The notes under the pieces: model-generated
Seen by the model: only the letters and a program-made list of their open reading frames with translations
What the model was told of the DNA's origin: nothing
The model's database searches: none
Translations under genes and position numbers: made by a program
Assembly (NCBI GenBank): GCA_947475415.1
Contig: CANJLH010000011.1
Coordinates: 1-64,000, forward strand
Direction of reading: 5' to 3'
From: Caulobacteraceae bacterium
GTDB lineage: Bacteria > Pseudomonadota > Alphaproteobacteria > Caulobacterales > Caulobacteraceae
Length of the DNA: 64,000 bases
Shown: in pieces, positions 1-64,000 of the stretch
How positions within the stretch are numbered: position 1 is the first letter of the stretch
Layout of the letters: every line of letters starts with the position of its first letter

Positions 1-191
1 ACCTTGATGTCGAGGTGCAGCTCGCCCATGCCCTTCATGATCGTCTGGCCCGACTCCTGGTCGGTATGGACGGTGAAGGATGGATCCTCCGCCACCATCT
101 TTGCCAGAGCCACACCCAGCTTCTCCTGGTCGGCCTTGGTCTTGGGCTCGATGGCGATCTCAACAAGCGGGTTTGGGAGAGCCTGCGCCAT
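1..191 (-). pseudogene. N-terminally truncated elongation factor G copy, runs off left edge
   Basis: The minus strand from the ATG at 191 encodes 63 visible codons that match EF-G domain III closely, including [20 protein letters not shown] and [18 protein letters not shown] full EF-G has about 400 residues (the GTPase domain and domain II) before this point. Here the homology starts a few residues after the ATG, the in-frame codons upstream do not look like EF-G, and a stop (TAA) lies about 75 bases further upstream. The visible part is therefore either a decayed duplicate of fusA or a stand-alone C-terminal EF-G fragment. The rest lies outside the window, so its integrity is unknown. It is unlikely to be the housekeeping translocase because it has no G domain. 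Confidence 0.6.
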
Positions 192-425
192 AGCGCGACT
201 ATAGCGCGAGCGGCCTAGTCCGCCAATGTTGGCTTATCATGCTGATGTTGGAATTGGGGAAACCGGCCCCCGTCCTGGTCAGAATTGGCGCGCGGCGCAC
301 GTAAGCTTCCGGATCATCCAATGGACTACGCTCACACCGTAAGAAACCATCCCGACGGCGCGCCATTTGACCTCGACGCAATTTCATTCAGTGTCTGCGT
401 AAGGACCAATAAGGGAGGCGCCGCC

Positions 426-1736
426 ATGGCCTGGGACTTCCAGACCGACCCCGAATTCCAGGCCAAGCTGGATTGGGCCCGGGACTTTGTCCGCGATGAG
501 ATCGAGTGGCTGGGCTACATCGATCCCGACGACCACGAGCATCCGACGCCGGAGTTCACCCGGCTGTTCCTTGATCCGCTGAAGCAGCGGGTGCGCGAGG
601 CGGGGTTGTGGGCCTGTCACCTGACCCCGGAGATGGGCGGCCATGGTTATGGGCAGCTCAAGCTGGCGCTGCTGAACGAGATTCTCGGCGGCGTGCGTTT
701 CGCCTCCATCGTCTTCGGTTGCCAGGCGCCCGACACCGGCAACGCCGAGATCATCGCCCACTATGGCACCGAGGCGCAGAAGGAGCGGTATCTCAAGCCG
801 CTGCTGAACGGCGAGATCTTCTCCTGCTACTCCATGACCGAGCCCCACGGGGGCGCCGACCCGAAGACCTTCCGCACCCGCGCCTGGCGCGAGGGGGATG
901 AATGGGTGCTGGACGGCGAGAAGTTCTTCTCGTCCTTCGCCAAGAGCGCCGCCTTCCTCATCGTCATGGCGGTAACCAGCCCCGACGCGCCCGATCCCTA
1001 TAAACGCATGTCGATGTTCCTGGTCCCGTCCGACACCCCGGGGATCAAGATCCTGCGCAACGTGGGTTCCTACGGCGAGCCGATGAATGAGGGGATCCAC
1101 GGCTGGGTGCGCTACGACAGGGTGCGGCTGCCGGCCGACGCCGTGCTGGGCGGCGAGGGCCAGGCCTTCGTGATCTCCCAGACGCGCCTGGGCGGCGGGC
1201 GCATCCATCACGCCATGCGCACCATCGCTATGTGCCGCAGGGCGCTGGACGCCATGGGCGAGCGGGTGCTGTCGCGGGAAACCCAGGGCGAGCTCCTGGC
1301 CAACAAGCAGCTTGTGCAGGCCCAGATCGCCGACAGCTGGATCGAGCTCACCCAGTTCAGGCTGATGGTGCTCTACACCGCCTGGCTGATCGACCAGCAC
1401 AAGGCCTATACCCCCGACGTGCGAAAGCACATCGCCGCCTGCAAGGTGGAGACCGCCCGCATCGCCGACGCGGTGATCCGCCGGGCCATGCACCTGCACG
1501 GTGCCCTGGGGGTCACCAATGAGATGCCCTTCGGCCGCGACCTGATGAGCGCCCAGATCCACGGCATCCACGACGGCCCCACCGAGGTCCACCAGGTCAC
1601 CGTCGCCCGCCAGGTGCTGCGCGGCTACAAGGCCGCCGAGCATGTGTTCGGCAGTTCATGGATACCGCCGAAGATGGAGGCGGCCCGGGCGCGCTACGAG
1701 ACCGAACTGGTGAAGCGCCGGGCGGCGGCCGGGTGA
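426..1736 (+). CDS. acyl-CoA dehydrogenase family protein (ACAD10/11-like)
   Basis: This 436-residue FAD enzyme would introduce an alpha,beta double bond into an acyl-CoA during a beta-oxidation-like step. The N-terminal helical domain, the central FAD segment (SMTEPHGGADPKTF, then WVLDGEKFFSS) and the C-terminal helical domain are all present. The DGPTEVHQ motif near residue 380 carries the expected catalytic Glu, and the RRAMHLHGALGVTNE stretch is typical of the family. I chose the ATG at 426 because AAGGGAGG lies at 411-418; the longer frame starting at 285 adds only non-homologous sequence. The fatty or cyclic acyl substrate is not evident. The gene is convergent with the TonB receptor gene and separated from it by a hairpin. 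Confidence 0.9.
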   Translation: MAWDFQTDPEFQAKLDWARDFVRDEIEWLGYIDPDDHEHPTPEFTRLFLDPLKQRVREAGLWACHLTPEMGGHGYGQLKLALLNEILGGVRFASIVFGCQAPDTGNAEIIAHYGTEAQKERYLKPLLNGEIFSCYSMTEPHGGADPKTFRTRAWREGDEWVLDGEKFFSSFAKSAAFLIVMAVTSPDAPDPYKRMSMFLVPSDTPGIKILRNVGSYGEPMNEGIHGWVRYDRVRLPADAVLGGEGQAFVISQTRLGGGRIHHAMRTIAMCRRALDAMGERVLSRETQGELLANKQLVQAQIADSWIELTQFRLMVLYTAWLIDQHKAYTPDVRKHIAACKVETARIADAVIRRAMHLHGALGVTNEMPFGRDLMSAQIHGIHDGPTEVHQVTVARQVLRGYKAAEHVFGSSWIPPKMEAARARYETELVKRRAAAG

Positions 1737-1764
1737 GGTGACCCCATAAGAACCCCGGTCCCGA

Positions 1765-1792
1765 CCCGCCCGCCAGATCACCGGCGGACGGG
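1765..1792. terminator. stem-loop between convergent genes
   Basis: CCCGCCCGCC (1765-1774) can pair with GGCGGACGGG (1783-1792), with one mismatch and an 8-base loop. It lies between the stop of the acyl-CoA dehydrogenase gene and the stop of the TonB receptor gene, so it could end transcription from both sides. There is no clean U-tract, which lowers confidence. Confidence 0.45.
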
Positions 1793-1805
1793 CTCGTCGT
1801 CTCAA

Positions 1806-4307
1806 TCAGCCAAAGCGCTTGGAGAACGACACGCCGATGGTCCGCTTCGGTTGCGGCAGCACGGCGCGGTAGCCGGAGGTGTTCAGGTCCTGGCCGGGCA
1901 ACAGCACGGTCTTGTTGGCCAGGTTGGTGCCGTAGATGGCCACGACGGCGTCCATCCAGTCGAGGTTGAGGCTGATGCGACCGGACAGGTCGTCATAGCT
2001 GCCCATCCGCTCGGCCTTGGTCGGGTCCGCGATCACGTTGCAGCAGGGCGTCGAGTTGGGGGTCAGCGGCTGACGGAAGGTCACCATATCGTCCTGCCAG
2101 CGGTAATTGAGCTGGAAGGCCAGGTCGCCCGTCTCCAGGGGCGCCACATAGCGGACGCCGAGGGAATAGGTCAGCTTCGGCACGCCGTTGGTGCCGGTGA
2201 AGGGCTCATTGGTGCGATCGATGTTGCCGTCGATGTACTTGTCGTAGGCGGCGTGCACATAGCCCACGGTGGCGTTCAGGGTCAGGTGCTCGACCGGCAC
2301 CAGGGTGGCCTCCACATCGACGCCGTAGATGGTCGCCGCCGCGGCGTTCTGGGTGACCGTGGCGTTGCCGCTGGGGGTCAGCACGATGACCGACTTCTGG
2401 ATGTCCTTATAGTCGGTCCACCAGCCCGACGCGTTGATCCGCGCCCGCCGGTCCATGAAGGTGGACTTCACGCCCACTTCATAGGCCAGCACCGATTCCG
2501 GCGCGAAGGGCAGGAAGCTGGCCGGGATAGCTGAGCCGCGAAGCTGCTGGCCGCCGGACCGGAAGCCCTTGCTGGCCTTGGCGAACACCAGCACGTCATC
2601 GGTGACCTTGTAGTCGGCCGAGGCCAGCCAGGAGACGTCGGAATAGCTGTTGCGCAGCTTGATCTGGCAGACCCCCGGCGTACCGCCGCCGCTGAGCGGG
2701 TTGGGCAGGGTGGTGAGCAGGGAGCCAGGCAGCGAGCAGGCCGTAAAGGGCGCCGCCACGGTGGTGGCGTTGCCAACCACGGTGAGTACCGGCACCAGGG
2801 CATCGCCGCGCGGGCCGCCGGCATGGTTGCGCGAGACCAGCTGCCGGGTCTCCTTGGTGTAGCGAAGGCCGCCGGTGAGGGTGAGTTTCGAGGTGACCTC
2901 GAAGTTCACCTGTCCGAACGCGGCTTCACTCTTGTTGTTCACCGCGCCGAAGACTGTGGTGACGGGGGCGTTGACCAGGGGTGCGAACGCGAACTGCGGG
3001 CCGTGCTCATAGCCTTTTTCCCAGTTGGCGAAGCCGCCCAGGACGAAATTGAAGCGGTCATAGGAACCCAGCAGCTGCAGTTCCTGGCTGACGTTCCTGT
3101 CGACCTGCTCGTTGTTGGAGACCAGGATCGGATAGGGCGTGCCGTCCAGATCCTGCAGCGCGGCCCGGTTGGTCTTGATGTAACCGGTGATGGATTTGAA
3201 GGTCAGTTGGTCGTTGAGCTTGTAGGCGCCCGTCGCCCCCAGCCGGATGGAATCTGACGCGCCAAGGTCGAACCCGGTGCCATAGGTCAGGTAGGGATCG
3301 CCTGAGGCGTAACCGAGCAGTTCGGCGTTGGCCGCCGCGATGATCGTCGGCGCATTGACCGGGCACCCGCCAACCCCGGCTGCGTTGGTCCGGCACGACA
3401 CCGGCAGGCCTCGGACTGTCTCGGCGATATAGCGAGCCGACAGGGCGCCGATGTAGGGCGGGTTGGGCGTCTGGCCGGCGGCGGCGGTGTTGACCAGCGC
3501 CGCGCAGTTGATCCCCGTCTGGCCGCAGAGTTCATGCATCCGGAACAGGTTGGACGTCTCGCTGCGCTGGTAGTCGGCGGAGAAGTCCAGGCTGATCGGC
3601 TTGTCGGTGTCGAGCGCAATGCGGGCGTGGACGGCGTCGAGATTCAGCGTGCCCACTTCACGGCCGTCGGAGGCCAGGCCGATGCCGCCTTCCTCACGGT
3701 GAACGCCGCCGATCCGCATGGCCAGGCCCTCGCCGAGCGGCAGGTTGATCCCGGCCGTGGCCTCGCGGGTGTCGCGGCCGCCCACGGCGCCGGTGATGTA
3801 GGCGCCGAAGTCCGGCTTGGGCGCCACTGTGGTGACGTTCAGCGCCCCGGCGGTGGTGTTGCGACCAAAAAGGGTGCCTTGCGGACCCCGCAGGGTTTCG
3901 ACCCGGGCCACTTCCTCAGGGTTCTGCAGCAGGCCGCGAAGGCCCACGGTGCGGGGAAGGTAGACGCCGTCGATATAGACGCCCACCGAAGTGTCTGTGG
4001 TCAACAGGGTGTCGGCGGCGCCGATGCCGCGCATGACGATGGTGGATCCGGCCGGGTCGGACGTGCCGCCGCGGATCAGGATGCCCGGCGTGAAGTTCTG
4101 GAGCGAGCGCAGATCAATGACATTGTTGGTGCGCAACTGCTCGCCGGAGGCCACGGAGATCGAGATCGGGATCGACTGCGCGCTTTCCTCGACCTTACGG
4201 GCGGTCACGACCACCTCTTCGATGGCGGAGCCATCCTGGGCGAAGGCGGCGGGCGCCGACAGGGCGGCGGCGACCGCGACGGTCCCCATAAGCATGATAC
4301 GGCGCAT
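1806..4307 (-). CDS. TonB-dependent outer membrane receptor
   Basis: This 833-residue outer-membrane beta-barrel takes up a bulky or scarce substrate using TonB energy. A Sec signal peptide (about residues 1-23, ending AAFAQ) is followed by the TonB-box-like IEEVVVTARK, a plug domain (about 45-165, with VMRGIGAADTL and VETLRGPQGTLFGRNTTAGALNV) and a long barrel ending in VSFSKRFG. Length and order match the iron-complex/CirA-type receptors that are abundant in caulobacters and sphingomonads, where many carry sugars or aromatic compounds rather than siderophores. No TonB, ExbB or substrate-specific partner lies next to it. The start at 4307 is supported by AGGGGA a few bases upstream, and that sequence lies inside a possible hairpin. 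Confidence 0.93.
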   Translation of the reverse strand: MRRIMLMGTVAVAAALSAPAAFAQDGSAIEEVVVTARKVEESAQSIPISISVASGEQLRTNNVIDLRSLQNFTPGILIRGGTSDPAGSTIVMRGIGAADTLLTTDTSVGVYIDGVYLPRTVGLRGLLQNPEEVARVETLRGPQGTLFGRNTTAGALNVTTVAPKPDFGAYITGAVGGRDTREATAGINLPLGEGLAMRIGGVHREEGGIGLASDGREVGTLNLDAVHARIALDTDKPISLDFSADYQRSETSNLFRMHELCGQTGINCAALVNTAAAGQTPNPPYIGALSARYIAETVRGLPVSCRTNAAGVGGCPVNAPTIIAAANAELLGYASGDPYLTYGTGFDLGASDSIRLGATGAYKLNDQLTFKSITGYIKTNRAALQDLDGTPYPILVSNNEQVDRNVSQELQLLGSYDRFNFVLGGFANWEKGYEHGPQFAFAPLVNAPVTTVFGAVNNKSEAAFGQVNFEVTSKLTLTGGLRYTKETRQLVSRNHAGGPRGDALVPVLTVVGNATTVAAPFTACSLPGSLLTTLPNPLSGGGTPGVCQIKLRNSYSDVSWLASADYKVTDDVLVFAKASKGFRSGGQQLRGSAIPASFLPFAPESVLAYEVGVKSTFMDRRARINASGWWTDYKDIQKSVIVLTPSGNATVTQNAAAATIYGVDVEATLVPVEHLTLNATVGYVHAAYDKYIDGNIDRTNEPFTGTNGVPKLTYSLGVRYVAPLETGDLAFQLNYRWQDDMVTFRQPLTPNSTPCCNVIADPTKAERMGSYDDLSGRISLNLDWMDAVVAIYGTNLANKTVLLPGQDLNTSGYRAVLPQPKRTIGVSFSKRFG

Positions 4308-4309
4308 AA

Positions 4310-4343
4310 AAATCCCCTATTACACAATGATTGTTGGGGATTT
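4310..4343 (-). promoter_or_regulatory. 5'-leader hairpin that covers the ribosome-binding site of the TonB receptor gene
   Basis: AAATCCCC (4310-4317) and GGGGATTT (4336-4343) form a perfect 8-bp inverted repeat with an 18-base spacer that itself contains the small palindrome ACAATGATTGT (4324-4334). On the transcript the 3' arm contains the only good Shine-Dalgarno sequence (GGGGA), three bases before the ATG at 4307. Folding would hide the ribosome-binding site. It could equally be a DNA operator. Confidence 0.5.
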
Positions 4344-4483
4344 GCTTCGGCTGTTTTGCGCCTTCTGACCAATGCGAAAAAATCTATGTCGATTCTGCTG
4401 TTCGCAATGGCGTCGGTTGAAGGCTTCACAGAACCTGCGTGGCGCGGGACAACAGGCGCGATGCATTCGCCGGAGAAATTGAC

Positions 4484-5338
4484 ATGACGGAAACCACGCA
4501 GGTCGGCTTTATCGGTCTGGGCAACCAGGGCGAGCCGATCGCCTTGCGGATCCTGGGCGGGGGATTTCCGCTGCACGTTTGGGCGCGGCGGGAAGAGACG
4601 AACGCGGCCTTCGCCGCCAAGGGCGCGACGCCGGCGGCGACGCCCGCCGAGCTGGCGGCGCGCTGCGACATTATCGGCATTTGCGTGCGGACCGACGATG
4701 ACGTCCGCGATGTCCTGCTGCGCGAACCGGACGGCTGCTTCGCCGCGGCGCGGCCGGGCGCGCTCTTCCTGCTGCATTCGACTCTGAGCCCGAAGACGGT
4801 GGCCGAGATCGGCGCTGCGGCGCAGGCGCGGGGCTTAAGGGTGCTCGACGCGCCGGTGAGCGGCGGGCCGCAGGGCGCGGCGGCCGGCACCATGTCGGTG
4901 CTGGCCGGCGGAACGTCCGAGGACCTGGCGCGCGCCCGGCCGGTGCTGGAAACGTTCGCCACCAAGATCCCGCACCTGGGCCCGCTGGGGGCGGGTCAGA
5001 TGATGAAGCTGCTCAACAACAACCTTTGCTACGCCAATGTGGTGACCAGCATTTTCGCCCTGCAGCTCGCAGAGAAGCTGGGCATGGATCCGGCCGTGGC
5101 GGCCGAGGTCATGCGGGTGAGCTCTGGCGCCAGCCAGGGCCTGGAGATCATCGCGTCGCCGGCGACCCTGGAGAAGATCACCGGGCCCACGAGCAACGTG
5201 TCGAAGGATGTGGGCCATCTGGTGGATTTGGTGGCCGCGCGCGGCCTGGGGGACGAGCCGCTGACGGCCATGTCGGCGACCACCTGGGACCGGGTGCGGG
5301 CCTACGCGGCGGAGCGGTCGAGCGCGGCGCAGGGCTAG
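4484..5338 (+). CDS. NAD(P)-dependent oxidoreductase of the 3-hydroxyisobutyrate dehydrogenase family
   Basis: This 284-residue beta-hydroxyacid dehydrogenase would oxidise a 3-hydroxy acid or reduce the matching semialdehyde. It has the N-terminal Rossmann motif GFIGLGNQG, the substrate-binding signature DAPVSGGPQGAAAGTM near residues 118-133, and GAGQMMKLLNNNL, which carries the catalytic Lys and the conserved Asn. The C-terminal all-helical domain is complete. I start at 4484 (MTETTQVGFIG), where the family homology begins, rather than at the upstream in-frame 4439. An MFS transporter gene follows 30 bases later on the same strand, so the two probably form one operon and the transporter may import this enzyme's substrate. 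Confidence 0.88.
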   Translation: MTETTQVGFIGLGNQGEPIALRILGGGFPLHVWARREETNAAFAAKGATPAATPAELAARCDIIGICVRTDDDVRDVLLREPDGCFAAARPGALFLLHSTLSPKTVAEIGAAAQARGLRVLDAPVSGGPQGAAAGTMSVLAGGTSEDLARARPVLETFATKIPHLGPLGAGQMMKLLNNNLCYANVVTSIFALQLAEKLGMDPAVAAEVMRVSSGASQGLEIIASPATLEKITGPTSNVSKDVGHLVDLVAARGLGDEPLTAMSATTWDRVRAYAAERSSAAQG

Positions 5339-5368
5339 ACGCGCGTCCGCGCGAGGGGAGGGCCAGAT

Positions 5369-6664
5369 ATGGTCGAAGGTGGGGCAAAGGCGTCGGCGGC
5401 CGGCGAAGACTATGGAAGCCCGGCCTATCGCTGGTACGCGCTCTTCGTGCTGATCCTGGTGTTCGCCTGTCACGCCATGGACCGCGGTCTGCCCGGCGTG
5501 CTGGTCGAGCCGATCAAGGCGGACTTCGGGCTCAAGGACTCGCAGATCGGGCTGATCACCAGCTCCAGCTACGGGATCGCTTTCGCCCTGGCCGTGGTTC
5601 CCATGGGCATGCTCAGCGACCGGTTGAATCGCCGCAACCTTCTGGCCGTCCTGTTGATCGGCTGGAGCCTGTGCACCGCGTTGGGGGGGTTCGCCCGCAA
5701 TTTCTGGCAACTGGCGGCGGCGCGGATCGGGGTCGGCATCGCCGAATCCGGCGGCATGCCGATCTCCATGCCCATGGTCACCGACATGTTTCCGGCAAGG
5801 TCTCGGACGACGGCGATCGGCATCTACTACATCAACTCCAGCCTGGGCGCGTTTCTGGCCGGCGCCCTTGGGGGATGGGTGGCCCAGCACTATGGGTGGC
5901 GCATCGCCTTCATGCTGGTGGGGGCCCCGGGCGTGCTGCTGGCCATATTGCTCCTGCTCACGGTGCGCGAGCCGCGCCGCGGCGGATATGAGGCGCCGGT
6001 CGATGTGGAAAAGGAACCGGCGCCCCCGCTGAGCGAGGTGATCGCCTTCCTGCTTCGCTCGCCGGGGTTTCTCTGTATCATTGTGGGCAGCGCCCTGGTG
6101 TCGCTGGTGAGCGTCGCCAGCGGCATGTGGGCCGGCTCGTTCTTCATCCGCATTCACCATCTGAGCCTGACGGAGGTCGGCCTTATCCTTGGGCTCGGGG
6201 GCGGACTGTTCGGCGCGTTCGCGCCGCCGATCTCAGGCTATATCGCCGATCGCCTGGCGGGGCGCGACGAACGCTGGACCCTTCGGGTGGTTTGGATTTC
6301 GTTGCTGGTCTCGTTGTCGGCGGGCCTCGTGATGCTGTTCAGCCCCTTGGTCGCGCTGTCGATCGCCGGCTACATGCTGATGGACTTCTTCCGCTCCAGC
6401 TTCGCCGCGCTCACCTTCGCGGAACTGATGGGCCATTCGCCGGTGCGGATGCGCGGTACGATCATGTCGTTCATCCAGATGATGTCGGTGTTCATGGCTT
6501 TCGGGGTTGGTCCGGCGCTTGTGGGCGTCCTGTCAGACCTGCACGGCGGCGGCGCGGCGATACGCTATGCCCTGCGTGACGCCGTCATGCTGCTGCTGGT
6601 CAGCGTGGCGCTCTACATCGTCGGATCGCGGTTCCTGTATGGCCGAAGGGTGAGGCCAGCTTAG
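5369..6664 (+). CDS. MFS transporter (spinster-like)
   Basis: This 431-residue inner-membrane carrier has about 12 hydrophobic segments. The loop between helices 2 and 3 reads MGMLSDRLNRRN, the MFS signature, and the N-terminal MDRGLPGVLVEPIKADFG resembles the spinster-like group found beside catabolic genes in alphaproteobacteria. GGGGAGGG at 5355-5362 supports the ATG at 5369. It follows the hydroxyacid dehydrogenase gene closely and ends by overlapping the stop of the convergent SDR gene by four bases. Substrate unknown; an organic acid or aromatic compound is an inference from context. Confidence 0.88.
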   Translation: MVEGGAKASAAGEDYGSPAYRWYALFVLILVFACHAMDRGLPGVLVEPIKADFGLKDSQIGLITSSSYGIAFALAVVPMGMLSDRLNRRNLLAVLLIGWSLCTALGGFARNFWQLAAARIGVGIAESGGMPISMPMVTDMFPARSRTTAIGIYYINSSLGAFLAGALGGWVAQHYGWRIAFMLVGAPGVLLAILLLLTVREPRRGGYEAPVDVEKEPAPPLSEVIAFLLRSPGFLCIIVGSALVSLVSVASGMWAGSFFIRIHHLSLTEVGLILGLGGGLFGAFAPPISGYIADRLAGRDERWTLRVVWISLLVSLSAGLVMLFSPLVALSIAGYMLMDFFRSSFAALTFAELMGHSPVRMRGTIMSFIQMMSVFMAFGVGPALVGVLSDLHGGGAAIRYALRDAVMLLLVSVALYIVGSRFLYGRRVRPA

Positions 6665-7605
6665 GCTGGGCGGTTCAGTCCGTCGTAGAGCCGGATCAGC
6701 AACTGGTGCTCGTCGTCTTGATCGGTCAGTTCGAGCATGCGTTCCACATAGCCAGCGGCGTCCTGGCGGCCCATCACCTGGTCCCAGTTGTCACGGACGT
6801 CCTCAGGCGTGAGGTCTGGATTGAAGTAACCGTCCGGGGTCGCCACCACTACGCGGGCGATGCGGCCGCCGGCTGAGGAAAAATACTGGCCGGTCTCCGG
6901 GAAATCCTCATGCACAAGCCAGACGACGCTGGCGGCCAGAGGCTCCATGGCCAGGTGCTTCTCCTGCCATTTGAGCAGTTCCGTGCCGGCGATGCGGCGC
7001 ATCTTCAGCGGCGTGATCGCCCGCGGCAATAGCAGGTTGACCTTGACCCCGTGCGGCCGGGCCACGCCGGCCATCTGGCGGGTCAGGCCGGTGACGGCGG
7101 CCTTGGCCGTGGCGTAGCCGGAGTTCCAGCCGCGTGGCCCCTCATAGCCCACGAAAGTCATCGACCCCACGTTCAAGACCCGTCCAGCGCCAGCGGCTAC
7201 GAGGTGCGGCCAGGCGTCGCGGAACATTTTCATGGCGCCATGAACATGCACGGCGATCTGGGCGTCGAAACTCTCGTCAGGACCGCAGGGCAGGTTGGGA
7301 CCGTCGGAAAACCCGGCATTGTTGACCAGGATGTCCAGCCGGCCCCAGGTCTCGATCGCCTTGGCCACGATGCGGCCGGTGGCGTCATCGTCTGTGACGG
7401 AGCCGTTCACCGCCACCGCCTCGCCGCCGAGCCGACGGATCTCCGCGGCGACCTCGACCTCCGGTCCCTCGCCGGACGGGCGATGGTTGCCGTTGACGAC
7501 AACCTTCGCCCCGCGTTGGGCGAGTTTCATGGAGATGCCGTGACCAATTCCGACCGCGCCGCCGGTGACGATCGCAACCTTGCCGTCCAGTCTCAGTTCC
7601 GACAT
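6661..7605 (-). CDS. short-chain dehydrogenase/reductase
   Basis: This 314-residue NAD(P)-dependent SDR has the cofactor motif TGGAVGIGHG, the NNAG motif (ILVNNAGFSD), an active-site Ser in LNVGSMTF and the catalytic YATAK. Its C-terminus (after about residue 235) is longer than in classical SDRs and resembles MaoC/HSD17B4-type SDRs. I place the start at 7605 (MSELRLDGKVAIVTGG); an in-frame codon at 7638 would add only Gly-rich residues. It lies directly downstream of the CrtC/AttH-like gene on the same strand, 33 bases apart, so the two are likely co-transcribed. Substrate unknown; a hydroxyacyl-CoA or secondary alcohol is plausible. Confidence 0.9.
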   Translation of the reverse strand: MSELRLDGKVAIVTGGAVGIGHGISMKLAQRGAKVVVNGNHRPSGEGPEVEVAAEIRRLGGEAVAVNGSVTDDDATGRIVAKAIETWGRLDILVNNAGFSDGPNLPCGPDESFDAQIAVHVHGAMKMFRDAWPHLVAAGAGRVLNVGSMTFVGYEGPRGWNSGYATAKAAVTGLTRQMAGVARPHGVKVNLLLPRAITPLKMRRIAGTELLKWQEKHLAMEPLAASVVWLVHEDFPETGQYFSSAGGRIARVVVATPDGYFNPDLTPEDVRDNWDQVMGRQDAAGYVERMLELTDQDDEHQLLIRLYDGLNRPA

Positions 7606-7638
7606 CGCGGTTCCCGGCCCGCCACTCCCGCCGAACAC

Positions 7639-8697
7639 CTACACCGCCGCCTTGAGCGTGATCGGCGGCAGGCACAGGGGGTCTGACCGCTCGATATAGA
7701 AGGCGCCGGTCTCGCCATCCCAGTTCACAGGGCCATAGTTGAGGACGTAGGTGAGGCCATTCTCCGACCGGTCGATGCCGACGGCCTGCTGTTTGGCCAT
7801 GGAGGTCCACATGGACTTGTCGGTGATCATCTTCAGTTTCGCCTCGCCCTTGGCGTAGCGCAGGGTGCAGGTGAGTTCCTCGCCGCGGAAGATCAGGGCG
7901 CTGACGCGCGGCGGGTCGATGAAGGTGGCTGAATAGGTGGTCCCGTCCTTTTCGGTGACCTGGGCTCCTTCCAGGGTGATAAGTCCGTCGGGACGCCAGT
8001 AGCAGGAGAAGATCGCCGAGCGGCCGGAGTTCCAGACGCCGCCGGCGATGATGTGGCCGCCCCAGGGCTGGCCTGTGCCGCCGCCGCGCGGACCGCGGGA
8101 ATGGTCGCGCCAGCCCATGCCGTCGAAATCGTAGGTCTTATCGTCGACGCGCACCGTGCCCCTGGCGCGGTACATCTGCTCGTAGTGCTCTTTGGCCCAC
8201 CCCTGGGTGGTCATGTCGCCCTTGCCCTCTTCGGAGTGGGCGCGGCTCTGAGCGTCCCACACCGGGCAGACCATTTCGGTCTCCAGGTCGATGACCAGGC
8301 GACGGCGTCGGGTGCAAGGCGCCGAGAGACCGCCCTTGGTCATCTCCGCCTTGGTGATGTAGTCGGCGAAGCCGTCGAACTTGACGGTCCAGCGCTTGAA
8401 CGGCTCCACGCAGCGCATGACGAGGTTCGCGCCCGCCGGCTTGCTCTCGTTCGGCGTGGGATAGTAGGCCCACATACTAAGCATGCCCTCGTCGCCGGGC
8501 AGGGCGATCATCACCCGGTCCTCCCACAGGTACCAGTCGTTGGGCACGCTCCCCAGGTGCAGCCACATTCCGATGTCGGATTTGGGGTCATAGGGACAGA
8601 ACAGCAGGTTCTCGCACCAGAACGGCTCAGTGGGCGCAGTGAGGGTGGAAGCTTCCTTTTCAGGGGACAGTCCGCTGGACCAATCGATAATCGCCAT
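7639..8697 (-). CDS. CrtC/AttH-like (DUF7064/7065-type) lipocalin-related protein
   Basis: This 352-residue protein has no signal peptide. It carries the MGWRDHSRGPR motif (about residue 195) and a run of beta-strand-rich sequence typical of two-domain proteins related to hydroxyneurosporene synthase (CrtC) and AttH, which in sphingomonads and caulobacters sit among steroid or terpenoid catabolism genes. Members may bind or hydrate a lipophilic substrate, but the biochemistry of this branch is unproven. The SDR gene follows directly. The start at 8697 is the first Met of the frame and the homology starts close to it. Confidence 0.6.
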   Translation of the reverse strand: MAIIDWSSGLSPEKEASTLTAPTEPFWCENLLFCPYDPKSDIGMWLHLGSVPNDWYLWEDRVMIALPGDEGMLSMWAYYPTPNESKPAGANLVMRCVEPFKRWTVKFDGFADYITKAEMTKGGLSAPCTRRRRLVIDLETEMVCPVWDAQSRAHSEEGKGDMTTQGWAKEHYEQMYRARGTVRVDDKTYDFDGMGWRDHSRGPRGGGTGQPWGGHIIAGGVWNSGRSAIFSCYWRPDGLITLEGAQVTEKDGTTYSATFIDPPRVSALIFRGEELTCTLRYAKGEAKLKMITDKSMWTSMAKQQAVGIDRSENGLTYVLNYGPVNWDGETGAFYIERSDPLCLPPITLKAAV

Positions 8698-8853
8698 ATG
8701 GTTTCGCCTTTCCGGAGTGTGTTTCCTCGTGGACTCCAGTCGGCCCTATCCGGGGTGGTCTTGTCCAGCGTCGACGGCATGAAAGTTTTGTTCAATGCTG
8801 AGAGCTAGCGCCCGAATCCGGCCGCTCAACGATCGCGAACGGAGCCTGCCGAC

Positions 8854-9555
8854 TTGGAGTTCCTGACCATCACGCCATCACCGGACAATGCGCCCTGGCT
8901 GCTGCGGCATGCGTCCGAACGGCGGCTGACCCGTGAGGACGCTGTTGCGCGCCTGCGCCACCTGCCTCCGCCGGGCCACGTGGTGGGGTTCGCCGGCGTG
9001 GTCAATCCGCGCTATTCGGCGGTGCTTATTCCGATTGGCGACCTGGACGGCGAGGCGGCGGTGGCGGTGACCCAACGCCCGCAAACCATGCGCAATCACC
9101 GCGACATGTGGGTTTTTCCCGGCGGCCGATTCGACCCCGGCGTCGACGCCTCCACCCGCGACACCGCCGTGCGGGAAGGGAGCGAGGAGCTGGGGTTTCA
9201 CGCCGACGACATACGCATTGTGGGCCAACTGAACACCCGCGGGCCTATCTCCTCGGGCTTCATGCTCGATGTTTATGTGGCGCAGGTGGACTTCGCCCAG
9301 CTGTCGCCCGACCCCCGCGAGGTCGCCGACTGCGCCGTTGCGCGGATTTCGGCCCTGGCGTCGGAGGCCGCCTACAGCGAATCCCATGACTTGCCCGAAT
9401 TCGATGTTGGCCCGACGGCCGAGGGCGTGGTGCTGCCGTCGGGGCGGCTCGACAGGCGAATCCGATTTTTCCAGGTGAAGCCAGGCGTGCAAATGTGGGG
9501 CTTGCAGGGAGACATGCTGCACGAACTCCTGTCATGCCTATTGCCTGCGCCTTGA
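8854..9555 (+). CDS. Nudix hydrolase, CoA-pyrophosphatase-like
   Basis: This 233-residue protein contains a Nudix box (GGRFDPGVDAS, then TAVREGSEELGF, about residues 90-120) with the REGSEELG core that holds the catalytic, metal-binding glutamates. The spacing and the DP after GGR resemble the CoA/acyl-CoA-cleaving Nudix subgroup (human NUDT7/8/19-like). The start codon is TTG at 8854 with GGAG about 10 bases upstream; there is no better ATG before the homology. It could trim CoA esters produced by neighbouring catabolic enzymes, which is an inference. Confidence 0.82.
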   Translation: MEFLTITPSPDNAPWLLRHASERRLTREDAVARLRHLPPPGHVVGFAGVVNPRYSAVLIPIGDLDGEAAVAVTQRPQTMRNHRDMWVFPGGRFDPGVDASTRDTAVREGSEELGFHADDIRIVGQLNTRGPISSGFMLDVYVAQVDFAQLSPDPREVADCAVARISALASEAAYSESHDLPEFDVGPTAEGVVLPSGRLDRRIRFFQVKPGVQMWGLQGDMLHELLSCLLPAP

Positions 9556-9587
9556 CTTCGCATACAAGTTAAAATCTATGCGAAGTC
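9552..9587 (+). promoter_or_regulatory. palindromic operator-like site over a candidate promoter
   Basis: GACTTCGCAT (9554-9563) is repeated inverted and without mismatch as ATGCGAAGTC (9578-9587), 14 bases apart. TTGACT (9552-9557) resembles a -35 box and the palindrome runs through the spacer to the -10 region, 34 bases before the monooxygenase ATG. This layout suits a dimeric repressor site (TetR or MarR type). Alternatively it is the terminator of the Nudix gene, whose stop codon it overlaps. Confidence 0.45.
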
Positions 9588-9620
9588 GCCCATCAGGGGC
9601 AGCGCCTGCCGGAGGTGGCT

Positions 9621-11387
9621 ATGAACACGCCAGACATCGACACCGAAGCTCTTGCGGCGCGCTATCGCGAGGAACGCGACAAGCGCCTGCACCGCGGGAA
9701 TCTCGGCGCCTACCTCACGCCGACCGGGCGTTTCGCCCATTACCTGGAAGATCCCTATGTGGATCCGGAGCCGCCGCGCCCGCCGATCCAGGAGGATGTG
9801 GAGGTGCTGCAGATCGGGGCCGGTTTCGGCGGCATGCAGGTGGCGGTGCATCTGCTCAAGGCGGGCGTCGAGGACTTCCGAATCCTGGACCGGGCGGGTG
9901 ATTTCGGCGGGGTCTGGTACTGGAACCGCTATCCGGGGGTGGCCTGCGATATCGAGTCCTACATCTATATGCCGCTGCTGGAAGAGATGGGCTACATGCC
10001 CAGCGAGAAGTACGCGCGCGGACCTGAAATCTTCAAATACGCCCGAGACCTGGCGGAGAAATTTGACCTTTATCGGCGGGCGCTGTTCCGCACCGAAGTT
10101 TCGGAGCTGCGCTGGGATGAGTCGGCGGCCCGCTGGGTGGTGACCACCGACCACGGCGACGTCATCCGCGCCCGCTTCGTCAACCTGGCGACGGGCCCTC
10201 TGCAGCGGCTGCGGTTGCCGGCGATCCCGGGCATTGAGACATTCAAGGGCCATGCTTTCCACACCAGCCGCTGGGACTACGCCTATACGGGCGGTGACGC
10301 TCACGGCGGGCTGGAGAAGTTGAAGGACAAGCGGGTCGGCATTATCGGCACCGGCGCCACGGCGGTGCAGGCGATCCCGCACCTGGGCGAATGGGCGAAG
10401 CACCTTTATGTCTTCCAGCGCACGCCGGCCCCGGTGCCGGTGCGCAACCACAAGCCCACCGATCCGGAGTGGTTCAAGACCCTCAAGCCGGGCTGGCAAA
10501 AGCACCGGATGGAGAACTTCAACATCCTGCTGACCGGCGGCGAACAGGACGAAGACCTGGTGGCCGACGGCTGGACGGAACAAAAGACCAGTGTCGGCAT
10601 CGCCGTCGACTCCCTGTCGCCGGAAGAGGCGGCCGAGCGCCAGCTGCGGGACTTCGAGTATATGGAAGGCCTGCGCCGCCGCATCGACGAGACGGTCAAG
10701 GACCGGGCCACGGCCGAGGCGCTGAAGCCCTGGTACAACGCCGGCTGCAAGCGGCCCTGTTTCCATGACGAATATCTGCAGACGTTCAACCGACCGAATG
10801 TGACGCTGGTGGACACCGGCGGCCTCGGAATCGAGCGGATCACCGAAACCGGGGCGGTTGTGGGTGGGGTCGAGTACGAGCTGGACTGCCTGATCTACGC
10901 CACGGGCTTCGACTTCAACGCCGGCAACATGGCCAGCCGCAACGGCTTCGAGATCTATGGCCGCGGCGGGGTGAGCCTGACCGACAAGTGGAAGGGCGGG
11001 ATCGCCACCCTGCACGGCTTCACCAGCCGCGGATTCCCCAACCTGGTGATCCAGGCCAACGCCCAGGGCGCGGTGGCCTCAAATATCACCCACGGGCTGG
11101 GGGAGGGCGCTGTCCACTTCGCCCAGATCGTCAAGCATTGCCGCGACCATCAGGTGCGCACCTTCGAGCCTTCCGAGGCGGCGGAACGCGCCTGGGTGGA
11201 ACGGGTGACGTCCCGCACCTATCGGACCAACCATGACCAGGAATGCACGCCTGGCTATTATAACAACGAAGGCGCCCCCACCGAAGGCGCGGGCATCAAC
11301 GCTTTCTATCCCGGCAGCTCCCAGCGCTTCTTCCAGATGATGGAGCGTTGGCGCGCCAATGGCATGCCGGACTTCGAAGTTTCCTAA
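9621..11387 (+). CDS. FAD/NADPH flavin monooxygenase, Baeyer-Villiger type
   Basis: This 588-residue class B flavoprotein would insert oxygen next to a ketone to give an ester or lactone. It shows an FAD Rossmann motif (IGAGFGGMQ, about residue 60), the Baeyer-Villiger fingerprint [11 protein letters not shown] (FxGxxxHxxxW) and a second, NADPH-binding Rossmann motif ([10 protein letters not shown]). The ATG at 9621 follows GGAGG at 9611-9615; an in-frame GTG at 9615 is part of that ribosome site. The length suits cyclohexanone/cyclododecanone-type enzymes with an N-terminal extension. A BKACE gene follows 33 bases later, so the oxygenation product may be handled in the same pathway. Confidence 0.9.
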
Positions 11388-11420
11388 AGCGGGATGTTTA
11401 GTTCCTGAGGGATCTTCCAG

Positions 11421-12314
11421 ATGTCGAACCTGAACCTCGGCCCAGTGATCATCGAGGCGGCGGTGTCGCCCTTCCGGTTTGGGGAGCCCGCCCACCTGAC
11501 CGAGGAGACCATCGCCGAGGCCGACGCGTGCGTGGCTGCGGGGGCGGGAATAATCCATCACCACCACGACATGCGCCTCGATGAGGCCGCGGCGATCGCC
11601 CAGCTGGTGGCTATCGGACGAGGGATCCAGGACCGCCACCCGGGGACGCTGGTTTACACCGACTATCTCGCCGGCAAGCGCGCGGTTGAGGAAAACGCCC
11701 ACCTGGCGCCGATGGCCGACGCCGGGGTCCTGACCATGTTCGCCCTGGATCCGGGGATCACCACTTTCGGCATCCTCAACCCCAAGACCGGCCGGCCGAC
11801 CCACACCTACACGGACGGGCTCACCTTCGCGGAAATCGACGAGATGGTGGAATACGCCAAGGCGGTGGATCGGCCTGTGTCTTTGGGGGTGTTCGAGCCT
11901 GGCCACCTGCGCTGGATCGTCGCCTACGCCCGCACCGTGGGTTTCTCGAAGGGCTCCATGATCAAACTCTACTTCGGTGGGACCCACGCGGTGGACAAAC
12001 CGCAAGCGAAGGCGATCAACTTCGGGCTGCCGGGAACCCCGGCGGCGCTGGACGTCTATCTCGGCATGATTGGCGACTGCGGCCTACCCTGGACCGTCAG
12101 TCTCTTCGGCGACCCGGTGCTGCAAAGCCCGCTGGCGCGCTACGCCATGGAGAAGGGCGGCCACCTGCGCGTGGGCGTCGAGGACGCGGCCATCGACACC
12201 GGAATGGGCAACGCGGAGATGGTGGCGGCGGCGGTGAGACTGGCCGGCGAGGTGGGCCGTCCGGTAGTCAAGGGACCGGCGGCGCTGGAGGTGTTGCGGG
12301 GGGTTGCGGCCTAG
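11421..12314 (+). CDS. BKACE family (3-keto-5-aminohexanoate cleavage enzyme-like, DUF849)
   Basis: This 297-residue TIM-barrel protein belongs to the beta-keto acid cleavage enzymes, which condense a beta-keto acid with acetyl-CoA and split it into two new products using a bound metal. IIEAAVSPF at the N-terminus, the metal-binding GAGIIHHHHD, the SLFGDP segment and the C-terminal LRVGVEDA (usual family HLRVGLED) are all visible. It follows the Baeyer-Villiger-type monooxygenase gene on the same strand. The natural substrate is unknown, as for most of the family. Confidence 0.88.
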   Translation: MSNLNLGPVIIEAAVSPFRFGEPAHLTEETIAEADACVAAGAGIIHHHHDMRLDEAAAIAQLVAIGRGIQDRHPGTLVYTDYLAGKRAVEENAHLAPMADAGVLTMFALDPGITTFGILNPKTGRPTHTYTDGLTFAEIDEMVEYAKAVDRPVSLGVFEPGHLRWIVAYARTVGFSKGSMIKLYFGGTHAVDKPQAKAINFGLPGTPAALDVYLGMIGDCGLPWTVSLFGDPVLQSPLARYAMEKGGHLRVGVEDAAIDTGMGNAEMVAAAVRLAGEVGRPVVKGPAALEVLRGVAA

Positions 12315-12424
12315 AGCGGCGGACTGGCGAGCGGATTTGCATGGTGATTTGCAGCGCCCCCTTGCCGTTCACGGGCGCTTGCGGGCAACATCCTTGCGCA
12401 CCCGCCAGTAAACGGAGACCATCC

Positions 12425-12865
12425 ATGCAGGTCAAGGCCCTGGGTCACGTGGTGATCCGCGTAACCGACCGTGTCCGCGCCGAGGCGTTCTACAGCGGGG
12501 TTCTGGGCATGCCGGTCTGTGCTCGGCTGGATGACAACGGCGTTCGGATGTCATTTTTCAGCCTGGGCAATCACCATGACTTCGCGGTGATGGAAGTGAG
12601 CGGCGAAGGCGGCGCCACGGGCCGCGCCGCTGTGGGCCTTGACCATGTGGCGTTCAACATCGGAACCGATCTGGACGAATTGCGCGAGGCCAAGGCCAAG
12701 CTTGAGTCCGCTGGGATCCGGATCAATCCCATCGATCACGACGTCACCAAATCGCTCTACATCCGCGACCCCGATGGCAATGGCGTTGAACTCTATGTGG
12801 ATGTCTCCGACGCCTGGCGTCAGGAGCCACAGCGCATCACCACCGGATTACCCCTGGCGCTGTAA
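12425..12865 (+). CDS. VOC family protein (extradiol dioxygenase/glyoxalase-like)
   Basis: This 146-residue single vicinal-oxygen-chelate module has the likely metal ligands His in LGHVVIRV, His in GLDHVAFNI and Glu in GNGVELYVD, which is the H-H-E set of type I extradiol dioxygenases. One module is half the usual dioxygenase length, so it may act as a dimer or be a glyoxalase-type isomerase. I chose the ATG at 12425 because homology begins at MQVKALGHV; the longer frame from 12341 is unrelated sequence. Confidence 0.85.
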   Translation: MQVKALGHVVIRVTDRVRAEAFYSGVLGMPVCARLDDNGVRMSFFSLGNHHDFAVMEVSGEGGATGRAAVGLDHVAFNIGTDLDELREAKAKLESAGIRINPIDHDVTKSLYIRDPDGNGVELYVDVSDAWRQEPQRITTGLPLAL

Positions 12866-12904
12866 AGTCACGGCGGGGCCGGTCTCGGCAAATGCAGGGA
12901 CAGG

Positions 12905-12931
12905 AACGGCGCCCCCCTCCGGCGCTGTTTT
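12905..12931 (+). terminator. intrinsic-terminator-like hairpin
   Basis: AACGGCGCC (12905-12913) pairs with GGCGCTGTT (12921-12929), with one G-U pair and a 7-base loop, and is followed by further T residues. It lies 40 bases after the first VOC gene and before the second. Confidence 0.45.
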
Positions 12932-13021
12932 CGCCTTTCGGACGGTCACCTGCCGCCATCGTCGCTTGCCTGCGTGACCGGGGTTGGTGTCATACTCGTC
13001 CGCCGGTCACAGGAGACGCCG

Positions 13022-13480
13022 ATGAGCAACCAATCCGTCGCCGAGGAATTCGGGCTCGGCCCGATTGATCAGGTCTCATTCGTGGTGCGCGACCTGGCGG
13101 CGGCGTTGCCGGCCTATGAGGCGCTGTTCGGCGCCTTCGAGGTGCGGCCGGCGCATCTGGAAACCTACACCTATCGGGGACGGCCGGCGGGACCTGCGTC
13201 GTTGAAGCTGGCGTTCGGCCGGTCCGGCGACCTTGAGATCGAACTGGTGGAGGTGGTCAGCGGTGAATTTCCGCAAGTCGAGCACCTGCAGCGGCACGGC
13301 GAGGGGCTGCAACACGTCCGCTACAAGGTCGAAGACCTCGACGCGGCGCAGGCGCGCATGGTGGGGGCCGGCTTTACGCCGGTGATCGAAGGGCGAAGCG
13401 ACGCCGTGCGGTTCAGTTATCTGGAGCATCCCGACAAGCTCGGCCACACCATGATCGAACTGCTCTGGTACGCCGAATGA
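13022..13480 (+). CDS. VOC family protein (methylmalonyl-CoA epimerase-like)
   Basis: This 152-residue VOC protein has likely metal ligands at His in LQHVRYKVED and Glu in GHTMIELLW. The first ligand position (IDQVSFVV) is Gln rather than His, as in methylmalonyl-CoA epimerases. I start at 13022 (MSNQSVAEEF), preceded by AGGAG at about 13011-13015. Its stop overlaps the ATG of the next reductase gene (ATGA at 13477-13480), so the two are translationally coupled and probably act in the same pathway. Confidence 0.85.
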   Translation: MSNQSVAEEFGLGPIDQVSFVVRDLAAALPAYEALFGAFEVRPAHLETYTYRGRPAGPASLKLAFGRSGDLEIELVEVVSGEFPQVEHLQRHGEGLQHVRYKVEDLDAAQARMVGAGFTPVIEGRSDAVRFSYLEHPDKLGHTMIELLWYAE

Positions 13481-14514
13481 ACCGGTACTGGACCTTGGCG
13501 GGCGGACCGCTTGGCGGACTGCCCGAGCCTGGCGATTTCAGGCTGCGCGAGTCTGTCATGCCGGCGCCCGGGCCCGGCCAGGCGCTCAGCCGCACCATCT
13601 ATATCTCGCTCGACCCCTACCAGTGGGGCTACCGCAAGGGCGGGCTCGAGAAGCCGGGCGAGGTCTGTCATGCGCGCACGGTCTCGCAGGTCGTGGAAAG
13701 CCGGATGGATGGGTTCGCGGCCGGCGACCTGGTGTTCAATGTCAATGGCTGGAGCGAATACGCCCTGATGGGGGAGGGGGTCCCGCGGCCCGCCTATATG
13801 ATTCCACGCAAACTGGACCCGAAGCTGGGACGGATCTCCCAGGCTGTGGGGGTGCTGGGCATGCTGGGCCTGACGGCCTATTCGGGCATGACCTTACTGG
13901 GCGCGCCCAAGGCCGGTGAGACGGTGGTGGTGTCGGCGGCCTCCGGCGGCGTGGGCCAGATCGCCTGCCAGCTGGCGCGCATCGCCGGCGCGCGGGTGGT
14001 GGGCATCGCCGGCAGCGCCGAAAAATGCCGCTTCGTCACCGAGGCGCTAAGGATCGACAAATGCGTCTCCCACCAGAGTCCCACCCTGGCGGCGGAGATC
14101 GCCAGGGCCTGTCCCGACGGGGTCGATGTATATTTCGAAAATGTCGGCGGGGCGGTGTTCGACGCGGTCACGCCGCGGCTTAATCCCGCCGCGCGGGTGA
14201 CAATCTGCGGCGTCATCGCCCAGTACCATGATGGGGCCGAGCAGGAAGGCAAGGCGGGCCTGGTGCGCCGGCTGGCGCCGCTGGTTCGCGAACGGGACGT
14301 GGTGGTGCACGACCTGTTCGTGGGCGACTTCGTGGCCGATCATCAGGACCGGTTCTTGAGCGACATGGGCGCCTGGGTGGCAGCGGGCGAGGTGACTTAC
14401 CGGGAGGATATCCGGCAGGGATTTGAGTGCGTTCCGACGGCGTTCGGAGAAATGATGCGGGGCGGCAACTTCGGCAAGACCCTGGTCCAGGTCAGCGACG
14501 ACCCGACGCTCTGA
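13477..14514 (+). CDS. NADP-dependent medium-chain reductase (leukotriene B4 12-hydroxydehydrogenase/CurA-like)
   Basis: This 345-residue zinc-free MDR enzyme reduces activated double bonds or interconverts alcohol and ketone groups using NADPH. It has the N-terminal catalytic fold (SLDPYQWGY), the LGMLGLTAYSGM segment, the nucleotide motif SAASGGVGQIACQLA and DVYFENVGGAVFDAV, all typical of the PTGR/CurA branch. It is coupled to the upstream VOC gene by a 4-base overlap. The stop at 14514 is immediately adjacent to the stop of the convergent luciferase-like gene. Confidence 0.88.
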   Translation: MNRYWTLAGGPLGGLPEPGDFRLRESVMPAPGPGQALSRTIYISLDPYQWGYRKGGLEKPGEVCHARTVSQVVESRMDGFAAGDLVFNVNGWSEYALMGEGVPRPAYMIPRKLDPKLGRISQAVGVLGMLGLTAYSGMTLLGAPKAGETVVVSAASGGVGQIACQLARIAGARVVGIAGSAEKCRFVTEALRIDKCVSHQSPTLAAEIARACPDGVDVYFENVGGAVFDAVTPRLNPAARVTICGVIAQYHDGAEQEGKAGLVRRLAPLVRERDVVVHDLFVGDFVADHQDRFLSDMGAWVAAGEVTYREDIRQGFECVPTAFGEMMRGGNFGKTLVQVSDDPTL

Positions 14515-15459
14515 TCAGGCCAGGGCGCGGGCGAGGTCTCCGATCAGGGCGACCGAGCTCAGGTCGGCGAAATCGAAGTTCTGGAGAAACAGCCGATCGA
14601 CGCCTTTCGCCTCGAAGGGTTTGATCCTGGCTGCGACGCTGCTGACCGAGCCGATGAAGCCACTCGCCCGGGTGCGTTCCAGGAACTTGTGCATCGGTGC
14701 GTCGGGAGCGAGCCGTGCGACCAGACGGCGGGCGCGGCCTTCGGCGTCCTGGTCGCTCTCGCCCAGGATCGCGGTGATCATGGTCGACTGGATGAGGGAT
14801 TTGGGGTCGCGCCCTGCGGCGGCGCAGGCGGCGTCAAGAGCTGCGCGGCGCTCGGCGGCTTCCTCAGGTGTCGCGCTGAAGGCGTTATATTCATTCGCAA
14901 AGCGAGCTGCGAGCGCAGTCGACTTCGGTCCGGCGCGTCCGCCGAGGATCAGCGGCGGACAGGGCGTCTGCAGCGGCGACGGTTGGGCCTGCTGGCCTTT
15001 GAGGATGAAGGCCGGTCCCTGGTGGTCGAACCGGGCCTCGCGCCAACTGCGCACGATGACTTCCACATGTTCAGCCAGCAGGCGCGTGCGCGCTCCCATT
15101 GGCGGGAAGGCGAACCCGTTCTGCAGGTGCTCGAGCTCATACCAGCCGGTCCCCAGGCCCAGTTCGACCCGGCCGCCCGATATCTGGTCCACGCTGGCGG
15201 CGATGCGGGCCATCAAACTCGGATGACGGAATGTAATCGGCGAGACAAGGGTGCCCAGGCGCAGCGTCCGGGTCAGCGGCGCCAGGGCGGCAAGTGTCGT
15301 CCAGGCGTCGAGCGCACCGCCGGGAAGGCCGTGGATCATGGTGTAGTGATCCGAGCGGAACAGCCCGTCCAGCTTGGCGGTCTCGGCGGCCTCAGCCAGG
15401 GCCGCCCACTGCGGCCAGGTGACGCCCTCCTGGCCCTCGATCATCATCGCCACGCGCAT
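14515..15459 (-). CDS. LLM class (luciferase-like, F420/FMN-dependent) oxidoreductase
   Basis: This 314-residue TIM-barrel flavin enzyme has FRSDHYT, LGTLVSPITFRHP, ASVDQISGGRVELGLGTGW and LILGGRAGP, which mark the F420-type bacterial luciferase-like family. Members oxidise or reduce small organic molecules with FMN or F420. The start at 15459 follows GGGAG with a 7-base gap. It faces the reductase gene convergently and precedes the pilus operon's last gene by 75 bases on the same strand, but nothing suggests a pilus role. Confidence 0.86.
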   Translation of the reverse strand: MRVAMMIEGQEGVTWPQWAALAEAAETAKLDGLFRSDHYTMIHGLPGGALDAWTTLAALAPLTRTLRLGTLVSPITFRHPSLMARIAASVDQISGGRVELGLGTGWYELEHLQNGFAFPPMGARTRLLAEHVEVIVRSWREARFDHQGPAFILKGQQAQPSPLQTPCPPLILGGRAGPKSTALAARFANEYNAFSATPEEAAERRAALDAACAAAGRDPKSLIQSTMITAILGESDQDAEGRARRLVARLAPDAPMHKFLERTRASGFIGSVSSVAARIKPFEAKGVDRLFLQNFDFADLSSVALIGDLARALA

Positions 15460-15534
15460 CAGGGACTCCCGTTCACCAGCCTGGGCGATGATGGGCCTTC
15501 GAGTCTTGGGTGCAAGCCTTGACGTCGGTTTGGA

Positions 15535-16032
15535 TCAGGGGAAGGGCGGCGTTCGCCGCAACACCAGAAATCCCAGGGTAGCAAGGCCGGCGAGCGAGAT
15601 CGCCACGCCGTAGGGGACGCCAGCCGCGCCCTTGCCGCGCATCTGCCACATCACCGCCGCCCTTGTGGGGTTCGCCGCCAGGGTGGCGAGGGCTACGGCG
15701 CCCCCGGCCAGCAAGGTCGCCACACCGAAGAACGGCAGGTCCGCCAGGCCCGCGAACAAAGCGAAGGCGGAGAACAGCTTGGCGTCGCCCGCCCCCCAGA
15801 TCCCGAAGACGTAAAACCCGAAGGTGACCGCCAACGAGAGGCCGCCTGCCGCGAGGGCAGGCCCCAGCCCTGCGCCGCGGCCCAAGGCTGTCCAAAGGAC
15901 AAACAAGGCAAGCAGACTGACCACGGTCCAATTGGGTATTCGGCGGGTTCGGATATCGCTGATTGCAGCGATGATCAGAATTGCGGCTACGGCCGTCGCG
16001 AGCAAAAGCCGCAGGATGTCACTGAACTGCAT
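15535..16032 (-). CDS. cpaA: prepilin peptidase CpaA (A24 aspartic protease)
   Basis: This 165-residue inner-membrane protein has about six hydrophobic segments and would cleave Flp prepilins and pseudopilins before secretion. Both catalytic aspartates are present: Asp in ISDIRTRRIPN (near residue 26) and Asp in GAGDAKLF (the GxGD motif, about residue 81). It is short and lacks the N-methyltransferase domain, as expected for CpaA/TadV. It is the last gene of the pilus operon and overlaps the preceding TPR gene by 14 bases, so translation is probably coupled. Its substrates, the two pilins, are encoded 9-10 kb upstream in the same direction. Confidence 0.92.
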   Translation of the reverse strand: MQFSDILRLLLATAVAAILIIAAISDIRTRRIPNWTVVSLLALFVLWTALGRGAGLGPALAAGGLSLAVTFGFYVFGIWGAGDAKLFSAFALFAGLADLPFFGVATLLAGGAVALATLAANPTRAAVMWQMRGKGAAGVPYGVAISLAGLATLGFLVLRRTPPFP

Positions 16033-16921
16033 CCGAGCCGCCCTTTTCGCGGGCCGACAGGCCGCGTACGACGTCGAGGTTTTCAGAGGCGCGGCCGTAG
16101 TACTCGCTGCGGGCCTTCATGGCGCGATCGAGAAGCTCCTTGGCCTTTGCGTAGTCGCCCCTGAGAGCTGCGGCGAAACCGGCGTTGTTGAGCAGCGTCG
16201 CCTCATCGTCGCTGACGCCCGCGGCCGTGGCGCGCACATAGTCGCCCTTCATAGCCAGCGCCAGCCGCAGATTGGTGCGTGCGGCGGCCAGATCCGGCTT
16301 CTTCTGCAGGGCGGCGACGAAATCAGGGGCGGCTTCGTCCGGGCGATGCTGTAGCAGCCGCGAATAGCCCCGGTTGTTCAGCACGATGGCCGCGCCGCCC
16401 GAGGCCGCGATCGCCTGGTCATAGGCCTGAGCAGCGCCCGCCCAGTCCTGGCGCAGGTCATACTCCGCCCCAAGGGCGTTCCAGGCGCGCCAGGCCTTCG
16501 GGTCAGCGGCGACGGCCTGCTGCAATATAATGAGCGCCTTGTCGGAGCGGCCGAGCATGGAGAGCGCCAATCCCTGGCCTTGCAGCGCCGCCGCGCGAAC
16601 ACCGGGATCCGCCGAGGCGCGTTCGAACGCACCTAAGGCCGCGGCATAGTGATCACGTGCGAGGTCAAGCTCCCCGGCCAGGAGTATGAGCCTTGGATCC
16701 GCTGCGCCGGCCAGGGCGAGGGCGTCCAGTAGCCTGTTCGCATCAACGTAGCGCTGTTCGTCCAGGGCACGCTGAACCTCCGCGATGTTGGCTTCCATCG
16801 AATCGGATTTTGACGAAGCACCCTGTGATTTGCCCAGTATGCCGGCCTCAGAGGGCACGGCCTGAACCAGCAGAAGCCATCCAATGGCTAGGAGCTTGAG
16901 CCAGGTCCTAGAGCAGGGCAT
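16019..16921 (-). CDS. TPR-repeat protein of the Tad pilus operon (TadD-like)
   Basis: This 300-residue protein has an N-terminal hydrophobic export segment (LKLLAIGWLLLVQAV) followed by about six tetratricopeptide-like repeats, including AWNALGAEYDLRQDWAGAAQAY and ATLLNNAGFAAALRGDYAKA. TadD-type TPR proteins help assemble the pilus secretin or platform. I chose the ATG at 16921, which places the signal segment at the N-terminus and gives a 14-base overlap with the preceding gene; the frame open to 17074 adds sequence that lies inside that gene. Helper role is an inference from operon position. Confidence 0.85.
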   Translation of the reverse strand: MPCSRTWLKLLAIGWLLLVQAVPSEAGILGKSQGASSKSDSMEANIAEVQRALDEQRYVDANRLLDALALAGAADPRLILLAGELDLARDHYAAALGAFERASADPGVRAAALQGQGLALSMLGRSDKALIILQQAVAADPKAWRAWNALGAEYDLRQDWAGAAQAYDQAIAASGGAAIVLNNRGYSRLLQHRPDEAAPDFVAALQKKPDLAAARTNLRLALAMKGDYVRATAAGVSDDEATLLNNAGFAAALRGDYAKAKELLDRAMKARSEYYGRASENLDVVRGLSAREKGGSDAVQ

Positions 16922-17765
16922 GCGCAGGCCGCTCGGCCTCGTCCAGCTGAGCTCTCTGCCGCCCTTGGCGGGCGTCTGCGCCGACGACAAGGCTGAGGCC
17001 GCGGCAGTCCAAACACTCCACCAATCGGGCCGGCAGGGGCAAGGTTCGGGCCAGCGCCTGAGCCTCAATGACAAATTCCGCGGGGTAACGGATCGTGGTC
17101 TGGTCGGCTCTTGGGGCGTTTCGAATGGCGGACTTGGGAGCGGACCAACCGAGCTGAGCCAAGTTCATACGCATAGAATCTGCGCCGCCCGCCTGACCGG
17201 AGGCATTGATCACCAGGAGCACGCTGCCGGTCAAACCACGGGGAAGCGTGCGGGGATTCGATTTGGCGTAGTAGGAACTTGGGCCCCGCTGGAGCGGCAA
17301 TTCGGCGTCCTGCAGGAAACCCAGGCGCACAGACGTATCACTCGACGCAGATTCCATGACGGCGACCGCCCGGGTCTGAGCCTGCATCCGGGCGGACATG
17401 GCCAAGTTGTTGGCGACAATCGCCGAGCCGGGATCCTGCGCCTTGGCCAAAGCGTAATACCGCGCGCTCAGGTCGAACCGGCCGAGTTTATCGTAGACCA
17501 CGCCAAAGGCGTCCAGCACACGCACGTCGTCCGGCGCGCTGGCGCGTGCTACCTGCAGGAGGTCCAATGCGTTGGCGTAGTCGCCCCGCCGGATCGCAGC
17601 CGCTGCGATCTGGTAATTGCGGTCCGCGGCAGACAGGCCGCTGGAGGCGGGCGCAGTCACCACCGGTCGCGCGGCAGCCCACTTCGCCTTTTCTGGAACG
17701 TGCGCGCATGCGCCGAGGATCATCAGGAGCGCGACGAGAAGGACGGGCCTTTTGTGCAAGGACAT
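16908..17765 (-). CDS. TPR lipoprotein with a C-terminal LytR_C-like domain
   Basis: This 285-residue lipoprotein has a signal peptide with lipobox ILGAC (about residue 20), TPR-like repeats over roughly residues 50-140, and a C-terminal segment beginning LLVINASGQAGGADSM and continuing through TTIRYPAEFVIEA to LSLVVGAD. That last part matches the LytR_cpsA_psr C-terminal domain pattern (N-G-S-G, T-x-I-R-Y, V-V-x-G-x-D). It sits between tadC and a second TPR gene. The ATG at 17765 is preferred over 17771 because AAGG lies 8 bases before it. A role as a peptidoglycan- or envelope-anchored pilotin is an inference; the domain is not proven to bind cell wall in Gram-negatives. Confidence 0.8.
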   Translation of the reverse strand: MSLHKRPVLLVALLMILGACAHVPEKAKWAAARPVVTAPASSGLSAADRNYQIAAAAIRRGDYANALDLLQVARASAPDDVRVLDAFGVVYDKLGRFDLSARYYALAKAQDPGSAIVANNLAMSARMQAQTRAVAVMESASSDTSVRLGFLQDAELPLQRGPSSYYAKSNPRTLPRGLTGSVLLVINASGQAGGADSMRMNLAQLGWSAPKSAIRNAPRADQTTIRYPAEFVIEAQALARTLPLPARLVECLDCRGLSLVVGADARQGRQRAQLDEAERPAHALL

Positions 17766-17775
17766 CGGCATGGCC

Positions 17776-18720
17776 TTAGGATTGCCCGCGCAGGGCGGGG
17801 ATGAGGGTGCGTATAACGTCAATAATTCCCGGCAGCAGCAAAGCGGTTACAATTACCGGGAGAATGCAGGTCACCAGCGGGATGGTCAGCAAGACCGGAA
17901 TGCGCATCGCCTTTTCCTCGGCCCGAAGCAGACGGGTCTGACGCATTTCAACAGAAAATGTCCGCAGAGTCTGGGCGATGCTGACGCCCAGCGCATCGGT
18001 CTGGATCATGAGCGCGACGAATGATCTGATGGATTCCGCTTCCGTCCGTTCGCCCATCCCCCTCAAGGCGTCCGACCGGCTTCGGCCCGCGCCCATTTCA
18101 AACGATACATTGGCGAACTGCTGAGCCATGAGCGGATGAGAATGGCCGACCTCCTGGCCTACCCTGACGAACGCCCCCTCAAGGCTCAACCCGGCCTCAA
18201 TGCAGACCACCAGTAGATCAAGCACGTCGGGGAATTCGTTCTCAAGCTCCTCTTTCCGCGAGCTTATTCTTTGGTTGAGCAGAGCCCTTGGGAGGATCAT
18301 TCCCGCGCCGCAAAGCAGCAGCGGCACGATGACCGGGCCAGCCCCGGCCATGGGCTTGGCGGCCAGCGTCTGGTTGATGGTGAACAGGATTGGCAACCCG
18401 ATGGCGAGCCCGAAGCGAATGAGCACGTAGATCATCGGCGCAGCAGGTTGGGCGAACCCCGCCATCCTCAGATCGCGGCCCAATTTGTTGCGTTCCTGGG
18501 AGTCATTCAGCGATGCTGTCTCGACCCACTTTAAAAATGGGTTGGCGACTGAATCCGCCTTCAAAAGGTTTGATACCGTCGACGATGAGGACCGGTGTTC
18601 GTCTCCGAGTCTTCGACGGAGAACCAGGGTCTTTTCAGCACTACGCAACGCAAAAATGGTAAGAATGGCGATGCCGAAGAATACGATAAATTGAAATAAA
18701 ATCAGCAGAACTTGATTCAT
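17776..18720 (-). CDS. tadC: Tad pilus platform protein TadC (type II secretion F domain)
   Basis: This 314-residue inner-membrane protein has an N-terminal membrane helix, a cytoplasmic T2SSF domain (LDLLVVCIEAGLSLEGAF, about residues 175-192, then RSDALRGMGERT) and C-terminal helices (IPLVTCILPVIVTALLL). With TadB it forms the platform on which the CpaF ATPase acts. It is 11 bases downstream of tadB, and the next lipoprotein gene starts 11 bases after it. Length and motif order are normal for the family. Confidence 0.93.
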   Translation of the reverse strand: MNQVLLILFQFIVFFGIAILTIFALRSAEKTLVLRRRLGDEHRSSSSTVSNLLKADSVANPFLKWVETASLNDSQERNKLGRDLRMAGFAQPAAPMIYVLIRFGLAIGLPILFTINQTLAAKPMAGAGPVIVPLLLCGAGMILPRALLNQRISSRKEELENEFPDVLDLLVVCIEAGLSLEGAFVRVGQEVGHSHPLMAQQFANVSFEMGAGRSRSDALRGMGERTEAESIRSFVALMIQTDALGVSIAQTLRTFSVEMRQTRLLRAEEKAMRIPVLLTIPLVTCILPVIVTALLLPGIIDVIRTLIPALRGQS

Positions 18721-18731
18721 GTTCCACCAAC

Positions 18732-19724
18732 CTAATATTTAGAGTTTACAATTCGCTGGATTATAAGCCAGCCAATTACGTACATGACCAGCACACCCGC
18801 GACGGTTGGCCAAAATATCGGGTCCGGAAATTTACTCGTGTAAAAGGACGGGTTGGTCGAGAATTGAAATGAAATCAGTAAGACGGGCAAAACGCTCAAG
18901 ACGTAGGCCGAAGCGCGTCCCTCGCTGGCAAGCGAGTTTACCCGTTTCACCAGGGTGAGCCTTTCGCGAATGACCCTGGCGAGCCCTTCAAGGATCTCTG
19001 CGAGGTTGCCGCCGGTTTCGGATTGAATGTTGATCGACACAGCGAGGAAATGTGCGTCCTGAGACCCTGTCCGCTGAGCGAAATTGCCCAATGCCGTCCT
19101 GAAGTCGGCGCCATAGTTGGTTTCATCAACGATCAAACCAAGCTCGGATCCAATCGGATCGCCGAGTTCCGTGGCAGAGAGTTGAACCGCTGCCAGCACA
19201 GGATGACCGGCGCGCAAGGCCCGGGTCATGACATCCAACGCCAGCGGCAATTGTGTCGAAAATTGCTTGATCCGTTGCTGCCGGGCGCGCCGCACCCAAT
19301 ACAAAGCGCCGAGCCCGGACAAGGTGCAGGCTCCGATCAACGAAAGGACGGCGTTCAGGAAGATCGGCTCGCCCCGCGCCGTGATCAGAGCGATCCCTGC
19401 GAGCCATATGGCGGCGGCGGCTCCGCCGGCGACAGCCAAGACCTTCAATGGCGATACGGTGAGGCCCGCCTGGCGGAAATAAAGCTGCGCCCGGGCATAA
19501 ACCGAGGCGAACGTCGCATTTTCGAGCCGGAAACCCTGCGACTGGCGAACCAGAGCAGAATAGACGGCATTTGGGTCCATCCCTGAATCCAACATCGTAA
19601 GACGCCGGTTCACACGAGTCGTCTTGTCCCGGGATTCCAGGAACACGCCTGCAAATGTCTGCACCAGCACAACGACGGCGATGAACGCCACCACATAGAT
19701 GAGCGGAACAAAGGCCGGATTCAT
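18732..19724 (-). CDS. tadB: Tad pilus platform protein TadB (type II secretion F domain)
   Basis: This 330-residue inner-membrane protein has N-terminal helices and a T2SSF domain (LPLALDVMTRALRAGHPVLAAV, about residues 168-189; SETGGNLAEILEGLARVIRER) with two helices at the C-terminus. It pairs with TadC as the inner-membrane platform of the Flp pilus. It follows cpaF by 67 bases and is followed by tadC after 11 bases. Confidence 0.93.
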   Translation of the reverse strand: MNPAFVPLIYVVAFIAVVVLVQTFAGVFLESRDKTTRVNRRLTMLDSGMDPNAVYSALVRQSQGFRLENATFASVYARAQLYFRQAGLTVSPLKVLAVAGGAAAAIWLAGIALITARGEPIFLNAVLSLIGACTLSGLGALYWVRRARQQRIKQFSTQLPLALDVMTRALRAGHPVLAAVQLSATELGDPIGSELGLIVDETNYGADFRTALGNFAQRTGSQDAHFLAVSINIQSETGGNLAEILEGLARVIRERLTLVKRVNSLASEGRASAYVLSVLPVLLISFQFSTNPSFYTSKFPDPIFWPTVAGVLVMYVIGWLIIQRIVNSKY

Positions 19725-19791
19725 GACGCCCCCGCTCGCTGTGGCGCCTTTTCGCCCGCGTCGTCACGCAACTGGGTGCGCGCTTTCTGCA

Positions 19792-21129
19792 TCAGACCGA
19801 CTTCCGGCCCGCCGTGAAGGGGAACGGCGGCGGTTCAAGCCCTCGACCCGCCAGCATTTCAAGGAACCGCGGCCTTACGCCGGTGGTCTCGTAATCGCCC
19901 ACGACAACACCGTCATTGCCGCGGCCCCGGCGCCGGTACTTGAAGATCTCCTGCAAGGAAATCACTTCATCTTCCATGCCGACCAGTTCGGCGATCGACG
20001 CAATGCGCCGGCGCCCGTCATCCATCCTTTCGACCTGGACGATGACCTGGACCGCCGAGGCGATCTGCTGGCGTATGGAGCGTGGTGAAAGTTCCAAGCC
20101 GGCCATGCCGATCATCTGCTCCAGACGCGACAGGGCGTCGCGCGGGGTGTTGGCGTGGACAGTGGTCATGGAGCCGTCATGGCCCGTGTTCATGGCTTGC
20201 AACATGTCGAACGCTTCGCCGGAGCGAACCTCGCCGACGATGATCCGGTCGGGCCGCATCCGCAGGGCGTTCCGCACAAGGTCGCGCTGAACAACTTCGC
20301 CGCGCCCTTCGATGTTCGCCGGGCGGGTTTCCAGACGGCCCACGTGGGGCTGCTGGAGTTGAAGTTCCGCGGAGTCCTCAATGGTGACGATGCGTTCGTC
20401 ATCCGCAATGTAGGCCGACAGTGCGTTGAGCAGGGTGGTCTTGCCGGAGCCCGTACCGCCGGAGATCAGGACGTTGCGACGCGTCTTGACGACCATCTGC
20501 AGTAACAGAGCCATTTCGCCGGTAAGGCTTCCCAGTTCCACAAGGCGCGCCATGTGGATCGGAACCTTGGAAAATTTGCGGATCGACACCAGCGGGCCAT
20601 CGACGGCAAGCGGCGGGATAATCGCGTTGACCCGGCTTCCGTCGGTCAGGCGGGCATCCACCATGGGCTGGGATTCGTCCACGCGGCGACCGACGGCGCC
20701 AACGATCTTGTTGATGATGCGGATCAGGTGGCGGGTGTCCTGGAACTTCACGCCAGTGAGTTCGAGGCGTCCCGCCCGCTCGACATAGACGGTCGTGTGA
20801 GTGTTGATCAGGATGTCGTTGACGGTGTCGTCCTTGAGGAGCGGCTCCAGCGGGCCGAGGCCCAGCAGTTCATCCAGGACGTCATCGATCAGCCGGTCGG
20901 TCTGGGGCAGGGTGAGGAAGCGCTTTTCCTCTGCGAGCAACTGGGTGACGGCGCCGCGGATTTCCTGGCGAAGCGTTTCCCTTGGCGTCTTGTCCAGGAG
21001 GGAGAGGTTCAAGAGCTCGATCAGGCGCTGGTGTATCCGCACCTTCAGGCCCACAGCGCCTTCAATTTGCTGGCCTTGGACGCCGCTCTCGGCGCCGCCG
21101 CCATCGCGACTCCAGAGCATTGTGGTCAT
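19792..21129 (-). CDS. cpaF: Tad pilus assembly ATPase CpaF/TadA
   Basis: This 445-residue secretion ATPase of the GspE/VirB11 superfamily powers Flp pilus extension. It has the Walker A motif [10 protein letters not shown] (about residue 225), the Asp-box-like [14 protein letters not shown], the His-box region ([14 protein letters not shown]) and the C-terminal ATPase lobe with RMDDGRRRI. The N-terminal domain of about 100 residues includes the [20 protein letters not shown] helix pair. Its ATG overlaps the end of cpaE by 4 bases, so the two genes are coupled. All catalytic motifs appear intact. Confidence 0.95.
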
Positions 21130-22325
21130 CGTTTCGACCTCAGGGGCGCCGCGGCGATGTTCTCGCCAACCCTATCCGCCAACAGCTCCATCGCCTTTTC
21201 AAGTTTGGTGTTCCGGCGGACCGCCGAAAGCTCCAAACCATGATTGACGGCCGTATTCATCAGGCGGCGATCCTCGGGGATAACGATATCGAAGCTGCGG
21301 CCCAGGGCGCGCTCCGCCGCCTTGAGAGATACTGAGGCCGATTGGTCCGCGGATGGGGCGTTGCAGACCAGAATAACTGGCTTGTCACCTAGATTTTGCA
21401 TCGCAAGCGTGCGGAGCTGGCGCTTCACCAATTGCATGTGCGGGACAGACAACTGCGTCACCAGGACGACGCGATCCGCGTGCGTGAGGATCTGATAGGT
21501 CCAGGCGGTCCACACCGATGGAAGGTCGATCAGGGTCAGGACGAAATCCCTGCGAAGCCCCTTAACCACCGCATCCGCCTGAGACGGAGATACCGTTTCC
21601 AGCGCGACGACCTCCTGTGGTGCAGCCAGGACTCGGGCGCCGGTGGGGTGAACACCCAAGGCGGTGGCGAAGGGCGTGTCCTCAAGATCCTCGCCCGATG
21701 CGAGCAGATCCTGAAGTGTCACCGTGTCGGGCATATCAAGGTAGAGGGCGGCAGTCCCGAACTGGATGTCCATGTCGGCGAGACATACTCCGCCACCGTT
21801 GCGGATCGCCAAGATCGCAGCGACCTGGGTCGCGAGCGCGGTTGCGCCGACACCGCCGCCGGCCTTGAGGAATACGACGACCTCGCCCCGACCGTGCTTG
21901 CGCTGACCGCTGACGGCATCGTGGCCGATCAGTCGCTCCAGGCTGAGTGACAATGCTGGTTCTGTGGCGGGATGCAGCAGGACATCGGCGGCGCCTTCGC
22001 GGATGAGCCGACGCGTGGTCAGGACGTCCGCGTTTTTCAGAATGACAATGACACGCGTGGTCCTTGGCGCCGCCTTAAGGCGCGGCAGGACGGCCTCCAC
22101 TTCCGAAGCGTCGGCGCCGACGATCATGATATCGAGCGGTTCGCTCAGCCGTTCCGGCCACGCTTCCACGAGGGGAATAAACCTGGCGGCGGGAAATAAC
22201 GCCGCAAGGGACGCGAACTGCGCCGCCCCGCCGAGGGTTCCTTCCGCGACACCGATGCGCTGCACGTCTTCGCTCCCCCCAGGGCCGCGTTCGCCGGCCA
22301 TTGGATTTCTCAATCCGAGAAGCAT
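21126..22325 (-). CDS. cpaE: Tad pilus localisation protein CpaE/TadZ (receiver-like + ParA/MinD-like)
   Basis: This 399-residue protein has an N-terminal degenerate response-regulator-like domain (about residues 55-135, including VIVILKNADVLTTRRLIREGA) and a C-terminal MinD/ParA-like ATPase domain. The nucleotide loop reads LKAGGGVGATALA: it keeps the leading Lys of the deviant Walker A motif but has Ala where the invariant Lys before Thr is expected. Such loss is common in CpaE/TadZ, which position the pilus at a pole. The LADMDIQFG and LIDLPSVW motifs are present. It overlaps cpaF by 4 bases. Confidence 0.9.
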   Translation of the reverse strand: MLLGLRNPMAGERGPGGSEDVQRIGVAEGTLGGAAQFASLAALFPAARFIPLVEAWPERLSEPLDIMIVGADASEVEAVLPRLKAAPRTTRVIVILKNADVLTTRRLIREGAADVLLHPATEPALSLSLERLIGHDAVSGQRKHGRGEVVVFLKAGGGVGATALATQVAAILAIRNGGGVCLADMDIQFGTAALYLDMPDTVTLQDLLASGEDLEDTPFATALGVHPTGARVLAAPQEVVALETVSPSQADAVVKGLRRDFVLTLIDLPSVWTAWTYQILTHADRVVLVTQLSVPHMQLVKRQLRTLAMQNLGDKPVILVCNAPSADQSASVSLKAAERALGRSFDIVIPEDRRLMNTAVNHGLELSAVRRNTKLEKAMELLADRVGENIAAAPLRSKR

Positions 22326-22386
22326 ACGCTCAACTCGCTTTCTCGCTCCGGGCGCCTTCTGCGCCGGGTTTTACTGGAGGGGCAAT

Positions 22387-22641
22387 TTACTTACCAGTGG
22401 TGGCGGCCGCCTGAGGTGTGGCGACCTCGCCGGCTTCATAACGTTTCTGGGCGAGGCCCACGCGCCCGCCATCGGAGCCTGGGGCTGGTACGCCGGTGTA
22501 ACTTGCATCAGGGTCGGCGATCTGCGCCGCCACTTCCTGCCGGACAGCCTGGCCGAAATCAGCTGAAATATGGTGCGCTGCGCATCCGCTCAGCAAAGCT
22601 GCGGCGAGGATGGCGGCTGGGATAATGCGGTTGTGCTTCAT
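22387..22641 (-). CDS. small Tad-locus lipoprotein, CpaD C-terminus-like
   Basis: This 84-residue protein has a lipoprotein signal ending LLSGC (Cys about residue 20) and a conserved core DFGQAVRQEVAAQIADP, then GLAQKRYEAGEV. The core resembles the last part of CpaD (the ...FGCATQ... and ...YRxGE motifs), but the large N-terminal domain of CpaD is absent. It sits between cpaC and cpaE, where cpaD lies in Caulobacter. It may be a minimal outer-membrane partner of the secretin. The assignment rests on position and short motifs. Confidence 0.7.
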   Translation of the reverse strand: MKHNRIIPAAILAAALLSGCAAHHISADFGQAVRQEVAAQIADPDASYTGVPAPGSDGGRVGLAQKRYEAGEVATPQAAATTGK

Positions 22642-22653
22642 GGCGGTGATCTC

Positions 22654-24099
22654 CTAGTGCAGCACATGACCGTGCGGGCCGTCGATTCCGCCCTTGGTGG
22701 GGTCCGCCGACATCAGCACGCGATCCTCTGCCTTCACCGATGAACTGGCGTGCTGCGCGCCGAACAGGAAGAGCTCGAAATCGGACGGCGGAACAAAATT
22801 ATCCGCCGGCGTCGCGGACCGACCCTTGTGCGGCACAGCCAGGTGCGGGGTCACGACGATCACCAGTTCGGTCTCTTCCTTCAGGTAACCGTTGGAGCGG
22901 AACAGGGCGCCGATGACCGGCAGGTCGCCGATGAACGGGTATTGACGAATGGAGGTCTGGTAGTCGTCACGCAGGAGGCCGGCGATCGTAAAAGACTCGC
23001 CATCGCGCAATTCCACGGTTGTGTTTGCGCGGCGAACCTTGATGCCGGGGATGCGGATAAGCCCAATGTCGATGGATGTCTCCGGATCAATGCTGGAGAC
23101 TTCAGGCTTCACGGCGAGGTTGATCAATCCGTCGCTGAGCACGGTCGGAGTGAACGCCAGGGCGATGCCGAATTGCTTGAACTCGACCGTTATGGTTGGC
23201 GTGTTTCCCTGGCCGCTGCTTTGGGCCACCGGGATGGGGAACTCGCCGCCGGCGAGGAAACTTGCCGTATCGCCCGACATGGCGACAAGAGTTGGCTCCG
23301 CCAGGGTTTTCACCAATCCCTTGGTTTCCAGGGCGTCGAACAACAAATCCAGGTTACCCCCCGTAGGGTTGGGCAGGCGCCATAGAATCTGGCCGAACGT
23401 ACCGGCCAGGACGTTGCCGCCACCCGCGACATTCTGACCGGTGACAACCTGAAAATTGGGGTCCGCCGTACTGCCAAGAGCCGGCCGTTGGACGTTGATG
23501 CGCAGGTCCTTGGCGACCCTGCGCTGCATTTCCACGAACCGTACCGAGAGCATCACCTGCTGTGTGCCCTCGACGCCCAGCATGTTGACCACCTTGTCGG
23601 GCGCGAAGGACTCCGCCAGCGCCAGCACCTGTTTCAGCGCCACGGGGCTGGACACCGTGCCGGAAACAATCAGGGACTGATTGGCCGCCCGCACGGCGAC
23701 GTCCTTCTCATTGGGCAGAATCTCATTGAGGCGGTTCTTCATGGTCTCGATATCGACTGAAACCACCACGTTCACGGCGGCCAGCAGGCGCTTGCCGGGG
23801 CCATAGAGCGTGAGCGCTGTGGCGCCCATCGACTTGCCGACCACATAGACCGAGCGGGTGTTCAGGGGCAGAACGTCAGCGATCTTGGGGTCGGCGACCA
23901 TCACGTCGGTGTAGGCGCTGGGTAACTCGATCACCTTGGACTTGCCGACACCGATGACCGCCTCGACCGTGGCGGACTGGCGGTAGTCGTTGCCGGCGCT
24001 CTGCGCCAGTACGGGTGTCCCCAGAATGAACGCGCCGGCAAATACGCACAGGGCGCCCGCGCGCAAAATATTCCGTTTAATGTCGAGAGCTAAATGCAT
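22654..24099 (-). CDS. cpaC: Flp pilus outer membrane secretin CpaC
   Basis: This 481-residue secretin has a signal peptide ending TPVLAQS, an N-terminal pilus-type N0 domain (PSAYTDVMVADPKIADVLPL), a BON-like middle (KDVAVRAANQSLIVSGTV) and the secretin C-domain (VKTLAEPTLVAMSG, SFLAGGEFPIPV, LPVIGALFRS, ELVIVVTPHLA). It forms the outer-membrane channel for the pilus. I prefer the ATG at 24099 because GGGGAAG lies 8 bases upstream; the ATG at 24129 has no ribosome site but is 8 bases after the cpaB stop and remains possible. Confidence 0.93.
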   Translation of the reverse strand: MHLALDIKRNILRAGALCVFAGAFILGTPVLAQSAGNDYRQSATVEAVIGVGKSKVIELPSAYTDVMVADPKIADVLPLNTRSVYVVGKSMGATALTLYGPGKRLLAAVNVVVSVDIETMKNRLNEILPNEKDVAVRAANQSLIVSGTVSSPVALKQVLALAESFAPDKVVNMLGVEGTQQVMLSVRFVEMQRRVAKDLRINVQRPALGSTADPNFQVVTGQNVAGGGNVLAGTFGQILWRLPNPTGGNLDLLFDALETKGLVKTLAEPTLVAMSGDTASFLAGGEFPIPVAQSSGQGNTPTITVEFKQFGIALAFTPTVLSDGLINLAVKPEVSSIDPETSIDIGLIRIPGIKVRRANTTVELRDGESFTIAGLLRDDYQTSIRQYPFIGDLPVIGALFRSNGYLKEETELVIVVTPHLAVPHKGRSATPADNFVPPSDFELFLFGAQHASSSVKAEDRVLMSADPTKGGIDGPHGHVLH

Positions 24100-24137
24100 C
24101 GCCCCAACTTCCCCACAGGTTCGCTTCATTTCGCGAA

Positions 24138-25013
24138 CTAATAAGCCTTGACTGGATAACCAGAGATTTCAGTTCCACGCGTGACATGTATTTCCACCAT
24201 CCCCGGCGCCGAAGCTGCGGGTTTGGGCGCCGCCGCCGCGGGGGCCGGCCCGCCGGCCAACGCCGGTTGCGAGCGGGCGCCGAAGCGACCCAGGTCGGTC
24301 ACCGTCGTCGCCTTGCGGACGAGGGCGGAATCGTCGGCCACCTGACGCAAGGCCAGGCTGATGGATCCCACCGATTGCGCCAGGGCGATCGCCTGGGCCT
24401 GTTCCGGCGTGACTTCGACCGTCACCGCCTTGGCGACCTGCGGCTTGTCGGCTTCGGTGTCGTCGGACTGGTCGATGCCCAGCACCCGGACATTCTCAGC
24501 CAGGGCCTGGGTGACGGTCTGGGCTGTCGCGCCTTCGCCGATCTGCCGCGTCAACAGGATATCGACCCGGTCGCCCGGCAGCACGAACCCGGCGACGCCG
24601 GCGACGTCGCCGGAGCGCAGGCTGATCGCCCGCATGCCGGTGGTGACCACGCCGGAAAGTGTTGAACGACCGCCCGGCCCGCTAACCTTGGAGGCCTGGA
24701 TGGGTTCGTTGGCGGCGATGGCCCGCAGCGCGATCCGCGCGGTGGGCCCTGAACCCGTGAACTGCGACAGATCGGTAAAGGCGCCGGCAGGCACGCTGTC
24801 GGCCGGATAGTTCACGACCTTAAGCAGCGAGGGTTGCAAGAGCGCGCCGCGCTCGATCGTCTGGACCGCCACGACCACCGGTGATCCGCCGGCGACAGCC
24901 TTGGCGCCGCCCGCGTCATGGGTTGCGCGCCCCAGATAGCTGCGCACCATCACCACGGCGACCAGGCCGAGCAGTATGGCGATGGCGAAGGAGGCGATCG
25001 TGCGGATGTTCAT
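24138..25013 (-). CDS. cpaB: Flp pilus assembly protein CpaB/RcpC
   Basis: This 291-residue periplasmic protein is anchored by an N-terminal helix (IASFAIAILLGLVAVVMV). It carries an SAF domain (SPVVVAVQTIERGALLQPSLL, about residues 45-65) and the RcpC domain (GMRAISLRSGDVAGVAGFVLPGDRVDILLTR). CpaB works with the CpaC secretin. It is the first gene of the 25013-15535 operon, about 125 bases downstream of the pilin 1 stop, and could be reached by read-through from the pilin promoter. Confidence 0.92.
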   Translation of the reverse strand: MNIRTIASFAIAILLGLVAVVMVRSYLGRATHDAGGAKAVAGGSPVVVAVQTIERGALLQPSLLKVVNYPADSVPAGAFTDLSQFTGSGPTARIALRAIAANEPIQASKVSGPGGRSTLSGVVTTGMRAISLRSGDVAGVAGFVLPGDRVDILLTRQIGEGATAQTVTQALAENVRVLGIDQSDDTEADKPQVAKAVTVEVTPEQAQAIALAQSVGSISLALRQVADDSALVRKATTVTDLGRFGARSQPALAGGPAPAAAAPKPAASAPGMVEIHVTRGTEISGYPVKAY

Positions 25014-25057
25014 GAATTACGCCTGCGGATTGAGAGAACCCTCACCGGTCTGAGGAG

Positions 25058-25105
25058 AAATCCGGATGCGCCTCATGCCCACCAAACTTCAGCGCGCCCG
25101 GATTT
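25058..25105 (-). terminator. inverted repeat between pilin 1 and cpaB
   Basis: AAATCCGG (25058-25065) and CCGGATTT (25098-25105) form a perfect 8-bp inverted repeat with a 32-base spacer. It could act as an attenuator or processing stem that makes pilin mRNA more abundant than cpaB mRNA. There is no U-run. Confidence 0.3.
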
Positions 25106-25136
25106 CAGCCACAAATTTGCAGCCGGTCGCCTGAAC

Positions 25137-25307
25137 TCAGGATGCCGTGTTGATCGTATTTGACGCGGTGTTCATCGCGCCCGAGATGGCGTCCTTCAGG
25201 GTGCCGGCCGCCGCCACGATGCCCACGCCGACAACCGCCAGGATGATCGCATATTCAGCAGCGGAGGCGCCGGACTCGTCCGCCAGGAAAGAAATGAGCT
25301 TGCTCAT
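25137..25307 (-). CDS. Flp-type pilin 1
   Basis: This 56-residue prepilin (start MSKLISFLADESG) has the Flp processing site: cleavage after Gly13 would leave a mature pilin of about 43 residues starting ASAAEYAIIL, with the conserved Glu-Tyr at positions 5-6. A hydrophobic helix follows. AGGA lies about 8 bases before the ATG at 25307; the same frame is open further upstream but contains no pilin-like sequence. It is nearly identical to pilin 2, 615 bases upstream, and lies just before the cpa operon that would process and secrete it. Confidence 0.93.
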   Translation of the reverse strand: MSKLISFLADESGASAAEYAIILAVVGVGIVAAAGTLKDAISGAMNTASNTINTAS

Positions 25308-25479
25308 CGGTGATGTCCTATTCGTCACATTTTCTACAACAAGTTGTCTCTCTTTGAAACAACATTCGAAGTGAAGTTTTTGAGATGGCCCCCCATCCGT
25401 CACACCTGAGGTTGAGAAAAACATGAAGGGAAGATTATGTAAAGCTAAATGAAGGGTTAACTCACGCAAAAGGTTAACT

Positions 25480-25494
25480 TTAATGTATATTTAA
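25480..25494. promoter_or_regulatory. CtrA-box-like site TTAA-N7-TTAA upstream of pilin 1
   Basis: TTAATGTATATTTAA at 25480-25494 is a perfect TTAA-N7-TTAA, the recognition pattern of the cell-cycle regulator CtrA, which activates pilA in Caulobacter. Additional TTAA half-sites flank it (25457, 25474, 25539). It lies about 175 bases before the pilin ATG, so a long leader would be implied. Confidence 0.55.
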
Positions 25495-25684
25495 TGGGGG
25501 ACAAGCGCCGGACACTTCAAGTCAGGCGGAGATTATAGTTAACAACTGGGGGATGTTTGCGCGCGGTGGAGGCCGGTTCGGCGCCATTTGCCGAAATTAT
25601 GTGCTGGTGACGTGGGGCAATGGGCGAAATCGTGGCGGCGCCGGGGATGATGGCAACGCCTTACAGGGCGCCGAAAACGAAGCT

Positions 25685-25714
25685 GGGCGCACCTCAAATC
25701 ATTGAGGCGCGCCC
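25685..25714 (-). terminator. strong stem-loop after pilin 2
   Basis: GGGCGCACCTCAA (25685-25697) pairs with TTGAGGCGCGCCC (25702-25714) with one mismatch and a 4-base loop. On the minus strand it follows the pilin 2 stop by about 40 bases and is followed by a T-rich stretch (TTCGTTTTC). It should end or limit pilin 2 transcription before the pilin 1 promoter. Confidence 0.65.
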
Positions 25715-25751
25715 AAAAATTCCTTGAACGGGCCGAGGCCCGCGACTGAGC

Positions 25752-25922
25752 TCAGGAAGCCGTGTTGATCGTATTTGACGCGGTATTCATGCCGCCGGAA
25801 ATCGCGTTCTTCAAAGTTGTGGCCGCCGCCACGATGCCCACGCCAACGACAGCGAGGATAATTGCATATTCAGCCGCTGAGGCGCCGGCGTCGTCCCTCA
25901 GGAAGGAAGCAAGCTTGCTCAT
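25752..25922 (-). CDS. Flp-type pilin 2
   Basis: This 56-residue prepilin (start MSKLASFLRDDAG) has a cleavage site after Gly13 and the conserved AEYAIILAVVGVGIVAAA helix start. It differs from pilin 1 at about nine positions, mostly in the leader and in TTLKNAISGG versus GTLKDAISGA, and both end NTASNTINTAS. The ATG at 25922 is preceded by AGGA (minus strand) at a suitable distance. It has its own duplicated upstream region and a hairpin after it, so it is probably a separate transcription unit that provides an alternative or additional pilin. Confidence 0.92.
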   Translation of the reverse strand: MSKLASFLRDDAGASAAEYAIILAVVGVGIVAAATTLKNAISGGMNTASNTINTAS

Positions 25923-26225
25923 TGGATTGTCCTTTCGTCACATTTCCACAAGAAGTTGTCTCACCATGAAACAACTCTACGAAGAGCAGTGTCGGAGATG
26001 CCCCCCATCCGCCACACCTGTGGTTGAAAGATACCTAAGATAAATTTTATGTAAAGCTAAATGAGTAGTTAACCTTGCGAATGAACCGAATTAAATTTTA
26101 ATTTAATGCCTTGGTTTGCTTTATGCATGCGGCGCGAACATTAACCATAGTTAACAACTCAGAGGCGTTGCAGGCCGCTCGATTTCGCCACTACAATACC
26201 TTGCCGACCCGCCTCAGAGGCGACG
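25923..26225 (-). promoter_or_regulatory. pilin 2 upstream region
   Basis: These 303 bases hold no gene. They carry the duplicated pilin leader (matching the pilin 1 leader up to 26159), an AT-rich segment with several TTAA half-sites (26069, 26091, 26098, 26103) and TTAACCAT at 26141-26148, which is a CtrA half-site sequence. No pair of TTAA has the 7-base spacing seen at pilin 1. The last 60 bases are GC-rich and lead into the end of the ABC permease gene. Confidence 0.55.
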
Positions 26226-27386
26226 CTAGGCCCGGACGGCCTTTAAGGCGTGCCTCACCGTCCGCCAGAACCTGGGCTGAGCGGGCGCGATCTGCAGACC
26301 ATGCACGGCGAGGGAGCCCGCGGCGGCGGCGGTGACGGCCACCAGAGCTGCGCCGGCCAGCGCGATCCACGGCGAAGGCTGGGTCAGCAGCAACAGGAAG
26401 GGGGTGAACGGCGGCGCGAAGGTCAGCCAACCTACGCCTTCCGCCCCGCTGGCGGCGGCGAGGGACGTGAAGAACACGGCCAGCAGCACCGCGAAGATCG
26501 GCCGCGACCAGTTCTGGGCCGCCGCGGTGTCCTGGGCGGCCGCGCCGACAGCGACCACGGCCAGGCCATAGAGCACATAGGCCAGCAGGTAGACCCCCAC
26601 GGCGCCGGCGATGGCCGCCGGGTTGGCCAGGTCTGCAAACAAGCTTCGCATCAGGTGTGCGCCGCCTGGCGCGGCCGACCCGGCGATGGTCGCGGAGCCG
26701 ATCCAGCTCGCCAGCACGAGCAATGACACCGCGCCGACGCCGCTGAGCTTACCCAGCACGATCTGCCAGGGCCTGGCGGCGGCCAGCAGGCATTCCAGGG
26801 CCCGGTTTGCACGTTCCCGGGCCACCGCGACCAGCAGCATGCCCAGGGATCCCGTGAGCGTCAGCCAGAGCATGATCACCAGGACCAGGCGGCCGGCCAT
26901 CGGCGAAGTCCGCGCGGGGGCCGAAGGCGGCGGAACCAGGCGTACGGTGAGGGTGGCGCGCTCTGCGTCTGCGCGCGCCGCGTCCCGCTCCAGGGTGCGC
27001 AGCACCAGCGTCTGGCCCGCGCTCGTCAGAGGAAAGCCCGCGCCGAACCGGGCCTCGATGCTCTGGCCGCCGACGCGCCGCAGTTCGAGGCGCGGCGCCG
27101 GGCGAGGGGAGGCCGCCACGATGAAGGCTCGGCCCTCCAGCTTGCCGGCTGCAACCAGGGCTTCGATCGCCTGGGTCCGCAGGCCGGGATCTGACGCATC
27201 GATGGCGATCTGCGAAGGCGCGTCCGGCTTCAGCGTCGCGGGGACCACGAAACTCGCGCCCAGCATCAGCGCCGGACCGATCGCCAGAGCGATCCAGAAG
27301 CTCGCCGTAGCGACATAGAACTTGAATTCGCGCTCGGCGATCAGCCAGGCCGGCCGCAGGGCCGCGAGGCGGGTTAGAATACCCAT
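26226..27386 (-). CDS. ABC-2 type transporter permease
   Basis: This 386-residue membrane protein has one N-terminal helix (FYVATASFWIALAIGPALML), a large periplasmic domain (about residues 50-165) and five to six C-terminal helices, the NatB/YhaP-type ABC-2 permease layout. It starts 13 bases inside the end of the methyltransferase gene, so the three genes of this cassette are translationally coupled with the ATPase first. Substrate unknown. It is the last gene before the pilins on this strand. Confidence 0.82.
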   Translation of the reverse strand: MGILTRLAALRPAWLIAEREFKFYVATASFWIALAIGPALMLGASFVVPATLKPDAPSQIAIDASDPGLRTQAIEALVAAGKLEGRAFIVAASPRPAPRLELRRVGGQSIEARFGAGFPLTSAGQTLVLRTLERDAARADAERATLTVRLVPPPSAPARTSPMAGRLVLVIMLWLTLTGSLGMLLVAVARERANRALECLLAAARPWQIVLGKLSGVGAVSLLVLASWIGSATIAGSAAPGGAHLMRSLFADLANPAAIAGAVGVYLLAYVLYGLAVVAVGAAAQDTAAAQNWSRPIFAVLLAVFFTSLAAASGAEGVGWLTFAPPFTPFLLLLTQPSPWIALAGAALVAVTAAAAGSLAVHGLQIAPAQPRFWRTVRHALKAVRA

Positions 27387-28006
27387 GGGATCAACCTGAA
27401 ACGCGCTTGCCGCATCAGAGCGGCGTATTGGGGATCGCCGGCCAATACCCGCTCCTCCGCAAGGATGCGCCAGATCTGGCAGCCGAGGGTCGCGGCGTAG
27501 AGGACGGCGTTCAAGGCCAGGGGATTCAGCAGCAGGAACCCCAGGTGGACCAGAACATAGCCAGCGTACATCGGATGGCGAACGAACCGGTAAGGGCCCG
27601 CCTGAACCACGCCCCGGTTGGCCGCCGCCAGCCCGAAGCTGCGCCGCAGGGCCAATTTGGCCCAGATCGCCAGGCCCAGCCCCGCGAACATCAACGCGGC
27701 GGCCAGGTCCGGCGGCACAAGCGCCACGCCGCCCGGCCGCACCAGCAGGGGCAGCATGGTGCCCATCAAAGCCGCTATCCAGTCCTGCGGCCGTGTGGTC
27801 ACCGTCTCGCTGTAGCGGCGGAACAGGATGAACAGCACCACCAGCGCCTCGGAGATCAGCGCCAGGATGTTCTGGGGGTGCAATTCCATCCCGCGGATGA
27901 CCCGCACGGCGAAGCCTGCAAACAGCAGCAGCGAAATGCTCCGCTCGCCCAAGTCGAGCAGGCGCAGCAGGCGAGATTCCGTGGCGGGTCGCATGGGGTT
28001 GATCAT
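27374..28006 (-). CDS. isoprenylcysteine carboxyl methyltransferase (ICMT)-family membrane protein
   Basis: This 210-residue membrane protein has about five hydrophobic segments and the ICMT/phospholipid methyltransferase signature GPYRFVRHPMYAGY (about residues 140-153) followed by EERVLAGDPQY. The family methylates carboxyl, thiol or lipid acceptors at the membrane using S-adenosylmethionine. Prenylated proteins are not expected in bacteria, so the substrate is open. It is sandwiched between, and overlaps, the ATPase gene (4 bases) and the permease gene (13 bases), so it probably works with that exporter. Confidence 0.82.
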   Translation of the reverse strand: MINPMRPATESRLLRLLDLGERSISLLLFAGFAVRVIRGMELHPQNILALISEALVVLFILFRRYSETVTTRPQDWIAALMGTMLPLLVRPGGVALVPPDLAAALMFAGLGLAIWAKLALRRSFGLAAANRGVVQAGPYRFVRHPMYAGYVLVHLGFLLLNPLALNAVLYAATLGCQIWRILAEERVLAGDPQYAALMRQARFRLIPWVF

Positions 28007-28968
28007 GCCGCGATCCGCGCGGGCGTCGCGGCCAGGTCCCAGAACGCCCCCTCGAGGTTGGCCTTGATCGGCTCGAACGCCAGGATCGGGACGGAGAACT
28101 CTGCGAGCGCGCGCACCAGGGCCGGGTGGTTCACCTGTTTGGGCAGCACCACCCGCCAGCGGCCGGCCTCGCCGATGCCACCCGTCATGGGGCGCACCTC
28201 GCCGCCGACGCTGCGCGCCGCGGCGATCAGCGCCGCCTCATCGGAGGTGACCACCACCGCGCCGTGCGGGGCGAGGTCCGAGGCTTCCGCCAGCGGGCCT
28301 TCGAACACCGTGCGCCCGCCCGCCAGCATCACCACCCGGTCGCAAAGGGTTTCGGCGGCGGTCATGGAATGGGTGGAGAACAGGATCGCCCCGCCGCCGG
28401 CCCGAAATTCCGCGAACAGCGACAGCACCTCGGCCTGGGCGATGGGGTCGAGGCCGGAGAGGGGCTCGTCCAGGATAAGCAGGTCGGGGCTGTGGGCCAG
28501 GGCGCAAAGGATCTGCACGCGTTGGGCGTTGCCCTTGGACAGTTCGCCAATGCGGGCCCGCTCGCGGCCGGCCAGGCCGATCCGCTCCAGCAGCCGGTCG
28601 GCGGCGCGCAGGGCGTCGCTGCGGCCCATGCCCTTCAGTCGCGCATTAAAGGCTATGACGTCACGGGCGCGTTCGCGGGGGAACAGGCCCCGTTCTTCCG
28701 GCAGGAAGCCGATCCGTCGGCGCGCGGCGTGATCGGCGGCGGCGCCGAACAGTTGGATCGTCCCGGCGTCGGGTTGCATGAGCCCCATGACACAGCGAAG
28801 CGTCGTGCTCTTGCCGGCCCCATTGATGCCGATGAATCCGGTGATCTCGCCCGCCGCAACCGAGAGGGAAACGCCGTCGATGCCCGCGCCGCTGCTGAAG
28901 CGTTTCGCGAGACCATCAACCTTCAGTAAACCATATGAATTATCGTTGACCACGCCGCATATGCACAT
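28003..28968 (-). CDS. ABC transporter ATP-binding protein (NatA-like)
   Basis: This 321-residue ATPase has Walker A GINGAGKST (about residues 50-58), the ABC signature LSKGNAQRVQ, Walker B LLILDEPLSGLDP and the H-loop FSTHSM. A C-terminal extension of about 90 residues (DUF4162-like) follows, common in ABC-2 exporters such as NatA and YhaQ. I use the ATG at 28968; an in-frame TTG at 28974 and later starts are possible because no clear ribosome site is visible. It is the first gene of the three-gene cassette and partners the permease at 26226-27386. Confidence 0.88.
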   Translation of the reverse strand: MCICGVVNDNSYGLLKVDGLAKRFSSGAGIDGVSLSVAAGEITGFIGINGAGKSTTLRCVMGLMQPDAGTIQLFGAAADHAARRRIGFLPEERGLFPRERARDVIAFNARLKGMGRSDALRAADRLLERIGLAGRERARIGELSKGNAQRVQILCALAHSPDLLILDEPLSGLDPIAQAEVLSLFAEFRAGGGAILFSTHSMTAAETLCDRVVMLAGGRTVFEGPLAEASDLAPHGAVVVTSDEAALIAAARSVGGEVRPMTGGIGEAGRWRVVLPKQVNHPALVRALAEFSVPILAFEPIKANLEGAFWDLAATPARIAA

Positions 28969-29000
28969 GGTCAAGTTGAGGTTTCCCTAACCTCGAAGAA

Positions 29001-29423
29001 TCATCCCGTCGAAGATGGATAACAAGAGGTTGCCGACATTGGTAAATTGATTCTTCCAAGTCCAGTATTCAGGGAGAATGTTCCGGTTCCGACGACCTTA
29101 TTACCGCAGTCTGTGGCGGGTGCGGCGGCGGCCGCGGTGAGAGTAAAGGTTAGGGAGGAAAGGGTTGGCCCTTTGTACTTTCCTTGTCCATAGGACTGGA
29201 TATTTCCGGCGGTGCAGATTGTGGTCTTCACCGAGGCGCAACGGGCCGTGTCCTGCGTCGCGAAATGAAGGGAGACGATCGCGTTGATCGCCATGGCCAT
29301 ATAGATCGCACCTATCGTCAGCAGCGCCAGCAACGGGATGACCAGGGCGAACTCAACCGCCGTCGAACCGCGTTCAGAGCACCATGGGTGTAGTCCGCGC
29401 CGGATTTGGGGTCTGCCAGGCAT
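29001..29423 (-). CDS. TadE-like pseudopilin
   Basis: This 140-residue protein has an N-terminal prepilin-like motif RGSTAVEFALVIPLL (Gly followed by a small residue run and Glu, about residues 18-32) and one membrane helix, as in TadE/TadF minor pilins processed by CpaA. The C-terminal part is Thr/Ala rich with several Cys (DTARCASVKTTIC, TDCGNK, SCYPSS), perhaps disulfide-bonded. Its ATG directly follows the stop of the next upstream pseudopilin gene. It is the last gene of a three-gene pseudopilin operon. Confidence 0.85.
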   Translation of the reverse strand: MPGRPQIRRGLHPWCSERGSTAVEFALVIPLLALLTIGAIYMAMAINAIVSLHFATQDTARCASVKTTICTAGNIQSYGQGKYKGPTLSSLTFTLTAAAAAPATDCGNKVVGTGTFSLNTGLGRINLPMSATSCYPSSTG

Positions 29424-30005
29424 CTATCTCAGCCTAATCCAGGCGGTTTTCGAAACCGATGTGCCGAGCAGGCTGGCGACCGACAAGCCGCTGAATATCG
29501 GGGTGTAGGTGTAGGTCGTGGTGGCCTTGATGTATTCGCCCGCCTTCGTCGTTGAACTGGGACACGTGGGGGCGGAGGTGGGAGACAGGCTGCCGCCGAT
29601 CGTAGCGGTCGAGCCTTGCAAGGCCAGATCGCCGGACCCATTGCGGCAATACCACCCGTCGGTGATGTTGGCGTTGGTGAGTGTGATGTTGGTTCCCAGC
29701 GAGGTGTTCTGGGCAGCGCGGCGCATCCTGACGACCAGGGTCTCCGCGCCAGTGTAGCAGTTCTGCACCGCCGGAAGCTCCGCTCCGGTGTCGCAAAAGC
29801 GCCAGGCCGCGGCCACGGCGGCCTGAGCGGCGGCCTCCACCTGCATCTTGCGGTAGGTGTAGACTCCAATGTCCACGGCGCTGAAAACCGGGACCACGAT
29901 GACGGTCGTCCAGATGGCGATCTCAAGAGCCGCCGCGCCGCGGGCGTCGCGCGCAAGCCGCGTCAAAAACCAAGATTTTGGATTCTCAACTAACTTGCGC
30001 CTCAT
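29424..30005 (-). CDS. TadE/TadF-like pseudopilin
   Basis: This 193-residue protein has a basic N-terminus, then ARGAAALEIAIWTTVIVVPVF (about residues 22-42), a TadE-type processing and membrane segment. The mature part contains paired Cys (RFCDTG, VQNCYTG, GWYCRNG, APTCPSS) and is Thr-rich. It overlaps the TadG-like gene by 4 bases and abuts the downstream pseudopilin gene, so the three are co-translated. Role as a minor pilin is an inference from family and context. Confidence 0.83.
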   Translation of the reverse strand: MRRKLVENPKSWFLTRLARDARGAAALEIAIWTTVIVVPVFSAVDIGVYTYRKMQVEAAAQAAVAAAWRFCDTGAELPAVQNCYTGAETLVVRMRRAAQNTSLGTNITLTNANITDGWYCRNGSGDLALQGSTATIGGSLSPTSAPTCPSSTTKAGEYIKATTTYTYTPIFSGLSVASLLGTSVSKTAWIRLR

Positions 30006-31408
30006 TGCACCAATCTCTGGCGGCCACCGGTTCCGGGAACAGTATTGAGGTCGAGGCCGGCCTGATAACAGTCAGTCGTCGTGGCAAGGATGTCACCGCC
30101 ACCACCAACAAGAATGTCATTAACCATTATTCCAAGGCAGTTTAGGCCGCTAGTTTGGTGGTTGATGGCGCCTCTAATTGTTAATGATAGGTGTGGGCCG
30201 TAAATCAAACCTGTAATTCTAAAATCGAGAGCGTTAATCCCATTGCCTCCAAAGGTCAGGCTGTTGGCTCCGCTCATGCGGGAGTCTTGATAAAGCGCAA
30301 TTCCAGACCAAGTTCCTGTAGTCGGAGCACCCATATCTATATAGGGCGTGCCGCCGTTGCCGCTTCGCGTCACGAAACCAGGCGCACCGCTGCTAGCGGA
30401 TCCCGTACCGGCAAACACGACAGTGAGACCAGCGTTTGTTGGTCCTGTGAATGAAGAGCCCCCACTTAGGACCAAATTCGCGCCATTATAAAGTGTGATG
30501 ACACGATTTGCGCCACCGGTATCTACAACAACTGGACCACTAATTGTGAGATTGCCGGTGTAGCAGCGGTTTCCAGCGCTAATATTAAATGTGCCGCTGG
30601 AAATTGTAGTGGCGCCCGAACATCCACTGGGCGGCGGAATGTTCGCAGCTGTGGACAAGGCAGCGAACTTATCGAGTGGAGTTGGGGCGACTTGTGAACC
30701 TTGTTGGTCTTGGCCGCAGCTAGACGTTCCCACAGCCCATCCGTGTGGCGCGGACGGCAATCCGTGGGCATTGCAATTTAGATTCCCATTCGAGAAGAGG
30801 CTACAACCCGACAAGTTCGCGCTGGTAGCCCCGTTTGTTCTGAATGAATCACCAGTGCCAAGCGTCGTAATGCAAAAATAGTCGTCCACGCCTTTGGGAT
30901 TGGCGATCGCCAGGGCGGACACCACCTGTCCGCGGCCCGAGCCCACGGCGGTGTCGCCGTTGAACCCGACGGCCCGCATCAGATAGATGGGAACAGCCTT
31001 TGTGATCACCACCTTGTAGCACTTGTCGCTCGCCCCCGCGCCGGGCAGACAATTGGCGTGTGAAAGCGTCGTTGTTACAGTGGTCGTACTGCTGGCGGTG
31101 AACCCATAGCCTTTGGCGACTGCGGCGGCCTCCTGGACATAGGTTATCCCCGTGCAGGCCGGACTGGCCGAGGGATCGCAAGCGTTTGCCGCCGCCGCCA
31201 GGGCCGCGGTATCGGCGGCGTTCTGGGCTGATCGTTGGGTGAAGTACCAGTTCGACGCCTCGGCGGCGAAGCCGAGCAGGCCGACGATCGGTACGATCAT
31301 CACCGCCATGACCGGGCTGACCGCGCCCAGGCGCGCGCGGGCGAAACGGGCGATCCAGGGGCGCGGCGCACGAGGAGGGGCCGAGGCCCGATGTTTGACT
31401 TTCAGCAC
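30002..31408 (-). CDS. TadG-like protein with a Gly/Ser/Thr-rich C-terminal region
   Basis: This 468-residue protein opens with a TadG-type N-terminal segment (GAVSPVMAVMIVPIVGLLGFAAE, then TQRSAQNAADTAALAAA) containing one membrane helix. No von Willebrand A domain (DxSxS) is seen after it. Instead residues from about 165 onward are Gly/Ser/Thr/Asn-rich with short strand-like repeats and many Cys, suggesting a beta-rich surface domain. The start is GTG at 31408 with AAGGG 8 bases upstream. The stretch 30090-30860 is visibly richer in A/T than the rest of the gene. It heads the three-gene pseudopilin operon. Confidence 0.8.
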   Translation of the reverse strand: MLKVKHRASAPPRAPRPWIARFARARLGAVSPVMAVMIVPIVGLLGFAAEASNWYFTQRSAQNAADTAALAAAANACDPSASPACTGITYVQEAAAVAKGYGFTASSTTTVTTTLSHANCLPGAGASDKCYKVVITKAVPIYLMRAVGFNGDTAVGSGRGQVVSALAIANPKGVDDYFCITTLGTGDSFRTNGATSANLSGCSLFSNGNLNCNAHGLPSAPHGWAVGTSSCGQDQQGSQVAPTPLDKFAALSTAANIPPPSGCSGATTISSGTFNISAGNRCYTGNLTISGPVVVDTGGANRVITLYNGANLVLSGGSSFTGPTNAGLTVVFAGTGSASSGAPGFVTRSGNGGTPYIDMGAPTTGTWSGIALYQDSRMSGANSLTFGGNGINALDFRITGLIYGPHLSLTIRGAINHQTSGLNCLGIMVNDILVGGGGDILATTTDCYQAGLDLNTVPGTGGRQRLVQ

Positions 31409-31775
31409 GTCCGCACCCTTTCGCGCCGCAGGTTCGCCTGACGGTGGTCGCCTGGGCGTCCATCGCCGCTAAGCGACCTCAACGCCCAATTGCGCATGGG
31501 CGGCCCCGAAGCGCACGCTAGCTCAACCCTCGGGAGAAATTCCTGAGTGTCCATGCGTATGGTGCGGCGAAGTCGCCGGGTCAACACAAGCTGATCTCTG
31601 CGCGAACCTGCATGCAATTCTTGACAATATGTCGCCAAAATAAGCATTCGCGCCCAGGCCAAGCTGCGAATTCCGGCGAAGTCAAAGTGTAGACTTCGAT
31701 CCTCGGGGAAGACGCCGTGGCGCAAGCCTATCCTGCGGCGGCCTCACAGCAATTAAAATTTAATTACAATCACCC
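31409..31775. other. intergenic region before the TadG operon
   Basis: These 367 bases hold no convincing gene. They should contain the promoter of the minus-strand TadG operon and the end of the response-regulator transcript. A perfect small palindrome ATTAAAATTTAAT lies near 31753-31765, close to the regulator's stop. No TTAA-N7-TTAA box was seen. Confidence 0.5.
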
Positions 31776-32486
31776 CTAGCCGCCGCCGGTCGCCTCCGGC
31801 GTCACCGCCAGCCGGTAGCCCAGCCCCTGTTCGGCGATCAGGTATTTGGGATTGGCGGGGTCGGGCTCGATCTTGCGGCGCACCTGCCAGGCGAGCACGC
31901 GCAAATGCATGACGTCGGCGTCGCTGCCCTTGCCCCAGATGCCGGCCACCAGTTCGCGATGGGCGACCACGGCGCCCTGGGCGGCGGTGAGCACGCGCAG
32001 CATCTCGGTCTCGCGCATGGTCAGGCGCTTGGGCGCGCCCTCGACGATGGCGATCCGGTTCTTGAAGTCGAATTCGATATCCGAGAACTTGGCGTTGCCG
32101 GCGGCGCCCGCTCCGAAGGGTGGGCGCACCGCAACACGGATGCGCGCCAGCAGTTCCCCCACCGAGAACGGCTTGGAGATGTAGTCATTGGCGCCCCGGT
32201 CCAGGGCCTCGATCTTCTCGCCTTCAAAGGCGCGGGCCGAGAGCACCAGGATCGGCGCGCGGCTGAAGGCGCGGGCCGAGGTGATCACGTCCTTGCCGTC
32301 CATGTCGGGAAGCCCCAGGTCGAGCAGCACGGCGTCGAAAGGCTCCGCCTGCAGCGCGCTCAGCGCCGCCTTGCCGGTGCGCGCCGTGGTGGTGTGATAG
32401 CCCGTCGCGTTCAGCGTGGACTCCAGCACCCGAAGCAGCTGTTCCTCGTCCTCGACGAGCAGGATGTTGGCTGCCGGTTCGCTCAT
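31776..32486 (-). CDS. OmpR/KdpE-family response regulator
   Basis: This 236-residue protein has a receiver domain (acidic VEDEEQLL near residue 11, phospho-acceptor Asp in AVLLDLGLPDMDG about residue 56, the T/S position in LVLSARA, and Lys in YISKPFS) and a C-terminal winged helix (MRETEMLRVLTAAQG, DVMHLRVLAWQVRRKIE, GLGYRL). The sequence is close to KdpE. Its start overlaps the end of the kinase gene by 4 bases (ATGA), so the two are one operon and surely partners. Target genes are unknown and no kdpABC is present in the window. Confidence 0.92.
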   Translation of the reverse strand: MSEPAANILLVEDEEQLLRVLESTLNATGYHTTTARTGKAALSALQAEPFDAVLLDLGLPDMDGKDVITSARAFSRAPILVLSARAFEGEKIEALDRGANDYISKPFSVGELLARIRVAVRPPFGAGAAGNAKFSDIEFDFKNRIAIVEGAPKRLTMRETEMLRVLTAAQGAVVAHRELVAGIWGKGSDADVMHLRVLAWQVRRKIEPDPANPKYLIAEQGLGYRLAVTPEATGGG

Positions 32487-34405
32487 GATCCCGCCCCCGC
32501 CAATGGCAATCTAACCCGCATGGTGACCCCCGTCGTTCCGTCTGTGCGGTTTTCGGCCTCGATGGTTCCGCCCATCATTTCCACGAGGCTTTTGGTTATG
32601 TAGAGGCCGAGGCCCAGGCCGGTGGCCTTGGCCTGTCGGCTTCGATAGAAGCGGCCGAAGATGTGGCCGATGTCGTTGGGCGGCACGCCGGCCCCCTGGT
32701 CGGTGACCTCCAGCACCATGACGCCGCCTTCCGGGCGGGCCGTCACGGAGACGAGCGTATCTTCGGTGCTGTATTTGATGGCGTTCTCAAGCAGGTTGCC
32801 CAGCACCTGTTTCATCTGTTCCGGGTCGACCTGGACCTTTCGATCGGTGATCTGGACCTCAAGATAACGCCGGGCGCCGCCAGCCTCGCCGAAGGAGTCC
32901 CAGACGTCATTGACGATCAGCTCCAGGTCGGTCGGGCGGGGCTTGATTTCGATGGATCCGGATTCCAGCCGCGCCACGCTGAGGAAATTCTCCACATAGC
33001 GGTTCAGCCGGTTCGCCTGTTCGCGGATAATCAGCAGGAAGTCATGGCTGGCCTTGGCGTCATGCTGGCCGCCGTGGTCGAGCAGATTGGTCACCGAGCC
33101 CAGGATGCTGGACAGCGGCGTGCGGAAGTGGTGCGAAACCGCGTCGAGCAGGATGGTGCGCAACTGTTCGGTCCGCGCCACCGATTCCATCTCGGCCTTC
33201 TCGAACTTCAGCCTCGCGCGCATCAGCGCCGCCGCACCTAGGTCGGCGATCATGCCCATTGCGCCATCGACGGCGGCCTGGTCATCGCGGAAGAACCGGC
33301 TTGTCCGCCACCTCAGTTCACCCACGTCCCGGCCGTCGGCGACGAGGCGCCGGCTTCGCCAGTCGCCCTGATTGGCGTCGGCTTTCGGACGCGCCGCGCC
33401 GTGAAGGACCTGGCCATTGGCGTCAGAGAGCTGCACGTAGCCGCCAGCGCAGGCCTCCCGCGCGGCGGCGAAGACGATGCGGCGGATGTCGTTCTCATCC
33501 TCCAGTCGCGAAAGAGCGCCGCCGGTGACCAACAGGCCCTGCAAGGCCAGGTGCCGGCGCTGGGTCTGGGCGGAAAACACCCCGATGATGAGGCCGACGC
33601 CGCCAAACAGCATGATGTCGCCCAGGACATCGCCCGACATGGGCGCCAGACGAAGAGGGGACGCTGCGGGCAGCCACGCCTGAAGCAAGCCCGCGGCCAG
33701 GCCAGCGAGCGCGCCGGTCCAGGGACCATACATCGCCCCGGCCGCAACCACAGGCGCCATCAAGATAAGCGTTTGCACCATCAGCGCGGGCGGCGAGGCG
33801 ATCTCCCGCGACACCACCGCCATGGTGATCACCAGGGCGATACTGGCGCCCGAGGTCAAAATTGTCTGCAGGGCGTGGTGCGCAAATCCCAATTGGCGCC
33901 CACCAATGAAACTCTCCGCCACCAGCGCCGGCAGCGCCTGATCCGGTTGTGGTCCGCTGACGCGAAGGACCTCTCGGATGGACTCATCCTGCCGGCGCTG
34001 CCGCAGGCTGCCGGCATAGACGCCGCCGGCCCAAGCGACGCTGAAATAGAGCGCCATGACCAGAACGCTCTTCGTTGCGTCCATAGTGAGGGGCTGCGGG
34101 GTCAGCGGCATGAGCGGTCCGAGCAGGGCCACGGCCAGCAGGCTCGCCGCAAATCCATACCAGACGCCGTAGATGCAGGCGGCGAACAACAGCGGCGGCA
34201 GGAAGACCGTCAATGACAGATCCACGCCGAGCCACTGGTAGCCGGATATGGCGATCAGGTAGGCCGCGAGGACTCCGCCCAGGACAACCGTCAGCCGCTC
34301 GGTGAGCTTCTCGATCATCGGTCTCGTGTGCGTCCCAACGTCTACAGCGGAGGACATGGCGCCCGTACCAATCCGGAATGCGCCCTGCTGTGCGCGCTCA
34401 TACAT
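32483..34405 (-). CDS. membrane sensor histidine kinase with two DUF4118-like membrane blocks
   Basis: This 640-residue kinase has two blocks of about four membrane helices each (about residues 38-130 and 175-285), both like the DUF4118 sensor of KdpD, then a GAF-like linker, a HisKA helix pair (DAVSHHFRTPLSSILGS, phospho-acceptor His) and an HATPase domain (NLLENAIKYS, DQGAGVPP, GLGLGLYI). The N-terminal KdpD and USP domains that sense potassium are absent. GGGAG six bases before 34405 supports this start. It is coupled to the response-regulator gene. The signal is unknown; its position beside pilus genes makes surface or envelope sensing possible. Confidence 0.9.
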   Translation of the reverse strand: MYERAQQGAFRIGTGAMSSAVDVGTHTRPMIEKLTERLTVVLGGVLAAYLIAISGYQWLGVDLSLTVFLPPLLFAACIYGVWYGFAASLLAVALLGPLMPLTPQPLTMDATKSVLVMALYFSVAWAGGVYAGSLRQRRQDESIREVLRVSGPQPDQALPALVAESFIGGRQLGFAHHALQTILTSGASIALVITMAVVSREIASPPALMVQTLILMAPVVAAGAMYGPWTGALAGLAAGLLQAWLPAASPLRLAPMSGDVLGDIMLFGGVGLIIGVFSAQTQRRHLALQGLLVTGGALSRLEDENDIRRIVFAAAREACAGGYVQLSDANGQVLHGAARPKADANQGDWRSRRLVADGRDVGELRWRTSRFFRDDQAAVDGAMGMIADLGAAALMRARLKFEKAEMESVARTEQLRTILLDAVSHHFRTPLSSILGSVTNLLDHGGQHDAKASHDFLLIIREQANRLNRYVENFLSVARLESGSIEIKPRPTDLELIVNDVWDSFGEAGGARRYLEVQITDRKVQVDPEQMKQVLGNLLENAIKYSTEDTLVSVTARPEGGVMVLEVTDQGAGVPPNDIGHIFGRFYRSRQAKATGLGLGLYITKSLVEMMGGTIEAENRTDGTTGVTMRVRLPLAGAGS

Positions 34406-34887
34406 TCAAAACTCCCGCCACGGACGCGCAAGCGCGCGCCTTACCGCGCGGCGCGGTGTCGCGGACGCCGGCTCTCGGGCGGCGCAGACATAACGAAAAT
34501 TAAATCGACCAGGGGTCATTGCGCGTGCGTACTGCGACGAGGCCTTTAGAAAATGTTCCGTTGACCGGCAGTGTAAATTAAAAACAAGCGCCCTCGCAAC
34601 AGATATTCCGCAGAACAAAATATATAAAAGTCGGATATCTTGCGCATTTCATCGCTACAGATTCAAATAATCTCTAGTGTGTGGCGAATTTAGGCTCAAT
34701 TACACCTGATATAAATTAGATGTGCGGGCGAAAATGGGTGTTTCGGTGATGTGAATGGCCTTGTGATCTTGCGCGGACAGCGCGAGAATTGGGCCTATGC
34801 TTCGGCATTTTGTGTGGCGCGACGCATGGGTGATGCGCGCTGCGCCCGCATGGATGCGAGAAAACACGCGCTCAGGGAGCGGCTGGA
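34406..34887. promoter_or_regulatory. divergent intergenic region, AT-rich
   Basis: These 482 bases separate the minus-strand kinase gene from the plus-strand methyltransferase gene and hold no convincing gene. The middle (about 34485-34735) is clearly AT-richer than its surroundings, with runs such as AACAAAATATATAAAAG near 34612-34628. Divergent promoters are expected. No TTAA-N7-TTAA box or clear palindrome was found. Confidence 0.5.
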
Positions 34888-36447
34888 ATGTCGGACTGGT
34901 CAGACGGCTATGTAACGGACGTTCAATACACCAGCGGATTCTACCGTGAACTTGCGCCGAGTTATCTGGCGTTCACGTGCCTGCTGAGGGGGGTCCAGCC
35001 GCCCCAATGTGGACCAGGCGCCCGCTACCTGGAGCTGGGCTGTGGCCAAGGGTTCAGCACGAACCTGTTGGCGGCCGCCAATCCCGAAATGGACTTTCTG
35101 GGTGTTGATTTCATGCCAGGCCAAATCGCCAACGCCCGGCGGCTGGCGACCGAGGCAGGCCTGCGCAACGTAAGTTTCGAGGACTACAGTTTTGAACATA
35201 TGGCGCAGATTGCGCCTGACCGGTTGGAGCCATTTGATTTCATTGTGCTGCACGGAATCTTGTCGTGGATCAGCGACGAGAACCGCGGTCACATCGTGCG
35301 CATTCTTGATCGGTTTCTGAAGCCGGGCGGCGTCGCCTATGTTTCCTACAACTGCCTTCCCGGGTGGGCGCCACTCGCCCCGATCCAACATTATCTGCGC
35401 GAATATTCCCTGCGGTTTCCGGGGCAGCCGGTAGAGCAGGCTGCGAAAGGGCTCGCCGACGCCAAGGTATTGGCGGCAGGCGGCGGCGCCTTCTTCGCAC
35501 AAAATCCTCACGTCCGAAAAAGGATCGAGGCGGTCGAGTTACAGAATCCAAGTTACCTCGTGCACGAATACCTGCATGCGCATTGGCGAGCATTCCACCA
35601 TGCCGATTTGGCCCGTGAACTCAATGCGGCCCGCCTGGACTTCGTCGGGTCGGCGACCCTGGCGGAGAATTTCGTCGAATTGTCGGTCCCCGATAATCTG
35701 ATCGAGAAGGTGCGGTCGGCCGGCGATGCGGCGTGGCGCGAGACCCTGCTTGACTACGCGGGCTTCAAACACTTCCGGCGCGACATCTATGTTCGGGGCG
35801 CTAGCCCGCTTGTGCCGCCCGCGCGCAAGCGGATGCTGGATGCGACACGGTTCGCCCTGACCGCGCCGGCGGCCGAGGTGGGCCTGCGGTTCAAGACGCC
35901 GATGGGCGACGTCGACGGGATCGAGTCCCTATACCGGCCGATCGTGGGCCTGTTGTCCGAGGCGAGCGCGACGTTCCGGGAGATCGTTCAGCTCCCAGCC
36001 CTTGCCGGGGCGACGGCGGCGGCGATGGAACAGGCGGTGGCCCTGCTGGTCGGCGCCCAGCAGGTCGCGCCACTTGACGGGGGCGCGCGGGATGAGGGGC
36101 CGGCCCAAAGATTCAACGCCGTGGTCGCCGGGCGAATCGAGGATGGCGAGACGCTGGGCTACCTGGCCTCGCCCAGGACGGGAAACGGCGTCCGCGTTTC
36201 GACCGCAGATTTGCTGGGCCATGTCGCGCTGCTCAGAGGTGTCAGCGATCTGGAAACAGTCGTCGAATTCAGTGGTCTGGTCCTGGAACGCGCCGGTCGA
36301 CGACTGATGAAGGATGGGAAAGCCCTGGAGGCCGGCGCGGAAACTGAGTCGGAATTGCGTCAGCAATTGCATCGCTATTTTGAGCAGCGCGCCAAGCTAT
36401 ACCGCGGGTTGGGCGTGCTGCCCGAAGCGAACGTCCTGAATCTGTAA
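34888..36447 (+). CDS. SAM methyltransferase with a methyltransferase-regulatory domain (PF10119-like)
   Basis: This 519-residue cytoplasmic protein has a class I SAM-binding domain (YLELGCGQGFSTNLLAAANP, about residues 47-66; DFIVLHGILSW near 120) followed by a predicted MethyTransf_Reg domain (about 220-300, FVELSVPDNLI) and a long C-terminal helical region. The N-terminus MSDWSDGYVTDVQYTSGFY is typical of this family, whose known or proposed targets include surface proteins and lipopolysaccharide. GGGAG lies 8 bases before the ATG. It is 324 bases upstream of the giant repeat gene and on the same strand, so modification of that protein is possible but unproven. Confidence 0.85.
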   Translation: MSDWSDGYVTDVQYTSGFYRELAPSYLAFTCLLRGVQPPQCGPGARYLELGCGQGFSTNLLAAANPEMDFLGVDFMPGQIANARRLATEAGLRNVSFEDYSFEHMAQIAPDRLEPFDFIVLHGILSWISDENRGHIVRILDRFLKPGGVAYVSYNCLPGWAPLAPIQHYLREYSLRFPGQPVEQAAKGLADAKVLAAGGGAFFAQNPHVRKRIEAVELQNPSYLVHEYLHAHWRAFHHADLARELNAARLDFVGSATLAENFVELSVPDNLIEKVRSAGDAAWRETLLDYAGFKHFRRDIYVRGASPLVPPARKRMLDATRFALTAPAAEVGLRFKTPMGDVDGIESLYRPIVGLLSEASATFREIVQLPALAGATAAAMEQAVALLVGAQQVAPLDGGARDEGPAQRFNAVVAGRIEDGETLGYLASPRTGNGVRVSTADLLGHVALLRGVSDLETVVEFSGLVLERAGRRLMKDGKALEAGAETESELRQQLHRYFEQRAKLYRGLGVLPEANVLNL

Positions 36448-36499
36448 ATTAAAAAATCATAAAGTGTGGGAAACCGGAAGAATAACATGGTTAACATTA

Positions 36500-36514
36500 T
36501 TAAAAATCAATTAA
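36500..36514. promoter_or_regulatory. CtrA-box-like site TTAA-N7-TTAA before the giant repeat gene
   Basis: TTAAAAATCAATTAA is a perfect TTAA-N7-TTAA. A third TTAA at 36491 is spaced 5 bases from the first. The site lies about 260 bases before the ATG at 36772. In Caulobacter, CtrA binds this pattern at pilus, flagellar and holdfast-related promoters. Confidence 0.55.
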
Positions 36515-36744
36515 GCGTTGCGCCAAAACAGGACAATCTGTAGGAACAACGATTGTGAATATTTGATGTTACATGCGAAACCAATTGCGGGCGGCGCGAC
36601 GCGGGCCTAAGACTGTGTTTGAGCCAGTTCGCGCCAGTTTTTGGCCGCGTTTGGCTCAGCTGGAGTTCGCGGCGATCGATTCGCCCAGTACGGGTATTGG
36701 CCGGCGCCCATCCGGGGAGGGCGACGGCCGGTCGGGCGCGGCGG

Positions 36745-36763
36745 CTCCTGGCTCAGCAGGAGG
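36745..36763 (+). promoter_or_regulatory. hairpin covering the ribosome-binding site of the giant gene
   Basis: CTCCTG (36745-36750) can pair with CAGGAG (36757-36762) across a 6-base loop. The second arm contains most of the only ribosome-binding site (AGGAGG, 36758-36763), eight bases before the ATG. Confidence 0.4.
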
Positions 36764-36771
36764 GCTAGGCA

Positions 36772-39700
36772 ATGACCGTATTCAATCTCGAGACCGCAAC
36801 CGGCGATTCCGCTTCGGACGGCGCGGCCGCCAACGGCGTCGAACTCATCAATGGGGCGTACTGGCAGTTCGCCACGCCCGGCAATTCGGGCACGGGGCAG
36901 TACTTCACCTTCCTGGCCGTCCAGGACAAGAGTGTCGAAGAGGGCTACAACACCAACGCGACTGGGGTCCTGGACAACGATGATTCCAAGACCGATGCCA
37001 TTCCAGTCTCCGCGCTTGTAACCGTCACCAATCCCGGCAACGGCATCCCTAACGGTTCCTACTTCGTGTTCCGGATGGACATGAACGAACCGAACAGCGG
37101 CCAGCAGGGCGCGCTGACGTTGGATGCGTTCAAGATTTTCACATCGGCGAATCCGGCGCTGGCGGGCGCGAATTTCTCCGATGCCAACGAGGCCGACCCT
37201 GCCGGCTTTACTCTGCGCTACAACCTTGATGGGGCGGGTGACAACAGCATCCTGCTCATGGACCACTCGAGCGGCAGCGGCACCGACGACTACATTATTT
37301 ACGTTCCAACGTCGCTGATCCCGAGCGGCGCCTATATGACGGTGTACACCCGCTTCTCGAACGTCGATTCCGGATTCGAAGAAATTCGCGTCCGCGCGTT
37401 CGAAGGCGCCCCGGTCATCGGGATCACCAAGACGGTCACCTCGGTGACCGGCGGCGTGGGCGCCGGCAACCTGTCCGCGGACAGCCCCGGCGACATCATC
37501 AACTATCAGGTCAAGGTCTCCAACACCGGCACGGTAGGCGCGACCGGCGTCCAGGTGACGGACAAACTCGAGAGCGGAGCCTTGACGTCCGGGCTGACGC
37601 TGACCTCGGGTGACACCAATTCTGACGGCATACTCGATGTGGGCGAGACCTGGGTCTACACCGGTTCCTACACCGTCACCCAGGCCGACCTGAACACCAA
37701 GGGCGGCGGCGACCTTGATATCGACAACACCGCCTCGGTGACGACGGCGCAGACCCCGACGCCGCTCAACGCGTCAACATCCTCGCCTCTGGTCTACAAC
37801 CCCAGCTTCACCATCGCCAAGACGGTGACCTCGGTGACCGGCGGCGTGGGCTCCGGCAGCCTGACGGCGGACAACGCCGGCGACGTGATCAACTACCAGG
37901 TGGTGGTCAAGAACACCGGCAACATCGACCTGCACGGCACAATCGCCGACAAGCTGGAGAACGGCGCGCTTTCCAGCGGCCTGACGCTGACCTCCGGCGA
38001 CACCGACTTGGATAACGTCCTGGATGTGGGCGAGACCTGGACCTACACGGGGTCCTATACGGTCAAACAGGCCGACATCACCGGCAAGGGCGGCGGTGAC
38101 GGCGACATCGACAACACCGCCACCTTCACGACCACAGAGGCAGGCTCAGCCAGCGCGACCACTGCTTCCCCGCTCCTTTACAACCCCAGTTTCTCGATCC
38201 TCAAGACGGTGACCTCGGTGACCGGCGGCGTGGGCTCCGGCAGCCTGACGGCCGACAGCGCCGGTGACGTGATCAACTACCAGGTGGTGGTCAAGAACAC
38301 CGGCAACATCGACCTGCACGGCACAATCGCCGACAAGCTGGAAAACGGCGGCTTGACCAGCGGTCTGACGCTGGTGGCGGGTGGGGACGTTGATGCCGAC
38401 GGCGTCCTGGATGTGGGCGAAACCTGGACCTACACCGGATCCTATTCAGTCAAGCAGTCCGATCTGAACGGCAAGGGCGGCGGCGACAGCGACATCGACA
38501 ATACCGCGACTTTCACGACAACCGAGGCAGGCTCGGCGAGTTCGTCAACGTCCTCCCCCCTGGCCTATCTCCCCAGTTTCTCGATCCAGAAGACTGTGAC
38601 GTCGGTGACTGGCGGCGCAGGAACTGGCAGCCTCTTCGCCGATAACGCTGGCGACGTCGTCAATTATCAGGTGGTGGTCAAGAATACCGGCGACATTGAT
38701 CTGACCGGGACTTCTATTGTTGACAAGCTGGAGGGCAATGGCCTCGCACTGACCGGGCCGACTGGGGACGGCGGCGTCATTGGCGTGCTCGAGGTCGGCG
38801 AGACCTGGACCTACACCGCCTCCTATGTTGTCACCCAGAACGATCTGAACACCAAGGGCGGCGCCGACAGCGACATCGACAACCTGGTCACCTTCACGAC
38901 CAACGAAGCGGGTTCGGGCAGCGCCTCGACCTCATCACCGCTGATCTACAACCCGAGCTTCTCGATCGCCAAGACGGTGACCTCGGTGACGGGCGGTGTT
39001 GGAACCGGCAGTCTCTATGCGGACAATGCCGGAGACGTCGTCAACTACCAGGTGGTGGTCAAGAATACCGGCGACATCGACCTGACCGGAACCTCCATTG
39101 TAGACAAGCTCGAGGGCAACGGCCTCACGCTGACCGGCCCGACCGGCGATACAGACTCTGACGGCGTTCTGGATGTGGGGGAAACCTGGACCTACACAGC
39201 GTCTTATGCCGTCACCCAGGCCGACCTCAACAACAAGGGCGGCACCGACAGCGACATCGACAATCTGGTGACGTTCACGACCAAGGAAGCCGGCTCAGGC
39301 AGCGCGACGACATCTTCGCCGCTGATCTACAACCCGAGCTTCACGATCGCGAAGACGGTCACCTCGGTGACCGGCGGGGTCGGCGCCGACAGTCTGACCG
39401 CGAACAACGCCGGCGACATCGTCAACTACCAGGTGGTGGTGAAGAACACCGGCAACATCGACCTGAATGGGACTATCTCCGACAAGGTCGAAAACGGCGC
39501 GCTCACCAGCGGTCTCACGCTGACCTCCGGCGACACCGACAGTGACAACATCCTGGATGTGGGCGAGACCTGGACTTACACGGGCGCCTACAGCGTCAAA
39601 CAGGCAGACCTGAACAACAAGGGCGGCGGCGACGGCGACCTCGACAACACGGCGACCTTCACCACCAAGGAAATCGGCTCAGCCAGCGCCACGACGTCTT

Positions 39701-42700
39701 CGCCCCTCGAATATTCGCCGAGCTTCACCATCGCCAAGACCGTGACATCGGTCACAGGCGGCGTCGGCGCCGACAGCCTGACGGCGAACAACGCCGGCGA
39801 CATCGTCAACTACCAGGTGGTGGTGAATAACACCGGCAACATCGACCTGAATGGGACTATCTCCGACAAGGTCGAAAACGGCGCGCTCACCAGTGGTCTC
39901 ACGCTGACCTCCGGCGACACCGACAGTGATGGCGTCCTGGATGTGGGCGAGACCTGGACCTACACGGGCGCCTACAGTGTCTTGCAGGCAGATCTGAACA
40001 GCAAGGGCGGCGGCGACGGCGACCTCGATAACACGGCGACCTTCACCACCAAGGAAATCGGCTCAGCCAGCGCCACGACGTCTTCGCCCCTCGAATATTC
40101 GCCGAGCTTCACCATCGCCAAGACGGTGACCTCGGTAACCGGCGGGGCGGGTCTCACCGCAGACAGCGCCGGCGACCTGATCAACTACCAGGTCGTAGTC
40201 AAGAACACCGGCAATATCGACATCCATGGAACGATCTCGGATAAGGTCGAGGGTGTCTCCCTGACCAGCGGTCTGACGTTGGCTTCCGGCGACCTCGACT
40301 CGGATAACGTCTTGGATGTGGGTGAGACTTGGACCTACACCGGCGCCTATTCGGTCCTGCAGTCGGACTTCAACACCAAGGGCGGCGGCGACGGGATCAT
40401 CACCAACACCGCGACCTTCACGACGACGGAAGCCGGCTCGGCGAGCGCCACCACCTCATCGCCGCTGACCTATACGCCCAGCTTCACGATCCTGAAGACC
40501 GTGACTTCGGTCACAGGCGGGTCAGGAAATTCCGCCGACAGCGCCGGTGACGTGATCAACTACCAGGTGGTGGTCAAGAACACCGGCAACGTCGACCTCA
40601 CAGGCACTTCGATCACCGACAAGCTGGAAGGCGGTGGCCTGGCATTGGCCGGCCCCAGCGGCGACATTGATTCCGATGGCGTGCTCGATGCGGGCGAGAC
40701 CTGGACCTACACCGGCTCCTACACGGTCACCCAGGCCGATTTCAACGGTAAGGGTGGCGGTGACAGCGACATCGACAACGCCGCAACCTTCACCACCAAG
40801 GAAGCGGGCTCAGGGAGTTCGTCGACCTCGACCGCTTTGACCTACACCCCCAGTTTCTCCATCCAGAAGACCGTGACGTCGGTAACCGGTGGCGTCGGCA
40901 CTGGCAGCCTCTACGCAGACAATGCCGGCGACGTGATCAACTATCAGGTGGTGGTGAAGAACACCGGCAACATTGACCTGACAGGCACGTCGATCTCCGA
41001 CACGCTGGAGGGCGGCGCCCTGACCACTGGCCTGACGCTGGCGTCGGGTGATACGGATGGTGATCAAATCCTGGATGTGGGCGAGGTCTGGACCTACACG
41101 GGCTCCTACACGGTCAAGCAGTCGGACTTCTCCAGCAACGGCGTCACTGGCGATGGCGACATCGACAACACCGCGACCTTCGTCACCAAAGAAGCCGGAT
41201 CTGCGAGTTCTTCGACCTCGTCGCCGTTGTTGCTTGTTCCAAGCTTCTCAATTCTGAAGACGGTGACGTCCGTGACCGGTGGCGTCGGCAATTCCGCCGA
41301 CAGCGTCGGTGACAAGATCAACTATCAGGTGGTGGTCAAGAACACCGGCAACGTCGACCTGACTGGCGGCCTGATCTCCGACAAGCTGGAAAACAATGGC
41401 CTGGCCCTCACCGGCCCCAGCGGCGACACCGATAGCGATGGCGTCCTGGATGTTGGCGAGACCTGGACCTACACGGGTTCCTACACGGTCACCCAGGCGG
41501 ATCTGAATTCCAAGGGCGGCGGTGACGGCGATATCGACAACACCGCCACCTTCACCACCAAGGAGTCCGGGTCCGGCAGCTCAACCACCTCGACCTCACT
41601 GGTCTACGACCCGAAGTTCACCATCCAGAAAACGGTCGTCTCGGTGACGGGCGGCGTCGGAACCGGGAGCCTTTACGCCGACAACAAGGGTGACATCATC
41701 AATTACCAGGTGGTGGTGAAGAACACCGGCAACATCGACCTGACCGGCACGTCGATTTCCGACAAGCTGGAAAACGGTTCGCTGACCACTGGCCTGACAT
41801 TGCTCTCCGGCGACACGGACGGGGACAAGATCCTGGATGTGGGTGAAACCTGGACCTATACAGGCTCCTACACGGTCACCCAGGCGGACCTGAACACCAA
41901 GGGCGGCGGCGACCTGGATATCGACAACACGGCCACCTTCACGACCAACGAAGCCGGTTCGGCCAGTTCGTCGACGGCGTCGGGCCTCGTCTACAATCCC
42001 AGCCTTTCGATCGTGAAGACCGTCACCGACGTCATCGGCGGTTCCGGCAACATGGTCGACAGCGCCGGCGACGTGGTGAAGTACCAGATTGTCGTCAAGA
42101 ACACCGGTAACATCGACCTGACCAACGTCTCCGTCACTGACAAGTTGGAAGGGACCGGGCTTTCGCTCACCCAGACCAACAACGGCAACGGCGACGCCAT
42201 CCTTCAGGTTGGTGAAAGCTGGACCTACACAGCCTCCTACACGGTCGTGGCGGCCGACATCACCGGCAATGGGGGCGGTGATGGCGACATTGACAACATC
42301 GGCTACGTCACCAGCACCGAGGCGCCGGGACCGTTCAGCTCGGCTGTCTCAACTGATATCCGCGTCGGTCCCGGCGTTCGGACGCCGGGCTTCTGGCTCA
42401 GCCCGAACGGTCTGACCTTCTGGGATGGCGTCGCCAACAACCAGACCAAGTCCGGCCCGAACTTCGCGACTCACGAACTGCTGTACTCGATCCAGGGCAA
42501 GGGAACCGGTCTGCTGGTTGGCGACTGGAATGGGAACGGGCAAACCGATGTTGGCGAATCCACGCTTTACATCAAGCTGTCGGACGCCCTGACGATCCTC
42601 GACGCCTCGCAAAAGCAGCAGGGCGACGGCCGCTACGTGCTGGGCCGCGATGTGATCGCGACCTGGCTGAACTACCTGGCCGGCAACGGCACGGGCGCCG

Positions 42701-42978
42701 CAAACGATCCGACCAGTCCGCACCACCTGATCGACGACGCCGTGTTGTGGTTCAAGGATGTGACAGCTGACCACAGTGCGGATCTGACCGTGGCCGAACT
42801 CGCGACGGGAGCGATTTCGACCAATAGCGCTCTGTGGAAGTCGCCGATCGTCGCCAACCCGCCGAGCCTTCCCTATGCGGTCGACCACCCGGCCGCGACG
42901 CTGCACACCTGGCTCGACGCTTACAACAACACCGGCATGATCGCCGGAAAGACCTACGCAAACGACGGCGATATCTGA
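36772..42978 (+). CDS. giant repeat protein: 13 tandem ~127-residue repeats with calcium-loop motifs
   Basis: This 2068-residue protein has no classical signal peptide. Residues 1-213 form a unique N-terminal region. From about 214 to 1865 come 13 tandem repeats of 124-130 residues, each starting near (S/F)xIxKTVTSVTGG and containing NYQVVVKNTG, DKLEN, a DxDxDGxLDVGE loop, TWTYTGSYTV and KGGGDxDIDNTATFTT. They look like DUF11/DUF7507-type Ig-like surface repeats. Most carry an intact EF-hand/thrombospondin-3-like Ca2+ loop; repeat 4 is degenerate. Residues 1866-2068 form a unique C-terminus with TPGFW and another Ca-loop (DWNGNGQTDVGE). It is probably a secreted or surface protein; type I export is a guess from the missing signal. 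AGGAGG precedes the ATG. Confidence 0.88.
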   Translation: MTVFNLETATGDSASDGAAANGVELINGAYWQFATPGNSGTGQYFTFLAVQDKSVEEGYNTNATGVLDNDDSKTDAIPVSALVTVTNPGNGIPNGSYFVFRMDMNEPNSGQQGALTLDAFKIFTSANPALAGANFSDANEADPAGFTLRYNLDGAGDNSILLMDHSSGSGTDDYIIYVPTSLIPSGAYMTVYTRFSNVDSGFEEIRVRAFEGAPVIGITKTVTSVTGGVGAGNLSADSPGDIINYQVKVSNTGTVGATGVQVTDKLESGALTSGLTLTSGDTNSDGILDVGETWVYTGSYTVTQADLNTKGGGDLDIDNTASVTTAQTPTPLNASTSSPLVYNPSFTIAKTVTSVTGGVGSGSLTADNAGDVINYQVVVKNTGNIDLHGTIADKLENGALSSGLTLTSGDTDLDNVLDVGETWTYTGSYTVKQADITGKGGGDGDIDNTATFTTTEAGSASATTASPLLYNPSFSILKTVTSVTGGVGSGSLTADSAGDVINYQVVVKNTGNIDLHGTIADKLENGGLTSGLTLVAGGDVDADGVLDVGETWTYTGSYSVKQSDLNGKGGGDSDIDNTATFTTTEAGSASSSTSSPLAYLPSFSIQKTVTSVTGGAGTGSLFADNAGDVVNYQVVVKNTGDIDLTGTSIVDKLEGNGLALTGPTGDGGVIGVLEVGETWTYTASYVVTQNDLNTKGGADSDIDNLVTFTTNEAGSGSASTSSPLIYNPSFSIAKTVTSVTGGVGTGSLYADNAGDVVNYQVVVKNTGDIDLTGTSIVDKLEGNGLTLTGPTGDTDSDGVLDVGETWTYTASYAVTQADLNNKGGTDSDIDNLVTFTTKEAGSGSATTSSPLIYNPSFTIAKTVTSVTGGVGADSLTANNAGDIVNYQVVVKNTGNIDLNGTISDKVENGALTSGLTLTSGDTDSDNILDVGETWTYTGAYSVKQADLNNKGGGDGDLDNTATFTTKEIGSASATTSSPLEYSPSFTIAKTVTSVTGGVGADSLTANNAGDIVNYQVVVNNTGNIDLNGTISDKVENGALTSGLTLTSGDTDSDGVLDVGETWTYTGAYSVLQADLNSKGGGDGDLDNTATFTTKEIGSASATTSSPLEYSPSFTIAKTVTSVTGGAGLTADSAGDLINYQVVVKNTGNIDIHGTISDKVEGVSLTSGLTLASGDLDSDNVLDVGETWTYTGAYSVLQSDFNTKGGGDGIITNTATFTTTEAGSASATTSSPLTYTPSFTILKTVTSVTGGSGNSADSAGDVINYQVVVKNTGNVDLTGTSITDKLEGGGLALAGPSGDIDSDGVLDAGETWTYTGSYTVTQADFNGKGGGDSDIDNAATFTTKEAGSGSSSTSTALTYTPSFSIQKTVTSVTGGVGTGSLYADNAGDVINYQVVVKNTGNIDLTGTSISDTLEGGALTTGLTLASGDTDGDQILDVGEVWTYTGSYTVKQSDFSSNGVTGDGDIDNTATFVTKEAGSASSSTSSPLLLVPSFSILKTVTSVTGGVGNSADSVGDKINYQVVVKNTGNVDLTGGLISDKLENNGLALTGPSGDTDSDGVLDVGETWTYTGSYTVTQADLNSKGGGDGDIDNTATFTTKESGSGSSTTSTSLVYDPKFTIQKTVVSVTGGVGTGSLYADNKGDIINYQVVVKNTGNIDLTGTSISDKLENGSLTTGLTLLSGDTDGDKILDVGETWTYTGSYTVTQADLNTKGGGDLDIDNTATFTTNEAGSASSSTASGLVYNPSLSIVKTVTDVIGGSGNMVDSAGDVVKYQIVVKNTGNIDLTNVSVTDKLEGTGLSLTQTNNGNGDAILQVGESWTYTASYTVVAADITGNGGGDGDIDNIGYVTSTEAPGPFSSAVSTDIRVGPGVRTPGFWLSPNGLTFWDGVANNQTKSGPNFATHELLYSIQGKGTGLLVGDWNGNGQTDVGESTLYIKLSDALTILDASQKQQGDGRYVLGRDVIATWLNYLAGNGTGAANDPTSPHHLIDDAVLWFKDVTADHSADLTVAELATGAISTNSALWKSPIVANPPSLPYAVDHPAATLHTWLDAYNNTGMIAGKTYANDGDI
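37414..42370 (+). repeat. 13 tandem ~384-bp coding repeats
   Basis: Repeat starts are near 37414, 37804, 38188, 38575, 38956, 39337, 39721, 40105, 40480, 40852, 41242, 41614 and 42001; periods are 372-390 bp, all multiples of three. Repeats 6 and 7 (39337 and 39721) share long identical DNA stretches, repeats 2-3 and 4-5 are also pairwise close, and the first and last are most diverged. Shorter units (8, 9, 11) lack part of the loop after VTGG. Confidence 0.95.
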
Positions 42979-43000
42979 GCCGACTTGGCATAGACTTTGG

Positions 43001-43036
43001 CGGCGTGGCTCAACCGGGCCACGCCGTTTCCATTTT
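43001..43036 (+). terminator. intrinsic terminator after the giant repeat gene
   Basis: CGGCGTGGC (43001-43009) pairs perfectly with GCCACGCCG (43018-43026) over an 8-base loop and is followed by TTTCCATTTT. It begins 23 bases after the stop of the giant gene. Confidence 0.8.
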
Positions 43037-43047
43037 GCGAGGCGGCC

Positions 43048-43782
43048 TTGCCCGAAAAGAAAATTCTGCTGGCGATGCCCTGCGCCCATAGCATCGTGAA
43101 GATGGGCGCGATGAAGACCATGACGGAGGTTTCCGTCGCCCTGGCCAACGCCGGATTCGCGGTCGGCCTTGCGACCGTTTCGGTGAGCGATCTCGTGCTT
43201 GCGCGAAACTATCTGGCCTCCGTGGCGCTCCGGGACGGTTGTTCTCACATCTTCTTTGTCGACTCCGACATGTGCTTTCCTGGCGACGTCGTGCTGCGGC
43301 TCCTGAATGCCGACAAGGACGTGTCGGGCCTGATCTACACCCGACGGATGCTAGACCTCGACGACGTGGTGCGACTGGCGCGCGAAAAGCCGGACGCGAC
43401 CCATGGCGAAGTGATCTCCAAGGCGTTGGACTTCGTGGTCCGCCTGCCGACCGAGGCGACTTTCAACAGCGGATTCGCCGAGGTCGAAGGCCTGGGCATG
43501 GGCGGCACGCTCATCAAGACCAGCGCCCTGCAGATAATGGTGGACAAGGGAATGGCGGAGCCGCGGGGAATGCCCGTGGCGCTGACCAAAACGGCGCTTA
43601 ACCTGTATGGCTTCTTTGACCTCTGGATAACGCCGCAGGGCGAACGCCTGAGCGAGGATTATTCATTCTGCTTCAGGTGGCGTGAGTGCGGTGGAACCGT
43701 GTGGGGCTTGGACACCGGGCAGGTCGAACACGTCGGCGATTTCACCTACATCGGCAGCCTTCGCGAGCGGACGTCCTACTGA
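43048..43782 (+). CDS. glycosyltransferase-like protein (GT-A fold, DSD motif)
   Basis: This protein of about 244 residues resembles small GT-A type glycosyltransferases: an N-terminal strand (KKILLAMPCAHSIVKMGAMKT), a nucleotide-sugar/metal motif HIFFVDSDMCFPGDVV (DSD, about residues 70-73), GLGMGGTLIKTSAL and a late SEDYSFCFRWRECG acidic motif often seen at the catalytic base position. I choose TTG at 43048 (preceded by GAGG) because the in-frame TTG at 42997 lies before a terminator hairpin and would translate it. The acceptor and sugar are unknown. It follows the giant gene and could glycosylate it or another surface polymer. Confidence 0.72.
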   Translation: MPEKKILLAMPCAHSIVKMGAMKTMTEVSVALANAGFAVGLATVSVSDLVLARNYLASVALRDGCSHIFFVDSDMCFPGDVVLRLLNADKDVSGLIYTRRMLDLDDVVRLAREKPDATHGEVISKALDFVVRLPTEATFNSGFAEVEGLGMGGTLIKTSALQIMVDKGMAEPRGMPVALTKTALNLYGFFDLWITPQGERLSEDYSFCFRWRECGGTVWGLDTGQVEHVGDFTYIGSLRERTSY

Positions 43783-43889
43783 CGGCGCCAAACGGGCTGG
43801 CGCTTTGCAGCCTCCACCCATTCTAGAGTCCACTCGCAACAAGCCCAGGATTTCAATCAACGGAGTTATGGGCGAGATTCCGAGCTGAA

Positions 43890-44690
43890 ATGACGCCAAG
43901 CCCAGATCCTAATCGGCATCCATACGATGCCTGCCCGCTGTGCCGATCGGCTCAGATAAGCCTCTTCGTGCGGGCGGCTTGCACACAACATCCCAATTAT
44001 CAGCCAAGCCTTGCGCAGGTCATCGAATGGATGCGGTGCGCAGACTGTGGGCATGTTTTCACCAGCGGGTACTTCAACGACGCGGCCTTGCGGATATTGT
44101 TCGGCCACACGCAGGAACAACAGACCGTCGGCCACGATTTCGAGCGCCATCGCCATGTGTCGGCGCGAATGATTGGCCGAGTCGCCCATTATCAACCGGA
44201 CGGGGCGTGGTTGGACGTCGGTTTCGGTAATGGCTCGCTCATCCTGACGGCGGCGGAGTGGGGCTATCGGGCGGTTGGCATCGACTTACGCAGCGCCAAT
44301 GTCGCCGCCCTCCGCGGCTTGGGATGTGAGGCGCATGAATTGAGCGTCGAGGCGCTCGAGGGCGAGGCGACTTATTCGGTGATCAGCATGGCCGACGTTC
44401 TCGAGCACATGCCGTATCCTGAGACGGCGGTTGCGGCGGCGGCGCGACTGTTGTCGGCGGATGGAGTGATATTCATCTCACTGCCTGCCTATGCCAGTCC
44501 GATCTGGCGTCTTCTCGATAGCTCCGGCGCCAACCCCTATTGGAGCGAACTGGAGCACTATCACAATTTCAGCCGGGCGCGGCTTTGCGACCTGCTGGCC
44601 GGCCATGGATTCCAACTGCTCGAATACGGCGTCAGCGAGCGCTATCGCGCCTGCATGGAGTTGATCTTCCGCCGAACCCCTTTGGCCTGA
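43890..44690 (+). CDS. class I SAM methyltransferase with N-terminal zinc-ribbon-like motif
   Basis: This 266-residue protein starts with two Cys pairs (CPLC about residues 15-18 and CADCG near 50) like the zinc-binding N-terminus of sugar C-methyltransferases. A Rossmann methyltransferase domain follows (WLDVGFGNGSLILTAAEWG, GIDLRSANVAAL, DVLEHMPYP, SLPAYASPIW). Relatives act on nucleotide-linked sugars or polysaccharide precursors. The start ATG at 43890 has only a weak ribosome site. It follows the glycosyltransferase-like gene by 107 bases on the same strand, so both may serve surface-glycan synthesis. Confidence 0.82.
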   Translation: MTPSPDPNRHPYDACPLCRSAQISLFVRAACTQHPNYQPSLAQVIEWMRCADCGHVFTSGYFNDAALRILFGHTQEQQTVGHDFERHRHVSARMIGRVAHYQPDGAWLDVGFGNGSLILTAAEWGYRAVGIDLRSANVAALRGLGCEAHELSVEALEGEATYSVISMADVLEHMPYPETAVAAAARLLSADGVIFISLPAYASPIWRLLDSSGANPYWSELEHYHNFSRARLCDLLAGHGFQLLEYGVSERYRACMELIFRRTPLA

Positions 44691-44744
44691 CTGTGGCCCG
44701 GCCACTGCATCGCTCTTCGCAACAATGACCTGAGAGGTGCGACC

Positions 44745-45110
44745 ATGGGCGTTTCAAATGTGGGGACTCAATCACCACAATCTATTGTTCCACAAAAGAA
44801 AGCCGCTCCGCCCGCCGGGCCAGCCGCGGACGTGATCGACCCGGCGAATTTGCCGGATGCCTGGAAGAAACTGCCGGAACAGGCAAAAGGCGCCGCCAAG
44901 GGTCATCAGGTCGAGCGGCTGATCGCGCGCTGGGACAAGGACGGTGACGGCAAATTGTCCGCCGACGAACTGGGTCACCGTTGGGGCAAGGGGATCCTGG
45001 CGGCCCTGTTGAAGCTGCAGGAGGCGTCGCCGGCTGCGCAGCCGCCGGCCGGAGATCCGCCGCCGGCCGGTGATCCCCCCCCGACGCCGCCGGCGCCTGC
45101 CACCACTTAG
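44745..45110 (+). CDS. small EF-hand domain protein
   Basis: This 121-residue protein has one clear EF-hand loop, DKDGDGKLSADE (about residues 65-76), in the middle. The N-terminal 30 residues are Ser/Gln/Ala/Pro-rich with no signal peptide, and the C-terminus is a Pro-rich tail with a PPAGDPPPAGDPPPTPPAP repeat. GAGAGG precedes the ATG. Function unknown; a single EF-hand suggests dimerisation or a structural calcium role. It is the last of the run of genes around the giant repeat protein, which also carries calcium-loop motifs. Confidence 0.75.
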   Translation: MGVSNVGTQSPQSIVPQKKAAPPAGPAADVIDPANLPDAWKKLPEQAKGAAKGHQVERLIARWDKDGDGKLSADELGHRWGKGILAALLKLQEASPAAQPPAGDPPPAGDPPPTPPAPATT

Positions 45111-45172
45111 GGCGAGCCCGACGCAAGTCGACCGGATATGCTGGTGGCCTCCAATCGCCAGGGGGCCGTAGG

Positions 45173-45973
45173 ATGAGCATCGAACTGACCTACCCTGACG
45201 GCTGCGCCCTGGTGGCGGGGGGCGCGGGCAAAGTCGGCGTTGGCGTGACCCGCAGACTGGCGGAAGCCGGGCTTCCGGTCGTCTTCACCTATGTGAGCGG
45301 CGCGGAGCGCGCGACTGCGATCGAGGCGGACCTGCGCGGCCGGGGCTTGAAGGTCTGGGCCCGCCAGATGGACATGCGCGACCCGGCGTCCATCGACGCG
45401 GCCATCGACTTCTCCCGCGAGGTCGGCGGTCGCTTGCATACCGTAGCCTGTGCGGCCGGCGCCCCGGTGCCCTTCGACAATCTGGCCGATTTCGACATCA
45501 AGACGGTCGAGGATTTCGTCGACGCTGACGGAATGGCCTATTATCGGCTGGTCAATCGCGCCGTGCCGGTATTGCGGGCCGGCGGGGGCGGCTCGATCAC
45601 CCTTTGCACGACCATCGCACTCTTTCGGGTGATCGCCTTTGATGGCATTTCGCCCTTCTCCAAGGGAGCCGTCGACGCGATGATGCGTCAGATCGCGTGG
45701 GAGGAAGCCGCCCACGGAATCCGGTGCAACGCCGTGCCGATCAGCTGGATCATGCCGGGTGATGGGAGTCAGTTCGACACCTATATCGCCACCCTGGAGT
45801 CGCCTCGGCGCGAGCGACTCTCCACTCTGATCGGACAGGTCAAGGCGATGATGCGGGTCGCTGGCCCCGCGGCGCCGGAGGAGGCCGGCGACCTATTCGC
45901 TTTCCTGGCCTCAGACCAGGCGCGCTTCATCACCGGTCAGTCCATCGCCATCGACGCCGGCGCGACCCTTTAG
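45173..45973 (+). CDS. SDR-fold protein with degenerate active site
   Basis: This 266-residue protein has the SDR Rossmann start (ALVAGGAGKVGVGV) and C-terminal core (GIRCNAVP, then FITGQSIAIDAGATL). The catalytic set is altered: the usual YxxxK reads SPFSK (Ser instead of Tyr), the active-site Ser region reads LCTTIAL and the NAG motif reads AAGAP. It may bind NAD(P) without classical SDR chemistry, or use another residue. It is 8 bases upstream of an NTF2-like gene on the same strand, and the two probably form an operon. Confidence 0.8.
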   Translation: MSIELTYPDGCALVAGGAGKVGVGVTRRLAEAGLPVVFTYVSGAERATAIEADLRGRGLKVWARQMDMRDPASIDAAIDFSREVGGRLHTVACAAGAPVPFDNLADFDIKTVEDFVDADGMAYYRLVNRAVPVLRAGGGGSITLCTTIALFRVIAFDGISPFSKGAVDAMMRQIAWEEAAHGIRCNAVPISWIMPGDGSQFDTYIATLESPRRERLSTLIGQVKAMMRVAGPAAPEEAGDLFAFLASDQARFITGQSIAIDAGATL

Positions 45974-45981
45974 GTGACATC

Positions 45982-46437
45982 ATGACCAGCTACAATGCGA
46001 TCACCAACCTACTCTATCGCTACGCTGAGCACATCGACAGCGGCAACCTGGAAGCGGCGGCCGATATGTTTCGCCACGCCCGTATCAAGAGAGGACCGGG
46101 AATCCTCTTGAGTCACAGTGATATTCTGGCGTTCTGGCGTCAGATTGTGGTGATTTACGCTGACGGAACGCCACGCACCAGGCACATGGTCACCAACCCA
46201 ATTGTCGAGATTGATGAGGTCGCAGGCGCCGCCGCCTGCAGATCCTGCTACACGGTCCTGCAGCACCTGGACGATTTCCCCCTGCAGGTGATCGCCGTCG
46301 GCCGCTATCATGATGAGTTCGAACGGGTCGATGGCGAATGGAGGTTCAGTTTCCGCGACTATTCGTTCATGGATTTCCGCGGCGATCTCAGTCGTCACAT
46401 TCCCTCGACACTGCCGGGCTTCGCCACGCGGATATAG
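45982..46437 (+). CDS. NTF2/SnoaL-like domain protein
   Basis: This 151-residue protein has the cone-shaped NTF2-like fold pattern: N-terminal helices (AITNLLYRYAEHIDSGNLEAAADMF), a middle stretch with RTRHMVTNPIVEID and a C-terminal strand (GEWRFSFRDYSF). SnoaL-like members include ring-cleavage, dehydratase and isomerase enzymes of steroid and polyketide metabolism. It follows the degenerate SDR gene by 8 bases. Catalytic residues cannot be assigned. The stop lies 20 bases from the end of the convergent molybdopterin oxidoreductase gene. Confidence 0.82.
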   Translation: MTSYNAITNLLYRYAEHIDSGNLEAAADMFRHARIKRGPGILLSHSDILAFWRQIVVIYADGTPRTRHMVTNPIVEIDEVAGAAACRSCYTVLQHLDDFPLQVIAVGRYHDEFERVDGEWRFSFRDYSFMDFRGDLSRHIPSTLPGFATRI

Positions 46438-46456
46438 GTTGTTGACCTGACGCGGT

Positions 46457-48611
46457 TCATGATGGCTGAACGGCGCGCCCTGCGACACCCGGAAGCGCCC
46501 GCACCGAAACCGGAGCTGCGCTCATGAGTGGCATGGCGTTGATCGACTCCACCGGAAGCGGCCCACCCAGTAGTCGTGAGGTGCTGGCGCCTACCCGCTC
46601 GTAGGCCTCATCTTCGCCTGGCAGGGCGCCCCAGCCATGGGTCATGGAAACCGCGCCGCGACGCACCGTGGCGTCGGCCTTGACGATCGCCGGTATTGAG
46701 CCCGGCCGGCGAGCGGATCTCGACCCGGGCGCCGTCTACGAGGCCAAGTTCGGCCAGGTCCTGCGGATTCATCCACGCGGGATTGTAGGCCACACGGGCT
46801 CGAATGGTGGTGATATCCTTGCCCAGCGTGTTCATGAGTTCGCGTGAGCGCCGCGCGATCAGGCGGAAAGGGTAGGCGGGCGTCGGATCACCCGGGTCAC
46901 GCTCGAGTTCGGCGATGTCATCGGCGACGTCAGGAGGCAAGACCTCGAGGCGCCCTGAGTGGCCCTCCCGCGCTGGCTGCACATAGGCGGATGGGACTTC
47001 AAACACGTTGCCGCCGGGATGGCGCTTGACCTCGTCCAGGCTGATGACGCCGCGGCCGGCCAAGTTAGCGAGAAGTTCCTCGGCCGTCGGTGGTGTCTGC
47101 ATATCCACCGCCCGACCACTGATATTAAGCTGCAACCCCAAGCGCTTGGCCACCGACCAGTAGAAATACCAGTCGTCCACCACGTCGGCGCCTGCCTCCG
47201 GCGAGATCACCGCCGGCGTATATTGTGCGAACGGCAGCCACATATTGGGCTCATGGCCGCGGGTGTGATCCGGCCGCTCCAGGGCCTGGGTCGGCGCCAC
47301 CACATAGTCCGCCAGTCGCGCGGTCTCCGAATAGCGCGGGTCGATGGTCACCAGGAGGTCGAGCGCGCGCAGAGCCTCCACGACGCCGAGTTGATCGGGA
47401 ATGGCCGCGGCGGGATTGCTGCCGGCGCAGATCAGCGCCCGGATCTGGCCTTCGCCGGGGGTCAGGATCTCGGCGGCCAGCGTACCGGTCATCTTCTCAC
47501 CCATCAGGGGTCCGGCGCCGGCGATGCGGCTCTTGGGCCCGCGCTCCCATTCCCGTCCCGGCGACACGGCCTCTTCGAACACCGGCCGCGCGCTCGACAA
47601 CACGCCGGGATTGGCGATCCGGTCGCCGGCGCGCCCATAGCGGCCGCAGATGGCGTTCAAGCTTTCAATGAGGTGTTCGGTCAGGTTCGAGCGTGGCCCC
47701 ATGTCCGGGCCCGTGCCGCTGGCGGCCTGGCCGCGCCGGGAGTCCCGAGCGAACAACGCCGCCGCCGCATACAGTTGATCGACGGGAACTCCGGCGCGCG
47801 CCGCCGTCCGTTCCGGGGTGAAGGGCCTGACAGCCGCGGCCAGGTCGTCGACGCCGTTCACATGGCGCGCGCAGAAGTCGCCGTCCTGCCAGCCCTCGCT
47901 GAGGATGATGTTGATCAGGCCTGCGAACAGGGTCGCGTCCTCGCCGGGGCGGATCTGCAGGTGCAGGTCGGCGTTCCGCGCGGTCTCGCTGGCGCGCGGG
48001 TCTATGACGATCAGCTTCAGGCCCCGCGCACGGGCGTCGCGCAGGCTTTTCATCGGATTGTAGATCGGAAATCCGCTCAGCAGGCCGCCCTGCAGCGAGA
48101 CCAGGGGATTGGTGCCGACCAGCATCCAGACGTCGGACTCGAAGAAGTTCTGTCGGCCCGACGCGAACACTCCCAGCCGGGCGCTGGCCACCCACTTGGC
48201 GGATTGGTCGATGGTCATGCTCGAGAATTTCGAGGGCGATCCCAGGGCCCGCATGAACGCGCCGGCGAAAAGTCCATGCAAAATATTGTAGGCCGCCTGG
48301 GTGCCCTGGTAGAGGCCGATCGCCTCGGCGCCATGACGCGCGACGATCGACTCGATCCGTCCGGCGACCTCGTCGAACAGGCGCTCGGAGGCGATCTCCT
48401 GGTGCTTGCCATCTGCCCCCCGCGCCAGGCTGCGCTTGAGGCGGCCGGGTCCGTGGTGCAGTTCGGGATAGCTGAGGCCTTTGATACAGGCGTATCCGCG
48501 GGTCAGCGGATTGTCGTGATCGCCGCGCACCGCGGTGACCTTGCCGTCTTCCACGGTCGCTACGAGGCCGCAGTTGCCGTGGCAAAGCCGGCAGTAGGTG
48601 CGAACGTCCAT
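46457..48611 (-). pseudogene. molybdopterin-dependent oxidoreductase, frameshifted near the C-terminus
   Basis: The main frame (48611 down to 46608) encodes an enzyme of the formate dehydrogenase/DMSO reductase superfamily: an N-terminal 4Fe-4S cluster motif CRLCHGNC with a fourth Cys in GYACIKG, then bis-MGD-binding domains (GTNPLVSLQGG, VIDPRASETA, ICAGSNPAAAIPDQ). At 46701-46703, the plus-strand run CCC appears to carry one extra base. Downstream residues of the main frame lose homology, whereas the neighbouring frame continues in register as SIPAIVKADATVRRGAVSMTHGWG and ends SINAMPLMSA at 46457, as expected for the family. The full protein would be about 717 residues. This is either a sequencing error or a recent mutation. 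Confidence 0.8.
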
Positions 48612-48656
48612 AGGCGCCAGGCTCCTGAAAGTTTGGGTGGCCTGGCGATTTCCGGC

Positions 48657-49898
48657 TCAGATCGCCTTCGATCCGTCCCAGACCAGCGGCAAATTGCGCA
48701 GGCTGAGCAGGCCGTCGGTGAAATAGGTGGGAGTCACGCCAGGCTCGATGCCGAATTCGGGAATGCGGCGCAACCATTCGGCCAGGCCGATCCGCAGCTC
48801 GCGCCGGGCGAGGTGGGAGCCCGCGCAACGGTGAACCCCGCCCCCGAAGGCCAAGTGTGGGTTGTTCGCGCGATGGAAGTCCACTTTGAACGGATCGGGG
48901 AAATCCTTCGGGTCCCAGCAGGGCAGTTCAGCGAGCACGACGACGCGGTCGTCCTTCTTCATCTCCACGCCATGGAAGTCATGATCGCGCTTCAGCACCC
49001 GGGAAACGGCGATCCAGCTGTGGGCCCGTAGCATTTCCTCGATCCCGTCGCGGATCAGTTCGGGATTGGCGCGCAGTTCCGCCTGAGCCTCCTTGTGGTC
49101 GGCGAGATAGCGCCAGATGTGGCCCAGCCCCCCGTTAACGGTGTCCAGCCCGGCGATGTAGAGCAGGAAACTCAGGTCATAGATGATTTCGTCACTGATC
49201 AGTTCGCCGTCGACCCGGGAATCGATCAGGGCCGAGATCACGTCGTCGCCCGGATTCTTGCGCTTGGCCTTGATGAGGTCGGCCAGGAAGCCGTGGATTT
49301 CCATCCCGACCTGACGCTTTTCATCATTGGTGCCGTCGTGGAAGAACTTCTCTTCCCAGTAGAAGAACTGCTCCTTCATCTCCAGCGGCATGCCCATCAT
49401 CATCATGAAGATTGTGCCGGGAAATACCCTGGAGAAGGTCTGCATGAAGTCGGTGCGGCCGGATTTGGCGAACTCGTCGATATGCTCGTTGGCGACGCGG
49501 TAGACGTCCTTCTCGATCCGGTCGATGGCCTTGGGCGAGAACAGGGGCGCCAGCAGCGAGCGGTACTTGATGTGCTCCGGCGGGTCGACACCCAGGGGCA
49601 GCAGGCGACGGGCGAACACCGCGTCGTCGCTGGAGTAGCGGACCGAGTTGCAGAACGGGTCGGGGTTCTGCAGCACTTCGCGGGCGTAGTCGGCGGTGGT
49701 CACCATCCAGGCGCCTGCGCCGATGACCCGATGGTCGCGGGGTGTGTAGAACAGCGGCGGCGCCACCTTCGCCAGTTTGCGGAACACACCGAACGGATCG
49801 GTGGCGAACTGCGCGCCCTCACCCTCCATGAAGTCCAGCACCAGTTCGGGCGGAACGTGTGACGGAACAGGCGGTGCGACCGCTGCCAGATCATCCAT
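48657..49898 (-). CDS. cytochrome P450
   Basis: This 413-residue soluble bacterial P450 has the I-helix oxygen-binding motif AGLDT (in YIAGLDTVNG), the ExxR motif (EEMLR), the PERF-like region and the heme loop FGGGVHRCAGSHLAR with its cysteine ligand. It would hydroxylate a hydrophobic substrate and needs ferredoxin and reductase partners that are not in the window. It resembles the CYP families of steroid- and terpene-degrading actinobacteria and alphaproteobacteria. The molybdopterin oxidoreductase gene starts 45 bases downstream of its stop. Confidence 0.93.
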   Translation of the reverse strand: MDDLAAVAPPVPSHVPPELVLDFMEGEGAQFATDPFGVFRKLAKVAPPLFYTPRDHRVIGAGAWMVTTADYAREVLQNPDPFCNSVRYSSDDAVFARRLLPLGVDPPEHIKYRSLLAPLFSPKAIDRIEKDVYRVANEHIDEFAKSGRTDFMQTFSRVFPGTIFMMMMGMPLEMKEQFFYWEEKFFHDGTNDEKRQVGMEIHGFLADLIKAKRKNPGDDVISALIDSRVDGELISDEIIYDLSFLLYIAGLDTVNGGLGHIWRYLADHKEAQAELRANPELIRDGIEEMLRAHSWIAVSRVLKRDHDFHGVEMKKDDRVVVLAELPCWDPKDFPDPFKVDFHRANNPHLAFGGGVHRCAGSHLARRELRIGLAEWLRRIPEFGIEPGVTPTYFTDGLLSLRNLPLVWDGSKAI

Positions 49899-50002
49899 GG
49901 GGCTTCCTCCATCGCCGGCCCGGATCCTAAAGGGCGCGTGCGGTTGCCAGCTTCCGCGAGCCTATCGCCTCACGCAAATGTTTCAAGGCGTCAGCGACCG
50001 AG

Positions 50003-51073
50003 TTATTGGCCCCAGCCCTGATCGCCGCCTTCGCCCAGGTCCGGCGGCAGGCCGGGTTTTCGGGCCGGATGATTGCGGTAGGTGATCGGATGGGTCACCC
50101 GTCGGTCGCCCTCCGGTCCGCGGGCGATGACGCCGCGAGCCCAGAAGTGCGGATGCTCGAGCGCCTCGGCGCGGGTCAGGATCGGGGCGCAGGGAATGCC
50201 GAGCGCGTCCAACTCCGCCACCAGTTCGTCGCGGGTGCGGCTCGCGAACCTGGCCTGCAGGATATCTTTCAACTCGGCGCCCCGCTCGCTACGCTCGACC
50301 ATGTTCAGGGCCGCCAGATCGCTCAGGTCCAGATGCCGGCACAGCGCCGCCCAGAAGTGGTCCTCGGAGAAGATGCCGAGGACCACGTGACCGTCGGCGA
50401 CAGCATAGGTGGAGATGCCCCCGGACCCCTTGCCCTGGACGTTGGAGGCGCGCGACGGATCGATCACCCCCATGGGCGCGGTCCAGGTCATGATCAGGTC
50501 AGCGATGGATACGTCAATCTGCTCGCCCCGGCCCGTGCGGCGGGCGCAGAGCACGGCCGCCAGGATCGCGAAGGCGGCCGCCAATCCCGACCCCTGATCG
50601 CCGATGAGTGCGCCCGACGCCACCGGCGCGCCGCCGGCGGGCGGGGCTACGAAGGCGCCGGCATAGGCCTGGTAGTTGGCGTCGTGGCCGGTGGAGGCGG
50701 CGAGCGGGCCGGTCTGGCCGAAGCCCGAAATCGAACAATAGACCAGGGCCGGATTGACCGCGGCCAGCGCCTCGTAGCCCGCCCCCAACTTGTCGGCGAC
50801 TCCTGGGCGAAACCCCTCGATCACCACCTCCGCCTCCCTGGCGAGGTCGCGCAGCCGCACCCGGTCGGCCTCCGACTTCAGATTCAGCACCAGGCTGCGC
50901 TTGTGGCCGTTGAAATTGACGAACCGGTCCGGCAGCACCCGCATTCGGTCGCCGCCGGGGGGTTCCACCTTCAACACGTCGGCGCCCAGGTCGGCGAGAT
51001 ACTGGGTGGCGGTATGGCCGGGCTGCCACAGGGACAGATCGAGCACGCGCAGGCCGTCAAGCAGTCCAGCCAT
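50003..51073 (-). CDS. CaiB/BaiF family (class III) CoA-transferase
   Basis: This 356-residue protein has the class III CoA-transferase pattern: the N-terminal VLDLSLWQPGHTATQYLADLGADVLKVEPPGGD, then NFNGHKRSLVLNLKSE, and GHDANYQAYAG with the usual catalytic-Asp position (HDANYQA). It moves CoA between a carrier acyl-CoA and an acid, activating the latter for degradation. I start at 51073 (MAGLLDGLRVLDLS), preceded by GAGGAG about 10 bases upstream, rather than 51193. It is divergent from the second P450 gene, 79 bases away, so they may share regulation. Confidence 0.9.
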   Translation of the reverse strand: MAGLLDGLRVLDLSLWQPGHTATQYLADLGADVLKVEPPGGDRMRVLPDRFVNFNGHKRSLVLNLKSEADRVRLRDLAREAEVVIEGFRPGVADKLGAGYEALAAVNPALVYCSISGFGQTGPLAASTGHDANYQAYAGAFVAPPAGGAPVASGALIGDQGSGLAAAFAILAAVLCARRTGRGEQIDVSIADLIMTWTAPMGVIDPSRASNVQGKGSGGISTYAVADGHVVLGIFSEDHFWAALCRHLDLSDLAALNMVERSERGAELKDILQARFASRTRDELVAELDALGIPCAPILTRAEALEHPHFWARGVIARGPEGDRRVTHPITYRNHPARKPGLPPDLGEGGDQGWGQ

Positions 51074-51152
51074 GAGAATTGCGCTCCTCGCGGTTTCGCT
51101 TTGTCCGCGGACATGGAAAACTCTCCGCAAGACTGATGATAGGGAGAGCGAC

Positions 51153-52406
51153 ATGGCCGGGACACAGGCTTCTGCGCAAGGGGCGATTCCCAATCACGTG
51201 CCGCCACATCTGGTGCGCAATTTCAGTTTCCACACCACGGCGGGGGCGACGGAGGATCCGCACCGGGCTGCCGACCCGATCTTCGAGGGGCCGGACATCT
51301 TCTTTAGCCCAATCGGCTGGAACGGCGGTCCGGGCTGGATCGTGACCCGGGTCGATCTATTGCGTGAGATCTACCAGGACCCGCAGACCTATTCGAGCAA
51401 CTCAGACCAGTTCGCGCCAGGCGAACTCTATGCCGAGGCCGACTCCACGGGGATCGGCGAGTGGAAGTTGGTGCCGATCTTCCTAGATCCGCCCGACCAC
51501 ACCAAATATCGGGTGGTGATCAATCCGATTTTTTCGCCCACGCGCATTGCCCAGCTTGAGCCTGGGGTGCGGTCCACCTGCTTAGAACTGGTGGACGCGG
51601 TGCGCGCCGCGGGTGAATGCGAGTTCGTGGAGGCCTTCGCCCGGCCGTTCCCGGTGACAATCTTTCTGCGGCTGATGGGCTTGCCCCTGGAAAAGACCGC
51701 CGACTTCGTGGCCTGGGAGGAGGGGTTGCTGCACGCCACCAGCGAGGAACAGGCGATCGCCGCGCGCCTGGCCACCGGCGAATATCTGAAGACCGTCATG
51801 GCCGACCGGCGCGCCAATCCCACCGACGACCTCTCCAGCCTGTTGGCCAACGCCCATTTCGACGGGCGGCCCGGAACGGACGACGAAGTCATGGGACTCT
51901 ATTTCCTGTTTTTCCTGGCGGGTCTCGATACCGTCACCTCGGCGCTGGGCTTCATCTTCCGCGAGTTGGCCCAGCAACCGCAGCTGCAGCAGCAGCTGCG
52001 CGACGATCCCAGCCTGATCCCGAACGCCATTGAGGAGCTCCTGCGCGCCTACACCATCGTGGCCTCCCACCGCTGGGTGACCCGCGACGTGGAATTCCAT
52101 GGAGTTCAGTTCAAGCGCGGCGACCTGATCCTGCTCGGCACCCAGACCAGCGGCCGCGACGCCCACGAGTTCCCCGACCCCCAGACCATCGACTTCAAGC
52201 GCGAGAACGTGCGCCACCTGGCTTTCGCCTCGGGTCCGCACCGCTGCATCGGCTCCCACCTGGCCCGGCGCGAGATCAAGATCGCCCTGGAAGAGTGGCT
52301 GACCCGCGTCCCGCCCTTCCGCGTAAAACCTGGCGAGGTCACCCGGGCGGTGTCGGATGGGGCCGTGTGGTCGGTGACCTATCTGCCGCTGGTGTGGGGC
52401 GTCTGA
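51153..52406 (+). CDS. cytochrome P450
   Basis: This 417-residue P450 has AGLDTVTS (I-helix), EELLR (ExxR) and FASGPHRCIGSHLAR (heme ligand). The start ATG at 51153 follows AGGGAG; the longer in-frame region upstream belongs to the antisense strand of the CoA-transferase gene. It shows the same overall pattern as the other P450 in this window but is clearly distinct in sequence. Substrate unknown. It ends 10 bases from the convergent phosphotransferase-fold gene. Confidence 0.93.
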   Translation: MAGTQASAQGAIPNHVPPHLVRNFSFHTTAGATEDPHRAADPIFEGPDIFFSPIGWNGGPGWIVTRVDLLREIYQDPQTYSSNSDQFAPGELYAEADSTGIGEWKLVPIFLDPPDHTKYRVVINPIFSPTRIAQLEPGVRSTCLELVDAVRAAGECEFVEAFARPFPVTIFLRLMGLPLEKTADFVAWEEGLLHATSEEQAIAARLATGEYLKTVMADRRANPTDDLSSLLANAHFDGRPGTDDEVMGLYFLFFLAGLDTVTSALGFIFRELAQQPQLQQQLRDDPSLIPNAIEELLRAYTIVASHRWVTRDVEFHGVQFKRGDLILLGTQTSGRDAHEFPDPQTIDFKRENVRHLAFASGPHRCIGSHLARREIKIALEEWLTRVPPFRVKPGEVTRAVSDGAVWSVTYLPLVWGV

Positions 52407-52415
52407 CGACCAGAC

Positions 52416-53489
52416 CTACAGGCCAAGGAGAATCGTCAGCTTCTCCCCCGACATCACTCGCGCCCGCTCATCCGCCGCCTCTTGCGAAAGGATCCCGTGG
52501 CGGACCATCCGCTCGCTAACCTTCAAGGCGATGGCCCCCAGGCGGAAGGCGGTGAACACCCGGTGGTAGTGCAGATTGCGCACCTTCCAGCCGGTGAGGT
52601 CCTCCCACAGCGCCACCAGTTCGTCGGGCTGGCCCCAGCCGTCCAGGGCCTGGGGCGCGTCTCGCTCCATATGCAGCCACCAGGCGATATCGGTCTCCGG
52701 CCCAGCCAGGGAGACGGTGTCCCAGTCGAGAACCGCCTGCACCCGGAAGTCCTTGAAGATCATGTTGCCGACCCGCGCGTCGCCCCAGGAGAGGCCGGTC
52801 TGGCTATCGGTGGGCAGGTTGGCGTTCAGCCATTCCCAGCCTAGCTCCAGGGTCTCGAACACGCGGCCATGGGCGGCCCAGTCCAGATAGCGGCGGAAAT
52901 AGTTGAGCTCCTGGCGAAACCCGCCTTCGCCCAGATGCGGGCGGTCCAGAAATGTCAGGCGTCCCACATCGGCCTTGTGCACCTTGGCCAAGGCGGCGAC
53001 GGCCTCTTCCCACATCAGGCGCCGGTCAGCCGGGGTCGCCTCGAACACGAAGCCGCCTTGCGAATAGAACGGCAAATCGGGGGGCACGACGCCCTCGATC
53101 TTCTCCATCACGTAGAAGGGCGCGCCCAGCCAGGCCGGGTCGGCCTCATAGGCGATCACCGGGGGGACCGGAATGTCGGGTTCATCAGCCAGCGCCTGGT
53201 ACATCAGGAACTGTGTCTTGATGTCGGCGTCGATCCAGAACGGGTCCCGCGCGGCCAGACGCACGGCGAAGCCCCCCAGCCTGTCCACGCCATCTTCGCG
53301 CCACCTGGCGTCGGCGAGCAGGGTTTCATTGGCAACGCCGGTGCCCCCTGGGGTCCGGATGGGAGAGAGTTCCAGGTCACGCATATTCGGCCGGCGCTCT
53401 GACAGCCAACGGGTGAGCGCCAGCCGCGCCGCCTCCATATCGCGGTCGTGCTTCATAATCGGCGTCGGCGGGTCTTGAGGTGCGGGCAT
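52416..53489 (-). CDS. aminoglycoside-phosphotransferase-fold protein (ACAD10/11 kinase-domain-like)
   Basis: This 357-residue protein has an APH/choline-kinase fold: TPGGTGVANETLL near the nucleotide loop, the catalytic loop LSWGDARVGNMIF (His of the classical HGD loop replaced by Trp-Gly-Asp context, with Asp and Asn kept) and the metal Asp in AVLDWDTVSLAG. The same domain is fused to acyl-CoA dehydrogenase in ACAD10/11, where it phosphorylates 4-hydroxyacyl-CoA. It may therefore phosphorylate a hydroxyacyl-CoA in the surrounding catabolic pathway. Antibiotic modification is unlikely. A second start at 53456 is possible. Confidence 0.85.
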   Translation of the reverse strand: MPAPQDPPTPIMKHDRDMEAARLALTRWLSERRPNMRDLELSPIRTPGGTGVANETLLADARWREDGVDRLGGFAVRLAARDPFWIDADIKTQFLMYQALADEPDIPVPPVIAYEADPAWLGAPFYVMEKIEGVVPPDLPFYSQGGFVFEATPADRRLMWEEAVAALAKVHKADVGRLTFLDRPHLGEGGFRQELNYFRRYLDWAAHGRVFETLELGWEWLNANLPTDSQTGLSWGDARVGNMIFKDFRVQAVLDWDTVSLAGPETDIAWWLHMERDAPQALDGWGQPDELVALWEDLTGWKVRNLHYHRVFTAFRLGAIALKVSERMVRHGILSQEAADERARVMSGEKLTILLGL

Positions 53490-53580
53490 CGGCGGTTCGC
53501 TGCTGACAAGAGTTCACCAGTCTAGACAGGCTGATGGCGGCAGGTCCAAGTTCATTCGAGCCTCAGAGGCAGGGAACGAC

Positions 53581-55014
53581 ATGAAAAGCGACGCACCGGG
53601 CGATATGGCCGAACTGGATGCGGTCGCCACCGTTGATCTGGTTCGCCGGGGCCAGGTCTCGGCCCTGGAGGTCACCGAGGCCGCCATCACCCGCATTGAG
53701 GCGCTGGACCCGCAATTGAACGCCGTCATCCACCGCCGCTACGACCAGGCGCGTCGGGAAGCGGCCGTCGTCGACGGCGGCCAGCCCCTAGCGGGCGTTC
53801 CCCTGCTGCTCAAGGATGTCGATCTGGCCGGCGATCCCCACTTTAACGGCTCGCGGGTCTACGCCCGGCTTGACCAGCGCCTTACCTCTACCGACCTGTT
53901 CGCCGCCCGCCTGCAGGCCGCGGGCGCCATCCTGCTGGGCCGCACCAACATCCCCGAATTCACCAGCCGGCCGGTTACCGAGTCAGTTCTGCACGGCGCC
54001 TGCCGCAATCCCTGGGACCTGGACCGCACCCCCGGCGGATCCTCAGGCGGGGCCGCCGCGGCTGTGGCGGCGGGCATGGTCCCCGCCGCCCAGTCCAGCG
54101 ACGGCGGCGGATCCTCGCGCATTCCGGCAGCGGCTACGGGCTTATTCACGTTGAAGACCAGCCGCGGCCGTACGCCGTTGGCGCCCTCGGGCGCGGACTG
54201 GATGGACATCACGGCGTCCAAGAGCTTCCTCACCAGGACGGTGCGCGATTTCGCAACCCTGCTGGACGTAGTGGCGGGTCAGGATCGCATCGAGACGATC
54301 GGCGCTCCGGCGGCCATTCGACCGTTCGCGCAAGAGGTCGGCGCGGATCCTGGTCGATTGCGCATCGGATTCACCACCATCGGACCCGGCGCCTCAGCGC
54401 CCCTCGACGGTGAAGCGGTAAAGGCGGTGGAGGACGCAGCCGCCTTGCTCGCCCAACTGGGTCATCAGGTGGAAGAGGTGGCGCCCGACACCTACACCTC
54501 CGAGGAAAGTCTCGACATCCTGCGCGGATACTGGCCGATCAAGGTGGCCATGCGTGCGGCGCCGGCGGAACGGGCGCTCGGCCGGCCGCTGGGGGAAGAC
54601 GACTTGGAACCCCTCACCTTGGCCATGCTTAACCGGGCGCGGCGCACCACCATGGCCGAGACCGGCGCGCTGTTGTTGCAGATCCGCGACTTCACCTTGC
54701 GGTCCCTGGCCTGGTGGGAGGACTACGATCTGCTTCTCACCGCCACGACCGGACAGGCGGCGCCCAGGATCGGCGAGACGGATGGCCGTGGCGAGGCCGC
54801 GCAACTGGCGACCTATCGCTGGAGCGTGCTCACCCCCTTCGCCAACATCACCGGCCAGCCCGCCGCCTCGATCCCGCTTCACTGGACGGCGGAGGGCTTG
54901 CCATTGGGGGTTCAGCTCATCGCTGACGCCTGGCGTGACGATTTGCTGCTACGCGTAGCCAGCCAGCTGGAAGCGGCGCGGCCTTGGGCGGTGCGCCTGG
55001 CGGCCATGCGGTAA
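53581..55014 (+). CDS. amidase signature family enzyme
   Basis: This 477-residue amidase has the catalytic triad of the signature family: Lys in GVPLLLKDVDLAG (about residue 79), cis-Ser in TPGGSSGGAAAAV (about 155) and nucleophile Ser in SSDGGGSSRIPAA (about 180). It hydrolyses amides or esters such as fatty or aromatic amides. The ATG at 53581 follows AGGG. No carrier or transporter lies next to it. It is five bases from the stop of the convergent chrA gene. Confidence 0.92.
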   Translation: MKSDAPGDMAELDAVATVDLVRRGQVSALEVTEAAITRIEALDPQLNAVIHRRYDQARREAAVVDGGQPLAGVPLLLKDVDLAGDPHFNGSRVYARLDQRLTSTDLFAARLQAAGAILLGRTNIPEFTSRPVTESVLHGACRNPWDLDRTPGGSSGGAAAAVAAGMVPAAQSSDGGGSSRIPAAATGLFTLKTSRGRTPLAPSGADWMDITASKSFLTRTVRDFATLLDVVAGQDRIETIGAPAAIRPFAQEVGADPGRLRIGFTTIGPGASAPLDGEAVKAVEDAAALLAQLGHQVEEVAPDTYTSEESLDILRGYWPIKVAMRAAPAERALGRPLGEDDLEPLTLAMLNRARRTTMAETGALLLQIRDFTLRSLAWWEDYDLLLTATTGQAAPRIGETDGRGEAAQLATYRWSVLTPFANITGQPAASIPLHWTAEGLPLGVQLIADAWRDDLLLRVASQLEAARPWAVRLAAMR

Positions 55015-55018
55015 GACG

Positions 55019-56386
55019 TCAGCTACCCATCGACAATCGGATGACCAGACCGGCAAGTGCGCTGCCGGCCAGCAGCGAGGTCATGCCAACCTTGAACCGA
55101 AACGCCGCAATCGCAGCTGCCAGCGTCAGCGCGCCGCTCGCCCAGTCAATGGATGTGAGCACCGGCAGCTCCATGGCCAGACCGAATCCCTGCGCCAAAG
55201 TCATCTGGCGGAACAGGGTGTGCAGGGCGAACCAGAGCGCGAGGTTCAGGATCACCCCCACCACCGCCGCGCCGATCGCGGCCAGGGCGGCGTTCAGCGC
55301 CCGGGCCTCGCGCAGGCGTTCGACGAACGGCGCGCCCAGGAATATCCAGAGGAAGCAAGGGGTAAAGGTCACCCAAGTGGTCAGGATGCCGCCCGCGATA
55401 CCCGCGGCCAGGGCGTCCATTGTCCCGGCGTTGCGGTAGGCGCCCAGAAATCCGACGTACTGATTGACCATGATCAGGGGCCCGGGCGTGGTCTCGGCCA
55501 TGGCCAGGCCGTCCATCATCTCTCCCGGCTTCAGCCAGCCATATGTCCCCACCGCCTCCTGCGCCACATAGGCCAGCACCGCATAAGCGCCGCCGAAGGT
55601 GACCACCGCCATCTTGGAGAAGAACAGGCCGATCTGGGTGAAGGTGTTTTCCCAGCCCAGGGTGAGGCCGCAGGCCAGCACCGGCGCCAGCCAAAGGATC
55701 AGCAGCACGCCGCTGATGGTCAGGCTCCAGCGCAAGGTAGGCCGAGCGTGAGCGGGGGTTTCCTCGCCCAGCAGGGTGTCGGCGTCAGCCACTTCCGACC
55801 CGGCCGGTCCACCGTGGCCGCCGCCGACCAGAAAGGCCGTGACGCCCGCCCGGGCGCCGAAGAAACCGATCAGGCCGGCCGCCAGGATCACCAGCGGAAA
55901 GGGGACATGAAAGGCGAACAGGGCGACAAAGGCCGCCGCGGCCAGTCCCACCATCGTGGAGTTCTTCAGCGAACGGCGCGCGACCCGCAGCACCGCCTGG
56001 ATCACCACCACCAGCACCGCCGCCTTCAGCCCGAAGAACAGGGCGGTGACCGCGTCCAACTGGCCGAACAAAGCGTAAAGTATGCTCAAACCCATGATCG
56101 CCGCGAAGCCTGGAAGGACAAAAAGCAGGCCCGCCACCAGACCGCCGGCGGTGCGGTGCATCAGCCAGCCGATGTAGATCGCCAGCTGCTGCGCCTCGGG
56201 GCCGGGCAGCAACATGCAAAAGTTTAGCGCATGCAGGAACCGGCGTTCCCCTAGCCACCGTTTCTCTTCAACCAGGATACGGTGCATCACCGCGATCTGG
56301 CCGGCCGGGCCGCCGAAGCTGAGCGCGGCGATCCGAGCCCAGGTCCCGGCCGCTTCACGCAGGGTGGGGAACTTGGAGGCGGCCAT
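55019..56386 (-). CDS. chrA: chromate transporter ChrA (two-domain)
   Basis: This 455-residue inner-membrane protein has two homologous halves of about six helices each: the first with ARIAALSFGGPAGQIAVMHR and LPGPEAQQLAIYIG, the second with FSKMAVVTFGGAYAVLAYVAQEAV and AETTPGPLIMVNQYVGF. This is the long-chain CHR family, which exports chromate. A ChrB-type regulator is not present. It lies immediately downstream of the DUF2889 gene, 2 bases apart, which is a typical chromate/metal cluster arrangement. Confidence 0.92.
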   Translation of the reverse strand: MAASKFPTLREAAGTWARIAALSFGGPAGQIAVMHRILVEEKRWLGERRFLHALNFCMLLPGPEAQQLAIYIGWLMHRTAGGLVAGLLFVLPGFAAIMGLSILYALFGQLDAVTALFFGLKAAVLVVVIQAVLRVARRSLKNSTMVGLAAAAFVALFAFHVPFPLVILAAGLIGFFGARAGVTAFLVGGGHGGPAGSEVADADTLLGEETPAHARPTLRWSLTISGVLLILWLAPVLACGLTLGWENTFTQIGLFFSKMAVVTFGGAYAVLAYVAQEAVGTYGWLKPGEMMDGLAMAETTPGPLIMVNQYVGFLGAYRNAGTMDALAAGIAGGILTTWVTFTPCFLWIFLGAPFVERLREARALNAALAAIGAAVVGVILNLALWFALHTLFRQMTLAQGFGLAMELPVLTSIDWASGALTLAAAIAAFRFKVGMTSLLAGSALAGLVIRLSMGS

Positions 56387-56388
56387 GG

Positions 56389-57432
56389 TCAGTTCGCGGC
56401 CGCCAGGGCGCGCGCCAGGGCCGGCGCGTCTTCCAGAGAGCGAAGGACGTCATTCAGGTGGGTGCAGCCAACAGTGCCGGGCAGGCGTTCGATCACCTCC
56501 AGGCGAAAATCAGACAGCGAGACGCCAGCGAGCCTTTCGGCGTTCGCGGACGCGGCCGGGCACTCCGGATAGGGCAAGATTCGAGGCTCCACCTTGATCG
56601 AGATGACGTTGAAGGACACGGGATCGGCCGTGGCGCTCAAGCGGTATTCATGCAGGCCGATCCGCCCGCCGGGGCCTGCGGCGCTATCCTGAAAGCCCAC
56701 GTCAAGATGGATCACCCCGTCCAGCCACAAGTCCATCCGCCGGGCGCGGCGGAAACCAACGCCATCCTGTGCGGTGAACTCATGCCAGCCCAGCGGATCG
56801 TCCGGATGAGGCAGTGGCGGGACTGGCGCATTGCTCTGACTAGCCGGATTGTGGACGCCGTCGGCGAACAGGGCGGAAGAACCCGGACGGAATCCAGCGC
56901 AGATACCCTCCATGCGCCCGCCACCGGGTCGGGCGCGGGCGTCAGCGACCATCCGTTCGCGCCAGTCCGGCGTCCATCGCGTCCAAGCCCAGCCCGCGAC
57001 AAGGCTCGCGCCGGAGTAGTCATCGAGTAGCAGGTGCAGCGGCGTGGCGTCAGCATGCTCTGCGGGAAAACGCGTGGCGATCTCTGAACGCAGATGGCCG
57101 CCGCCACGCTTGCCGATCAGGCCTTGCGCGGCAGCTTCCTCTCGGCAGGCGCTGAGGGCCAGAATCTCACGCAGGGGCGAGGCCGTGACCTCAAGGCTGT
57201 CCTCTGCCAGCACCACGGCGGGCCCGCCGTCAACTGGGGTGAACAGATCTCGCGCGCGCGCCCGCATCCGCTGGGGTTCGCCGCGGCCTGCCGGCCAGTC
57301 GGTGTCGAAACTGGCGGTGCGGCGTATCGAGCCCGGCCTGCGCAGGGGCGATGGACCGTCGGGGGTGTTCGGCGCGGCGGCCGTGACGACTTGGTTCAAG
57401 GTGGTGACCGGTCGAATGCGGCGCGGCGCCAT
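56389..57432 (-). CDS. DUF2889 domain protein
   Basis: This 347-residue protein contains PGSIRRTASFDTDWPAGRG (about residues 32-50) and GTVGCTHLNDVLRSLEDAPAL near the C-terminus, the hallmarks of DUF2889. The family has no known function but often occurs beside CoA-dependent catabolic genes. Its tight link to chrA here is therefore unexpected. I start at 57432 because the frame upstream runs into the copper ATPase gene's 3' end, although no ribosome site is evident there. Confidence 0.7.
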   Translation of the reverse strand: MAPRRIRPVTTLNQVVTAAAPNTPDGPSPLRRPGSIRRTASFDTDWPAGRGEPQRMRARARDLFTPVDGGPAVVLAEDSLEVTASPLREILALSACREEAAAQGLIGKRGGGHLRSEIATRFPAEHADATPLHLLLDDYSGASLVAGWAWTRWTPDWRERMVADARARPGGGRMEGICAGFRPGSSALFADGVHNPASQSNAPVPPLPHPDDPLGWHEFTAQDGVGFRRARRMDLWLDGVIHLDVGFQDSAAGPGGRIGLHEYRLSATADPVSFNVISIKVEPRILPYPECPAASANAERLAGVSLSDFRLEVIERLPGTVGCTHLNDVLRSLEDAPALARALAAAN

Positions 57433-57497
57433 GGGTGGGCGTCCAAGAGAGCAGGGCGGTCGCGGCGGGGCAAGTCCCCTTGGGCCGTGTGCGACGC

Positions 57498-59684
57498 CTA
57501 CAAGCGTAAGCGCCTTAACCGCAGGGCGTTGCCCACAACGCTGACGCTCGACAAGGACATTGCGGCCGCGGCGATCGCGGGACTTAGCAGCCATCCGAAT
57601 GCTGGATAGAGCAGGCCCGCCGCTAGGGGCACGCCGGCGATGTTGTATGCGAAGGCGAACACCAGGTTCTGGCGGATATTACGCATCACGGCCCTCGACA
57701 GCCGCCGGGCCCTGACCAGTCCCTGCAGATCGCCGCCGAGGAGGGTGACGCCGGCGCTCTCGATCGCCACATCGGCGCCGGCGGCCATGGCCACGCCCAC
57801 GTCGGCGGCGGCCAGGGCGGGAGCGTCATTGACTCCGTCGCCAGCCATGGCCACTCGGCGGCCCTCGGCGCGCAGCCGCTGCACGACCGCGGCCTTGTCC
57901 TGGGGCAGCACCTCGGCCTCGACCGCATCGATGCCAAGGCGCCGGGCGACGGCCTCGGCCGTGGTGCGGTTGTCGCCTGTCAGCATCACCAGCCTAACGC
58001 CCTCGGCCTTCAGTGCGGCCACCGCGGCGGCGGCGGTGGGCCTGATCGGATCAGCGATGGCGAGCGCCGCCGCAGGCCGACCATCGACAGCCATCAGGAT
58101 CGCTGTCGACCCATTGGCGCGCAGCGCGTCGGCGTCGACTTCCAGCATCGCGGCATCCACCCCCTGCTCGACCAGGAACGTCCGGGAGCCGATAACGAGG
58201 CGGCGGCCGCTCACAGTCCCCACCACGCCCTTGCCCACGGGGGAGTCAAACCCTGTCGCATCCGTGAGCGCCAGGCCGCGAGCGCCAGCCGCCTCCACGA
58301 TGGCGCGGGCGAGGGGATGTTCGCTCGCCCGTTCTAGGCTGGCCGCCAACTGAAGCACCTCGTCCTCACCGAACCCTGCGGCGGGACGAATGGCTTCGAG
58401 CCCGGGTCGCCCCGCCGTGAGGGTGCCCGTCTTGTCCACCACCAGGGTGTCGATCGCTTCGAAGCGTTCCAACGCCTCGGCGTTCTTGATCAGCACCCCA
58501 GCCTGCGCGCCGCGGCCCACGCCGACCATTATCGAGAGTGGCGTCGCCAGGCCAAGCGCGCATGGACAGGCGATGATCAGCACCGAGACCGCCGCCACCA
58601 AGGCGTAGTTGAGCCGCGGCTCTGGTCCGATTGCGAACCAGACGGCGAAGGTCGCCCCGGCGGTCAGGACCACGGCGGGTACGAACCAGCCGGAGACCTG
58701 GTCAGCCAGCCGCTGGATCGGCGCCCGGCTGCGCTGGGCCTGACTCACCATCTGCACGATCTGCGCAAGCACGGTGTCGGCGCCCACCCGATCCGCCCGC
58801 ATCACGAAACCGCCGGTGGTGTTGAGGGCGCCGCCGATCACCTTGTCGCCCGGACCTCGGGTGACGGGCATGGATTCGCCGGTCATCAGAGATTCGTCGA
58901 TGGCGACCCGCCCTTCGAGGACCAGGCCGTCAACCGGGACCTTCTCGCCGGGCCGCACGCGAAGCCGGTCGCCTGGCTGAACATGGCACAGCGGCACATC
59001 TTCATCGGTTCCGTCGGCGCGTATGCGGCGGGCTTGCTTGGGCGCCAGGTCCATCAGGGCGCGGATAGCGCCGGAAGTCTGCGCGCGCGCCCGAAGCTCC
59101 AAGACCTGACCCAGCAGCACCAGCACGGTGATCACGGCGGCGGCCTCGAAGTACGCCGGCGCCGCGCCGCCGTGACCGCGCAGGCCGTTCGGGAAGATCT
59201 GGGGCGCAAGTGTCACTGCGATGCTGTAGAGCCAGGCGACGCCGACCCCTAGGGCGACAAGCGTGAACATGTTCAGTTGGCGCGTTACCAGCGAGCGCGC
59301 GCCTCGAACGAAGAACGGCCAACCTGCCCACAGGACCACGGGTGTCGACAGCGCCATCTGGACCCAGGTGGAAGTGCGGGGCTCAAGCCCGAAGCTGATC
59401 CCGGCCAGGTGTCGGCCCATCTCCAAAGCGAAAACTGGAACGGTCAGCGCCAGCGCCACCCAAAATCGGCGCGTCATGTCGGTAAGTTCTGGATTGGTCC
59501 CGTCGCCTGTCTCCACATCGGGCTCCAGGGCCATGCCGCAGATCGGGCAAGAGCCGGGTCCGACCTGGCGCACCTGGGGGTGCATCGGGCAGGTATAGGT
59601 TGCGCCTGGCGATGTCTGTGCTGCGGTCGGTCCCGAGCCCGAGGCGGGATGGTGATTGTGCGGGTGATGGGGTGTCGAGGCCAT
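57498..59684 (-). CDS. copper-translocating P-type ATPase
   Basis: This 728-residue P1B-ATPase exports Cu(I) from the cytoplasm. The N-terminus is His-rich (HHPHNHHP) and followed by a [23 protein letters not shown] zinc/heavy-metal-binding motif rather than a canonical CxxC HMA domain. Transmembrane segments, TGES actuator loop, CPC metal gate ([12 protein letters not shown]), phosphorylation DKTGT, SEHPLA, and [16 protein letters not shown] are all present. The late helices carry [11 protein letters not shown] and [15 protein letters not shown], the Cu(I) (P1B-1) signatures. I start at 59684; the frame open to 59810 would run through the operators and the csoR start. Confidence 0.93.
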
Positions 59685-59713
59685 GGGAAACGCCTTCGCA
59701 GGATGATTGGCAT

Positions 59714-59730
59714 ATACCCTTATAGGGTAT
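59714..59730. promoter_or_regulatory. CsoR-type operator 1
   Basis: ATACCC-TTATA-GGGTAT is a perfect palindrome with 6-bp arms and a 5-base centre. CsoR repressors bind this ATACCC/GGGTAT pattern. It lies 30 bases before the ATPase start and about 50 bases before the repressor start. Confidence 0.65.
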
Positions 59731-59738
59731 CTTGGAAA

Positions 59739-59755
59739 ATACCTATTGGGGGTAT
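59739..59755. promoter_or_regulatory. CsoR-type operator 2
   Basis: ATACCTATTGGGGGTAT repeats the arm pattern of operator 1 with a centre spacing of 25 bases between the two. Arms are ATACC(T) and (G)GGTAT. It lies 24 bases before the repressor GTG start. Confidence 0.55.
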
Positions 59756-59778
59756 ATAGGCGCTTGTCGGAGACCAAC

Positions 59779-60054
59779 GTGAACCACAACGACAAGCCAA
59801 AACTGCTCAACCGCCTGGCCAGGATCGAGGGCCAGGTTCGCGGCGTCGCGAGGATGGTGGAGTCGGACCGTTACTGCATCGACGTACTGACCCAGCTGTC
59901 CGCTCTACGCGCGGCGCTTCGCCGGGTTGAAAGCGAGATTCTGAGGGACCACCTCGACCATTGTGTCAGCCACGCCATGTCTCATGGCGATGATGCGGGC
60001 CGGCGCGCCAAGGCCGAGGAACTGATCGACGTCTTCCAACGGGCAATGAAGTGA
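59779..60054 (+). CDS. csoR: CsoR-family copper-sensing transcriptional repressor
   Basis: This 91-residue all-helical repressor has the family hallmarks [15 protein letters not shown], Cys in RYCIDVLTQ, and His/Cys in [11 protein letters not shown], matching the Cys-His-Cys copper ligands. It should leave DNA when Cu(I) is bound, releasing the divergent ATPase genes and its own operon. I choose GTG at 59779 with GGAG at 59769-59772; the frame open to 59707 runs through the operators. It is divergent from the ATPase gene and heads the cop operon. Confidence 0.92.
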
Positions 60055-60089
60055 GCCCCGGCAATTCACGCGTAACCTGGAGTGACCCC

Positions 60090-60422
60090 ATGCGCATCTT
60101 CCTGATCTCGGCGCTGTTCGCCGCCCTGTCTGCAGGCCCGGTGCTTGCCCACGAGCATCATAGTTTTGCCGCCTCTATGCCAACTTCGGGCGCAGAGCCG
60201 ACCCATGCAGAGTGTCACAATATGATGGCTGGAAAGAGCGAACCACACGCCGGCCATCAGCATATGGCCATGACTGAGGCGGAGAAGGCTCGCATGGCTG
60301 AGGTGCACAAGGCCTGCGCGGTGATGATGGCCGACCATGTGGACGACGCCGACGACATGGTCACGGCGCCCACGCCTCCGGCGCAGCCTGTAGCCCCGCC
60401 ACAACCTGAGCATCAGCATTAG
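60090..60422 (+). CDS. His/Met-rich periplasmic metal-binding protein
   Basis: This 110-residue protein has a Sec signal peptide (MRIFLISALFAALSAGPVLA) and a mature region rich in His, Met and Cys (EHHSFAASMP, AECHNMMAGK, HAGHQHMAM, KACAVMM) ending in a Pro-rich EHQH tail. It resembles small copper-binding proteins of cop/pco operons, though it is not a recognised PcoE or CopK. GGAG lies 7 bases before the ATG at 60090. It sits between csoR and copA on the same strand and probably buffers periplasmic copper. Confidence 0.75.
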   Translation: MRIFLISALFAALSAGPVLAHEHHSFAASMPTSGAEPTHAECHNMMAGKSEPHAGHQHMAMTEAEKARMAEVHKACAVMMADHVDDADDMVTAPTPPAQPVAPPQPEHQH

Positions 60423-60443
60423 GCGCGGACAGGCCGACGTCGA

Positions 60444-62108
60444 ATGCATCGCCGCAATCTGCTCAAGGCCGCCGCCGCGTTGGCGCTGGCGCCGTCATGG
60501 GCGCGTAGCGCCGCGCCAGGATTGGCAACCCTTTCGGGCGACGACATCGCGCTGACCATCGGCCATGCGGCCGTGCGGCTCGAGGGGCGGACGGGGCACG
60601 CCGTGACGATCAACGGAACCCTGCCGGGGCCATTGATCCGACTGAAGGAGGGGCAGACCGCACGGATCTCAGTGACCAACGCGCTGGATGAGGACACTTC
60701 GATCCACTGGCATGGCGTCCTGGTCCCCCATCAAATGGACGGGGTTCCGGGGCTGAGCTTTCCGGGGATTCGGCCGGGCGAGACCTTCGTCTATGAATTC
60801 CCGGTCCGCCAGGCGGGGACCTATTGGTACCATAGCCATTCAGGCCTGCAGGAGCCGATGGGCCACTACGCCCCGATGGTCATCGAGCCCGCTGGCGCTG
60901 AGGCCGCCTCCCATGACCGTGAACATGTGATCGTGCTGTCCGACTACAGCTTCATGCACCCGCATCAGATCATGACGCGGTTGAAGCAACAGGCGGGCTA
61001 TTTCAATCGGCGCAAACAGACGATCGCCGGCCTGCTGGCTGGCGCAGACCAGCCGCTCAAGGAGCGGCAGGCATGGGCGGCGATGCGGATGGATCCCACC
61101 GACATCCTCGACGTCACCGGGGCCGCTTATCGCTTTCTAATCAATGGCCATGGCCCCACCGACAACTGGACCGGGCTGTTCACGCCCGGCGAACGGGTGC
61201 GGCTGCGGTTCATAAACGCGGCGTCCATGACCCTGTTCAACGTCCGCATCCCGGGACTGGCCATGACCGTAATGGCCGCCGACGGACAGGAGGTGCGGCC
61301 TGTAGAGGTGGACGAGTTCCAGATCGCCAACGCCGAGACCTATGACGTCATCGTGCGACCTACGTCCGATCAGGCGTTCAGCATTATCGCAGAGGCCGCC
61401 GACTCCTCCGGCATGGCGCGGGCGACGCTGGCGCCGCGGGTGGGCATGAGCGCGGCGGTTCCGCCCCTGCGGGCGCGACCGCTGCTGACCATGAGCGACA
61501 TGAGGATGGGGACCATGGACATGGGCGTGGCCGACATGGCGATGGACGCCCGGACGATGCTGGACTCCGCCAACGCACCGCAGGTGAAGATGGGTCCCGG
61601 CGTGCAGATGATCTCGCCCAGCCCTGCCGACCGCACGCGGGAACGGGGTACCGGTCTGGCGAACGCGCCGGGCCGGGTACTGGTCTATGCGGACCTGGAA
61701 GCCCTTGCGCCGAACCCGGATTCGCGTCCGCCGGCGCGGGAACTGGAGATTCACCTGACGGGCAACATGGAGCGCTTCATGTGGGCCTTCGACGGCGAGC
61801 GCTATAGCGAGGTGCTCAAGCCGGTAGCGTTCAAACGGGACGAGCGGGTCCGCGTCACCCTGGTCAATGACACCATGATGAATCACCCGATCCACCTGCA
61901 CGGCCACTTCATGGAGCTGGTGAACGGGCATGGGGCGCGCAATCCGCGCAAGCACACGCTCAACGTCATGCCGGGCGCGAAGCTCAGTTTCGACCTTACC
62001 GCCAGCGAACCGGGTGACTGGGCGTTCCACTGTCACATGCTGCTGCACATGCACGCGGGGATGTTCAAGGTGGTGAGCGTGCGGCCACTGGACGGGGCTG
62101 CGGCGTGA
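60444..62108 (+). CDS. copA: multicopper oxidase CopA/PcoA
   Basis: This 554-residue periplasmic enzyme oxidises Cu(I) to less toxic Cu(II). The N-terminus MHRRNLLK followed by a hydrophobic run is a Tat signal. The type 1-3 copper ligands are visible: HWHG (about residue 92), HSHSG (about 134), HPIHLHG and HCHMLLHMHAGM near the C-terminus. A Met-rich insert (MSDMRMGTMDMGVADMAMD, about residues 350-370) is typical of CopA and binds copper. Its stop overlaps the GTG of copB (GTGA), so the two are coupled. Confidence 0.95.
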   Translation: MHRRNLLKAAAALALAPSWARSAAPGLATLSGDDIALTIGHAAVRLEGRTGHAVTINGTLPGPLIRLKEGQTARISVTNALDEDTSIHWHGVLVPHQMDGVPGLSFPGIRPGETFVYEFPVRQAGTYWYHSHSGLQEPMGHYAPMVIEPAGAEAASHDREHVIVLSDYSFMHPHQIMTRLKQQAGYFNRRKQTIAGLLAGADQPLKERQAWAAMRMDPTDILDVTGAAYRFLINGHGPTDNWTGLFTPGERVRLRFINAASMTLFNVRIPGLAMTVMAADGQEVRPVEVDEFQIANAETYDVIVRPTSDQAFSIIAEAADSSGMARATLAPRVGMSAAVPPLRARPLLTMSDMRMGTMDMGVADMAMDARTMLDSANAPQVKMGPGVQMISPSPADRTRERGTGLANAPGRVLVYADLEALAPNPDSRPPARELEIHLTGNMERFMWAFDGERYSEVLKPVAFKRDERVRVTLVNDTMMNHPIHLHGHFMELVNGHGARNPRKHTLNVMPGAKLSFDLTASEPGDWAFHCHMLLHMHAGMFKVVSVRPLDGAAA

Positions 62109-62860
62109 AGGCGGCGATTGCTTGTCTGCTGCTGCTGGTCTGCGCGTCGCCGGCCCTGGCGCAGGAGCATGCGGCGGAGGCGATCTATCCCGCGGACCGG
62201 ATGGCAGCCGCGCGCCGGCAGCTGGCCGAAGAGCACGGCGGCATGCCCTGGTCCAAGGCGGAGCTGGAGCTGGCGGAGGCGAATCCCGCCAGCGGGGGCT
62301 ACGCCTGGCAGGCGCGGGCCTCGATCGGGGGCGATATCAACAGGTGGGTGGTCAAGTCCGAGGGTTACGGCGACCGGCAGGTCGACCATGCTGAGGTGCA
62401 GGCGCTCTATTCCAAGGCCATCGGTCCCTATTTCAACTTCGAGGCGGGTCTGCGCCAGGATCTGGAGGCCGGGCCGCGGCGGACCTATGCGACGCTCGGC
62501 CTTGAGGGGTTGGCCCCCTATGGGATCGAGGTCGAGGGGGCGGTGTTCCTGTCGCAGAAGGGTGAGGCCTTTGCGCGCCTGGAAACCTGGACCGACTTCA
62601 GGCTGACCCAGAGGCTGATCCTGCAGCCGCGCGTCGAGGTCAATCTCGCCGCCCAGCGGTCAGCGGAGCTGGGCCTGGGCGGCGGACTAAATGACGCCGA
62701 CGCGGGCCTGCGGCTGCGCTACGCCGCCAAGCCGGAACTGGCGCCCTATGTGGGCGTCACCTGGCGGCGCAAGTTCGGACTGGCGGCGCGGACCGCGCGC
62801 GCCGGGGGCGAAGCCGCCGCCGACACGCGCGCCGTGGTGGGCCTTTCCGCTTGGTTCTAA
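62105..62860 (+). CDS. copB: copper resistance protein CopB/PcoB
   Basis: This 251-residue outer-membrane beta-barrel has a signal peptide ending SPALAQE and the CopB pattern (RASIGGDINRWVVKSEGYG, EVQALYSKAIGPYFNFEAGLRQD, WRRKFG near the C-terminus). The start is GTG at 62105, overlapping the copA stop by 4 bases. It is shorter than CopB with an N-terminal Met/His-rich part, which is absent here. It works with CopA in copper tolerance at the outer membrane. Its stop overlaps that of the convergent amidohydrolase gene. Confidence 0.92.
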   Translation: MKAAIACLLLLVCASPALAQEHAAEAIYPADRMAAARRQLAEEHGGMPWSKAELELAEANPASGGYAWQARASIGGDINRWVVKSEGYGDRQVDHAEVQALYSKAIGPYFNFEAGLRQDLEAGPRRTYATLGLEGLAPYGIEVEGAVFLSQKGEAFARLETWTDFRLTQRLILQPRVEVNLAAQRSAELGLGGGLNDADAGLRLRYAAKPELAPYVGVTWRRKFGLAARTARAGGEAAADTRAVVGLSAWF

Positions 62861-64000
62861 ACTGCGGCGAGGATCTTTTTGATATCCCGCGAGGTGACGG
62901 GACGGCTGGGGTCGAAGTTGGGGTTGAGGCCGCCCAAGTGGCTCTGCTCGGCGATGTCCACACCGCCGGCCTGGGCTCTGAGCGCACCGACAGTGCAGTT
63001 CTCGCGGCCTAGGATCTTGATCGGGTCATACCCGAAGTCGCGCATCATGTTCAGGTGGGTGATTTTGTCGATCACGTCCCTGGGCAGATGCTTGACGCCA
63101 TTCCAGATGCTCTCTGGCGACTTGGGCCACATGCAGTCGGAATGCGGATAGTCGCACTCCCAGGTGACGTTATCGACGCCCACGGCGTCCAGGTTCTTCA
63201 GCCCGAAATCATCCTCGATGAAGCAGGTGATGATGTGCTTGCGGAAGACGTCGCTGGGCTTCTGACCATCGCCGAAGTCGAAGTTGGTCCAGGCTCCGTG
63301 CTGTTGCTGAACATAGTCGGCCCGCTCCAGGAAGTAAGGGATCCAGCCGATACCGCCCTCGGACAGCGCCATGCGCAGTTTCGGATGCCGCTTCCAGAAG
63401 GTGGCGAACAGCCAGTCGGCCGCGGAGTTGGCGATGGAGATCGGCATGGCGGTGATCCATGAACCGATCGGAGAGTCGTCGGAGGGGTATTCCGCCCGCG
63501 CCCCGGTGCCGATGTGGCAGCAGATCACGATGCCGCGCTCCTCGCACAGGCTCCAGAAGGGTTCCCAAACGGGATCGTGGATCGAGGCCAGGCCCAAGAG
63601 GGCGGGATTGTCGCTGAACGAAACCGCCCGGCAACCCAGGTCGGCCATTCGCGTCGTTTCGGCGATGGTGAGGCCCACATCCCACATGGGCAGCAGCGCC
63701 AGTGGGATCATCCTCCCTGGATAGGGCCCACACCAGTCCTGGATGTGCCAGTCGTTGTAGGCTTGGATGGTGGCCAGAGCGAGGGCCTTGTCCTTCTGCT
63801 GGATGAATCGGTTGCCGGCGAAACCGGGGAAGGCGGCGAAGTTCAGCGAGCCCAGCACGCCGTTGACATTCATATCGCCAATGCGGGCATGGATGTCATA
63901 GGTGCCCTTGCGCATCTGGTCGTAGGAGGTGGGCTCGTGGCCATATTCGGTCTTGGGCCGGCCGACTACGGCGTTGAGCCCGAGGCCGGTGACCTTATTG
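62857..64000 (-). CDS. amidohydrolase (ACMSD-like, PF04909), N-terminal part beyond the right edge
   Basis: The visible 381 codons encode a TIM-barrel metal hydrolase or decarboxylase: YDIHARIGDMNVNG, LALLPMWDVGLTIAET, SFSDNPALLGLAS, His in CCHIGTG and ECDYPHSDCMWPKS. The frame stays open through 64000 (KVTGLGLNAVVGRPKTEYG is in register), so the start lies beyond the window. Members are common in alphaproteobacterial catabolic islands and include salicylate- or ring-carboxylate-processing enzymes. The substrate is not evident. Confidence 0.9.
   Translation of the reverse strand, partial: NKVTGLGLNAVVGRPKTEYGHEPTSYDQMRKGTYDIHARIGDMNVNGVLGSLNFAAFPGFAGNRFIQQKDKALALATIQAYNDWHIQDWCGPYPGRMIPLALLPMWDVGLTIAETTRMADLGCRAVSFSDNPALLGLASIHDPVWEPFWSLCEERGIVICCHIGTGARAEYPSDDSPIGSWITAMPISIANSAADWLFATFWKRHPKLRMALSEGGIGWIPYFLERADYVQQQHGAWTNFDFGDGQKPSDVFRKHIITCFIEDDFGLKNLDAVGVDNVTWECDYPHSDCMWPKSPESIWNGVKHLPRDVIDKITHLNMMRDFGYDPIKILGRENCTVGALRAQAGGVDIAEQSHLGGLNPNFDPSRPVTSRDIKKILAAV

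What the first reader, a model, noticed from the sequence alone, without database searches (positions are those of the whole stretch)
36772..42978. Giant 13-repeat calcium-loop protein as a candidate new surface system
Seen: 13 repeats of about 127 residues, nearly all with a DxDxDGxLDVGE loop, plus unique ends and no signal peptide. The ends do not match a surface-anchor or RTX pattern I can name. Repeats this similar with Ca-loop motifs suggest a long, calcium-stiffened fibre that reaches beyond the cell. Inference: an adhesin or matrix protein working beside the pilus locus.
Basis: partly seen in the sequence, partly recalled or inferred. Interest (0 to 1): 0.78.

Follow-up and report, generated by a model that had tools for sequence, protein, structure and literature searches.

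The report
Self-stapled secreted fibre beside lysine methyltransferase
A Caulobacter-family bacterium carries a gene for a 2,068-residue protein made of 13 similar blocks that is predicted to be pumped out of the cell as a long fibre, likely braced inside each block by a covalent staple and by calcium, and the gene next door resembles enzymes known to methylate giant surface proteins, so the pair would let the stiffening and the modification of such fibres be tested together.

Summary
In detail: ORF 36772-42978 (+), 2068 aa, 13 repeats of 124-130 aa; 11 of 13 carry a full EF-type loop. The repeats are Pfam DUF7507, renamed CLIPPER_2 in 2025, a family predicted to form Lys-Asn isopeptide bonds; the Lys-Asp-Asn triad is intact in 13 of 13, so covalent staples are a better-supported brace than calcium. 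Both ends are conserved domains without a Pfam match. The C-terminal one occurs in 79 public loci; in 38 of 74 usable loci a type I secretion ABC transporter and HlyD adaptor follow directly (38 of 54 non-cyanobacterial, 0 of 20 cyanobacterial). Proteins with it lack Sec-like N-termini (0 of 39, versus 36 of 88 others). This genome has PrtD, HlyD and TolC genes, but not beside the fibre gene. The upstream gene is a PKMT-type lysine methyltransferase relative; in other Alphaproteobacteria such genes adjoin giant fibre-like genes in 11 of 60 regions versus 1 of 59 controls, yet none was found in the 79 loci of this fibre family. The pilus link is unsupported. Verdict: new variant of a known kind, a predicted type I-exported CLIPPER_2 fibre, possibly lysine-methylated.

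The parts
36772..42978 (+). giant fibre gene, 2068 aa, predicted type I secretion substrate with CLIPPER_2 (DUF7507) stalk
   Evidence: ORF; Pfam DUF7507 in 13 stretches
36772..37410 (+). N-terminal domain (aa 1-213), no Pfam match; profile finds it in 35 of the 137 proteins held, 31 of which are among the 41 with the C-terminal domain
   Evidence: AlphaFold2 model of aa 1-345 of low confidence (mean pLDDT 62.6)
37411..42366 (+). 13 DUF7507/CLIPPER_2 repeats of 124-130 aa, each with Lys-Asp-Asn triad; EF-type loop in 11 of 13
42367..42975 (+). C-terminal 'TPGFW' domain (aa 1866-2068), no Pfam match, found in 79 public loci where it ends 0-55 aa before the ORF end; followed by T1SS genes in 38 of 54 usable non-cyanobacterial loci
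   Evidence: model of aa 1742-2068 pLDDT 86
42523..42558 (+). EF-type loop of the C-terminal domain (aa 1918-1929, DWNGNGQTDVGE); position 1 acidic in 74 of 74 aligned rows, position 12 acidic in 70 of 74
34888..36447 (+). protein lysine methyltransferase-like gene (PF10119 MethyTransf_Reg; best PDB matches are PKMT2 and PKMT1), 324 nt before the fibre gene; predicted to methylate the fibre
   Evidence: neighbourhood test
42997..43782 (+). small glycosyltransferase-like ORF directly after the fibre gene (weak Anp1 match, below Pfam cut-off); role in the fibre unknown

Best explanation
[quoted passage not shown] Shown by the calls: the repeat family, the intact Lys-Asp-Asn triad in all 13 repeats, the EF-type loop in 11 of 13 repeats and in the C-terminal domain, the conservation and C-terminal place of the end domain, its position just upstream of type I transporter genes in many relatives, and a PrtD/HlyD pair and TolC genes elsewhere in this genome. 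Inferred: the C-terminal domain carries the uncleaved export signal and leads the chain out; the unfolded chain passes a PrtD-HlyD-TolC channel; outside, where calcium is high, the domains fold and the staples form, giving 13 rigid beads (perhaps 50-65 nm, from a recalled 4-5 nm per Ig-like domain); the N-terminal domain, last out, would stay nearest the cell. The upstream PKMT-like enzyme would methylate exposed lysines of the fibre in the cytosol before export, as KmtA does to the adhesin AtaA. Adhesion is the likeliest use, but no binding domain was identified.
Against: No T1SS gene was seen beside the fibre gene; the link to the C2 pair is by type only, and the genome has other candidates (a HlyD above cut-off on C32; a PrtD-like ABC of 324 bits, below cut-off, near a TolC-like gene on C17). 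None of 20 usable cyanobacterial loci and 16 of 54 other usable loci lack T1SS genes within 1 kb, so the end domain may be a cap rather than a signal. No DUF7507 structure was found; a PDB search with the repeat profile gave only chance matches. PKMT was not found in any of the 79 relatives' loci (at least 1.6 kb upstream of the fibre ORF was visible in 42 of 74), and in all 11 adjacent pairs elsewhere the fibre precedes the methyltransferase, the reverse of the window. High lysine content is not a general mark of PKMT-adjacent fibres (K/R 0.35-3.6 in 11, window 7.3). Methylation of the triad lysines would be expected to block the staple.
Confidence: 0.62

Rival explanations
1. Calcium-stiffened fibre: the EF-type loops, not isopeptide staples, provide the rigidity and the triad is only a relic of the fold.
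For: EF-type loop in 11 of 13 repeats and a conserved one in the C-terminal domain (position 1 acidic 74 of 74, position 12 acidic 70 of 74).
Against: Triad residues are invariant in 13 of 13 repeats while two repeats lack the full loop; across the other C-domain proteins held the loop is in 97 of 302 repeats, so it is optional in the family.
Confidence: 0.15
2. S-layer-like or matrix lattice protein: the family builds a surface coat rather than single adhesive fibres.
For: A SapC-family gene (a family I recall from S-layer export clusters) lies between the domain gene and the T1SS genes in 7 rhodobacterial loci; Caulobacter S-layers use type I export (recalled).
Against: No SapC hit above 100 bits beside the other 31 T1SS-linked loci; repeat hits range from 4 to 21 in 39 C-domain proteins, which fits stalks of varied length better than a lattice.
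Confidence: 0.15
3. The lysine methyltransferase is an unrelated neighbour, placed there by chance or by an insertion.
For: Not found beside any other member of this fibre family; a 43.6% identical paralog elsewhere in this genome sits beside what looks by eye like an alcohol dehydrogenase; lower GC3 (0.74 versus 0.83); order reversed relative to the 11 other pairs.
Against: PF10119 genes adjoin fibre-like giants more often than control positions do (11 of 60 versus 1 of 59; any such ORF in the stretch 18 of 60 versus 3 of 59), and a PKMT-type enzyme acts on a giant adhesin (PMC11784438).
Confidence: 0.45
4. Cytoplasmic or non-exported protein.
For: No signal peptide and no T1SS gene seen beside it.
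Against: T1SS genes directly follow the domain gene in relatives of 16 named genera (with titles); zero cysteines and very low Arg; DUF7507 is described in surface proteins in the passages read (PMC12617251).
Confidence: 0.04

Closest known systems
CLIPPER / CLIPPER_2 fibrillar adhesins (DUF11, DUF7507; PMC12617251)
   Same: Repeat family, Lys-Asp-Asn triad, tandem stalk, beta-sandwich.
   Different: That paper describes DUF11 proteins as typically having a signal peptide and sorting domains and does not use the term type I secretion (0 occurrences); here there is no Sec-like start, a C-terminal domain that is T1SS-linked in relatives, and EF-type loops in most repeats.
RTX adhesins of type I secretion (LapA, BapA and kin; recalled)
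   Same: Giant repeat stalk, type I export, calcium sites.
   Different: No RTX (PF00353) match in the window protein; the stalk is DUF7507; the end domains are different and unnamed.
OM protein lysine methyltransferases: Rickettsia PKMT1/PKMT2, Acinetobacter KmtA with AtaA (PMC11784438)
   Same: The neighbour gene has the PF10119 domain, matches PKMT2/PKMT1 over residues 11-303 and keeps the two AdoMet residues.
   Different: Targets named in the passages read are OmpB, other rickettsial outer membrane proteins and AtaA; a type I-exported CLIPPER_2 fibre would be a new target class. Activity untested.
Campylobacter SapCDEF-type S-layer export (recalled)
   Same: SapC-family gene beside ABC and HlyD genes after the C-domain gene in 7 rhodobacterial relatives.
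   Different: No SapC match among the ten window genes scanned; the rest of the window was not searched for it. Cargo repeats differ.

Membership tests
DUF7507 / CLIPPER_2 | Pfam profile match above curated cut-off | tested here: met
   558.9 bits, cut-off 27, 13 stretches
DUF7507 / CLIPPER_2 | Lys-Asp-Asn isopeptide triad in each domain | tested here: met
   13 of 13 repeats
DUF7507 / CLIPPER_2 | Ig-like beta-sandwich | tested here: met
DUF7507 / CLIPPER_2 | bond actually formed | not testable with these tools
   needs intact mass or crystal structure
type I secretion substrate | no N-terminal Sec signal | tested here: met
   hydropathy heuristic 0.7; 0 of 39 C-domain proteins SP-like
type I secretion substrate | C-terminal, uncleaved signal region | tested here: inconclusive
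   domain ends 0-55 aa before the ORF end in 79 of 79 loci and is T1SS-linked in 38 of 74; export itself not tested
type I secretion substrate | transporter genes beside the substrate gene | tested here: not met
   own-genome searches place the HlyD and PrtD above cut-off on C2 and C32 and the TolC above cut-off on C21 and C26, not beside the fibre on C11
RTX adhesin | RTX nonapeptide repeats (PF00353) | tested here: not met
   no match
EF-hand protein | EF-hand Pfam match in the fibre | tested here: not met
   no EF-hand family at E 0.001; only the 12-residue loop pattern is met (11 of 13)
OM PKMT (gene 34888-36447) | PF10119 domain and homology to PKMT1/PKMT2 | tested here: met
   71.4 bits, cut-off 25.5; 5doo E 1.5e-27, 5dnk E 3.5e-25
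OM PKMT (gene 34888-36447) | AdoMet-contacting Asp and His | tested here: met
   D74 and H122 align with the Asp and His of PKMT2 (residues named in PMC11784438; by my count the chain index is shifted by one)
OM PKMT (gene 34888-36447) | lysine methylation of a surface protein | not testable with these tools
   needs mass spectrometry
Tad pilus-associated protein | gene linkage with Tad genes kept in relatives | tested here: not met
   TadG query: 0 hits in 79 loci; other Tad genes not tried
S-layer protein | lattice formation on the surface | not testable with these tools
   only SapC linkage in 7 distant relatives

The most novel reading that the evidence does not exclude
This is a dedicated fibre-plus-modifier cassette: a type I-exported fibre that stays unfolded in the calcium-poor cytosol, is lysine-methylated there by its own PKMT, and then folds and covalently staples itself thirteen times only after meeting calcium outside. 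More broadly, OM lysine methyltransferases of Alphaproteobacteria are partner enzymes for giant surface fibres of several secretion types, and the methylation sorts which lysines remain free for staples.
Probability: 0.22. Interest if true: 0.8.

Novelty: new variant of a known kind. Interest (0 to 1): 0.55.

Why it matters
Isopeptide-stapled stalks are, as far as I recall, studied in Sec-exported proteins. A class exported by type I secretion would have to keep the staples from closing before the chain is outside, which raises a clear, testable question about timing, with the calcium loops as the obvious candidate switch. It also yields an unnamed C-terminal domain that can be used to find type I-exported stalks, and the PKMT neighbourhood result points to lysine methylation of giant surface proteins as a possibly widespread, little-studied trait in Alphaproteobacteria.

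Tried and rejected
TSP3 calcium repeats (PF02412) in the genome: no match, and the control rang nowhere, so uninformative. Calcium loop as the mark of type I-exported members: not supported; loops are in 97 of 302 repeats of the other C-domain proteins, 103 of 572 repeats of proteins with an SP-like N-terminus and 166 of 782 of the rest; they are commoner in the first class but far from general, and the proteins were chosen by likeness to the window's repeats. Triad counts across the same repeats (205 of 302, 279 of 572, 473 of 782) undercount Lys, because 657 repeat rows have a gap in that column; where it holds a letter this is almost always Lys (975 against 22 others among the eight commonest symbols). 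A first count with unextended domains was dropped for that reason. Missing C-terminal tail as a sign of lost export: rejected, since T1SS-linked Mesorhizobium and Devosia members end in the same short way. The statement that the domain is always last was first drawn, whose rows had been filtered by distance from the end; I replaced it by an unfiltered profile search. The first T1SS count (37 of 70) had dropped five loci for lack of a motif; the profile-based recount is 38 of 74, five loci being too short downstream. PKMT as a conserved partner of this fibre family: rejected, not found in the 79 loci. Lysine richness as a PKMT-target mark: the window has the highest Lys fraction of 41 C-domain proteins (3.53%) and is tenth of all 137, but the 11 PKMT-adjacent fibres elsewhere do not stand out. 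PDB sequence search with the 13-repeat profile gave only chance matches. Fold search with the N-terminal model gave nothing at E below 0.001, but that model is poor (mean pLDDT 62.6). The C-terminal domain was folded together with repeat 13, and the VIA-align rows cover only the repeat, so its own fold was not tested. The N-domain database search found only the query, yet the profile finds the domain in 35 of 137 proteins. Papers PMC12502724 and PMC3751524 were read as passages only and bear on nothing here.
Full report
Observation. The finding is real. ORF 36772-42978 on the + strand encodes 2068 aa without cysteine, with Thr 14.4%, Gly 13.5% and Ser 10.1%. Thirteen repeats start at residues 214 to 1743 with spacings of 124-130 aa and a mean column identity of 78%. 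Eleven of 13 hold a full EF-type 12-residue loop; repeats 4 and 13 have degraded loops.

The ends. No Pfam family has its best stretch in either end. A search with the last ~214 residues found 20 proteins, the query included, among proteins of 0.55-1.75 times its length; names given include Caulobacter, Reyranella, Altererythrobacter, Paracraurococcus, Litorisediminicola and cyanobacteria. A 15-row alignment has 22 invariant columns. The genome scan gave 79 loci. In all 79 the domain, found by profile without any position filter, ends 0-55 aa before the end of its ORF; in the 41 of 137 held proteins that have it, 1-65 aa. The N-terminal domain is shared too: its profile finds 35 of the 137, and 31 of these are among the 41. 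The C-terminal domain carries its own EF-type loop: in 74 aligned rows (window plus 73 loci picked by motif and length) position 1 is acidic in 74, position 3 Asn/Asp in 73, position 12 acidic in 70. It is a more constant calcium-site candidate than the loops in the repeats.

Export. I extracted ORFs from the 79 loci and searched them with seven transporter seeds and one SapC seed; Pfam confirms the four ABC seeds and the two HlyD seeds scanned. With domain ends set by profile, five loci have under 2.5 kb downstream and were left out (one of them, L023, has the ABC gene). Of the other 74, 38 have ABC and HlyD genes on the same strand directly after the domain gene (ABC start within 1 kb): 38 of 54 non-cyanobacterial loci and 0 of 20 cyanobacterial ones; two more (L066, L098) have the ABC 3.5-5 kb away. 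The 38 carry 16 genus names, MAG names included (titles). In seven rhodobacterial loci a SapC-family gene sits between. Among 127 DUF7507 proteins starting with Met, a Sec-like hydrophobic stretch occurs in 0 of 39 with the domain and 36 of 88 without (p 2e-7; a hydropathy heuristic, not corrected for kinship, and the 88 include archaeal proteins and fragments). The window's genome has one PrtD above cut-off on contig C2 with HlyD beside it, a second HlyD above cut-off on C32, and two TolC genes above cut-off, none of them beside the fibre. The C2 ABC is 47-49% identical to the linked ABCs of Bradyrhizobium, a Beijerinckiaceae MAG and a Devosia MAG. Type I export is therefore likely; which transporter serves is a guess.

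Distribution. In the order of the window's genome, 9 of 398 genomes, its own included, have the C-terminal domain. They share the window's family handle, so the window is from Caulobacteraceae; the genus is not named. The gene is thus patchy. One congener (G010) has a shorter protein with the N-terminal domain, DUF7507 and a different or diverged end, and no transporter hit in the 19 kb looked at.

The neighbour. The gene 324 nt upstream (34888-36447) has the PF10119 domain, and its best PDB matches are PKMT2 and PKMT1, with the AdoMet Asp and His conserved. Abstract and passages of PMC11784438 report that KmtA, a relative of the Rickettsia enzymes, methylates over 130 lysines of the giant adhesin AtaA in Acinetobacter. 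I asked whether PF10119 genes sit beside giants elsewhere. PF10119 occurs (E at most 1e-10) in 58 of 385 alphaproteobacterial genomes, 72 matches. I fetched the surroundings of 60 of the 72; the other 12 are G000's own two, nine near contig ends or fragments, and one (G449) left out without a reason. Controls are 59 stretches in 17 of the same genomes at offsets of 100 kb or at round coordinates, so weighted towards genomes with long contigs. With a composition definition of fibre-like ORF (at least 600 aa, G+T+S+N+D at least 40%, Arg under 4%, Cys under 1%) a first pass gave 15 of 40 against 2 of 19; with the same definition on the full set, 18 of 60 PKMT regions and 3 of 59 controls hold one (p 0.0005), and 11 of 60 have one within 500 nt on the same strand against 1 of 59 for a midpoint pseudo-gene on either strand (p 0.004). 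The 11 come from seven genus handles, so they are not fully independent; one control (L252) itself has a PKMT and one (L205) is only 2.1 kb; two of the 18 look by eye like flagellar hook proteins. In all 11 the fibre comes first, the reverse of the window; two further regions have the PKMT first, 1.35-1.43 kb from the giant. No PKMT was found in the 79 loci of this fibre family. So the general pairing is supported; the pairing in the window is plausible but unproven.

Mechanism and judgement. Best reading: export unfolded through a type I channel, folding outside, one staple per repeat, calcium sites in 11 repeats and the C-terminal domain, surface lysines (73 Lys, 9 Arg in all) perhaps methylated before export. 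The calcium-gated stapling idea is attractive because type I cargo must stay unfolded (recalled), but loop frequency does not separate export classes cleanly. The pilus connection has no support.

Novelty. The repeats are known. A type I-linked end domain on a CLIPPER_2 stalk was not found in print by searches for DUF11 with type I secretion (two papers, passages read, not relevant), intramolecular isopeptide with type I secretion (one Leptospira vaccine paper, listing only) and TIGR01451 with type I secretion (none). PF10119 gave no paper, KmtA with AtaA gave only PMC11784438, and a search on lysine methylation, surface protein, type I secretion, methyltransferase and S-layer gave one Rickettsia review, listing only. 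The library is open-access only, so absence there is weak.

Noticed in passing
L160-L199, L219-L238 (PF10119 regions): Alphaproteobacterial PKMT-like genes sit directly after giant ORFs that look by eye RTX-like, S-layer-like or autotransporter-like in 11 of 60 regions; two more are a few kb from a flagellar-hook-like gene (L221, L223).
   Followed up: partly
L086, L089, L091, L092, L093, L096, L097: SapC-family gene (PF07277, scanned for L092) between the C-domain gene and the T1SS ABC/HlyD genes in seven rhodobacterial relatives.
   Followed up: partly
L055, L058, L063, L064, L067, L069 downstream of the C-domain gene: In cyanobacteria a ~3000-aa ORF that looks by eye like a peptide synthetase follows the C-domain gene; the cluster spans 9 loci. 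Not identified by a family search.
   Followed up: no
G000 contig C32, L100:12126-17261: A second giant surface protein (Big_9/cadherin-like, cut by the contig end) beside a HlyD gene and a BTLCP/Peptidase_C93 gene, resembling a LapG-controlled adhesin locus (LapG comparison recalled).
   Followed up: partly
window 44745-45110: ORF of 121 aa with one canonical EF-hand loop (DKDGDGKLSADE) and a Pro-rich tail, a little downstream of the fibre on the same strand; weak EF-hand match below cut-off.
   Followed up: no
window 34888-36447 and 43890-44690: The methyltransferase genes on both sides of the fibre have lower GC3 (0.74 and 0.71) than the fibre (0.83), P450 (0.84) and histidine kinase (0.82) genes.
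   Followed up: no
window 19792-31408: Tad/Flp pilus genes (ATPase, secretin, CpaB, Flp, TadE, TadG) on the minus strand, interrupted by an ABC transporter pair and an ICMT-like gene at 26226-28974.
   Followed up: no
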